DNA of 38,778 bases, taken from Candidatus Kryptoniota bacterium. Its GTDB lineage: Bacteria > Bacteroidota > Ignavibacteria > Kryptoniales > JAKASW01. The first letter of the stretch is position 1, and every line of letters starts with the position of its first letter. The notes under the pieces are model-generated. The model had not been told where the DNA came from. It ran no database searches and worked only from the letters and a program-made list of their open reading frames with translations. The stretch is from the NCBI GenBank assembly GCA_024641705.1, contig JAHECO010000036.1, forward strand, positions 1-38,778, written 5' to 3'. Position numbers and translations under genes: made by a program. Below are positions 1 through 38,778 of this stretch, in pieces.

Positions 1-142
1 AATTTTCTACAGTTTGCGAGGGTCCGACCGCTCGCCAGGCTGGAAAACTGCCGCCCGACCGCCGGGGAGGGAAGAAATAGTCTGACGAACTTTAGAGGCT
101 CAGGTAATAACTTCAGTGAACTTAAACCCAAAGGAGCTCGAC

Positions 143-2182
143 ATGCCAAGAAAACTTACTCCTGTTATTCTAATCCTCCTCCTGATTTCCGGACTATCAT
201 ACGCTCAGAAACATCCCGTAACCGTCGAGGACATGTGGAAGGTCGGCAGGGTTTCCGATCCGCAGGTCTCACCGGACGGCAAGACGATTGCCTATCAAAT
301 CACTTCCTACAGTATGGAAGAGAACAAGGGGTGGAGCACGATCTATCTCGTCTCCATCGATGGTAAAGATTCGCGTGAATTCAAAACGGGTTTCAAATCC
401 AGCAGCGAACCTGTATGGTCGCCTGATGGAAAGCAGATCGCTTTCGTCGCGGAAGACACGAACGGTGTCCCGCAGGTTTATGTCGAAGACGCCGCAGGCG
501 GCGCGGCCAGGAAATTGACCGGCATCGCCCTCGGCGCGAGCGGACTCCTGTGGTCGCCGGACAGCCAGCATATTGCGTTTGTCTCGGACGTCTTTCCAGA
601 ATGCACCTCCGACTCGTGCAACGCAGCCCGCGAGAACGAACTTGAGAACGGGCAGGTGAAGGCCAAATTCTTTACACACCTTCCTTACAGGGTGTGGAAC
701 TACTGGAAGGACGGCAAGAGAAGCCATCTCTTTGTCGTAAGTACAGAGGGCGGTAATCCGGTCGATCTCACTCCCGGTGACTTCGATACTCCGCCCATCG
801 ATCTTGGCGGGAAGATGGATTATTCTTTTTCGCCCGACGGCAAGAAGGTCTGTTACGTGAAGAATACCGACAAGATGGTGGCCGTAAGCACGAACAACGA
901 CCTCTTCACGGTAAGCGTGAACGGCGGAACATCCAAGCGGATTACCACGAATCCCTCCAACGACAACCAGCCTCTGTATTCACCCGACGGCAGGTACATA
1001 GCTTACCGCGCGCAGATGATCCCGGGATTCGAGTCCGACCGCTCCAGGCTCGTGCTCTACGATACGCAGGACGGCAAGATCATAGACCTCACCGAGAAGT
1101 ACGACCGCTCTATGGACGAAGTCGTGTGGTCACCGGACAGCAAAGCGCTCTATTTCAATGCGGACGACGAAGGCTATCACAACATATTCGAAGTGAATGC
1201 ATCGACGGGAAAAGTGAAGAAGCTGACCACTAATTCCACGAATGAGGACATGACGATCACGCCGGACGGCAAGTACCTGGTCTTCCTGCGCCAGTCGGTG
1301 ACACACCCGAACGACATTTACAAGATGGAAATTGCGACCGGAAAGGTAACGCAGCTTACACACACCAACGACACTCTGCTGTCGCAACTCGAGATGAACC
1401 GGTGGGAACCCTTCTGGTTCGAGGGAGCGGGCGGCACGAAAGTCGAAGGTTTCCTCATCAAGCCGCCGAACTTTGACCGCAACAAGAAATATCCTATGGT
1501 CTATCTCGTCCACGGCGGGCCGCAGGGGCAGTGGATGGACGAGTTCCATTACAGGTGGAACGCCGAGATGTTCGCGGCGCCAGGCTACGTCGCGGTAATG
1601 GTTAACCCGCGCGGCTCGACCGGATACGGCCAGAAGTTCACCGATCAGATAAGCGGCGACTGGGGAGGGAAGGTGTTCGTCGACCTGATGAAAGGCGTGG
1701 ACTATGTGGTGAAACACTATTCGTTCATCGACAAGAACAGGATCGCGGCAGCCGGTGCCTCGTACGGCGGGTACATGATGAACTGGATGGAAGGACACAA
1801 CAACAAGGGAATTTTCAAGTGCTTCGTGAGCCACGACGGTGTATACGACGCGGTGAGCGCTTTCGGTTCGACGGAAGAACTCTGGTTCCCGATATGGGAA
1901 TTCAAGGGTACTCCATGGACGAACCCTAAGCTCTATCAGAAATGGTCGCCCAGCTCATACGTGAAGAATTTCAAGACGCCGATGCTGGTGATCCACAGCC
2001 AGAACGACTTCCGCCTCGACGTGAGCCAGGGATTCCAGCTCTTCACGGCTCTCCAGATGATGCACGTTCCGTCCGAAATGCTCTATTTTCCGAACGAATA
2101 TCACTTCGTCGTGAAGCCGCAGGACTCGCGGCTCTGGTGGAATACCGTGCTCGGATGGATCGGGAAGTACATAGGAAAATAG
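143..2182 (+). CDS. Secreted S9-family serine peptidase (acylaminoacyl/dipeptidyl peptidase type)
   Basis: Exported peptidase that should cleave short peptides in the periplasm or outside the cell. The first 22 residues are a signal peptide (hydrophobic run LTPVILILLLISGLSYA, then Q). Residues ~30-420 contain repeated 'WSPDGKQIAF'-type PD40/WD40-like strands, the beta-propeller gate of S9 enzymes. The C-terminal third is an alpha/beta-hydrolase with GASYGG nucleophile Ser540, Asp622 (SQNDFRLD) and His654 (EYHFV), the complete S9 triad; HGGPQGQW forms the oxyanion region. I chose the ATG at 143 because AAGGAG (131-136) lies 6 nt upstream; an in-frame GTG at 116 would add nine residues in front of the signal peptide. 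Length (679 aa) is normal for S9C-like enzymes. It appears monocistronic, followed by a terminator. Precise substrate is not deducible. Confidence 0.93.
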   Translation: MPRKLTPVILILLLISGLSYAQKHPVTVEDMWKVGRVSDPQVSPDGKTIAYQITSYSMEENKGWSTIYLVSIDGKDSREFKTGFKSSSEPVWSPDGKQIAFVAEDTNGVPQVYVEDAAGGAARKLTGIALGASGLLWSPDSQHIAFVSDVFPECTSDSCNAARENELENGQVKAKFFTHLPYRVWNYWKDGKRSHLFVVSTEGGNPVDLTPGDFDTPPIDLGGKMDYSFSPDGKKVCYVKNTDKMVAVSTNNDLFTVSVNGGTSKRITTNPSNDNQPLYSPDGRYIAYRAQMIPGFESDRSRLVLYDTQDGKIIDLTEKYDRSMDEVVWSPDSKALYFNADDEGYHNIFEVNASTGKVKKLTTNSTNEDMTITPDGKYLVFLRQSVTHPNDIYKMEIATGKVTQLTHTNDTLLSQLEMNRWEPFWFEGAGGTKVEGFLIKPPNFDRNKKYPMVYLVHGGPQGQWMDEFHYRWNAEMFAAPGYVAVMVNPRGSTGYGQKFTDQISGDWGGKVFVDLMKGVDYVVKHYSFIDKNRIAAAGASYGGYMMNWMEGHNNKGIFKCFVSHDGVYDAVSAFGSTEELWFPIWEFKGTPWTNPKLYQKWSPSSYVKNFKTPMLVIHSQNDFRLDVSQGFQLFTALQMMHVPSEMLYFPNEYHFVVKPQDSRLWWNTVLGWIGKYIGK

Positions 2183-2276
2183 TTTTCAGCGGAATGCCTC
2201 CTCTGCCCAAATTGCGTTGAGGCATGGAGAAGAGACTGCGCTTGTAAAGGCATCACGCTATAACATACGGTCACAG

Positions 2277-2316
2277 CGAGGTCGTCCCATAAACCGGGGC
2301 GGCCTCGTTTTGTTTT
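2277..2316 (+). terminator. Rho-independent terminator after the S9 peptidase gene
   Basis: A 12-bp stem (2277-2288 with 2296-2307, two G-T wobbles) closes a 7-nt loop and is followed directly by TTTTGTTTT. It lies 95 bp after the peptidase stop codon and 105 bp before the DUF2721 gene, so it separates the two transcription units. Confidence 0.85.
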
Positions 2317-2411
2317 ATCGCTCCCAACCCGCAAATTAGTTTGAGCCGAGGGTCGGCTCGAAATTCATCCGGTGCGCGAATAATCAACGGCGGTTTCTGC
2401 AGGGATTGGAA

Positions 2412-2900
2412 ATGTTACTATCGGAACACACGGTTGACGCTTCAAAGCTGATACAACTTATGCTTTCTCCCGCGGTGATGATATCCGCGTGCGGGCTACT
2501 CCTCCTTGGCGCGAACAACAAATATTCGAGTGTAGTGAACAGGATACGCCTCATCAACGACGAGAAACGCCGGCTCGTCATGAAGGCGGCCGACAGAGAG
2601 TTCACTCCAGAGGAGAACCTCCGGCTGGAGAGCACGGCCAGGCAGCTCAAACACTTAGGCATGCGCGCCAAGCTCGTGAGGAACTCGGTGCTGAGCTATA
2701 CGATAGCCGCCGCCTTCTTCGTAATCAGCTCGCTTCTCATCGGCGCGGCGGCATTCCAGGGATTCATCGAGCTCCACTATCTCTCGACGGCGGTGTTCCT
2801 CGTCGGGATGCTGATGGTATTCGCCGGGGTCGTGTTCGGGGTCCTTGAATCGAAGAAGGGGTTTGACATCGTCAGGCTCGAGATAAACGCGGAAGAGTAG
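2412..2900 (+). CDS. DUF2721 family integral membrane protein
   Basis: A 162-residue protein with three predicted membrane segments: near residues 16-36 (SPAVMISACGLLLLGA), 92-115 (SYTIAAAFFVISSLLIGAAAF) and 122-145 (LSTAVFLVGMLMVFAGVVFGV). Between the first two lies a charged helical stretch beginning NNKYSSVVNRIRLINDEKR. The pattern 'SPAVMISACGLLLLG.NN+YS.VV+R+R' is the signature I associate with DUF2721, whose function is unknown. ATG 2412 is preceded by AGGG at 2401-2404; an in-frame TTG at 2406 is possible but less well placed. No neighbour suggests a role; the exonuclease gene starts 50 bp downstream with its own strong ribosome-binding site. Confidence 0.8.
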   Translation: MLLSEHTVDASKLIQLMLSPAVMISACGLLLLGANNKYSSVVNRIRLINDEKRRLVMKAADREFTPEENLRLESTARQLKHLGMRAKLVRNSVLSYTIAAAFFVISSLLIGAAAFQGFIELHYLSTAVFLVGMLMVFAGVVFGVLESKKGFDIVRLEINAEE

Positions 2901-2950
2901 TCAATTCACGGAATGGTCCTTTCGAATTCAACAAAAGTCAGGAGGCTCTA

Positions 2951-3655
2951 ATGGCAGCGGTGGTTTTCGACATCGAGACATCCGGGTTCCTGCCCGAGAC
3001 ATTCGACAAGGCGCAGATCGATTACCTTATGAAAGGGGCAGACAAGGAAGAGAATGAGGAGAAGCGGGAACAGATGAGAATGGAACTCATCAAGCAGCTG
3101 AATCTGTGGCCGCTCACGGCGCAGGTCGTCGCGATCGCACTCCTCAACGTCGATTCCGGAAACGGCATCTCGCTCTACTGTGCCGATGAGGAATCGGAGG
3201 ACGAGAAGAAAGAGGGAGAGAACACGTTCCTCTACATAAGCGGCGACGAGAAGAAGGTGCTCCAGAAGTTCTGGGAATACATAGTGAAGTTCGACGACTT
3301 TGTCACGTTCAACGGGCGGAGCTTCGACTGCCCGTTCGTAATGCTGCGTTCGGCTATGCTCGGCATAAAGCCCGCGTGCGACCTCATGGCGGGAAGCAGG
3401 TATTCCATGACGCATCACGTCGACCTGCTGGAGGAGCTGACGTACCACGGCGTCACGCGCAAATTCAATTTCGACTTCTACTGCAAGTCGTTCGGCATAG
3501 AAAGTCCCAAGTCTCACGGGATCACCGGCTACGACATCAACGACTATTTCCGCGGGAAGCGGTACAGGGAGATCGCGGAGTACTGCATGGGGGATGTCGT
3601 CGCCACCGCGCAGCTGTACCGGAAATGGAAGGAGCTCTTGCACGGTTTCAAATGA
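2951..3655 (+). CDS. DEDDy-type 3'-5' exonuclease (RNase H-like, PolB-exonuclease family)
   Basis: A 234-residue single-domain nuclease. DEDDy motifs are in order: Exo I FDIET (Asp7, Glu9), Exo II FNGRSFDCPF (Asp126), Exo III YCMGD (Tyr211, Asp215). The Tyr-x3-Asp form makes it DEDDy rather than DEDDh. Such proteins remove nucleotides from 3' ends with two metal ions; the closest family is the 'predicted 3'-5' exonuclease related to the PolB exonuclease domain'. AGGAGG (2940-2945) lies 5 nt before the ATG. Its stop codon overlaps the start of the helicase-nuclease gene (ATGA, 3652-3655), implying translational coupling and a shared job in DNA end processing. Substrate preference is inferred, not seen. 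Confidence 0.85.
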   Translation: MAAVVFDIETSGFLPETFDKAQIDYLMKGADKEENEEKREQMRMELIKQLNLWPLTAQVVAIALLNVDSGNGISLYCADEESEDEKKEGENTFLYISGDEKKVLQKFWEYIVKFDDFVTFNGRSFDCPFVMLRSAMLGIKPACDLMAGSRYSMTHHVDLLEELTYHGVTRKFNFDFYCKSFGIESPKSHGITGYDINDYFRGKRYREIAEYCMGDVVATAQLYRKWKELLHGFK

Positions 3656-6600
3656 CGGGTCTGACTGATCAGCAAAGCAAAGCCCTCGCGCTGGATAAGC
3701 ACATCTCCGTCACCGCGAACGCGGGTTCCGGGAAGACTCGGGTACTCGTCGAGCGCTACGTCGGCGCAGTAAAGGACGGTGCCGGTGTCGGGCAGATCCT
3801 TTGCCTGACATTCACCGAAAAGGCTGCTTTGGAGCTTCGCGAGAAAATCGGTGCGCGGATAAGCTCGGAGTTCCAGGCGGCAAGGAAGAGCGGTGGCCCC
3901 TATGCCGCCGCGCTCGGGGAAGCACGGGACAGGATGCTGGAGGCTAATATCAGCACGATACATTCGTTCTGTTCCCAGGTGCTGCGAGAGTTTCCGGTAG
4001 AGGCAGGCATCGATGCCAACTTTAAGGTGCTCGAGGATTTCGACGCGTCTTCGTTGAAGGAAGACGCGTGCGTTGCTGCGATCAGGGACTCCCTCGCCGA
4101 AGAACGACCGGGTTCACAGGGGACCGGGCAAAAGAGGGAAGTACACGACCTTCTCGTGAAGATCGGGTACGGCAGGCTGCCGGCACTCCTTGTCGGGCTG
4201 CTGGACAACCGCGAGAAGATAGAGCATGCCAGGCTGAAGGGGAAGAAGATACTCCCGGACGAAGAGACTATCCGCGGCCACTGGCTGAACCTCGCCCGCG
4301 CCGTTGCCGAAGTGATAAGTCTAAACGTCTCGGGGATAAAGGCCGACTTCAAGCCGGATGTGGATGCGTTGAACGACGTGATTGCCGGAGGATCCGGGTC
4401 GCTGGTTCCTCTGCTCACCCAGATAAAATCTATGCTCGACAGAATTCTGACCAAAGCAGGCACTCCGAGGAAACGGGATGTCGTCATCGAAGGCGGCGGC
4501 GCATTTTCTTCCGATGAGGCACTTTCAGTACTCAAGCTGGCTTTCTCTTCCGTGGAGGCAGTCTCCGATGGATCGGCATTCGCAGATACCGCAGGCTATC
4601 TGCAGCTCCTCCGAACGATCGTCGCATTGTACGAGAGGAGCGAGCAGAACTACGCGCACAAGAAATTTTTGATGGGGGCGCTCGACTTCGATGACCTGCA
4701 GATACTCACGATGCGGCTCCTGGGCGATAACCGGAACGTGAGGAGCACACTTGTCTCCAGGTTCAGGCACGTTATGGTCGACGAATTCCAGGATACAAAC
4801 TTCCTGCAGTATGAGATATTTCTGAACCTGCTCGGTAATTTCGAGACCGAGTCGAGGCTGTTCGTCGTGGGAGACCCGAAGCAGTCGATATACAGGTTCC
4901 GCAACGCGCAGGTGGAGGTCTCGCAGGCTGCGGGCCGGAACCTCGCGGAGATCGAGAGCGGGCTCAACCTCCCGCTGTCCGAAAGCTTCAGGATGAATTC
5001 CGACATCGCCGCGTTCGTGAACGGCGTGTTTCCGGAGGTCCTGAAAGGAAGCAAGGTCTTCAGTGTGGCCGGCTTTCCCTCGATGGACCAGACGCCCTAC
5101 AACGCGATCGTTCCCCGCCGTCCGGCCGGAGCATCGGTGCCGGTTGAGATCTTCCTCAGGGAAAAACGGAAAGGTGATGAACCCGATAAGGAAGATGATG
5201 GTGACGCGGGCGTGACGGACAGCAGGGGCGATCCCCAGGCTCTCTTTACGGCTGCACGGATCAGGCAAATGGTGAACGCCGGAGAGGTGGTCAAGGCCGT
5301 CAGGGAGAACGAGAGCGAGAGGCGGATAATATACGGAGACATTGCGGTATTGCTTCGGACGCGCGCGCGACTCCCGCTGCTCGAAGAAGCGTTCTCGAAA
5401 TTCGGAATACCGTATGTCGTTTCCGCCGGTATAGGTTTCTATTCCGCGCAGGAAATCTTCGACCTTACTAACTATCTCACATTTCTTCTCGACAACGATT
5501 CCGACATAGCCCTCCTTACGATACTTCGTTCCCCTTTCTTCGGCATATCTGAAAACGAGCTCTATGCGATGTCCGCGGCGCGAGGAGAAACCCTGTTCGA
5601 ACAGCTGCAGTCGTTCGCGACCTCTGATGCCGCGGGCGATGAGGTGAAATACGCCTCCTCGGTACTCGGGGATGAGATCCAACTTGCGCAGAGGCTGACG
5701 ATACCCCAGCTGATCAACAGGATACTCGAGCGGACGGGGTGGCTCGGCGCCTACCGCCTCTCGCCAACCGGGGACCAGAGGATCGCAAACCTCAGGAAGC
5801 TTCTTGCCATCGCGAGGGAATTCGAAGGGCGCGGCTTCAACAGCCTCTACGATTTCGTCGAGCGCATCAAGTACCTGAAAGAGACCGCCCGCGAGGGACA
5901 GGCTCCTGTCGACGAAGCGGTCGATGCCGTGAAGATCATGACAGTACACGCGGCGAAGGGACTCGAGTTCCCCGTGGTTTTCGTCCCCTTCTGCGATTCA
6001 TTCACACGCCGCGGGACAAGCGTGATCATCAACGACTATGTCGGCATCCTGCCGTTTGTCGGGGGCGACATACCGCCGGCCTTCTCGCTTTACAGGCGCC
6101 TCGAGAGTATGAGCGAGCAGGCCGAAATCTCGAGACTCTTTTACGTTGCCTGTACCAGGGCGATGGACAGGCTCGTACTGACGACTGCCACGAAGAAGGA
6201 GTCGCTCTCCGTGAATTCTTTCACGGACATCCTCTCGAGAAGCCTCGACCTTACAGGAGCTCCCGACGGAGGATATCTGGAATTGCCGGGAGTGAAGATA
6301 AAGGTACATACATCGGTTCCACGCGTTGAAGAGACGAAAGGGAGCAAGGCCGCGGCGAAAATCCCGGCAGGCGACTTCTTCCTCGGCTCGATACCTGTCG
6401 GGATAGACGGCGAAATTTATTCCGCCACCGTCCTGCAGACTTACCAGCTCTGCCCTACCAAGTATTTCTTGAGGTACCGGCTGGGAATGCCGACGCCGGA
6501 GACCAGGCTCAGGTTCGACGAGAATGCCGAGAACGACGACTCCATTTTGGCGACACTCAAGGGATCGCTGGTCCATGCCGTTCTCGAACAAATGGTTTCA

Positions 6601-7248
6601 ACCGACGAATCCGGTCAGGCGGCGGTAAATGAAGCCGCGAGACATGCCGTGGCTTCGGGGGTAGACCGTATCCTGACCGACGATGAGACGGGAAAGCTTG
6701 CGGCAACCGTCGCCACGAACGCCGTGAACGCGCTCGCGACGCTGCAGGCTATTGGCGGGAAGGGGAAGAAGTATACGGAGCAGACGATAACGAGGAAGTT
6801 CGGTTCCGACTTCCTGACCGGTACGCTCGATCTGCTGATCGAGGACGATAACGGGCTTCACATATATGATTACAAGACCAACCGCCTCGACAGGACGGAC
6901 GAGGAAATATACTCGGAGTACGAGATCCAGATGAAGCTTTACGCTTCACTGTGCGGCAATATGAAACCAGGCCAGAAGGAATTCGACGTGACGATCATCT
7001 TCACGCGGGAGCCGGGAAGGTATCTGCGGAGAGTATATTCTAGAGCAGAAATGTCAAGATTCGAAGACGTGCTCCGTTTGATGATCGGCGGCATAAAAGC
7101 GATGGGAGCGGAAGAGGGGTTTTTTCCTTCGGGGGACGCACTCCCGACCACATCACCTCACTGCCATGAATGCGAGTATTTTGTCGGGGATGGAAGGAAT
7201 GAGTGCATTATGAAAAGATCGAAACAGGATGTAAGAAACGGGAAGTAA
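3652..7248 (+). CDS. addA: AddA-like UvrD-family helicase / PD-(D/E)XK nuclease
   Basis: 1198-residue ATP-dependent DNA helicase-nuclease for double-strand break resection. Residues ~1-860 are a UvrD/SF1A helicase: Walker A ANAGSGKT (22-29), Walker B VDEFQDT (Asp377), GDPKQSIYRFR, motif V TVHAAKGLEFPVVF, motif VI RLFYVACTRAMDRL. The C-terminal ~280 residues are a RecB-like nuclease: GTLDL Asp1060 and YDYKT Asp1073/Lys1075. Four cysteines bracket the nuclease (C934, C1171, C1174, C1185; spacing CX2CX10C at the end), the arrangement that holds a 4Fe-4S cluster in AddB and Cas4. In Bacillus AddAB the cluster is on AddB, so its presence here is notable. The start is set by the ATGA overlap with the exonuclease gene; the open frame runs back to 3376, but that part is out-of-frame exonuclease. 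Its AddB-like partner is at 13564. Confidence 0.9.
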   Translation: MTGLTDQQSKALALDKHISVTANAGSGKTRVLVERYVGAVKDGAGVGQILCLTFTEKAALELREKIGARISSEFQAARKSGGPYAAALGEARDRMLEANISTIHSFCSQVLREFPVEAGIDANFKVLEDFDASSLKEDACVAAIRDSLAEERPGSQGTGQKREVHDLLVKIGYGRLPALLVGLLDNREKIEHARLKGKKILPDEETIRGHWLNLARAVAEVISLNVSGIKADFKPDVDALNDVIAGGSGSLVPLLTQIKSMLDRILTKAGTPRKRDVVIEGGGAFSSDEALSVLKLAFSSVEAVSDGSAFADTAGYLQLLRTIVALYERSEQNYAHKKFLMGALDFDDLQILTMRLLGDNRNVRSTLVSRFRHVMVDEFQDTNFLQYEIFLNLLGNFETESRLFVVGDPKQSIYRFRNAQVEVSQAAGRNLAEIESGLNLPLSESFRMNSDIAAFVNGVFPEVLKGSKVFSVAGFPSMDQTPYNAIVPRRPAGASVPVEIFLREKRKGDEPDKEDDGDAGVTDSRGDPQALFTAARIRQMVNAGEVVKAVRENESERRIIYGDIAVLLRTRARLPLLEEAFSKFGIPYVVSAGIGFYSAQEIFDLTNYLTFLLDNDSDIALLTILRSPFFGISENELYAMSAARGETLFEQLQSFATSDAAGDEVKYASSVLGDEIQLAQRLTIPQLINRILERTGWLGAYRLSPTGDQRIANLRKLLAIAREFEGRGFNSLYDFVERIKYLKETAREGQAPVDEAVDAVKIMTVHAAKGLEFPVVFVPFCDSFTRRGTSVIINDYVGILPFVGGDIPPAFSLYRRLESMSEQAEISRLFYVACTRAMDRLVLTTATKKESLSVNSFTDILSRSLDLTGAPDGGYLELPGVKIKVHTSVPRVEETKGSKAAAKIPAGDFFLGSIPVGIDGEIYSATVLQTYQLCPTKYFLRYRLGMPTPETRLRFDENAENDDSILATLKGSLVHAVLEQMVSTDESGQAAVNEAARHAVASGVDRILTDDETGKLAATVATNAVNALATLQAIGGKGKKYTEQTITRKFGSDFLTGTLDLLIEDDNGLHIYDYKTNRLDRTDEEIYSEYEIQMKLYASLCGNMKPGQKEFDVTIIFTREPGRYLRRVYSRAEMSRFEDVLRLMIGGIKAMGAEEGFFPSGDALPTTSPHCHECEYFVGDGRNECIMKRSKQDVRNGK

Positions 7249-7299
7249 GAAGCCGAAGGACTCCCGCGCCTTCTTCCCTCCGATTTCCTTCGTTGATTT

Positions 7300-7401
7300 T
7301 CACTCGCAGCAGCTCTTCTTCGTCTTCTTTTTTACCGCCCTGAAGATCACCGCTCCGGCAAAGAGAGCGAGAACCGACATGAACACGATCTCGCCGGTCA
7401 T
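7300..7401 (-). CDS. FeoB-associated Cys-rich small membrane protein (33 aa)
   Basis: Very short gene read on the minus strand. The 33-residue product starts MTGEIVFMSVLALFAGAVIF, a single membrane segment, continues with a basic stretch (RAVKKKTKK) and ends SCCE. Small proteins with one membrane helix, a Lys/Arg patch and a terminal Cys cluster directly after feoB are the 'FeoB-associated Cys-rich membrane protein' family, thought to assist ferrous iron uptake. Its ATG overlaps the feoB stop codon (ATGA, 7398-7401), which strongly supports translation and co-expression. It is shorter than many family members and has only two cysteines, so the assignment rests on position plus architecture. 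Confidence 0.75.
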   Translation of the reverse strand: MTGEIVFMSVLALFAGAVIFRAVKKKTKKSCCE

Positions 7402-9470
7402 AACAGGCTCCCCACCTGGTACACGACGAATGCCACTCCCCATGCCATGACGAAACTATACGCGAGGAAGAGGAAGGCAAATTTCTTTCCTCCCTCTCGT
7501 GCCATGACCGCTACGGTCGCGAGGCATGAAGTATACAGGAGAAGAAAGATCATGAACGAAAGTGCGGACGCCGGCGTGAAACTCGACCTGATCACGGACC
7601 GGAGGCCCTGGTCTCCCTCGTCGGCCTGAAGAGTCTGAATAGATGGGGTGAGCAGCGACATGAAGCTTTCCTTGGTAGCGGAGGCGAAGCCCTTCATCTG
7701 TACTTCGAGTGCCGGGAGGAAATGGAATTCCGTGTTCTTCTTCTGCACGTCGACGGAATAAATGGTCCCCATCGAGCTGAGGACGATCTCTCTTGCGAGG
7801 AAAGCGGGGATGAGCGAAGTCGATATCCGCCAATCCTTGATCCCTATCGGTTGGAGGACCGGCGTAATAGCCTTACCAACGTATGCGGCGGCGCTGTCGG
7901 ACTGGCTCTTCAAATTCGGCGGGGTATTGAGCAGAACCCAGATTACGACGGACGCCGCGAAAATCACGGTGCCTGCCCTGTACATGAAGCTCTTCACCTG
8001 CACCCAGGCGATCTGCAAAACGGTGCGCAGCCTGGGCACGCGGTAGGGAGGAAGCTCCATCACGAAGTGCGAAAGCCGCCCGCGATAGGCCGTCTTCCGC
8101 AGAAAGAAGGCGGTCAACAGGCCGATGGCGATCCCGAGAAGGTAGAGCGAGAATATCACCATGGCCGGGTGCACAAAGAACATCACCGCGAAGAACGAGA
8201 ACACCACAAGCCTCGCCGGGCAGCTCATGAACGGGATCATCGCCATGACCAGGAGTTTGTCGCGCTTGTTCTCAAGAGTCCTGGTCGCCATGACCGCCGG
8301 CACGTTGCAGCCGAATCCGAGAAGAAGCGGTATCATCCCCTTGCCGTGCAGCCCGAGCCTGTGCATGAAGCGGTCCATGATGAACGCGATCCTCGGCATA
8401 TAACCCGACATCTCCAGGAGGGCGATAAGAAAGTAGATCATTCCGATGAGTGGGACGAAGGTGATCACGAACCCGACGCCGCCGACGATTGCCTGGGAGA
8501 AGAACTGCGGGAGCCACTTCCCGGCGCCTATGTCGGAAAGGAGCGAAAGGACGAGCGGCGAGAAGAAGTTGTCTATAAGACCCTGCGTCCAGTTCATGAA
8601 CGGGGTAGAAAAATCGAAGGATATCTTGAAAAGGAGGAACATCACCAGGAGGAATATGAAGAAGCCGAGGATCGGGTGGAGGAGGACCTTGTCTATCCTG
8701 TCCGTGAGATCCCTCGCGGTCGGCTTTCTCCTTTTGAACGACTCGTTGTAAAATCCGTGGGCGAATGCGTACCTTTCGTCCTTGATGATGCTGTTGATGT
8801 CTTTTCTGAAGAACTTCTCGAGACTGGCTTTCTCTTCATTCCGGCCGTTCCCCTCGATGAGCATCTTTAGGAGGGCACGCTTGTCCATCTTCCCGTCATG
8901 GTTCCGTTTCTCCAGCGAGCCGAGCGCCTGCTCGACCTGTTCGCTGTACCGGACGGTCTTCGGTGGGCGGTGTGCTTCCGCACTGGCGACTATTGCGTCC
9001 AGGAGTTCCTTGACGCCGTCGCCGTTCCTGCCGTTGGTCTTGATGACCGGGATGTCGAGGAGCTCGCCGGTATGGATGCTGTCGACTTGGATGCCGAGCT
9101 TCTTTGCTTCGTCGGACATGTTCAGGGCGATTATCATCGGCCTTTCAAGTTCGAGCAGCTCGGTTGTTAGAAGCAGGTCCCGCTCGGCGTTCGTAGTTTC
9201 AATTACGTCGACTATGACGTCGGGCTTCTCTTCGGATATGAAATTATAGGCGATCCACTCGTCTTCGGAGATCGGTTCGAGAGTGTAAATGCCGGGGAGG
9301 TCGATGAAGTGGATGTCGAAGCCGTTGTAACTCAGGAACCCCTCTCTCTTCTCTACCGTCACGCCGGCCCAGTTGCCCACCTTCAGGTTGGTCTTTGCCG
9401 CGTGGTTCAGCAGTGTGGTCTTGCCGACGTTCGGATTGCCGGCGAGCGCCACCTTTATGGTCCGAGTCAT
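7398..9470 (-). CDS. feoB: Ferrous iron transport protein B
   Basis: 690-residue inner-membrane Fe(II) transporter with an N-terminal GTPase. G motifs: G1 GNPNVGKT (11-18), G3 DLPG (57-60), G4 NMSD (117-120). After a linker, the membrane part begins near residue 265 (ILGFFIFLLVMFLLF) and includes the Cys-containing gate GFGCNVPA and MIPFMSCPARL, both typical of FeoB. Length is at the short end of the family. The start overlaps feoA by 4 bp (ATGA, 9467-9470) and the stop overlaps the small Cys-rich gene, so feoA, feoB and the 33-aa gene form one tightly coupled unit downstream of fur. Confidence 0.96.
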   Translation of the reverse strand: MTRTIKVALAGNPNVGKTTLLNHAAKTNLKVGNWAGVTVEKREGFLSYNGFDIHFIDLPGIYTLEPISEDEWIAYNFISEEKPDVIVDVIETTNAERDLLLTTELLELERPMIIALNMSDEAKKLGIQVDSIHTGELLDIPVIKTNGRNGDGVKELLDAIVASAEAHRPPKTVRYSEQVEQALGSLEKRNHDGKMDKRALLKMLIEGNGRNEEKASLEKFFRKDINSIIKDERYAFAHGFYNESFKRRKPTARDLTDRIDKVLLHPILGFFIFLLVMFLLFKISFDFSTPFMNWTQGLIDNFFSPLVLSLLSDIGAGKWLPQFFSQAIVGGVGFVITFVPLIGMIYFLIALLEMSGYMPRIAFIMDRFMHRLGLHGKGMIPLLLGFGCNVPAVMATRTLENKRDKLLVMAMIPFMSCPARLVVFSFFAVMFFVHPAMVIFSLYLLGIAIGLLTAFFLRKTAYRGRLSHFVMELPPYRVPRLRTVLQIAWVQVKSFMYRAGTVIFAASVVIWVLLNTPPNLKSQSDSAAAYVGKAITPVLQPIGIKDWRISTSLIPAFLAREIVLSSMGTIYSVDVQKKNTEFHFLPALEVQMKGFASATKESFMSLLTPSIQTLQADEGDQGLRSVIRSSFTPASALSFMIFLLLYTSCLATVAVMAREGGKKFAFLFLAYSFVMAWGVAFVVYQVGSLL

Positions 9471-9763
9471 TTCACCTCGATGTTCCTTGCGACGTCCGAA
9501 GTTATCACGATCCTGGAATTGCTCGTCTTCACGACGATGCCCCTTCCGAGTTTCTGCATGATCGTGATCTTCTTCCCGCGCCTGAGGCCCATCGCCTCGA
9601 TCTTTTTCATCGCGTCGTTTTCGACGAGAAAATCTACGATGTGGGCGACTTCGCCCACTTTCAGGTCTTTGAGGGTGATCCTACTGCCAACCTCTCTCGC
9701 CGCAGTTGTCGCGGCTGCTTCCGTTGTCGCTTCCCTTGCGGGGCGTTCTCTGAAAATCGTCAT
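9467..9763 (-). CDS. feoA: Ferrous iron transport protein A (SH3-like)
   Basis: 98-residue cytosolic protein with a FeoA SH3-like barrel from about residue 28: ITLKDLKVGEVAHIVDF ... MKKIEAMGLRRGKKITI ... IVVKTSNSRIVITSDVARNI. FeoA binds and modulates FeoB. The first ~26 residues (Ala/Thr/Arg/Glu-rich) are an unusual extension and may mean that a later start is used, although no better start is obvious. It lies 21 bp after fur and overlaps feoB by 4 bp. Confidence 0.92.
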   Translation of the reverse strand: MTIFRERPAREATTEAAATTAAREVGSRITLKDLKVGEVAHIVDFLVENDAMKKIEAMGLRRGKKITIMQKLGRGIVVKTSNSRIVITSDVARNIEVK

Positions 9764-9784
9764 GTCGGTAATGCAGATCTTTCT

Positions 9785-10219
9785 CTACTGGCCGTTCTTG
9801 CAGTCCGGGCAGATGCCGAAGATCTGGTGGGAATGGCTGATAAGCGTGAATTTGAATTTCTTTGCAATCGCCTGCTGGGCCTGTTCGACGCTGTCGTCGA
9901 CAAACTCCACGATCTTCCCGCATTTGACACAGAGGAGATGGTCATGGTGGGACCTGCCGAATGCCTTTTCGTACCTGGATCCGTGATCTTTCAGGCGCGT
10001 CTTGAAGACGAGCTCGCACTCCTCGAGGATGTCGAGGGTGTTGTACACGGTAGCCCTTGATACTTTGCTACCTCCCTTCTTCAAGGTCAGGAAAAGCTCG
10101 TCGGCGTCGAAGTGGCCGTTTGTCGCCATCACCGCATCGAGGACTTCGAAGCGCTCCGGCGTGACACGGTAATTTTCTTCTCGCAAATAGTCTTCAAATT
10201 TCTGCTTTGCCGTTTCCAT
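9785..10219 (-). CDS. fur: Fur-family metalloregulator
   Basis: 144-residue repressor with an N-terminal winged helix (RVTPERFEVLDAVMATNGHFDADELFLTL ... VSRATVYNTLDILEECELV) and a C-terminal metal-binding dimerisation domain (SHHDHLLCVKCGKIVEF, GICPDC). Both CX2C pairs of the structural zinc site are present. The acidic residue after GKIV is Glu, as in iron-sensing Fur, where peroxide-sensing PerR of Bacillus has Asp; this favours an iron sensor. I start at the ATG at 10219, preceded by AAGGG, and not at the in-frame ATG at 10309, because the operator-like repeat at 10232-10250 would then be inside the gene. Directly upstream of feoAB, so it should control its own operon. Confidence 0.92.
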   Translation of the reverse strand: METAKQKFEDYLREENYRVTPERFEVLDAVMATNGHFDADELFLTLKKGGSKVSRATVYNTLDILEECELVFKTRLKDHGSRYEKAFGRSHHDHLLCVKCGKIVEFVDDSVEQAQQAIAKKFKFTLISHSHQIFGICPDCKNGQ

Positions 10220-10231
10220 CGTACCCTTACT

Positions 10232-10250
10232 GTTTAAATTAAGTCTAAAT
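10232..10250. promoter_or_regulatory. Fur operator-like inverted repeat at the fur-feoAB promoter
   Basis: GTTTAAA-TTAAG-TCTAAAT, a 7-5-7 imperfect dyad 13 bp upstream of the fur start. One half (TCTAAAT) is identical, and the other matches at five of seven positions, to the perfect repeat at 11136-11154. It lies directly downstream of the proposed -10, a repressing position. The binding protein is inferred from gene context. Confidence 0.6.
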
Positions 10251-10279
10251 AAGTTACGCCCAGCGACGGTAGTTTTCAA
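10251..10279 (-). promoter_or_regulatory. Possible promoter of the fur-feoA-feoB operon
   Basis: On the minus strand, TTGAAA (10274-10279) is 17 bp from TAACTT (10251-10256). The -35 is near consensus and the -10 weak. Its placement immediately before the operator-like repeat supports it. Confidence 0.4.
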
Positions 10280-10357
10280 GTCTTCTTCTATCCTCTCAAT
10301 CGCCATCAAATGTCTTCCCTGGACCCTCTTCGGCGTGATCGCCGGGTGGCACGGTTT

Positions 10358-11086
10358 TTACAAGTCAAAACTCAGTGTTGTGCAGAAGTTCACAGCGTTC
10401 GAATTCTTGAGAATCCCGAATGTGGCACCCGAGGTAATATCGAACCATGGAGTTGCCAATGAAACCGTCGGCCCGGCTCCCGTTCCGCCAAAGTCTTCAT
10501 CGACAGCCTCCTCGCCGGCAAGCGTAGCGAATGACTCCACGCCCACCCTGAAGCCGTCGAGTAATTCATAGCTGAATCCCGCGCTGAATTCAGGAGTGAG
10601 TTCGCTCCCTTTGCCGAATTCATACTCTGCAATTCCGTTGATCGTTCCATTGAGACGCCCGATATCTTTGGAGAGGATCAATTTGACTTCAGCGCGATTG
10701 GCATTTTTGAAATTCCAGTTGCGCTCGTATTCCACGTACAACATCGGATCTACCGGCAATTCATTTTCCTGTGCGAGTTTGTACAGGGCTTCCAACATGA
10801 AAGATTCAGAGGACAACCTGCCTTCGGGGAAGTCGCGACCGAAAACCTGGTACAGTCCGATCTGGAACCTATCGCTTACTCCGTACTCGAGCTCGAACTG
10901 CTGGATGAAAGAGTGGGAGTTGTTGGAAAGCGTCGGCGTTGTGAAGAAGGAGTTGCTCTCGAGCTCAAACTCGCCTCTGGCGGTTGTTCCGTAAGGATAA
11001 GTCCAGACGTAATATTTGTCCTGAGCTGCTGAAGTTGAGACGCTTGCAATCGTCAACGAAAAGATGAGAAACAGTAATAACTTCAT
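10358..11086 (-). CDS. Putative outer-membrane beta-barrel protein, candidate iron-regulated
   Basis: 242-residue protein with a signal peptide (MKLLLFLIFSLTIASVSTSA, then A-Q). The mature part has alternating amphipathic strands typical of small outer-membrane barrels: FIQQFELEYGVSDRFQIGLY, LYVEYERNWNF, INGIAEYEFGK, FSAGFSYELLDGFRVGVES. It ends in TTLSFDL, a barrel-like final strand. I do not recognise a named family with certainty; the shape is like DUF3187/transporter-type short porins. GGAG lies 5 nt before the ATG. A consensus-like promoter and a perfect Fur-type repeat lie upstream, so repression by the adjacent Fur and a role in metal acquisition are inferred. It is separated from fur by 138 bp. 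Confidence 0.7.
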   Translation of the reverse strand: MKLLLFLIFSLTIASVSTSAAQDKYYVWTYPYGTTARGEFELESNSFFTTPTLSNNSHSFIQQFELEYGVSDRFQIGLYQVFGRDFPEGRLSSESFMLEALYKLAQENELPVDPMLYVEYERNWNFKNANRAEVKLILSKDIGRLNGTINGIAEYEFGKGSELTPEFSAGFSYELLDGFRVGVESFATLAGEEAVDEDFGGTGAGPTVSLATPWFDITSGATFGILKNSNAVNFCTTLSFDL

Positions 11087-11135
11087 ACTGGCTCCGCAGG
11101 CATTTTGTGCTTGAAAGAATCAAGCCGTTATTGCT

Positions 11136-11154
11136 ATTTAGACCACATCTAAAT
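11136..11154. promoter_or_regulatory. Fur operator-like perfect inverted repeat upstream of the barrel protein
   Basis: ATTTAGA-CCACA-TCTAAAT, a perfect 7-5-7 dyad 50 bp upstream of the barrel-protein start. It overlaps the edge of the -10 and the expected transcription start. A related repeat precedes fur. It resembles neither the E. coli Fur box core (GATAAT hexamers) nor the Bacillus PerR box. Confidence 0.65.
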
Positions 11155-11179
11155 TATAACTCTTTTCCTAATTTGTCAA
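11153..11179 (-). promoter_or_regulatory. Sigma-70-like promoter of the barrel protein gene
   Basis: On the minus strand, consensus TTGACA (11174-11179) and consensus TATAAT (11153-11158) are 15 bp apart. The spacing is shorter than the ideal 17 bp, which may weaken the promoter. The repeat at 11136-11154 covers its downstream edge. Confidence 0.55.
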
Positions 11180-11240
11180 GGCCTCATGCACGGAGTTCGC
11201 TGATGGTTTTGGGCGTGGAGTTCCGTAAATTTCCTTACGT

Positions 11241-12140
11241 ATGAGCGAAAACGCACTCAGGATGCTGACCCCGCAGTTCATCTCGCAGCTCTCGAACATG
11301 GAGCTACGGGCCAGGCTGATCGTAGAAGGATTTCTTATCGGAATGCATCGCAGCCCGTATCACGGGTTCAGCGTGGAGTTCGCAGAGCATCGGCAGTATT
11401 TTCCGGGCGACGACATCGGGAACATAGACTGGAAAGTGTTCGGGCGCAGCGACCGGCTCTACATTAAACAGTACGAAGAGGAGACGAACCTCAAAGCCTA
11501 TATCCTCATCGATGCGAGCAACTCCATGGGCTTCAAGCGAGACGGCAGCGTCAGTAAGCTCGAATACTCCGCATATCTTGCCGCGGGGCTGATCTACCTG
11601 ATGATGAAGCAGCAGGACGCAACCGGACTCGCGGTCTATGACGAATCTGTGCGGCGCTTTTATGAGCCCCACCTGACATACTCCTACATGAAGCTCCTGC
11701 TGACAGAGCTGTCTGGCCTGCAGCCCAACGCCAGAACTTCCACGGCAAGCGCGCTGTCCACCCTGGCAGAGAGGATAAAGAGGCGCGGGCTGATCATCGT
11801 GATTAGCGATTTCCTGGACGATACGAAAAATGTCATCACGGCGCTCAAACATTTCAGGCACAGGAAAAACGAGGTTATCGCTTTCCAGGTGCTCGACGAT
11901 TCCGAGCTGAAACTCGATTTCCCGGCCGACGCCGTATTTACGGACATGGAGACTGGAGAGCGGATTTCGACGCAGGTGTCGGCAATCAGGTCGGCATACA
12001 GCAAGAGCATCGACAGGTTCGTGCGAGACCTTAAGAGCAGGTGTTTCGAGAACGATATCGACTACTCCCTCCTCAGCACCTCCACTCCTTTCGACAAGGC
12101 GTTGACCGCATACCTGACGAGAAGGAAGAAGATGTTTTGA
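11241..12140 (+). CDS. DUF58 domain protein (vWA-like)
   Basis: 299-residue protein with the DUF58 hallmark FPGDDIGNIDWKVFGRSDRLYIKQYEEE (residues ~54-82, quoted in part: GNIDWKVFGRSDRLYIKQYE), followed by a von Willebrand A-like domain with MIDAS-type DASNSMG. Members are cytosolic and usually sit beside a MoxR AAA+ ATPase, acting with it in assembly or activation of envelope or metabolic complexes. No MoxR gene is next to this one; it lies between the divergent iron module and rmuC. No clear ribosome-binding site is seen before the ATG (GGAG is ~20 nt away), so the start is somewhat uncertain. Confidence 0.88.
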   Translation: MSENALRMLTPQFISQLSNMELRARLIVEGFLIGMHRSPYHGFSVEFAEHRQYFPGDDIGNIDWKVFGRSDRLYIKQYEEETNLKAYILIDASNSMGFKRDGSVSKLEYSAYLAAGLIYLMMKQQDATGLAVYDESVRRFYEPHLTYSYMKLLLTELSGLQPNARTSTASALSTLAERIKRRGLIIVISDFLDDTKNVITALKHFRHRKNEVIAFQVLDDSELKLDFPADAVFTDMETGERISTQVSAIRSAYSKSIDRFVRDLKSRCFENDIDYSLLSTSTPFDKALTAYLTRRKKMF

Positions 12141-12143
12141 AGA

Positions 12144-12167
12144 GGCGCAAAGGCACAGAGGCACAAA
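12144..12167. repeat. Three tandem 8-bp repeats
   Basis: GGCGCAAA, GGCACAGA, GGCACAAA in direct succession just after the DUF58 stop codon. Noncoding. Confidence 0.6.
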
Positions 12168-12244
12168 GTGAACGTGTTCAGGGTGGCTGACGACGGAGAT
12201 TTTGGGCGAGAGCGCCGGTAATTCTAATTCATTGAGGGAGTTGC

Positions 12245-13564
12245 ATGGAAACAATAATTCTTGCGGCGATGGCAGTAGTGATCGTCGTGCTGGTCTTTTT
12301 TCTCGTCCAGTTCAGAAACTCGTCGATGAAGCAGCAGTCGTCATCGGACCAGACGTTGCAGCTTTTCACACTTTTCAAATCGGACGTCGAGTCAGCCGTA
12401 AAATCCGTCGCCGAGACGACACGCTCCAACAGCGAATCGATGGCCAGCACTCTCCAGCTGGTGAGCAATTCTCTCTCGAAGAGCATGGAGGAAAACCGGG
12501 CCGGAACGAACTCTCAGGTCGAGCAGCTCGCGGGGCAGATGTCGCAGCTTACCGCACTGATCGGCAAGCAGGTTGAACAGCTTACGAGCTCGGTCGACCA
12601 GCGGCTCGGCCAGTCGATGGCGGCTACCGACAGCCAGGTCAGACAGATGGCCCAGCAGATATCCGAACTCTCGGGCGTGGTCGGGAAGCAGGTGGAAAGT
12701 CTGCGAGGATCCGTCGAACAGAGGCTCTCCAGCTTCGAAGGGCAGCTGGGCGGACAGCTATCGGAGGCCAACAAGCTCTTCTCCTCGCTGAAGCAGGACT
12801 TCGGCGAGCTGAAGGAATCGAGCAACAACATGCTCGAGATAGGGAAGCAGATCAACGAATTACAAAACATCCTCAACTCCCCGAAGCTGCGCGGGAACCT
12901 TGGCGAGACGCTCCTGGAAGAACTGATAAAGCAGGTCATTCCTCAGGGGTTCTACGAGTTCCAGTATTCCTTCCGGGACGGTTCGAAAGTGGACGCAATA
13001 ATAAGGACCTCGGAGAGGATTATCCCGATCGATTCGAAATTCCCCAAGGATGAATTCCAGAGATACGTCGAGGCGACAACCGACGCCGAGAAGAATACGG
13101 CCCTCAACAGGTTCTCGAGCGTAGTCAAGAAGCAGATCGACGACATAGCGGAGAAGTACATCAGGCCCGCGGAAAACACGTTCGATTTCGCGATCATGTT
13201 CATTCCGTCGGAGAGCATGTACTACGAGCTCCTGATCTCGGACAACGACGAGAACAGCGCCTACCGTTACGCGATGAAGAAGCACGTCGTTCCCGCATCG
13301 CCCAACAGCTTCTACGCATACATCCAGGCGATCGCGATAGGTCTGAAAGGAATGCAGATAGAGAAGAACGCGCAGCGCGTCCGGGACCAGCTCGCGCAGC
13401 TCGAGAATTCGCTCGCGAAGTTCGTCGACAGCTTCGACACGCTCGGGACTCATCTTAAGAACGCCTCGAACAAGTACGGCGAGTCGCACGAGGCGCTCGG
13501 ACGGTTCAGGGAGAGGCTGGAAGGAATTGCGGACATCGACGAGGAGCCGCCGAAGATAGAGTAA
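12245..13564 (+). CDS. rmuC: DNA recombination protein RmuC
   Basis: 439 residues. Residues ~4-23 form an N-terminal membrane anchor (IILAAMAVVIVVLVFFLV). Then follows a long Ser/Gln/Glu-rich coiled coil (~30-200) with repeated 'SQVEQLAGQMSQLTALIGKQ'-like segments, then the RmuC domain (~205-400) with PKLRGNLGETLLEELIKQV, DAIIRT, IPIDSKFPKDEF and FAIMFIPSESMYYELL. RmuC limits DNA inversions and has a predicted PD-(D/E)XK-like fold. GAGGGAG precedes the ATG. The stop TAA overlaps the ATG of the AddB-like gene (TAATG at 13562-13566), so the two are translationally coupled. Confidence 0.93.
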   Translation: METIILAAMAVVIVVLVFFLVQFRNSSMKQQSSSDQTLQLFTLFKSDVESAVKSVAETTRSNSESMASTLQLVSNSLSKSMEENRAGTNSQVEQLAGQMSQLTALIGKQVEQLTSSVDQRLGQSMAATDSQVRQMAQQISELSGVVGKQVESLRGSVEQRLSSFEGQLGGQLSEANKLFSSLKQDFGELKESSNNMLEIGKQINELQNILNSPKLRGNLGETLLEELIKQVIPQGFYEFQYSFRDGSKVDAIIRTSERIIPIDSKFPKDEFQRYVEATTDAEKNTALNRFSSVVKKQIDDIAEKYIRPAENTFDFAIMFIPSESMYYELLISDNDENSAYRYAMKKHVVPASPNSFYAYIQAIAIGLKGMQIEKNAQRVRDQLAQLENSLAKFVDSFDTLGTHLKNASNKYGESHEALGRFRERLEGIADIDEEPPKIE

Positions 13565-16500
13565 TGGCGATTATCCTTACGCGGAATTTTGAGGCGGCGC
13601 CGGCCGCCGATTTCGTCGAGGCTGTCAGCAAACGCGCTGCCGCGGCTGCGGGGACCGGGCAATACGATTTCATCTACATCGTTCCGACGCGCAGGCGGGT
13701 CCGCGAGCTCCAGCGCGAGCTGGTGACCGACGTAACGTTCGGGAAACTTCCCCTCTACACACTCGAGCTGTTCGCGCACGAATTGTTCGCGCTGACGCCT
13801 TCCGCCAGGAGGGTGATCTCCCCGTCGATGCAGGGGATGATCGTCAGCGAGATACTGTCGCAGGGTGACTTCAGGTTCTTCAGGTACGCGTCGTACAGGC
13901 CCGGCGCGAGAAAGGGGGTCGCGCCGATAGGTACCATCAAGAAGATCGTGGACCAGATCGGGTACCTGAGAGAAAACGGGATCACGCCGGACGACTACGG
14001 GACAATGGTGACGGCAGCTGAGGAATCGGAGCGGCTGAAGCTTGCCGAATTCCACAAGATTTATTCCGAATACGAGAATCGGCTCGGCACAGGACTGACG
14101 GACAGTGCCGGCCTGTTGTCGCTTGTGAACGCCGGGCTCTCGGCGTCGCGCGAGCCGCTCGAGCGACGTCTTCCGCGGGAGTTTTCATTCTTCGTCGAGG
14201 GATTTTACAATTTTAAGAAGCCGGAGCTGGAGTTCCTCCGGCTCGTCTCCTCGAACAAGCGCTTCTCGTTCCTCATCAAGCTGGACTGCGAAGAGTCCAA
14301 CGAGTATCTCTTCCGTACCATGATCTCGACTTCGCGTGAGCTCAGGGTGAGGGGATTCAAGATCGAGACGCCGGAACCTGAAAGGAAACCCGGTGCTGAG
14401 CCGTCGGACTTTCTCGCGAAGTACTTGTTTGCCGATAGTATCCCGCCGTCGAGACTCGACTTCAGAAAGAAAATAGTCGTCGCGGGAGTAAGGGATACGC
14501 TGAGAGAGGCGGAGTTCGTCGCGGAAAAGATCAAAGAGATAATGAAGGATGACCCGCGGCAACAGCTCGACCGGATCTGCGTCGCTTCGTACCTTCCGCA
14601 GAATTATTCCAGGATATTCCGCGAAGTCTTCCGGAAGTACCGTATACCCGCAAACATAACGGACAGGTATACGCTGGAAAGCAACAGCGTCGTGAACGCG
14701 ATACTGTCGTTTATCGACGTGAAAGTCGCCGATTACGAGCGCACGGCATTGTTGAGAGCCGTCACCAACAGCATGCTCAGAGTGGCCGACGGGTTCACGC
14801 CGAGCAGGGCAGGAAGTATCATCTATAATGCGGCCGGGCTTTGCAGGTTCGAGAGAGGATTGAAGGCGTTCAAAGGGGCGATCGAATCCCGACTGGAGTT
14901 CATGAGCAGGCTGGAGGGCGCGGACAACAACGGCATGGACTCGGCGAAAGATGTCGAGTCACTCAGAAGCGCCGTGCGGATACTCTCCTCGATAGAGACC
15001 AAGCTATCCGGCTTCGGCGGAGAGCTATCGCCGGGGGAGTTCAGGAAAGCGGTAAGGTCTCTCGTCGCCCGCCTGTGGATATACGAGAATATTATCAGGG
15101 TCGACATACCTGGTATATCCACGGAGCTTGTCGAGAGGGACGCGCGGGCACTGGCTTCGTTCTTCGAGGTGCTCGACGAAGTCGTGGGAGTGGAAGAGCA
15201 AAGAGGAAGCGGAAGCCTCCCCGTGGAACTCTGGATGGAAAATCTGAGGTCGGCGCTTTCGCTTACACGCTACAATATCCGCCAGAAATACGGCTACGGC
15301 GTCTATGTCACCTCACTGGAAGAAATCAGGGGACTGGAGTTTGATCACCTCTTCATCGTCGGTTTGAACGAAGGAGAGCTGCCGGCGAAATACGATCCGG
15401 AGATTTTCCTGCCTCTGCGATCGCAGGAGGAGAACCGCGAGACCGAGCCGTACCTGCAGAGGCACTTGTTCTACCAGGCGGTCAGCTCCTTCCGGAAGAG
15501 ACTGTTCCTGATCCATCCTCTCCAGCGTGAGGAGGTCCGGTTTGCAAGGTCGTCTTTTATAGATGCCGTCACGTCCATACTCGATTGCGAGGTTCACGAC
15601 GAGGCGACAGGCGGAACTATGAACATCTACAACGCTCATCAGCTGGTAGAATCCGAGGCGGTGCTTTCAGGTGCGCGGGACAAGATCGCCGATGAAGCTT
15701 CCGTCTCGAAATTGCTCCCTCCCAACCTTGCCAGATGCATGGCCGCCGAAGCCGCCAGGTACCGCGACGACAGGGAGAGCGAGTTTGCGGGAAAGATAAC
15801 CGATTCGGAACTGGCGAGCTCGCTGGACGAGAAGCTCGGCTCGAGAATCTTTTCCGCGGCGCAGCTCGAATCTCTTTCGAGGTGCGGCTTCCAGTTTTTT
15901 GCGCGGAGGGTACTCCAGATCGCGGAGGTACCGGATATAGAAACTTCGCTAAGCTCCATCGAGCGCGGGGCGGTGCTGCATCAGATACTTTACCGTTTCT
16001 ACACCGAGCTCTCGAAGAGGAACCGGCTTGCCGGCGCGGCGTCCGAACTCGATTTGCTCCTTTCCGTCGCGCGGGAGGTCCTGGACGGGCTCGGCGTGGG
16101 CGCAGAGGGTACTTTCGGGAGAGACCTGTTCGAAATCGAAAGGGAAACCATACTTGGGACGCAGGATTTTCCGGGGACTCTCCAGCTATTCCTGACCAAG
16201 GTACAGTCGAAGCTGACCGGGTACGGCTTCAGGCCGGAGAAGTTCGAGGTCGGCTTCGGGATGAAGGGCGGAAGCGGCGATGAAATCGCACCGGTCGAGA
16301 TTGGCGGAGTTGCGGTGCAGGGGAAGATCGACAGGATCGATTCGAACACGAACGGGCTGACCATCTTCGATTATAAAACGTCGTCGAGAAGCGCCTCTCA
16401 CCAGGACGTAATCCGGGACAAGATTAGCCCGCAGCTTCTCGTATACATGAACGCTCTCAGCAGGTTGTCCAGGGACGAAGGAACATCGAAAGGTGTTGCC

Positions 16501-16842
16501 GGTGCCGCGTTCATTTCCATCAATAGGCAGCGGCTGGCTGATGCGGACGTCGGGGGGGAGCTGATCGAGTTCATCGTCCGCGACGAGAATGGCGAACTCC
16601 GGTTCAACAGGAGCTACGAAAGCACCAAGAGGACGCCGGGTGCCGCCGGCTATCCGCAGAACATCGGTGACCTGCTGAGACAGACCGAGGAGTTCGTCAA
16701 AGGAAAGGTTGCAGAAGTGCGTTCCGGTCGATTCAATCTCACGCGATTTCCGCAGGAGAAGGTTTGCACTTACTGCCCGTACTCAGAAGCATGCAGGATA
16801 GCTCTGACGGGTGAGGGTGTCGAGAGCGAAAACGAGGGCTGA
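13564..16842 (+). CDS. addB: AddB-like PD-(D/E)XK nuclease with inactive helicase fold and Fe-S cysteines
   Basis: 1092 residues, partner of the AddA-like protein at 3652. The N-terminus reads YIVPTRRRVRELQREL where active helicases have a Walker A, as in AddB proteins lacking ATPase activity. Mid-protein signatures include FFVEGFYNFKKPELEFLRLV and VTSLEEIRGLEFDHLFIVGL. The C-terminal nuclease has GKIDRID Asp923 and FDYKTS Asp936/Lys938, flanked by C774 and the CX2CX5C set C1068, C1071, C1077, the usual AddB 4Fe-4S pattern. It overlaps rmuC by 1 bp. The gene lies about 6.3 kb from addA, unlike the adjacent addBA order in Firmicutes. Chi recognition by this subunit is known for AddB and only inferred here. 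Confidence 0.85.
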   Translation: MAIILTRNFEAAPAADFVEAVSKRAAAAAGTGQYDFIYIVPTRRRVRELQRELVTDVTFGKLPLYTLELFAHELFALTPSARRVISPSMQGMIVSEILSQGDFRFFRYASYRPGARKGVAPIGTIKKIVDQIGYLRENGITPDDYGTMVTAAEESERLKLAEFHKIYSEYENRLGTGLTDSAGLLSLVNAGLSASREPLERRLPREFSFFVEGFYNFKKPELEFLRLVSSNKRFSFLIKLDCEESNEYLFRTMISTSRELRVRGFKIETPEPERKPGAEPSDFLAKYLFADSIPPSRLDFRKKIVVAGVRDTLREAEFVAEKIKEIMKDDPRQQLDRICVASYLPQNYSRIFREVFRKYRIPANITDRYTLESNSVVNAILSFIDVKVADYERTALLRAVTNSMLRVADGFTPSRAGSIIYNAAGLCRFERGLKAFKGAIESRLEFMSRLEGADNNGMDSAKDVESLRSAVRILSSIETKLSGFGGELSPGEFRKAVRSLVARLWIYENIIRVDIPGISTELVERDARALASFFEVLDEVVGVEEQRGSGSLPVELWMENLRSALSLTRYNIRQKYGYGVYVTSLEEIRGLEFDHLFIVGLNEGELPAKYDPEIFLPLRSQEENRETEPYLQRHLFYQAVSSFRKRLFLIHPLQREEVRFARSSFIDAVTSILDCEVHDEATGGTMNIYNAHQLVESEAVLSGARDKIADEASVSKLLPPNLARCMAAEAARYRDDRESEFAGKITDSELASSLDEKLGSRIFSAAQLESLSRCGFQFFARRVLQIAEVPDIETSLSSIERGAVLHQILYRFYTELSKRNRLAGAASELDLLLSVAREVLDGLGVGAEGTFGRDLFEIERETILGTQDFPGTLQLFLTKVQSKLTGYGFRPEKFEVGFGMKGGSGDEIAPVEIGGVAVQGKIDRIDSNTNGLTIFDYKTSSRSASHQDVIRDKISPQLLVYMNALSRLSRDEGTSKGVAGAAFISINRQRLADADVGGELIEFIVRDENGELRFNRSYESTKRTPGAAGYPQNIGDLLRQTEEFVKGKVAEVRSGRFNLTRFPQEKVCTYCPYSEACRIALTGEGVESENEG

Positions 16843-16911
16843 AGGTCCGATCGCATTTCCTGCGGGACGCACGGCCGGCGAAGAGTCTTGCGACTTCCGC
16901 ACCTCCCACGA

Positions 16912-17751
16912 TTATTTCTCCAGATTCACCGCGACAATTTCATTCGAGTTGCGAACGTAGATAAGAGTGTTTCCGGCAGCAAAGTAGAAATCGCTCATGG
17001 CGGTATAGACCTTGCTGTCGGCGACGTCCCCGTAAACCGCGTCCCCTCTTTCGTCGATAATCATCACATGAGAATCGAAGAAGGGGACACCTTTCTCGTC
17101 GTTGCCCGCCCCGGTATGATAACCTGAGATGTCTTTCCCCGCGACGGAGGGGATAAACGTCGGATTCTTCGCGTTTTCGGGCGGAATTCCCTTCAGTCCC
17201 GAGATGCGCGAGAGAGTGATTTCATCCTGAATCTCTTCCACAAATACCGGGAGGGTAAAGCCGTCCTGCGGCTGCGGAGGCGGGAGTTGATCGGTTCTGG
17301 GATCTTCGGCGGGGAAGGACAGCTTCTCCAGCCCGGTGCGGTAGTCGAGGCCGACGACCTCTTCCGACCGGATCGACGCGCGGAGGGCGTAAACCAGGTC
17401 GTCGCCGGCGCTCAGATAAGATACTTCGTGGTTCTCCCATAGTATTTTGCCGGTGAACAGGTCGACGGCAAATATTTTTCCGGGAGTAGGCATGTCGGGT
17501 TTCACGAACTGCTGCAAGAGGAGCACGTCCCTGAATATCCTGTTCATTATGATCCACCACGAGTCCTCGAGCCTCAGTCCCTGCCAGAGCGGGCTGCCGG
17601 AAGCAATGTCGATAGCCGCGTAGTCGGTCAGCTTCTTGTCGGTGTCGCGAAGCTCCGCTGCCAGTATTCCGTTGCCGGGGAGGAGGCGCCAGACCTTCTT
17701 ATCGGTTCTGTATGTCCACACCGGCTTGAGCTTTCTGCCGAAGAATTTCAT
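16912..17751 (-). CDS. DUF4905 domain protein
   Basis: 279 residues, no signal peptide. Sequence features: VWRLLPGNGILAAELRDTD, AAIDIASGSPLWQGLRLEDS, WWIIMNRIFRDVLLLQQFVKPDMPTPGKIFAVDL, TGKILWEN. These match the DUF4905 family as I know it from Bacteroidota. The repeated 'D..TG..LW' units resemble PQQ/quinoprotein-like propeller blades, but the function is unknown. It converges with the addB-like gene (69 bp between stops) and faces away from the hairpin at 17799-17827. Confidence 0.8.
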   Translation of the reverse strand: MKFFGRKLKPVWTYRTDKKVWRLLPGNGILAAELRDTDKKLTDYAAIDIASGSPLWQGLRLEDSWWIIMNRIFRDVLLLQQFVKPDMPTPGKIFAVDLFTGKILWENHEVSYLSAGDDLVYALRASIRSEEVVGLDYRTGLEKLSFPAEDPRTDQLPPPQPQDGFTLPVFVEEIQDEITLSRISGLKGIPPENAKNPTFIPSVAGKDISGYHTGAGNDEKGVPFFDSHVMIIDERGDAVYGDVADSKVYTAMSDFYFAAGNTLIYVRNSNEIVAVNLEK

Positions 17752-17798
17752 GGAATCAAAATAAGTACAACAGGGGGAATTAGAAACAGAGAGGATGA

Positions 17799-17827
17799 AC
17801 CCGCGAAGGCTGCGAACCTTCGCGGGT
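17799..17827 (-). terminator. Hairpin terminator downstream of the T9SS Asp-box gene
   Basis: Perfect 11-bp stem (17799-17809 with 17817-17827) and 7-nt loop, 11 bp beyond the stop codon of the minus-strand gene. The following minus-strand bases are only moderately T-rich. The stem core CCCGCGA/TCGCGGG recurs at 33112-33134. Confidence 0.6.
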
Positions 17828-17837
17828 CCGCTTTCGG

Positions 17838-20342
17838 TTACTTCATCAATACCATCTTCTTTGTCAGAGACATTCCTCCGAACCGGACGGTATAGAAGTA
17901 CACGCCGCTCGGAAGCAGGCTCGCGTCGAATACGACCGTATGGTTCCCTGCGTTCTGTCGCTCATTGACGAGCGTCGCTACTTCCCGCCCAAGCACATCG
18001 TAAATCTTTAGAGTTACATTGCTGACGGCCGACAGCTGATAGCTGATAGTCGTCGCCGGGTTGAACGGGTTGGGATAATTCTGGTTGAGTGCAAACGTCG
18101 ACGGTGGAGCGGTCGGCGACGCGACTCCGGTAATCAAGTTAACTTGCCACGCGCCCCTGCCGTGTGTGCCGACTCTGAGGACGTCGGACGAATACTGGAC
18201 AACCATGCCGTCGACCACGGAATTCGGCAGACCGGTTCCGAACTGTGCCCAGTTCGCGCCGTTGTCCGTGGAACGGAAGACTCCGGCGTAGGTGCCCGCG
18301 TAGATGTAGCCGGTCACGGAATCAACGGTGATTATTTTTGTCGGGACGCTGTCGTAGCCATTGCCGGAGGAATCAAGACCGGTCCAGGTGGCGCCGTAGT
18401 CGGTAGTCCGGAGAACGTGATACGGGCCGACGAGTCCCGCGACATATGCCATTCCTTTGTGCGTCGGGTCGGCCGTTACGCGCGCGAAATCGGAGTTGGC
18501 GGGAAGGTTGGCAGTTACATTGGTCCAATTGTTCCCCGCATCGGTGGTCACATAAAGGTAAGACGTGTCCGCCGCGCCTCGGTAACCGCTTATGCCTGCA
18601 TAGATGACGTTCCCTTCGACGGGCGAGATCGACATCGTGGTGAAGAGGTCGCTGGAAGATTTCAGGTTGCCTGTCAACGCAGTCCAGTTGCCTCCGCCGT
18701 TGGTCGATTTATATACCTTGCTTGTCGCCGTGTAGAGGAGGTTCGGATTGGTCGGATCCATCACATAGGGCTGCAGCCAATATCCCTGCTCGCCGATCCC
18801 GGTCGTTATCTTGTTAAAGGTGCTTCCACCGTTCGTCGACTTCTGGAGGGCGCCGTTGACGTACTCCGTATAAATGATGTTGGAATTCGTGGGGTCTATG
18901 AGGACGTAGCCGCCGTCACCGCCGTATATTTCGCCCCAGCCGACCTGCGGCAGGCTGGTGTTGGCTTCGGTCCCGTTATCCTGTGTCCCGCCGATGGTGA
19001 CCGCCGGGTTGTTGGCATCGGTGGCAATGTCGTAGAACTGGATGGTCTGCAGGTTGGCGTTGCAGTTCGTAAACGATGCCGAGCCGTCGGTGGTCTTCCA
19101 CACGCCTCCGTCGTTGCCCATGTAGAATATGGCGCCGTTGCTGCCGTTGGCGAAGGCGATGGCGTGCTGGTCGACGTGGATGTTTTTGCCGTTATAGGTC
19201 CCGTAGCCGTTGGTGAGGTTCGTCCAGGTCTGTCCCCCGTCGGCCGATCTCCAGAAGTCTATGCCGCCGGCATATACGGTATCGGGATGCGTGGGATCGA
19301 CGGCTATGACGTTGTTGTACCATCCCTGGTTGCCGCCGAAGTCTTCCTTTGGTGCTACCGAGGGAAGCAGGGTCCACGAAGAGCCGCCGTCTGTGGATTT
19401 GTATACACGGTTCGTGTCGGAGGAGGCATCGTTGGGGTTGGTCCCGTTGATCGATGTATAGAGGACCTGGTCGTTGCTCGGTGCGATTGCGAGCGAAGCC
19501 CTGGTGATTTGCGATGCAGGGGGAAGACCGCTCTGGAGCCAGCTCCAGGTCGCTCCGCCGTCCGTCGACTTGTGAACGCCGTAATGCGTGCTGTCGCCGT
19601 GAAAGCTGTCGCCGTACGAGGCGTAGATTATATTGGCGTTGTTCGGATCGACGACGATGTCGTCTACAGCTCCGTGCGCCAGGTCGAGTTCAGTCCACGT
19701 GCCGCCGGCGTCTGTCGACTTGTACAAGTCGTAGTATCCGGCGGCATACACGATGCTGCTGTTCCTCGGGGCAACGACGATCTTGCTTGTGTAGTAGAGT
19801 CCGCCGTACTGCGGGACGGTCATCTGCGTCCAGGAATTGCCGGCGTCGGTCGATTTGAAAAAGCCTGTGCCGGGGTAGCCGTCTATGTTGAAATTGAGTT
19901 CGCCTGTGCCGTAGTAGACGACGTTCGCGTTGTTGGGATCGACGGCCACGGCTCCGGACGAAAGTCTCGGGAAGTTGTCGGTGAGAGGTGTCCAGTTTGT
20001 GCCGCCGTCAGTTGTTTTCCACAAGCCGCCGTCGGCCGCGCCTGCGTATACGATGTTGCTGTTCGTCGGATCGACTGCGAGACACGTGACCCTGCCGGAA
20101 ACGTTGGCGTACGTTTGACTCTGCATCGGCTGCGGTCCGATCCCGGACCATGACATCGACGACTGAGCCCTGAAGAGTCTCCCGACCGGAATGTAAGGCG
20201 TCGACTTCAGTTCCCATTTATACGGCTTGTCCAGCTTTATCGCTCCGCGATCTTCTTTCTCCTCGCGTGAATTTGTCTGCGCATACAGTTGTGCTTGTGA
20301 AATGCCGATGAGAACGGCCAGCAGAAACACGATTCTTCTCAT
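17838..20342 (-). CDS. Secreted Asp-box (BNR/sortilin-like) beta-propeller protein with T9SS sorting domain
   Basis: 834-residue exported protein. Signal peptide MRRIVFLLAVLIGISQAQLYA. Residues ~60-740 contain about twelve Asp-box motifs (e.g. KTTDGGTNWT, KSTDAGNSWT, RSADGGQTWT, RTTDYGATWT), alternating with 'VDPxNxNVVYxG' strands, indicating one or two large propellers as in sortilin-type or GH74-like proteins. Catalytic residues cannot be assigned. The last ~85 residues are a Por/T9SS C-terminal domain (NYPNPFNPATTISY ... KIYDVLGREVATLV ... LPSGVYFYTV), so the protein should cross the outer membrane via type IX secretion. AAGGAGT lies before the ATG, which abuts the stop of the upstream small gene; the two form an operon. 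Confidence 0.9.
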   Translation of the reverse strand: MRRIVFLLAVLIGISQAQLYAQTNSREEKEDRGAIKLDKPYKWELKSTPYIPVGRLFRAQSSMSWSGIGPQPMQSQTYANVSGRVTCLAVDPTNSNIVYAGAADGGLWKTTDGGTNWTPLTDNFPRLSSGAVAVDPNNANVVYYGTGELNFNIDGYPGTGFFKSTDAGNSWTQMTVPQYGGLYYTSKIVVAPRNSSIVYAAGYYDLYKSTDAGGTWTELDLAHGAVDDIVVDPNNANIIYASYGDSFHGDSTHYGVHKSTDGGATWSWLQSGLPPASQITRASLAIAPSNDQVLYTSINGTNPNDASSDTNRVYKSTDGGSSWTLLPSVAPKEDFGGNQGWYNNVIAVDPTHPDTVYAGGIDFWRSADGGQTWTNLTNGYGTYNGKNIHVDQHAIAFANGSNGAIFYMGNDGGVWKTTDGSASFTNCNANLQTIQFYDIATDANNPAVTIGGTQDNGTEANTSLPQVGWGEIYGGDGGYVLIDPTNSNIIYTEYVNGALQKSTNGGSTFNKITTGIGEQGYWLQPYVMDPTNPNLLYTATSKVYKSTNGGGNWTALTGNLKSSSDLFTTMSISPVEGNVIYAGISGYRGAADTSYLYVTTDAGNNWTNVTANLPANSDFARVTADPTHKGMAYVAGLVGPYHVLRTTDYGATWTGLDSSGNGYDSVPTKIITVDSVTGYIYAGTYAGVFRSTDNGANWAQFGTGLPNSVVDGMVVQYSSDVLRVGTHGRGAWQVNLITGVASPTAPPSTFALNQNYPNPFNPATTISYQLSAVSNVTLKIYDVLGREVATLVNERQNAGNHTVVFDASLLPSGVYFYTVRFGGMSLTKKMVLMK
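18021..18048. repeat. Heptanucleotide tandem repeat inside the T9SS sorting domain
   Basis: Four 7-bp units GCTGACG, GCCGACA, GCTGATA, GCTGATA. They encode the YQLSAVS segment (minus strand) between the conserved NPFNP and KIYDVLG parts of the sorting domain. Confidence 0.6.
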
Positions 20343-20738
20343 TTAGTTTACTCCTTGTGGTTTTTCCATCTTCTTCGTTCCCTCGACCTCGACGAAGAAT
20401 TTTTCTTTGTACTCCTTGTGGCGGTATGAACGGAGGACGATGAAGTGGCCCGAAGATCCGACGGACAGCCGGGTCTCCCACGTGATCGTGTACCATCTTC
20501 CTTCCAGCTTGAATTCTTTCCTCGTCGAAAGATCGGGGAGGCATACATGTGCTTCGGAGGAATCTATGTATGCATCGCGCAGTTCGTAAGGAGAATGCAC
20601 GAAAAACGTGAACGTTGTGCGGCCGACGTTCGGCATCTCGATGCGATGCAGCTTCACCAATTCTTTGCCGTTGTAATGATAAACTTGCGGTTGTTTCGGC
20701 GAAGACGCCAAGATTAAGAATGCGAACAGTAAATTCAT
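20343..20738 (-). CDS. Small exported protein of unknown function
   Basis: 131 residues with a short hydrophobic N-terminus (MNLLFAFLILASS) that may be a signal peptide, although no strong cleavage motif is evident. The rest is polar and strand-rich with a basic C-terminal region (SYRHKEYKEKFFVEVEGTKK). I do not recognise a family. The stop TAA directly touches the ATG of the Asp-box T9SS gene with no gap, so the two are almost certainly co-translated; it may be an accessory or periplasmic partner of that secreted protein, which is inference from position only. Confidence 0.6.
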   Translation of the reverse strand: MNLLFAFLILASSPKQPQVYHYNGKELVKLHRIEMPNVGRTTFTFFVHSPYELRDAYIDSSEAHVCLPDLSTRKEFKLEGRWYTITWETRLSVGSSGHFIVLRSYRHKEYKEKFFVEVEGTKKMEKPQGVN

Positions 20739-20838
20739 TCCTCTCCTCTGGTCTGATTTATTCTAATGATTGAATATGCAAAAACAAATGTCATTCGTCT
20801 CATCTAAGTTCCTGCGCAGCCGGCGCCTGGTCCGGATT

Positions 20839-20879
20839 CGAAAAAGTACGAAAAATGCCAAAAATGGCTTGCTTTTTCG
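20839..20879. other. Two-tier stem-loop in a divergent intergenic region
   Basis: Outer arms CGAAAAAG (20839-20846) and CTTTTTCG (20872-20879) enclose an inner GCCA-AAAA-TGGC hairpin (20857-20868). It lies in the 230-bp gap between the divergent genes ending at 20738 and starting at 20969. It could be a regulatory structure; no function is assignable. Confidence 0.35.
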
Positions 20880-20968
20880 GTTTAGGTACTATTACTTAAT
20901 CCGCATTTAAATGAAGAAGTACAATAAAATAGGCCAAAAGAACGGTTTTTCCGAAGGATTTAAGGAAG

Positions 20969-21961
20969 ATGACAAGGGCTAAGCTGCAACAAACACTCGA
21001 CAAATTGAAGTATTTTGACGTTCCGATCTGCGAATTATCGCCAAAAATGAACGGTACCCTGTTAAGACTCATTAGGCAGGTGGAAGCGGAAGTAGCAAGA
21101 AAACGCATAAAATTCCGCCCAGAATACTACTTCGGCACCGGATGGGGCTGCGTCGACAAGAGCATTTCGATAGAGATACCTTTCTGGTTCCAGGACGAGA
21201 CTCTGATGGCGATCGAAGACGAGATGGCGTACGACGGCGTCGAGGACGAAAGCGAAATCAAGATGGGGCTGCGCCACGAGTTCGGTCACGCTATCAACTA
21301 TGCGTACAGGCTGTACCACGATCCGGAGTGGAAGGAGCTCTTCGGCAACATCAACAGGAAGTACAACGACTACTACCGGTCGAACCCGTGGAGCAAGCGT
21401 CACGTGAAGCACCTCCCCGACTATTACGCACAGAAGCATCCCGACGAGGACTGGGCCGAGACGTTCGCGGTGTGGCTGACGCCGATGAGCGGATGGAGAA
21501 ACGTGTACGGCAAGACACCCGCGATAAAGAAGCTCCTCTACGTCGAGAAGAAGATGAAAGAGATCGCGCGCAGGGAACCGCTGAACACGCGCACCCTCCG
21601 CGACGTGCCCATCGAGAAGGTCAGGATGACGATACGCGAGTTTTACGGCGCCGACTACGAAGACGTCAGCCCGTCGGAGCAGCTCCTCGACGACATCGAA
21701 GCGATGAAGAGAATTTTCCCGAACGGTTTCAAGACGAAGAGGAATCTTCGCGACGCGTGGAAGCTGGTACACAAGTTCTCACCGCTGCTCATGGTCAGGC
21801 TGTCGGACGAGCTGGAGATGCCTCACCAGTCGGCCGCGAAAGGGATACACGCGCTCGAGAGCATCTGCAGAACGTACAAGCTTAAGACCCGGCAGGGGGA
21901 AGAAGACGAGAAGGTAATCGGGATTTCCATGTATCTTTCGAAGAAGTTCTGCCAGGATTAG
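20969..21961 (+). CDS. Putative gluzincin-type zinc metallopeptidase (HExxH)
   Basis: 330 residues, no signal peptide, so probably cytoplasmic. Zinc site HEFGH (His103, Glu104, His107) followed by DEDWAETFAVW, where Glu164 is the likely third ligand. This layout fits the 'putative zinc-binding metallopeptidase' (Peptidase_Mx-like) group. The C-terminal ~100 residues (from PIEKVRMTIREFYG) are helical and have no recognisable domain. AAGGA at 20954-20958 lies 10 nt before the ATG. The gene is followed within 3 bp by the YggS-type gene, suggesting an operon. Substrate unknown. Confidence 0.75.
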   Translation: MTRAKLQQTLDKLKYFDVPICELSPKMNGTLLRLIRQVEAEVARKRIKFRPEYYFGTGWGCVDKSISIEIPFWFQDETLMAIEDEMAYDGVEDESEIKMGLRHEFGHAINYAYRLYHDPEWKELFGNINRKYNDYYRSNPWSKRHVKHLPDYYAQKHPDEDWAETFAVWLTPMSGWRNVYGKTPAIKKLLYVEKKMKEIARREPLNTRTLRDVPIEKVRMTIREFYGADYEDVSPSEQLLDDIEAMKRIFPNGFKTKRNLRDAWKLVHKFSPLLMVRLSDELEMPHQSAAKGIHALESICRTYKLKTRQGEEDEKVIGISMYLSKKFCQD

Positions 21962-21964
21962 TCC

Positions 21965-22699
21965 TTGGGGATCGCGGAAAACACTGCGGATATAACGCGT
22001 AGGGTTTCCGAAGCACTCAAGAGATCGGGAACCCCGTCCCGCGAAGTAAAGCTCATCGCCGTATCGAAGACTTTCCCCGCGAAGAGAATTTCCGAAGCAA
22101 TGGATGCAGGGCTTTTCATGTTCGGCGAGAACCGCGTTCAGGAGCTCGTCTCCAAGTACGATGAACTCAAAGAACGGAAGACCGTGCGCCTCCGCCAGGG
22201 AAAGACGGCGCCGATCGAGTGGCACTTCATCGGGCATCTCCAGACAAACAAAGTGAAGAAGCTCCTTGACGTCCCCACCAGGTATATACACTCCGTGGAC
22301 CGCATGGAAGTCGCAGTCGAAATCGACCGCCAGCTCCAGAAGCGCGGCGAGTCGAGGGATATACTGATCGAGGTGAACACGTCCGGCGAACCGAGCAAAA
22401 GCGGCGCGGAGCCGGGGAAGACCGCGGAGCTTGTCCGGCAGGTCGCAGGCTTCAGTACTTTGAAGATAAAGGGACTGATGACTGTCGGCGCGCTGACGGA
22501 AGACGCGGCGGTGACACGCAGATGTTTTGCGGAGCTAAGAAGGATTTTTGTGACGATCCGGGAGGAAGCCGTCGAAGGTGTAGAGATGAGCGAACTCTCG
22601 ATGGGGATGTCCGGCGACTTCGACATAGCCGTCGAAGAGGGTGCGACTATGATAAGAGTGGGGACGGCGATATTCGGGGAGAGACCGGGGAAGGACTAA
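21965..22699 (+). CDS. yggS: YggS/PLPBP-family pyridoxal 5'-phosphate homeostasis protein
   Basis: 244-residue single-domain TIM-barrel PLP-binding protein. Family motifs are all present: LIAVSKTF with the PLP lysine Lys35, FGENRVQEL, WHFIGHLQTNK, LIEVNTSGEPSKSG, GLMTVG, ELSMGMSGDFDIAVEEGATMIRVG (quoted in part: SMGMSGDFDIAVEEG) and TAIFGER. These proteins buffer PLP and affect amino-acid and vitamin B6 balance. The start is TTG at 21965, with AGGA (21954-21957) 7 nt upstream inside the previous gene; a start further downstream would remove conserved helix residues. Co-transcription with the metallopeptidase is likely. Confidence 0.93.
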   Translation: MGIAENTADITRRVSEALKRSGTPSREVKLIAVSKTFPAKRISEAMDAGLFMFGENRVQELVSKYDELKERKTVRLRQGKTAPIEWHFIGHLQTNKVKKLLDVPTRYIHSVDRMEVAVEIDRQLQKRGESRDILIEVNTSGEPSKSGAEPGKTAELVRQVAGFSTLKIKGLMTVGALTEDAAVTRRCFAELRRIFVTIREEAVEGVEMSELSMGMSGDFDIAVEEGATMIRVGTAIFGERPGKD

Positions 22700-22761
22700 A
22701 CGGGTACGTTTGGGCCCGCGCACGCGCGGAATTTCTAAAATAAACGTCAGGGAGAATCGGG

Positions 22762-24225
22762 ATGAGAAGGGTCATACTCGTCGTTGCGGTGATATCGGTC
22801 GCCACGGTTGCATTTGCCCAGTCGAAGGGTCAGGAGAGCATAGCGGATACCTACAGCCTTCCATTCTTGCATTATTATGAGGGGACGCCGGGCATAGCAG
22901 TTCCCCACGAAATGTACACATCCGTCCGTCTCCTCGGATTATCCGCCGGTTTCACGGGGCTGGTCCGCGATTCATTGACCGACTACATGACAAACCCCGG
23001 TGCGGGCGCACCTGGTCCGGTGCGGCTATACGCGGACGTCGGCAGGACATCGGACGGCGAGGCGGTTTACGCCGGAACATTCGTGAAGGCAGGCAACCAG
23101 GGAGTGTCCTTGATCTTACGTGTTCAGAACGTCTTCATGACGATCAACCGTTTCTCGACTTTGTCAAGTCCGGGCACTTACGACGCGTCGAACAACCTGG
23201 CAACGAGCAGCCGGGAGAATTCGGCGGGAGCGGACTTGAGGTACAGCTTGTCTCTTCCGGGCGGGATCTCGATCGGTGCAGGATACCAGTTCAGCTATAG
23301 CGGCTCGAACTCCGGCTTTCGCCAGGAGGACTCCCACAAGTGGCTCCCCGACTCGGGTTATTCTTCGCAGGGAAACCTGGATGACTACTCGAACTCCGGG
23401 CCGGTTAACAGGCTTCTTGCAGGGGTCAGACTCCCCACCGCCGGCGGATCGCTGCAAGTCTATGCCTGCGCCACCACGACGGCGGAACATCCGGACGAAA
23501 CCGAGTCGAGTCTCCTCGTAAATCAGGCTACGTCTTCCGCCGACACAGAGACGGTTGTCTACAGGACCGAGCTGCGCGGCAAATCGGTGTTTGGCGGTGC
23601 CATTTACGAGAGCGGAGACCGGCCTGAAGCGGTTACGAGGTACCTGCTCGAGGTGGGGTATTCGTCTTATGATGGAAACGGCGCGTACCGGCTCGACAGG
23701 CCGTATCCCGGTTCGCAACAGGAAGCGTTCTTTCATTCGCGAAGATTGACGGAAGGGACGATCTTGGATTTGAGACTGGCAATCGGAACGAGTCGTAAAG
23801 TCGCCGACGTGATGAGGATATTTGCTGGGGCGAACCTGCTGTACGCGAAGAATTCGTTTCACACAAGTGAACCTGTCGAGCCGGGGAGCAGCGTACCTTC
23901 GCTCGACACCTTCGGCAACATGACCGGTAGCTGGTACGCGGCGAGCATCAGTTTCCCTTTCGGATTTGAATACCGTTTGAACGACGTCCTCTCACTGCGC
24001 GGCGGGGCGGAGGAGGGATACACGTACGACAACTACTCCAGCCGCAACACTGTCTACAGTCAATTCGGCGGCGCTTCCAGACAGGCCTTCAGTGGGTCCC
24101 TCTGGTCCGTCATCTCGGCAGGGTCGACTTACCGTATCGGGGATAAGGTCAGGGTAGACTTGTTCATTAGCTACGACTTTCTCCAGGTGAGAGGTTCGTC
24201 TCTCGCACTGTTTTATTCTCTCTGA
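22762..24225 (+). CDS. Putative outer-membrane protein with signal peptide
   Basis: 487 residues. Signal peptide MRRVILVVAVISVATVAFA-Q. The mature protein is rich in Gly/Ser/Tyr with many short alternating strands (SVRLLGLSAGFTGLV, DLRYSLSLPGGISIGAGYQFSY, FGFEYRLNDVLSLRGG, RVDLFISYDFLQVRG), typical of a large beta-barrel. No named domain recognised. CAGGGAG lies about 9 nt before the ATG. Localisation to the outer membrane is inferred from these features. No operon partner is evident; the next gene is 130 bp downstream. Confidence 0.65.
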   Translation: MRRVILVVAVISVATVAFAQSKGQESIADTYSLPFLHYYEGTPGIAVPHEMYTSVRLLGLSAGFTGLVRDSLTDYMTNPGAGAPGPVRLYADVGRTSDGEAVYAGTFVKAGNQGVSLILRVQNVFMTINRFSTLSSPGTYDASNNLATSSRENSAGADLRYSLSLPGGISIGAGYQFSYSGSNSGFRQEDSHKWLPDSGYSSQGNLDDYSNSGPVNRLLAGVRLPTAGGSLQVYACATTTAEHPDETESSLLVNQATSSADTETVVYRTELRGKSVFGGAIYESGDRPEAVTRYLLEVGYSSYDGNGAYRLDRPYPGSQQEAFFHSRRLTEGTILDLRLAIGTSRKVADVMRIFAGANLLYAKNSFHTSEPVEPGSSVPSLDTFGNMTGSWYAASISFPFGFEYRLNDVLSLRGGAEEGYTYDNYSSRNTVYSQFGGASRQAFSGSLWSVISAGSTYRIGDKVRVDLFISYDFLQVRGSSLALFYSL

Positions 24226-24355
24226 CGGACACGGCTTTGCCCTCTCTTCAGCGCTGGAAACCATGACCCGATTGCCTTTATGACGGGGCTGAGGTAACTT
24301 TTTCTATCCTGAATCAACTGTTCACGGTCTCCAACCAACACTGCCCGGAGGAAAG

Positions 24356-26044
24356 ATGTTCCGCTCAATCATAATCATGGCACTTGTCGCAACGATGCTC
24401 GGCGGCGAAAAGAAGGTCATCGCCCAGAAGCTCAGCACAGGACCGCAAGTACTCACCGTCTTTTCGAACGTCGACGACTCCGAGCAGCCATACGGGCTCT
24501 ACCTGCCGAAAGACTTCAACCCCGCGAAGAAGTATCCGCTCGTAATCATGCTCCACGGTGCGTGGTCGAACCACAGGCTGGGACTGCGGCGCGTGTTCGG
24601 AAAGAGCAACCAGAACTGCGAGACCGATGTCGAAGCGACACGCTATTTCCCGAAGTGGAAGGACATCGACTACATAGTCGCCTCGCCGCTCGCGAGAGGG
24701 ACCATGGGTTACCAGGGGATAGCCGAGAAGGACGTTTACGACGTGCTCGCCGATGTCGAGAGGCGATTCCCGATAGACCGGAACAGGATTTACCTTACGG
24801 GCCTCTCCATGGGAGGCGGCGGGACACTGTGGATCGGCCTCACCAGGCCCGGCATCTGGGCGGCGATAGCACCGGTCTGCCCGGCGCCGCCGGCCGAAGC
24901 CAGGAGGTTCGCCGCGAACGCGCTCGATTATCCCGTCTCGATCCACCAAGGCCAGGCAGACCCGGTAGTGAATCCCGACTCGACAAGGGCATGGGTGAAG
25001 CGGTTGAAGGCTCTCGGCACCCACGTCGAGTACACCGAATATCCCGGCGTCGGGCACAACAGCTGGGAAGAGGCGTACAAGGACGAGGCTATATTCAAAT
25101 GGTTCTCGAAGTACAGGCGCAACCCGTTCCCCGACCGCGTAAGGTTCGTGACCGACAGGTACAAATACAATTCCGCTTACTGGCTGACCATAGACGAGCT
25201 GACTCCCGGAGTCTTCGGGAGCGTCGATGCGGGGTTTACCGGTGAGAACAAGATAGAGATCGCCGCTTCGCATATCGGTGCATTCACGCTCGACCTCAAA
25301 GGGCATCCGAGGTTCAGGCCCGGCCGCAAAATCTCGGTGACGATAGACGGCCAGGCCCTGAGCGGAATCACGCGTGACATGCTCGGGTTCGTGCTCCGCG
25401 ACGGGAAGTGGGCAATCGGGCGATACGAGCCGGCACCCGGTTCGAAGAGACCGGGGGTTGAGGGACCGATAGGCGAAGCGTTCGCGGACCGTCATGTTTA
25501 CGTCTACGGCACGCTCGGGAACCCATCGCCCGCCGAGCTCGGCGCACGCCGCGAGGAGGCCGAGACGGCGGCGAAATGGATCAGCGGGGTGCCGCTGTTG
25601 TATTTCCCGCGGGTGATCGCCGACAGGGATGTGAGGCCGAGCGACTACGCAAGCGGCAACCTGATACTGTTCGGTACCGAGAGGACGAACAGTGTGATCA
25701 AAGACCTGAGTTACAAGCTCCCGGTCGAGTTCAAAGGAGCGGACAGCGGCTACGGCATCGTGTACATTTATCCCGACGGCGAACACTACGTGCTGGTCTG
25801 TTCCGGCGAGCAATGGTGGCCGAAGCCGGGTGAGGCCCAGCCGCTTTCGGCACGGAGAGGCTTCCGGTTCATCGGCGGGCCGGTAAGCATGCTGATCGGG
25901 TATGGCGATTACGTTCTATACAAGGGTTCGCTCGACAGCATGGTTGTCGAGGGAAGGTTCGACAACAGCTGGCAGATGCCTGAGTCCGATGCCGCGAAGA
26001 TGGATTCCACCGGAGCGGTTTTGGTAATAAAGAGTACTAAATAG
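24356..26044 (+). CDS. Exported alpha/beta-hydrolase (S9/PHB-depolymerase-like esterase)
   Basis: 562 residues. N-terminal signal-like segment MFRSIIIMALVATMLGG ending near VIAQ. Residues ~45-255 are an alpha/beta-hydrolase: LVIMLHGAWSNH (oxyanion strand), nucleophile elbow GLSMGG with Ser151, Asp202 in GQADPVVNPDS, His234 in GVGHNSW. This resembles prolyl-oligopeptidase-like esterases and secreted depolymerases. The remaining ~300 residues (from VRFVTDRYKYNSAYWLTID) form a second, beta-rich region seen in related hydrolases fused to such domains; no catalytic residues were assigned there. GGAGGA lies only 3 nt from the ATG, a short spacing. A terminator follows at 26096. Confidence 0.82.
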   Translation: MFRSIIIMALVATMLGGEKKVIAQKLSTGPQVLTVFSNVDDSEQPYGLYLPKDFNPAKKYPLVIMLHGAWSNHRLGLRRVFGKSNQNCETDVEATRYFPKWKDIDYIVASPLARGTMGYQGIAEKDVYDVLADVERRFPIDRNRIYLTGLSMGGGGTLWIGLTRPGIWAAIAPVCPAPPAEARRFAANALDYPVSIHQGQADPVVNPDSTRAWVKRLKALGTHVEYTEYPGVGHNSWEEAYKDEAIFKWFSKYRRNPFPDRVRFVTDRYKYNSAYWLTIDELTPGVFGSVDAGFTGENKIEIAASHIGAFTLDLKGHPRFRPGRKISVTIDGQALSGITRDMLGFVLRDGKWAIGRYEPAPGSKRPGVEGPIGEAFADRHVYVYGTLGNPSPAELGARREEAETAAKWISGVPLLYFPRVIADRDVRPSDYASGNLILFGTERTNSVIKDLSYKLPVEFKGADSGYGIVYIYPDGEHYVLVCSGEQWWPKPGEAQPLSARRGFRFIGGPVSMLIGYGDYVLYKGSLDSMVVEGRFDNSWQMPESDAAKMDSTGAVLVIKSTK

Positions 26045-26095
26045 GACCATTTTGCCTGAGCGCGCGCAGGGTTTTCGGAGTCTTAGATGATTGGT

Positions 26096-26122
26096 GGAGG
26101 GAGAGTAGTTCTCCTCCTTTTT
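26096..26122 (+). terminator. Rho-independent terminator after the esterase gene
   Basis: GGAGGGAGA pairs with TCTCCTCC (one bulged G) around a ~5-nt loop, followed by TTTTT at 26118-26122. It lies 52 bp after the stop codon. Confidence 0.7.
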
Positions 26123-26166
26123 CAAAGATTTCGTTCAAAGTAAACCGATCCATGAGGAGATTAGAA

Positions 26167-27630
26167 ATGAATCAACGAAAAAGAGATGCCCGGTTAGAGA
26201 CCAAAGCTTGTTTCCAGAAATGGGCCATCATCACACTCAGCCTTATTGCTACACTCTTCTTTTCTCAGCCGACGTCTGCGCAAAGCATGATTTCGGCGGA
26301 CTCACTCGGAGTCAAGGTGGACTCGGCTGCGGTGCGGGTATTGAGGAAGACGGGAACACCGAGCGCCTCCGTTGCCGTGGTGCTGCACGGACGCATGGAG
26401 TACGCGCACGCCTACGGCTACGCGAGACTCGATCCGCGAGCGGCCGCGGAACCCGGCATGCGTTACGCGATAGGTTCGATCAGCAAACAATTCACGGCTG
26501 CCTCGATACTGCTGCTTGTGCAGAAGGGGAAGCTTTCCCTGGACGATCCGATTTCCATGTGGCTGCCGGACTTGACGCGCGCGAACGATGTCACCGTGCG
26601 GGAGATCCTGTCGCACACATCGGGTTACCAGGATTTCTGGCCGCAGGATTACGTGCCGCCGATGATGCTAAAGCCGATGCCGCCGCAGGAAATTCTGGAC
26701 AGGTGGGCAAAGAAGCCGCTCGACTTCGAGCCGGGGACGCGCTGGCAGTACAGTAACACGAACTTCGTGATAGCGGCACAAATCGTCGAAAAGATAACTC
26801 ACGAACCGTTCTACAAGTTCTTGCATGAGAACATCCTTAAACCGCTCGGACTTTCGAGCGCGGTGAATTTCGACGAAGGGAAATTGACGGAGAAAGATCC
26901 GGCAGGTTATATGGAATACGGCCTCGGACCGTTGCGTCCCGCTCCCGATGAAGGGTCCGGCTGGATGGCGGGCGCCGGCGAGCTGGCTATGTCCGCGAGC
27001 GACCTGGCCAGGTGGGATATCTCGCTTATCGACCGGAGTCTCCTCAGCCCCGAGTCATACAAGGAACTTGAGACGGAAGTACTCCTGAAAAACGGTGTGG
27101 GCGCACATTACGGTTTGGGTGTGTCCGTGGGTATGATGGATGGCCATCGAATGATATCGCACAGCGGCGAAGTATCGGGATTCACGGCATATAACGCCGT
27201 GTTCTCCGACGACAGCGCGGCGGTGGTAGTGTTGACGAATCAGGATGCTTCCTCGGCAGCGGGCGCGATCGGGGGGAAGATAGCGCGCCTCCTGTTTAAA
27301 ACACAGGACTCGCAGACGGCAATGCGGACCGAACAGGCGCGCGAAATCTTTGCCGGGCTGCAAGATGCGACCATCGACCGCTCGTTGTTCACATCCGACG
27401 CAAACGCATATTTCAGCGACCAGGCACTGGCGGATTTCAAATCCAGCCTGGCACCGCTCGGTACGCCGAAGGAGTTCGTTCAGACTGCGCAGCGCGAGCG
27501 AGGAGGAATGCTCGAGCGCGTGTTTCGCGTGGTGCTGCAAGACCGCACGCTCCGGGTGTGGACTTACCAGATGCCCGACGGGAAACTGGAGCAATATCAG
27601 GTGGCGCCGGAGCCGTCGGACCGGAATTGA
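26167..27630 (+). CDS. Secreted serine hydrolase of the beta-lactamase (class C/DD-peptidase-like) fold
   Basis: 487 residues counted from ATG 26167, which has a strong AGGAGA (26155-26160) 6 nt upstream; the ATG at 26152 would place that site inside the gene. Signal peptide to about residue 39 (WAIITLSLIATLFFSQPTSA-Q). Catalytic motifs: SISK with nucleophile Ser104 and Lys107, YSN (Tyr195-Asn197), HSG (His332-Gly334), where class C enzymes have KTG. Such 'serine hydrolase / beta-lactamase family' proteins are often esterases or peptidases, not antibiotic-resistance enzymes. The C-terminal ~100 residues are a small beta domain (GGMLERVFRVVLQDRTLRVW). Substrate unknown. Confidence 0.9.
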   Translation: MNQRKRDARLETKACFQKWAIITLSLIATLFFSQPTSAQSMISADSLGVKVDSAAVRVLRKTGTPSASVAVVLHGRMEYAHAYGYARLDPRAAAEPGMRYAIGSISKQFTAASILLLVQKGKLSLDDPISMWLPDLTRANDVTVREILSHTSGYQDFWPQDYVPPMMLKPMPPQEILDRWAKKPLDFEPGTRWQYSNTNFVIAAQIVEKITHEPFYKFLHENILKPLGLSSAVNFDEGKLTEKDPAGYMEYGLGPLRPAPDEGSGWMAGAGELAMSASDLARWDISLIDRSLLSPESYKELETEVLLKNGVGAHYGLGVSVGMMDGHRMISHSGEVSGFTAYNAVFSDDSAAVVVLTNQDASSAAGAIGGKIARLLFKTQDSQTAMRTEQAREIFAGLQDATIDRSLFTSDANAYFSDQALADFKSSLAPLGTPKEFVQTAQRERGGMLERVFRVVLQDRTLRVWTYQMPDGKLEQYQVAPEPSDRN

Positions 27631-28277
27631 GATATTGAGTTGCCGGTGAAGATGATTCCGTATCACTGAATCCTGATCATATTGCAGGCGGTACAGCTGC
27701 ATGGTGCGGCGAGAAGTTGCATCGACCAGACTGGATCGCCTCTTTCAACTTTTCCGGGAGGAGAACACGTGTGTCGGCCTCCGAAATAACGGGGGAAGGC
27801 CTGAGATTCCAATTCAGGTTAGCGCATGCGCCTTCATGATCTCGCCGCGAATTCCCCCGAATTCAATGCCGCTTCAAAGGGATAGGAGGAGTTTTCCCGC
27901 CAAATGGTTCATTTGCGTGCAATCACAGGATGTCCGCCGCAGTGTTGTAAGTCCCACCGATTGTGTTAAATTAACGGCGAGTTGTGTCTTGCGCGGAGCA
28001 GAGTCGTCCTGCTTAGGTTACGGAGGGCGTATCAGGGCGCAAATGCTTCCAGCAAGCAAAAACCATATTCAGAAGGCCAGGAGTAAGAGCGACTGTATGC
28101 ATCGCGTACTTGCTCGGAGATTTTGGTTCCGTTTATAGTTCGTTTTTGTTTGTGCGGAACATATGTGCGGTGCAGAATCGATGTACTGCGCTTCGCTCAG
28201 ATGAGGTTCTTTTGGATGAGCAGCACGGGGAATTCGATTCATGATCTCGCCCTCCCGGGGCCGGGCAACGTAGCGGC
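27631..28277. other. 647-bp stretch without a supportable gene
   Basis: No reading frame here has a recognisable protein. The only long frame (27701-28138, plus) gives a Ser/Arg/Cys-rich product without domain, signal peptide or good ribosome-binding site. TTGTAA-N16-TAAATT at about 27947-27974 could be a weak promoter, but it is ~300 bp from the next gene. I see no tRNA or terminator. Confidence 0.5.
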
Positions 28278-29480
28278 ATGAAACGAAAAAGTATCCTTCT
28301 TACGTTCATTTTTCTGTACCTGGTCGGGTGTTCCCCTAGAGAGAGGATAACGGGGCCGGAGCGCGACGGCTCCGGGCTGGGAGATTACCTGCCGTTGAAA
28401 GTGGGTAACACCTGGACATATAGTGCTCTCTCGGCAAATGGCCCGGGGGACACTTCCTCCTCGGGTCCCGTCACAATCACCATCTACCAGACCGACGTTC
28501 TCATCGGCGGCCAGCCGAACACCTTCATTATCCGCACAGACAAGCCGGAGGAACAAGTTTCGTACCTGGCTTTCTGTGTCAACGGCAACACGCTGCTTCA
28601 TTACCTCGGCGGGAGCAAAACCTTTCTCCTGCAGGACAACGTGATACGGTGGATACCTGGGGGCATCGGTGGCGCCGTTGTCGGAGTAGACCGGAGCCGG
28701 AAATATCATATCACGGAAGAGTCAGGAGACTCGCGGACTTTCCTCATTTCCAGATCGCCTGATTCTTCAATAGCCCGGGCCGAGATGACCTCAACCGACA
28801 CTGTGCAGATTACCGGCATACGGGAGGGCCAGACCGCATTTACACTTCAGGACGCGGGAGGCGGCGCGGGAGATACGATGACAGTGTTGATCGGGGTCAG
28901 CACCGACCCGCCATCGACAGTGACATCGCCATTCCTTCCATGGATGCCGCTATGGCAACTGGCCGACTCGTCCTCCGCTGGGACCATGTACTCGACCGAT
29001 ACGACGTTCGCCTTCAAGCGCACCGGAGACGGCGCCGAATGCACCGACGAACTCTACTACCTCCTCACGAATCGCTTCGTCGGCGGCGAACCGGTGCAGT
29101 TCCAGGGCTCCGCGCTCCGCTGCGACAGGTTCCGGATGAAAATCACACTTATGGAAACAATCACCTGCACGGACAGCACGGGGAGTAATGTCCTCTTCTC
29201 CGGCACGTCAACCGACTTCACCGTGGACATGTGGCTGGCGAAAGGGGTGGGATTTGTGAAAGGGATAGTCGTCGGAAGTTCACTTCCACCTGTAGCGGCG
29301 ATGGGCGGCGAGACCGATTCCTCCGGCGCGCTCGACGGATTTTACATTTCGCCGCGGGTCGGCTACGCTTCCATACCGCTATCCGGCGAGACGCGCAGGG
29401 AGTATTTCTTCGTGAACGCTGCACCGTTGGACACGACAGCAACACTCAGCGAATTCAACCTGATGAGCAAAAATTTCTAA
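28278..29480 (+). CDS. Outer-membrane-type lipoprotein of unknown function
   Basis: 400 residues with a lipoprotein signal peptide: MKRKSILLTFIFLYLVGC, lipobox LVGC and acylated Cys18. The mature part includes YLPLKVGNTWTYS, a segment common to exported Bacteroidota-type lipoproteins that monitor or bind ligands, then beta-rich repeats (DTVQITGIREGQTAFTLQD). No catalytic motif. The stop TAA overlaps the ATG of the TonB-dependent receptor (TAATG, 29478-29482), so lipoprotein and receptor are translationally coupled, resembling lipoprotein-plus-receptor nutrient-uptake pairs. There is no SusD-like fold signature, so it is not a typical SusCD pair. No clear ribosome-binding site before the ATG. 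Confidence 0.72.
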   Translation: MKRKSILLTFIFLYLVGCSPRERITGPERDGSGLGDYLPLKVGNTWTYSALSANGPGDTSSSGPVTITIYQTDVLIGGQPNTFIIRTDKPEEQVSYLAFCVNGNTLLHYLGGSKTFLLQDNVIRWIPGGIGGAVVGVDRSRKYHITEESGDSRTFLISRSPDSSIARAEMTSTDTVQITGIREGQTAFTLQDAGGGAGDTMTVLIGVSTDPPSTVTSPFLPWMPLWQLADSSSAGTMYSTDTTFAFKRTGDGAECTDELYYLLTNRFVGGEPVQFQGSALRCDRFRMKITLMETITCTDSTGSNVLFSGTSTDFTVDMWLAKGVGFVKGIVVGSSLPPVAAMGGETDSSGALDGFYISPRVGYASIPLSGETRREYFFVNAAPLDTTATLSEFNLMSKNF

Positions 29481-31606
29481 TGGACAACCCCATCGAAAAC
29501 AATGTTCGTTGGATATTGAGAGCCTTCTTTGCTCTGGCACTCGTCTGCCTGCCGGCATTCGCGAACACATGTTTCTCCCAGGATACAGGCCGGGATTCAG
29601 TCGCGGTTCAGCTTGACACGGTCGAAGTTGCCGGTGAGAGGGCGGCCGGACCGGCGGTGAGCAGGACATTATCATCGCGCGAGGTCAGCATGACACCGGG
29701 CTCGCTGAACGACCCTATGCGGGCGATGGATCCCTCGGCGGAAGTGGTTTCTAACTCGGATTTGCAGGCTGTGCCGATCATCGGCGGCGATCAGGCAGAC
29801 GGCATTCTCACGCTCATGGACGGTTTTCCCATGACATTTCCATACAGGCTCCTCGGAAGCTTCTCGATGTTTAACCCGCTGACTACCGGGCGGGTCGAGC
29901 TCCTGACGGCAGGCTACTCAGTATCGCATGGCGGCTACGCACCGGCAGCAGTGAGTGTAAGCTCGAACACGAACTACAACAGCCGCCCGAATTTGGAAAC
30001 AGACCTCAGCCCGTTCGTTTCATCCTTATCGGTGCAGGTGCCGATCTCCGACAGCCTTCGGTGGTCGTTGAGGGTCGCGGCGCGCGCCTCGCACATTGGG
30101 CTGGCAGCGGGCATGCTCCCGGAACCGGCCCGTCAGAGGCTGCAGGCTTTCATGCCGAACCTTAAAGACGCGCAGTTCTTCATGAGCGAGATGCCGACCC
30201 GCAGCGTCTATTCGTTCCAGGAAGGGCTGGCGAGCCAGGAAGAGGGTTCACTGGTAAGCAACAGCAGAACTTTCGACTATACCTGGCAGAAAGAATTCGC
30301 AGGCGCAGCGGTGATGACATCCGCAGGCAACTTCGCCACGGAACACAGACTATCGTTGACCCGCGACGACATTTCCCTTTCGACGCTGGTGCCGATAGAA
30401 TTCATCGGCAGCGGCCGGTTCGGGATCAACTCCCAATTCACGACCGTGGAGCTGCAGGATCAGCTGCAGTTCTCCTTTTCCCCCGCTCTCAGCATAACGG
30501 GCGGAACGGATCTCGCATACTCGATTTCCGACGTGGGGCTCGAGACCTTCAGCTCATGGCTGAACGGCAGGTCACCACTGCGGTCGTCGTTCGCCGACAT
30601 CGCGGGCTTTTCCGAATTCGACTGGTCGGTAACCGACAGGTTGTCGGCCACGCTCGGGGTCCGCGGTACTTACTTCGGGTTCATCCGGCAGGTGGGGTTC
30701 GAACCGCGGGCGACGTTCGTTTACAGTTTCGGCGGCGGATCGAGTGTTGAAGTTTCCCTCGGCCAGTATTTGCAGACCCCGTCCGATTTCGAGATATTGC
30801 ACGGGTTCCTTATGTTCCTCTCTGTCCCGGACCAGACGCCGCTCATGATGCTGATGAGCGAGTACCGCGATGAGCTCCGCCCCGAGACGAACAACCTCGC
30901 GGCGCTCGGCGCGACGACGCCGGTCTTGCGGCACAGATCCGTCGCCGTTGACGGGCGGGTGGATCTCTATTTCAAAGATACTCGATCGCTCATACTGCCG
31001 GAACGTTACCCGAGCGTTTTCACTCCGCTCGATACTATGTCGTACAGACCCCTTCAATGCTTCCGGGGGATCAAGTGGGGGATGGGTGTTTCGTCGGTGA
31101 TGAAACTCGTTCCTCTCAACCTTTCGCTGACGGCTTCGCTGTTCAGCCATCGCAGCGTGATAATCGACAACCGCACCGGGGAGAAATACCGGACCATCGG
31201 CGACGTACCGGCAGTGGCCAAGTTCATCTTCCGGTTTTCACCGCCCGGTTGGACGGTCAATATCCTCTACCAGTATTCCACCGGCTCCCCGACTACCGAC
31301 GGATATTTCCTGAAAGGCACCAACCTGATCGGCAACGTGGTTTACCTTCCTGCATGGAGGGAGTTGAATTCGAGCAGGGTCCCGGATTATCACCGGCTTG
31401 ATTTTTCCGTCACGAAAGGGTGGCACGGCCCCGACTGGGAAATCGATGTGGTATTCGGCGTGCTCAACCTCCTTGGTAATGAGAACATCTCGAGTTACAC
31501 ATACACACTCTCGGAAGTCGACCGGGATTATGTGAAGAAGGCTGCGGTGATAAACACGCTTCCTTTCGTGCCGAATATCGAAATACGATGCCAGTATTCG
31601 CTCTGA
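29480..31606 (+). CDS. TonB-dependent outer-membrane receptor
   Basis: 708 residues. N-terminal membrane-targeting segment (WILRAFFALALVCLPAFANTCFSQ), then a region DTVEVAGERA resembling a TonB-box lead-in, a plug-like domain (~90-170: AVPIIGGDQADGILTLMDGF, NPLTTGRVELLTAGYSVSHGG) and a ~500-residue beta-barrel (LSVQVPISDSLRWSLRVAAR; FEPRATFVYSFGGGSSVEV). The start is at 29480 because of the TAATG overlap with the lipoprotein gene; the frame stays open upstream to 29231, but only as shadow of that gene. No carboxypeptidase-regulatory-like N-terminal domain is seen, so it is not SusC-like. Ligand unknown. Confidence 0.82.
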   Translation: MDNPIENNVRWILRAFFALALVCLPAFANTCFSQDTGRDSVAVQLDTVEVAGERAAGPAVSRTLSSREVSMTPGSLNDPMRAMDPSAEVVSNSDLQAVPIIGGDQADGILTLMDGFPMTFPYRLLGSFSMFNPLTTGRVELLTAGYSVSHGGYAPAAVSVSSNTNYNSRPNLETDLSPFVSSLSVQVPISDSLRWSLRVAARASHIGLAAGMLPEPARQRLQAFMPNLKDAQFFMSEMPTRSVYSFQEGLASQEEGSLVSNSRTFDYTWQKEFAGAAVMTSAGNFATEHRLSLTRDDISLSTLVPIEFIGSGRFGINSQFTTVELQDQLQFSFSPALSITGGTDLAYSISDVGLETFSSWLNGRSPLRSSFADIAGFSEFDWSVTDRLSATLGVRGTYFGFIRQVGFEPRATFVYSFGGGSSVEVSLGQYLQTPSDFEILHGFLMFLSVPDQTPLMMLMSEYRDELRPETNNLAALGATTPVLRHRSVAVDGRVDLYFKDTRSLILPERYPSVFTPLDTMSYRPLQCFRGIKWGMGVSSVMKLVPLNLSLTASLFSHRSVIIDNRTGEKYRTIGDVPAVAKFIFRFSPPGWTVNILYQYSTGSPTTDGYFLKGTNLIGNVVYLPAWRELNSSRVPDYHRLDFSVTKGWHGPDWEIDVVFGVLNLLGNENISSYTYTLSEVDRDYVKKAAVINTLPFVPNIEIRCQYSL

Positions 31607-31684
31607 TGATTCCGGCGGCGGCAGCCGGTTTGGAATCCACATAGATGCATGCAGTGCAAAACATTAACTAAGGAGTAAGTGAGA

Positions 31685-33016
31685 ATGAAAACGGGAAGAT
31701 TGCTTAGGCTCAGCTTGGCCCTGCTTGCCGTATCTGCGCAGGCGGGAATTGCGCAGTGGACACAGGTAAATGGTCCGGCGGGAGACATCATGTTCCTTTC
31801 TACCTACGAATCACAGGTCTATGCCCAGTCGAACACCGGTTTCTTCTTCTCGACCGACTACGGCCTTAGCTGGACGGAGGCCAACGCGGAGCTCGCGAAT
31901 AGTCTTGTCGGAACATTCCCCACCGACACGGTCAACTACCTTCTGAACAATTACCTGGCACAGCTGCCTCCATTACCCGATACCATTCGGCAGCTTCAGA
32001 TAGCCAACCTTGAACTATCGAGTCTGTATTCGCTCATGACGAGCCTGTCGATCATGTACCCGGAGACCTATCTCGACAGCATCCTCGTGTCGCTCGATTC
32101 CGGGGCGACCGCGATGAAAGTTTCCGAGATAATGACGCGGCTCGCGCTATACGCGGCGGGCATAGACACGAACGACATACTCTCAAAGATCGATTCAGCG
32201 CAGATGTGGTTTTCGACAATTGCCGGCCCTCAATGGGTATCGGTCAGCGAGATAGTGTCGGGCATCGAGGTGCGGGCCATCCAGAAGACGGACCGGTTTG
32301 TGTTTGTCGGCACCGACAGGGGAGTATTCCGCGCGGCGACCGAACGCGGCAGCTGGGGCAGTGTAAATGTCGGGCTGGCGGACAGCAATGTTCATGCGCT
32401 TGTGATGATCGACACGATGCTTTTTGCCGGAACGAACGGCGGCGTCTTCGTCTCGACTGATGACGGCATCACGTGGAAAGCAATGAACACCGGGTTGACG
32501 AACAAGGTAGTCTATGCCCTGGCCGTTTCCGGAGACATTCTCTTCGCGGGCACGCACGGCGGAGGAGTATTCGCATCGATGAATCACGGTTCGAGCTGGC
32601 GCGCCGTTAACACCGGGCTGACGTCGTTGTACGTCAACGCGCTCGCGGTGAGCGGCGTGAGGCTCTTTGCCGGGACAAGCGGCGCCGGACTGTGGAAGCG
32701 GCCCGTCTTCGAAATGATAACCCCGGTTCATGAACCTCCGGCTCAGATGCCGATGACATTCAAACTGATGCAGAACTATCCGAACCCGTTCAATCCGACA
32801 ACGGACATCGAATTTCGGATTGCGGATTTCGGATTTGTGTCGTTGAAGGTATACAATGTTCTCGGTCAGGAGGTGGCGAGCCTGGTGAACGGGTTGAAGC
32901 GGCCGGGGAGCTACACGGTCCGATTCGACGGGAGTGGGCTGCCGAGCGGCGTGTATTTTTACAGACTCCAGGCGGGAAGCCACAGCGACATGAAGAAGCT
33001 GATGCTGATGAAGTGA
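31685..33016 (+). CDS. Secreted Asp-box propeller protein with T9SS sorting domain
   Basis: 443 residues from ATG 31685 (AGGAG at 31671-31675, 9 nt upstream). Signal peptide MKTGRLLRLSLALLAVSAQAGIA-Q. Asp-box-like motifs (STDYGLSWTEA, STDDGITWKAM, SMNHGSSWRAV) and 'LFAGTNGGVFVS'-type strands mark a small beta-propeller. It is interrupted near residues 75-185 by a helical, Leu-rich insertion (TIRQLQIANLELSSLYSLMT). The last ~90 residues are a T9SS C-terminal domain (QNYPNPFNPTTDIEF ... KVYNVLGQEVASLV ... LPSGVYFYRL). It lies 78 bp behind the TonB receptor and is probably in the same transcript. Confidence 0.88.
   Translation: MKTGRLLRLSLALLAVSAQAGIAQWTQVNGPAGDIMFLSTYESQVYAQSNTGFFFSTDYGLSWTEANAELANSLVGTFPTDTVNYLLNNYLAQLPPLPDTIRQLQIANLELSSLYSLMTSLSIMYPETYLDSILVSLDSGATAMKVSEIMTRLALYAAGIDTNDILSKIDSAQMWFSTIAGPQWVSVSEIVSGIEVRAIQKTDRFVFVGTDRGVFRAATERGSWGSVNVGLADSNVHALVMIDTMLFAGTNGGVFVSTDDGITWKAMNTGLTNKVVYALAVSGDILFAGTHGGGVFASMNHGSSWRAVNTGLTSLYVNALAVSGVRLFAGTSGAGLWKRPVFEMITPVHEPPAQMPMTFKLMQNYPNPFNPTTDIEFRIADFGFVSLKVYNVLGQEVASLVNGLKRPGSYTVRFDGSGLPSGVYFYRLQAGSHSDMKKLMLMK
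32814..32834. repeat. Heptanucleotide tandem repeat inside the second T9SS sorting domain
   Basis: Three 7-bp units TTCGGAT, TGCGGAT, TTCGGAT, encoding part of EFRIADFGF between NPFNP and KVYNVLG. Same position in the domain as the repeat at 18021-18048, with a different unit. Confidence 0.6.
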
Positions 33017-33046
33017 CTGGCGGGATTACGTCCGTTTTGGCGGGGG

Positions 33047-33075
33047 CCGCCCTCTTGGTGCGGGCGAGAGGGCGG
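33047..33075. terminator. Stem-loop downstream of the T9SS protein gene
   Basis: Perfect 9-bp stem CCGCCCTCT (33047-33055) / AGAGGGCGG (33067-33075) with an 11-nt loop, 30 bp beyond the plus-strand stop codon. It lacks a T-tract, so termination is only possible. Confidence 0.4.
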
Positions 33076-33101
33076 TGAGAACTCGCGGCGGTTCTGCCGG
33101 G

Positions 33102-33134
33102 AAAAGAAAAACCCGCGAGATATGACTTCGCGGG
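33102..33134 (-). terminator. Rho-independent terminator of the minus-strand island genes
   Basis: On the minus strand, 7-bp stem (33128-33134 with 33112-33118), 9-nt loop, then TTTTTCTTTT. It lies about 85 bp after the stop of the DUF6577-like remnant and before the convergent plus-strand gene. Confidence 0.65.
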
Positions 33135-33219
33135 CTTAAGATTCCATGCGGGGTTGACGAGGCTCTAACACTCGATCCAATTCTTTGAAAACGATTCCTT
33201 GGATATCATGCCATCTTCA

Positions 33220-33843
33220 TCAAAACAAGATTACATCGTCCTGCTCACGGAGAACTTCATCAGAGATCGCTTCTCTAACCTTCCGACGATATGCATATCT
33301 GAGCAGACGCGCGATGTTTATTCGTTGAGATAGGATAAGGTTCCGGAAGATCCTCGTGAATTCGGCGCAGTCCATCAAGTTGAGCCGGTCCTTCTCAAGG
33401 AATAAGTCGACCATCAACTTCTCGAAAGTGGCATATGAGTTTTCGGTCGGTTCCTCACTTACGGACTGACGGATGACTACCGTGTCAGCTGATGGCTCAA
33501 AGTATTTTGCGACCTCGTCCTTCCTTGGGTTGACGAAGACCTTGTAGCCTGAATCCTTCAGGAACTCGCCGACCGAAGGCATGGAATCTGCGTCGGTGTA
33601 AAGAACGATCGTGAACCGGGACATAATGTGGTGAGCAAGCGACTTCAGCTGCTCCGTGCTCCAAATCGAGAACTCAAGGAACGGGAACCGTTTCTTGATG
33701 TCGCTGATCAGCTTTTGAACGGGTTCCATTGGCAACGACGGTGCCTGGCTGACGGTCGAATACCAGCCGCGTCCGGCATCAAAGAGTTTGCCGTCCCTTT
33801 TGAGGTTATATAGATACTGGTTGACGGTGGTAGCTGGCAGCTG
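33220..33843 (-). pseudogene. DUF6577-like protein lacking its N-terminus (fused remnant)
   Basis: Recognisable from LPATTVNQYLYNLKRDGKL, the second half of an N-terminal winged helix, through EFSIWSTEQLKSLAHHIMS, GYKVFVNPRKDEVAKYF, TFEKLMVDLFLEKDRL to INIARLLRYAYRRK. This matches the DUF6577 family as I remember it, whose members have a winged-helix start and look antitoxin-like. About 30-40 N-terminal residues that would complete the winged helix are absent. The frame stays open upstream to an ATG at 33966, but those residues are only the shifted reading of the AbiEi-like gene. So the gene is truncated by a junction at about 33840, unless the fusion is an assembly or sequencing artefact. 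Confidence 0.65.
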
Positions 33844-34076
33844 ACATAGGATGCCCTGACCATACGATTCGCAACAAGGAATGGATGCGGCTTTACCTTT
33901 CGGTACGGTGGCGCGAGCGCATAGAGTCCACGCCGAATCTGGTAAATTCGACCAGCCTTCGTCCACCGGGAAAGCTGGAGGATCACATCCTTTGGCTCTG
34001 CATTTCCGGCCAGTAGAAATCCCGTCTCAAAGACCGGTTCATCGTCGACAATATTGATGAGCCGTTCGAATTCCAT
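33708..34076 (-). pseudogene. AbiEi-like antitoxin winged-helix gene, truncated after ~79 residues
   Basis: The product starts MEFERLINIVDDEPVFETGF and has an AbiEi-type winged helix (VILQLSRWTKAGRIYQIRRG, then LYALAPPYRKVKPHPFLVAN, RMVRASYVS). In intact relatives SYVS is followed by 'L.SAL..' and a further ~120 residues. Here homology stops at about 33840 and the frame continues as 43 meaningless residues that are DUF6577-coding DNA read in another frame. The minus-strand start lies 5 bp from the small dyad ATAAC-TTAGC-GTTAT (34081-34095), and the gene diverges from the primase-helicase gene. Whether the N-terminal domain alone still binds DNA is unknown. Confidence 0.6.
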
Positions 34077-34080
34077 AGCA

Positions 34081-34095
34081 ATAACTTAGCGTTAT
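34081..34095. promoter_or_regulatory. Small inverted repeat between the divergent island genes
   Basis: ATAAC-TTAGC-GTTAT, 5-5-5, immediately upstream of the AbiEi-like start. A direct repeat GTTAAATTC occurs at 34120-34128 and 34149-34157, nearer the primase-helicase gene. Either could be an operator for the adjacent DNA-binding protein; evidence is position only. Confidence 0.3.
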
Positions 34096-34173
34096 CGACA
34101 TATTATTGCAACCAATTATGTTAAATTCACATTCTTCCTAAAGAAAACGTTAAATTCCAAACGGACTGCCGGT

Positions 34174-37143
34174 ATGACCACGGACAAGAAAAATATCCTG
34201 TCGCTTCTGAGTAAGTATCAGGCTTTGCTAATCGAGAACGATAAGCTGAGGGCGGAGGTCGAGACGCTCAAAGTCCAGCTCACGGCTCTCGGTCATCCAA
34301 ACGACTTAGCAATAGGGAAAGTTGAAACGGCGAGTGCCGGAAGTATATCCGGAATTCCGAACGAGGCTCTAACCGACGCCGTCAGGACGAATTCGGATCG
34401 AAAAGTGAATCAGCAGAGCGGGTCTGAAGATAAGATAGAGCTCTTTATGTCGCTCTTTAAAGGAAGAACCGATGTCTATGCAAAGAGATGGCAAAATTCA
34501 AAAGGGAAATCCGGATTCTCGCCTGCCTGTCTCAATGAATGGAAGCCTGGTATCTGCAACAAACCGCGAATCAAATGCTACGAGTGCAGTAGCAAGTCTT
34601 TCGAGATTTTGAATGACAGAGTCGTTGAAGAGCATCTCAAGGGAAAGATTGTAGCCGGACTATATCCTATGTGCCATGATGACACCTGTTACTTGCTGGC
34701 AATCGACTTCGACGATGACGGTTGGCAAAAAGACATTTCGGTGTTGAGACACGTATGCTCCGAATTGAACATCCCAGTTGCGGCGGAACGGTCGCGTTCA
34801 GGCAACGGCGCTCACCTCTGGTTCTTCTTTCAAGATCCGATACCGGCAGCTTCGGCCCGAAAGTTCGGATCGGCCCTGCTGACCTATTCGATGAACAAGA
34901 GACATGAAATCGGGTTCAAGTCCTATGACAGATTCTTTCCCAATCAGGACACTATGCCGAAAGGAGGATTCGGCAACCTGATTGCACTTCCCTTGCAGAA
35001 GGAACCGCGGAAGAAGGAGAACAGCGTTTTCATCGATGAGCATTTTGAGCAGTATCTCGACCAGTGGGATTTCTTAAGTTCGGTGAGGAGACTATCAGAA
35101 GATGAAGTCGGTTCATTGACGAAAACACTCTCTATCTTTGGAGCTGAAAATGATCTTGGGATATTGAGAAAGGATGAAAGCGAGACAAAAAGACCATGGC
35201 AGAGGGTACCGGCAATCTCGTTGAAGAAGGATGATTTTCCGGAGAAACCGAGCGTTGTAAAGGCAAACATGATTTATGTTTTGAAGGAAGGTATTTCCCA
35301 AAGGGGATTGGACGCGTTAAAACGGTTGGCGGCATTTAAGAACCCGGAATTTTATAAAGCTCAGGCGATGCGTTTGCCGATTTACAACAAGCCGAGAATT
35401 ATATCTTGCTCCGATGAGACGGACGAGTATCTATGCCTTCCCCGGGGCTGTCTGCCGGAGGTCCAGGCCTTATTGAGCAAACTAAATCTCGAACCGATCA
35501 TCTCAGATGAAACCAATCGTGGCAGGAGTATCGATATCGAGTTTAATGGGACGCTGAGAGATGAACAGCTTGCGGCACTAAGTGAGTTGATGAAATATGA
35601 CAACGGCGTGTTGGCTGCTGCAACGGCATTCGGCAAAACTGTAGTAGCTGCAAAACTGATAGCAGAGAGGAAAACGAGCACACTCGTATTAGTCCACAGG
35701 AAACAACTGCTTTTGCAATGGGTAAAGAAGCTATCAGAGTTCCTAACTATCAAAGAAGTAGTCCCTCAACCGGAGAAGAAGCGCGGGAGACCGAAGCGAC
35801 TCTCACTAATAGGCCAAATTGGTGGAGGCAGAGATAGTCCAACCGGTATAGTCGATGTCGGAATCATGCAATCTCTTTACAGAGACAATGAGGTCTCCGA
35901 GCGGGTGAGGAATTATGGTATGGTCATTCTGGATGAGTGCCACCACGTCCCAGCCTTCAGTTTTGAGCAGGTTCTCAAGAACGTTCACGCCCGATACGTA
36001 TACGGGTTGACTGCGACGCCGGTGAGGTTAGACGGGCATCATCCAATTATATTCATGCACTGCGGACCGATCAGATACAAAGCGGATGCAAAGACCCAGT
36101 TGGAGCAGTCGCCGTTCGATCACTACGTGATCCCAAGATTTACCAGTTTCATAATTCCTGTTGATAGTAACGTATCGGTTTCGGACAGAAAAGAACCCGG
36201 CATCCAAGAGATCTATTCCGAGTTAGCGGCCAGCGAAATGCGGAATAGGCTCATAGCCAATGACGTAATAGCGAATCATGAGGCTGGCAGGAGTTCGCTT
36301 GTGCTGACCGAAAGGACGTCCCATGTTGAAACACTTGCAGGCATGATAAGCGAGAGGGTAGCGGACGTAATTCCGCTGACAGGCAAATACGGGACCAGGC
36401 GAACCAGGGAAGCCCTGCAAAAGATTTCCGATGCACCTCAACGAAATCCTTTGACCATAGTAGCAACGGGGAAATATATAGGTGAAGGTTTTGATGAGCC
36501 ACGCCTCGATACCCTGTTCCTGGCCATGCCAATCTCCTGGAAAGGAACTTTGCAGCAATACGTAGGCAGGTTACACCGAACACACGAAAACAAGAAAGAG
36601 GTTCAAGTTTACGACTATGTCGATACGCATGTACGAATGTTTGAAAAGATGTACAACAAGCGACTCAGCGGATATGCTTCATTTGGATATAAAACCAAAG
36701 GTGACGGGGCGGCGCCGGAAGCCGCGAATTTCATTTTCGACACGAGCAGTTTCTATCCGGTTTACTGCGGCGACATTGATAATGCATACGGGAACATTTT
36801 CATAATCAGTCCCTTCGTTTTGAGAAGGCGGATAATGAACTTCCGTGAGCATTTAAGAAAGGCGATTGATATGAACATAAAGGTGACGATGATGACGAGG
36901 CCATGCGAGGACTTCAAGGAGAAGGATAGGCCGCAATTGCGTGGGACCTTAGATATTTTGCGAAACGACGGTGTCAATCTGTTATTCAAATCAGGAGTAC
37001 ATCAGAAATTTGCAGTTATAGATGAACGTATTGTTTGGTATGGGAGCATAAACCTTCTGAGTTTCGGCACTGCTGAGGAGACCATGATGAGGCTGGAGAG
37101 CTCCAACATTGCAAGCGAGTTGTTGAAGAGCGTTGGGCTTTGA
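34174..37143 (+). CDS. TOTE-type conflict protein: AEP primase - SF2 helicase - HKD nuclease fusion
   Basis: 989 residues. A short N-terminal coiled coil (~8-40) is followed by a Cys cluster (C119, C128, C135, C138) in the GYSPACLNEW-type segment (here SGFSPACLNEW), then an archaeo-eukaryotic primase domain: LAIDFDDDGW (Asp178, Asp180), SRSGNGAHLWFF (His214), NLIALPLQ. Residues ~455-830 are an SF2 helicase: Walker A ATAFGKT (Lys488), DECHH (Asp587), YGLTATPVR, QQYVGRLHR. The C-terminal part has one HKD motif HQKFAVID (His943, Lys945, Asp950), a phospholipase D-like nuclease. The primase-helicase layout matches proteins named 'TOTE conflict system archaeo-eukaryotic primase domain'. One HKD motif per chain implies dimerisation if active. 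The A/T-rich composition differs from the core region, suggesting transfer. Role in anti-element defence is inferred. Confidence 0.88.
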   Translation: MTTDKKNILSLLSKYQALLIENDKLRAEVETLKVQLTALGHPNDLAIGKVETASAGSISGIPNEALTDAVRTNSDRKVNQQSGSEDKIELFMSLFKGRTDVYAKRWQNSKGKSGFSPACLNEWKPGICNKPRIKCYECSSKSFEILNDRVVEEHLKGKIVAGLYPMCHDDTCYLLAIDFDDDGWQKDISVLRHVCSELNIPVAAERSRSGNGAHLWFFFQDPIPAASARKFGSALLTYSMNKRHEIGFKSYDRFFPNQDTMPKGGFGNLIALPLQKEPRKKENSVFIDEHFEQYLDQWDFLSSVRRLSEDEVGSLTKTLSIFGAENDLGILRKDESETKRPWQRVPAISLKKDDFPEKPSVVKANMIYVLKEGISQRGLDALKRLAAFKNPEFYKAQAMRLPIYNKPRIISCSDETDEYLCLPRGCLPEVQALLSKLNLEPIISDETNRGRSIDIEFNGTLRDEQLAALSELMKYDNGVLAAATAFGKTVVAAKLIAERKTSTLVLVHRKQLLLQWVKKLSEFLTIKEVVPQPEKKRGRPKRLSLIGQIGGGRDSPTGIVDVGIMQSLYRDNEVSERVRNYGMVILDECHHVPAFSFEQVLKNVHARYVYGLTATPVRLDGHHPIIFMHCGPIRYKADAKTQLEQSPFDHYVIPRFTSFIIPVDSNVSVSDRKEPGIQEIYSELAASEMRNRLIANDVIANHEAGRSSLVLTERTSHVETLAGMISERVADVIPLTGKYGTRRTREALQKISDAPQRNPLTIVATGKYIGEGFDEPRLDTLFLAMPISWKGTLQQYVGRLHRTHENKKEVQVYDYVDTHVRMFEKMYNKRLSGYASFGYKTKGDGAAPEAANFIFDTSSFYPVYCGDIDNAYGNIFIISPFVLRRRIMNFREHLRKAIDMNIKVTMMTRPCEDFKEKDRPQLRGTLDILRNDGVNLLFKSGVHQKFAVIDERIVWYGSINLLSFGTAEETMMRLESSNIASELLKSVGL

Positions 37144-37155
37144 GCTAGAACAGGG

Positions 37156-37183
37156 TTGACATGGATGATAACTTGGATATACT
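37156..37183 (+). promoter_or_regulatory. Sigma-70-like promoter of the AbiE pair
   Basis: Consensus TTGACA (37156-37161) and TATACT (37178-37183) with a 16-bp spacer, 12 bp after the primase-helicase stop. Transcription would begin near 37190 and place the palindrome at 37232-37280 in the leader. Confidence 0.6.
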
Positions 37184-37231
37184 TTTCTCCCCGCGGCCGG
37201 GTATATAACGGGCATGGAAGTGTACCGACCT

Positions 37232-37280
37232 TGGTTCTTTTCCTCCGCACCTTAATATTATGTGCGGTAAATTAGAACCA
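37232..37280. promoter_or_regulatory. 49-bp nested palindrome abutting the AbiEi start codon
   Basis: TGGTTCT-N6-CCGCAC-N11-GTGCGG-N6-AGAACCA, exactly symmetric about position 37256, ending one base before the ATG at 37282. AbiEi proteins are known to repress their own operon by binding inverted repeats, so this is a candidate operator. As RNA it would also fold over the ribosome-binding region, where no clear Shine-Dalgarno sequence is visible. Confidence 0.6.
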
Positions 37281-37281
37281 G

Positions 37282-37881
37282 ATGACAAACAGGGAAATAG
37301 TCAAATATTTCAAGTCAAACGGCGGCTATGCTCGCATGAGCGAGCTCAAGGCAGCTGGGATTCACACCAGGGCCATAAGAGACCTCTATGATTCCGGGAC
37401 GATCGCCAAGGTGAAACCCGGCCTGTATCGGCTTGCCAGCATAGCACCCAGCAGCGAGTCGGGCATGGTTGAAATCTGTCTCGCTATGCCGAAAGCCGTT
37501 GTCTGCCTCGCGTCAGCTCTCTCATTCCACGGACTCACGACATTCATACCAACAAAGATAAGTGTGGCGATACCGAGGGACTCAAAGCCCAATAGAATTG
37601 AGTCGACTCCGACTGAGATTTTCTACTTCTCGCCCGAACAACACAAGGCTGGCATTAAGCAGCACAAGACGCGAACGGGAGCGATAAGAATCTATGGGCC
37701 GGAGAAAACAGTCTGCGATATGTTCCGGTATAGGAACAAAATCGGCATCGACCTTGCCGCTGAAGGCCTGAGAGAATACCTGCGCAACTCCAAGAGGGAC
37801 GTCAAGGCTCTCATGAAATTTGCAGAGATATGCAGGGTGAAGCAGATTGTATCGCAGTACACCAAGGCGATTCTCGGATGA
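37282..37881 (+). CDS. AbiEi-family antitoxin of a type IV toxin-antitoxin system
   Basis: 199 residues. An N-terminal winged-helix domain (EIVKYFKSNGGYARMSELKA ... AIRDLYDSGTIAKVKPGLYRLA) is followed by the AbiEi C-terminal region (VCLASALSFHGLTTFIP, RIYGPEKTVCDMFRYRNKIG, AAEGLREYL). AbiEi proteins repress their operon and counteract the AbiEii nucleotidyltransferase toxin without direct complex formation. Full length for the family. ATGA overlap (37878-37881) with the toxin gene is the usual AbiE arrangement. Confidence 0.9.
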   Translation: MTNREIVKYFKSNGGYARMSELKAAGIHTRAIRDLYDSGTIAKVKPGLYRLASIAPSSESGMVEICLAMPKAVVCLASALSFHGLTTFIPTKISVAIPRDSKPNRIESTPTEIFYFSPEQHKAGIKQHKTRTGAIRIYGPEKTVCDMFRYRNKIGIDLAAEGLREYLRNSKRDVKALMKFAEICRVKQIVSQYTKAILG

Positions 37882-38345
37882 AGCAGCCTGCCAGAAACAT
37901 TCCAGCCTCCGTTCTTGCCCGTCTCAAAAACCTGGCAGACAAAGACAAAATTGATTTCAACTTCCTGCTATTGAGATACCTTCAGGAAAGGTTGATCGCC
38001 CGGGTTGCTATCTCTAAATACTCAAGCAAATTTCTGCTCAAGGGTGGACTCCTCCTGGTCTCCTTTGACGTTGAAAAGGCAAGACCTACGAGAGATATCG
38101 ACTTTCTTGCAAGAGGAATTCAGAATCAGCCAGAGGCTCTTAGAACGATATTCTCCGAAATTGTGACAAGCGAATTGGCTGACGGTGTGCAATTCGTTTC
38201 GGAATCTATTAAAGTTGAGGTTATCGGAGAGCTGGCGGAGTACAATGGAGTCTCTTATAACCCGCATTGCGACGATGCTCTCAAAGCAAGAATAATGGTA
38301 TTGAGCAAAGATGTGAGGGTTCTTTTCTTCGCGAACAGATTGTAA
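37878..38345 (+). pseudogene. AbiEii-like nucleotidyltransferase toxin, C-terminally truncated
   Basis: 155 residues starting at the ATG overlapping the antitoxin stop; the frame upstream to 37830 is antitoxin shadow. It contains the N-terminal family signatures FLLKGGLLL and KARPTRDIDFLARG (nucleotidyltransferase motif region), then EVIGELAEYNGV. Family members are usually about 280-300 residues and continue after this point with a 'RLQIDIGFGD'-type acidic motif. Here the protein instead ends with an unrelated ~30-residue tail (HCDDALKARIMVLSKDVRVL) and no AbiEii-like coding follows. The missing acidic residue and C-terminal half make it probably non-toxic. A novel short variant is the alternative. 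Confidence 0.7.
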
Positions 38346-38660
38346 TTATTGTATATGAGAATCAAGGGGCGATTCGGACGGTATGAGACAAATACGTCCG
38401 CCGTGATGCCGTTGGCGACGAAGCGACTAGAGCCACTAACGCAGGCAGACAAGCAGTCTGGATTTTAGCTCAGTGAGTTTCTTGTCTGGTCTTGCTTAAA
38501 GTCGGTGAAGACGACTGACCATGTGGCATATTTGTGGAATAAGCCCACGAGTCAACGCTCGTCTGAGAAGAAGGAAAGAATGAATCCTGCAATCTGTGAT
38601 GCATTGCAGGATTTTGGTGTCAGGCTGGTAGGATCGAACCTGTGGCGCCCTGCTTATCTA
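38346..38660. other. 315-bp noncoding stretch with several stem-loops
   Basis: No convincing gene. Inverted repeats CAGAC-AAGCA-GTCTG (near 38447-38461) and ACGAG-N6-CTCGT (near 38549), plus the perfect 11-bp hairpin annotated separately. Near 38616-38647 the minus strand contains GGTTCGATCC and ends in CACCA, like a tRNA 3' part. Confidence 0.5.
38583..38615 (+). terminator. Perfect 11-bp hairpin followed by TTTT
   Basis: AATCCTGCAAT (38583-38593) pairs perfectly with ATTGCAGGATT (38603-38613) around a 9-nt loop, with T residues continuing to 38615. It could terminate the AbiE transcript. Confidence 0.5.
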
Positions 38661-38778
38661 GGAGCCTGTCGGAGAACCATGATAATGGCATGAGGGTTGC
38701 GTAATTTTGGGATGAAAGAGAAAGGCAGAGATGAGAAAGTTTAGAGAATACAACATGGATCAGATGTTACTGTTGCAG
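38661..38778 (+). mobile_element. Left end of an IS1182-family-like insertion sequence (cut by window end)
   Basis: GGAGCCTGTCGGAGAACC at 38661-38678 resembles terminal inverted repeats of IS1182-type elements. It is followed 52 bp later by a transposase start whose sequence fits that family. The exact left boundary and target duplication cannot be fixed without the right end. Confidence 0.55.
38731..38778 (+). CDS. IS1182-family transposase, N-terminal 16 residues (partial)
   Basis: MRKFREYNMDQMLLLQ and then the window ends. The opening 'M+KFREYN.+Q..LLP'-like pattern is typical of IS1182-family DDE transposases. AAAGG lies ~6 nt upstream. Only 16 residues are visible, so the family call rests on this signature and the adjacent terminal-repeat-like sequence. 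Confidence 0.6.
   Translation, partial: MRKFREYNMDQMLLLQ

Follow-up and report, generated by a model that had tools for sequence, protein, structure and literature searches.

A single gene on the forward strand (positions 34174–37143) encodes a 989-residue protein in which an archaeo-eukaryotic primase (AEP), an SF2 helicase and an HKD nuclease follow one another in one chain. The window, that is, the whole stretch of 38,778 nt of DNA that was analyzed, contains one copy of this fusion gene, and no second gene of its kind was found in the genome from which the window comes. The gene stands alone and belongs to a family already described in the literature, that of the non-CRISPR Prim-Pol-helicases of mobile elements, and the HKD-fused proteins are a little-described branch of these known mobile AEP-helicase proteins. 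We favor, with a probability of about 0.45, the reading that the gene encodes a stand-alone, horizontally transferred conflict enzyme attacking foreign DNA, and prefer this to a role in the maintenance of mobile elements. In the HKD clade, one transferable gene combines a predicted polymerizing with a predicted degrading activity, and nucleases are exchanged among the sister lineages. Fusions of a Prim-Pol with a helicase are frequent in mobile elements of bacteria and occur in several hundred E. coli genomes, and our literature search turned up no tested function for them. Deciding between host defense and help for mobile elements would assign a role to a widespread gene family.

Domains and conserved residues of the fusion protein

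The gene starts with ATG and runs as one unbroken frame of 989 codons; among 200 shuffles of the island, the longest stop-free run was 195 codons. The earlier note, made from the sequence alone, had described a Cys cluster, an AEP primase, an SF2 helicase and an HKD nuclease in one chain, and this description is borne out by Pfam domains as well as by structure matches. The N-terminus (residues 2–38, positions 34177–34287, forward strand) is predicted as a long helix or coiled coil with a pLDDT of about 66–88 and is a candidate dimerization element; its HALZ match is weak and below the cut-off. The primase domain (residues 86–313, positions 34429–35112, forward strand) matches the Pfam family AEP-TOTE (PF22548) with an E-value of 4e-103 and 344 bits against a cut-off of 27, covering positions 1–228 of the 230 in the profile, and is further marked by a CAPP Prim-Pol structure match and by invariant residues. 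It is followed by an XPB/UvsW-like SF2 helicase (residues 356–840, positions 35239–36693, forward strand), recognized by sequence and structure matches, with the Walker A lysine K488 and a DECH motif at residues 587–590; within it, Pfam reports ResIII at residues 460–618 and Helicase_C, under its cut-off, at residues 698–803. The C-terminus (residues 848–989, positions 36715–37140, forward strand) is a single HKD (PLD-type) nuclease domain with a NucT structure match and a PLDc_2 match at residues 866–984 (35 bits, cut-off 27).

Residue conservation was read from 33 aligned homologues that represent several phyla. The Cys cluster C119/C128/C135/C138, which precedes the catalytic motifs of the primase, is present in all 33, as are D178/D180, H214, G487-K488-T489, D587-E588-C589-H590 and D950, while H943 is found in 32 and K945 in 31 of the homologues. 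The key residues of the primase, helicase and nuclease named in the earlier note are thus intact, and their numbering was correct. Motif I (D178xD180) and motif II (S..GxH214) of the AEP superfamily are invariant, and so is D252, the candidate for motif III, although the exact residue is uncertain since the pairwise alignment is one position off; with this uncertainty for motif III, all that characterizes the superfamily (motif I DxD, motif II sxH, motif III hD and the fold) is found in the protein. In the nuclease, the complete signature HxK(x)4D(x)6GSxN is present (H943, K945, D950, G957, S958, N960), and the PLD fold was matched as well.

An AlphaFold2 model computed from the alignment of the 33 homologues has a mean pLDDT of 69.6 and a pTM of 0.52, and the relative placement of its domains is unreliable. 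Residues 82–322 match the CRISPR-associated Prim-Pol of Marinitoga (7nqf) with a Z-score of 20.6 and an rmsd of 3.3 over 200 residues, and a Foldseek run with the model also matched the CAPP fold; a primase fold, the lack of which would have spoken against the earlier note, is therefore supported. Residues 356–825 match archaeal XPB (Z about 22) and UvsW of phage T4; the rmsd to XPB of 7.6 or more implies a different arrangement of the two helicase lobes in the model and in archaeal XPB. XPB, UvsW and RadD are the best matches of the helicase part in structure and sequence. The rows obtained with VIA-align were mostly helicases, and the lack of other folds among them carries no meaning. Because the XPB match begins at residue 356, ahead of the ATPase motifs, residues from about 356 to 455 probably form an accessory DNA-binding domain. 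Residues 848–989 match the Helicobacter nuclease NucT (6ehi) with a Z-score of 15.9 and an rmsd of 2.3 over 134 residues. NucT-like enzymes carry one HKD motif per chain, and two chains form one active site. Since the fusion protein likewise has a single HKD motif, two of its chains would, by analogy, be expected to form one active site, and the helix of residues 2–38 is the obvious candidate for holding them together. This one protein is probably able to start, unwind and cut DNA.

The locus, its selection and its recent transfer

The fusion gene lies in an A/T-rich island, as had been claimed before: its GC content is 0.477 (47.7%), compared with 0.561 (56.1%) for positions 1–33150 of the window, where no window of the length of the gene falls below 0.520 (52.0%). 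Its GC3 is 0.55, compared with 0.68–0.79 in other large genes. A divergent intergenic region of 97 bp (34077–34173) separates it from an AbiEi gene on the reverse strand, and the spacing is shared by the genomes G003, G006 and G008; in these and in G000, the fusion gene is divergent from the AbiEi gene throughout, always at about 97 bp. Only the N-terminal part of this AbiEi gene is left (33834–34076, reverse strand; PDLC02241 AbiEi, 1–81), the rest having been removed by a rearrangement: the AbiEi alignments to L086, L087, L088, L090 and L093 all end exactly at 33834. There it is fused out of frame to a DUF6577 (AbiEi-like) gene (33220–33833, reverse strand; PF20217, E-value 1e-43), a junction that suggests recombination between AbiE-type loci. 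On the other side of the fusion gene follow a second AbiEi antitoxin-like gene of 199 aa (37282–37881, forward strand; PDLC02265, 4–197 of 198, E-value 1e-63) and an AbiEii toxin-like ORF (37830–38345, forward strand; PDLC02288, 7–126 of 294) that is truncated near residue 145 of about 290. The view that the flanking toxin-antitoxin (TA) genes are broken thus holds for the left AbiEi gene, cut at 33834, and for the right AbiEii gene, cut at about half its length, but not for the right AbiEi gene, which is full length.

The contig ends at position 38778, 1.6 kb downstream of the fusion gene, inside repeated sequence. Positions 38658–38778 recur three times elsewhere in the genome with 99–100% identity and are probably part of an insertion sequence; the start of the terminal ORF in this segment resembles IS1182-type transposases, as judged by eye only. 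The fusion gene lies outside any dense recognized defense island in the window. Further to the left, positions 3376–16842 contain helicase/nuclease genes of the AddA-like and AddB-like types, which are separated by FeoB and an RmuC gene.

Comparison with the orthologues in G007, G008 and G003 yielded omega values of 0.18, 0.16 and 0.13 for the fusion gene, and values of 0.11–0.16 for its nuclease domain. The gene is under purifying selection within the genus. Two genes, FeoB and that of the AddA-like protein, served as controls for transfer. For the same three genomes, dS is 0.31, 0.35 and 0.61 for the fusion gene, compared with 1.97, 2.69 and 2.38 for FeoB, and the protein identity within the genus is 85–89% for the fusion protein, compared with 63–68% for the AddA-like protein. 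Therefore, the fusion gene moved recently between these species of the genus. A unit of about 4.15 kb, composed of a Phd-ParE pair and the fusion gene, shows 98% identity in Desulforamulus putei and Paradesulfitobacterium ferrireducens (L038:1927–6078 and L039:3688–7838), members of two Peptococcaceae genera, where its flanks are unrelated. A self-mobile unit with terminal repeats was also considered and was rejected, since no convincing terminal inverted repeats were found in the island of the window or in the 4.15-kb unit. When an empty insertion site was looked for, the left flank of the island matched only dispersed sorting-domain repeats and, in G005, the TonB gene.

Relatives with different nucleases or none

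A scan of 84,980 genomes yielded 71 loci in Bacteroidota, 'Deltaproteobacteria', Bacillota, Planctomycetota and one archaeon of the Thermoplasmata. In a tree built by a quick method on the AEP-helicase part, the HKD-bearing proteins form essentially one clade, which crosses several phyla; the only row in it that lacks a nuclease, L055, breaks off where its contig ends. Another clade has a C-terminal DUF559 domain, a PD-(D/E)XK-type nuclease, and the remaining relatives are nuclease-less. DUF559 takes the place of HKD in L058, L059, L060, L061 and L175, four of which form this clade in the tree, L061 not being included there. The predicted C-terminal nuclease thus varies on one AEP-helicase chassis, being HKD, DUF559 or absent. 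In a Muribaculaceae genome, a divergent relative with HKD (L065:7359–10856) has an N-terminal GNAT acetyltransferase domain in the same frame.

The possibility of a phage replication gene was rejected: among the matches listed, tblastn with the whole protein matched phages in the helicase part only. The AEP domain alone matched 14 phage records with 24–37% identity, none of them with high similarity. In IMG/VR, a single-protein query found no close relative, and a query with the alignment found six loci with 44–48% identity and a putative viral origin; these loci contain RhuM, AbiEii, AlbA_2, RtcB-RF1 and integrases. At L177:5503–10220, an RtcB ligase gene and a gene with an RF-1 domain (PrfH-like) lie directly upstream of a nuclease-less relative.

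The neighborhoods of the HKD clade were surveyed for about 44 loci, with 143 genes within a distance of two genes. The raw count includes 10 Fic genes and several genes each for HipA, ParE, Phd, AlbA_2 or AAA_14/DUF4143, and the SoFic model and several candidate-system models of PADLOC match such neighbors. No neighbor is constant at these loci, and the adjacent genes are in many cases encoded on the other strand. Fic was rejected as an obligate partner because it is present at only 10 of the about 44 loci, in both orientations. AbiE genes recur beside homologues in distant lineages, and on an Arcobacter plasmid (L124:6990–10082) only 6 bp separate the end of an AbiEii gene from a distant relative that follows it, an independent AbiE association. 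As raw counts, the TA-type neighbors of the HKD clade can only be suggestive.

The nearest published architecture is that of the CAPP_A type 3 Prim-Pol-helicases and of related non-CRISPR proteins of mobile elements. Like CAPPs of class A type 3, the fusion protein has a related AEP domain and, behind it in the same chain, a helicase, an arrangement that also defines the CAPP_A type 3-like non-CRISPR Prim-Pol-helicases; it reached 8e-92 with the PADLOC PrimPol model and 1e-29 with NF040561, the latter being below the cut-off of that model. Unlike CAPPs, it has an HKD nuclease, and a Cys cluster precedes its catalytic motifs. No Cas gene, Cas1/Cas2 or CRISPR array was found beside the fusion gene within the window, where the flanks are AbiE-type and the contig ends 1.6 kb downstream. 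Related CAPPs are DNA-dependent polymerases and primases, and their polymerase activity was abolished when the two aspartates of motif I, which correspond to D178/D180 of the fusion protein, were changed (Zabrady et al., 2021, PMC8211822).

The AEP plus SF2 helicase chassis is shared with an E. coli protein annotated as 'TOTE conflict system archaeo-eukaryotic primase domain-containing protein' and encoded in O157-type and other islands. The identity to this relative is about 42–43% over residues 33/84–845, but it has no nuclease domain and its setting is an island with integrase, YfjI and Gp2 genes. Most of a relative is present in 681 of 5426 complete E. coli genomes. From its island position, we take the E. 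coli protein to belong probably to the Z1568-like family. SauUSI likewise combines a PLD-type nuclease with an SF2 helicase in one chain, and the helicase of the fusion protein matches 7clg; unlike the fusion protein, however, SauUSI-type NTP-dependent restriction enzymes have no primase domain. The Z1568-like family is named in PMC5862659. Our literature search found no paper in which TOTE primases are named together with helicases, no phage assay or other test of the primase-helicase-HKD architecture, and no description of the HKD clade; two likely sources were outside the search, so that an earlier mention is possible.

Possible roles as a conflict enzyme or a tool of mobile elements

The conflict role is favored because alternative nucleases occur on one chassis, because the gene travels with TA-type genes, and because it is under selection. 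We infer a sequence of dimerization, loading of the translocase, strand opening, composite HKD cutting and priming on exposed strands. The N-terminal helix would hold a dimer together, and the XPB/UvsW-like translocase would load it on foreign or actively replicating DNA and open that DNA. The HKD site, completed by two chains, could then cut the exposed strand, and the Prim-Pol domain might write short primers on the single strand that the enzyme itself exposes. Priming would serve to turn single-stranded DNA of the invader into a duplex that can be cut, or to have that DNA marked and stalled. Such an enzyme would need no fixed partner and would travel in accessory loci with varied TA-type genes. 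An extended version, in which a single protein confers immunity by priming, the Prim-Pol making invader single strands double-stranded or primer-marked and the translocase with a swappable HKD or PD-(D/E)XK nuclease destroying them, is, in our view, unlikely. No mechanism for the discrimination of self from foreign DNA is visible in the fusion protein. It also counts against a conflict role that no partner is constant, that the gene is not part of a dense recognized defense island here, and that the nuclease-less relatives live in mobile elements, so that the chassis may be a tool of such elements.

The main competitor, which we regard as somewhat unlikely, is that the protein is an element-maintenance factor that aids replication, fork restart or establishment of mobile elements or islands, the HKD domain processing intermediates, and that the gene is a selfish accessory gene. 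Nuclease-less forms are present on many plasmids; some adjoin tyrosine recombinases and another adjoins Ti-type transfer genes, some follow TniB/TniQ in a Tn7-like element, another is flanked by a recombinase and a Tn3 transposase, and those of E. coli occupy islands that also contain integrase, YfjI and inovirus-type Gp2 genes. Mobile and transposable elements are also the typical setting reported for the non-CRISPR relatives of CAPPs that have helicases (Zabrady et al., 2021, PMC8211822). However, a search of 72,556 plasmid records gave no match to the HKD-bearing forms, genes for replication, an integrase or transfer are not adjacent to the fusion gene in the window, and a nuclease fused to a replication factor would be unusual. 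The earlier note had named a consistent location of homologues in replication modules rather than defense islands as evidence against its reading; such a location applies to the nuclease-less relatives (plasmids, a Tn3-type and a Tn7-like element, and E. coli islands, with genes of replication type alongside), but not to the HKD clade, which is mostly chromosomal and has TA-type neighbors.

A repair or replication-restart enzyme, in which an XPB/RadD/UvsW-like helicase, a re-priming Prim-Pol and a trimming nuclease would serve damage tolerance, is quite improbable. The best matches of the helicase part would fit such a role, and Prim-Pols re-prime stalled forks. The distribution, however, is patchy, with full copies in 5 of the 13 genomes of the genus, decayed fragments elsewhere in the genus, and the AEP-TOTE domain in 25 of 296 genomes of the phylum, and both the high transfer rate and the TA-type neighbors are unlike those of core repair genes.

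TOTE stands for TPR, OB, TBP and Effector (PMC12458937). By this definition, the fusion gene is not a TOTE conflict system, because no match to TBP (PF00352) was found in the window genome, which is 100% complete (controls matched in four archaea), and because no TPR-OB neighbor recurs: there is no TPR-OB (cold-shock) partner next to the fusion gene, where the adjoining genes are AbiE-type, and elsewhere TPR occurs in 2 of the 143 neighbors. Of the earlier label 'TOTE-type', the domain name stands, as the AEP domain belongs to the Pfam family named after these systems, but the conflict system does not, since a single gene is present here, with neither TBP nor constant partner genes. Despite the Pfam family, it is thus very unlikely that the protein is the effector of a true TOTE system with TPR-OB and TBP partners in trans or past the contig end; the complete genome and the about 44 other HKD-clade loci that lack a constant partner argue against it. 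A decaying, functionless remnant is equally hard to credit, for although gene fragments exist in G006 (residues 1–408, then a transposase-like ORF, by eye), G007 (residues 215–430) and G009 (residues 936–989) and the TA genes alongside are broken, the gene has a full-length open frame, all catalytic residues and an omega of 0.13–0.18.

A SNF2-family helicase was rejected as an obligate partner, since the window genome contains no close homologue of it. Within the genus, its gene starts 40 bp after the fusion gene in G009 and also lies beside the decayed copies in G006, G007 and G009; it is found at L088:5577–8252 as well as in L091, L092 and L093 and matches DpdE/ZorD models, so that the two genes may form a two-gene unit within the genus.
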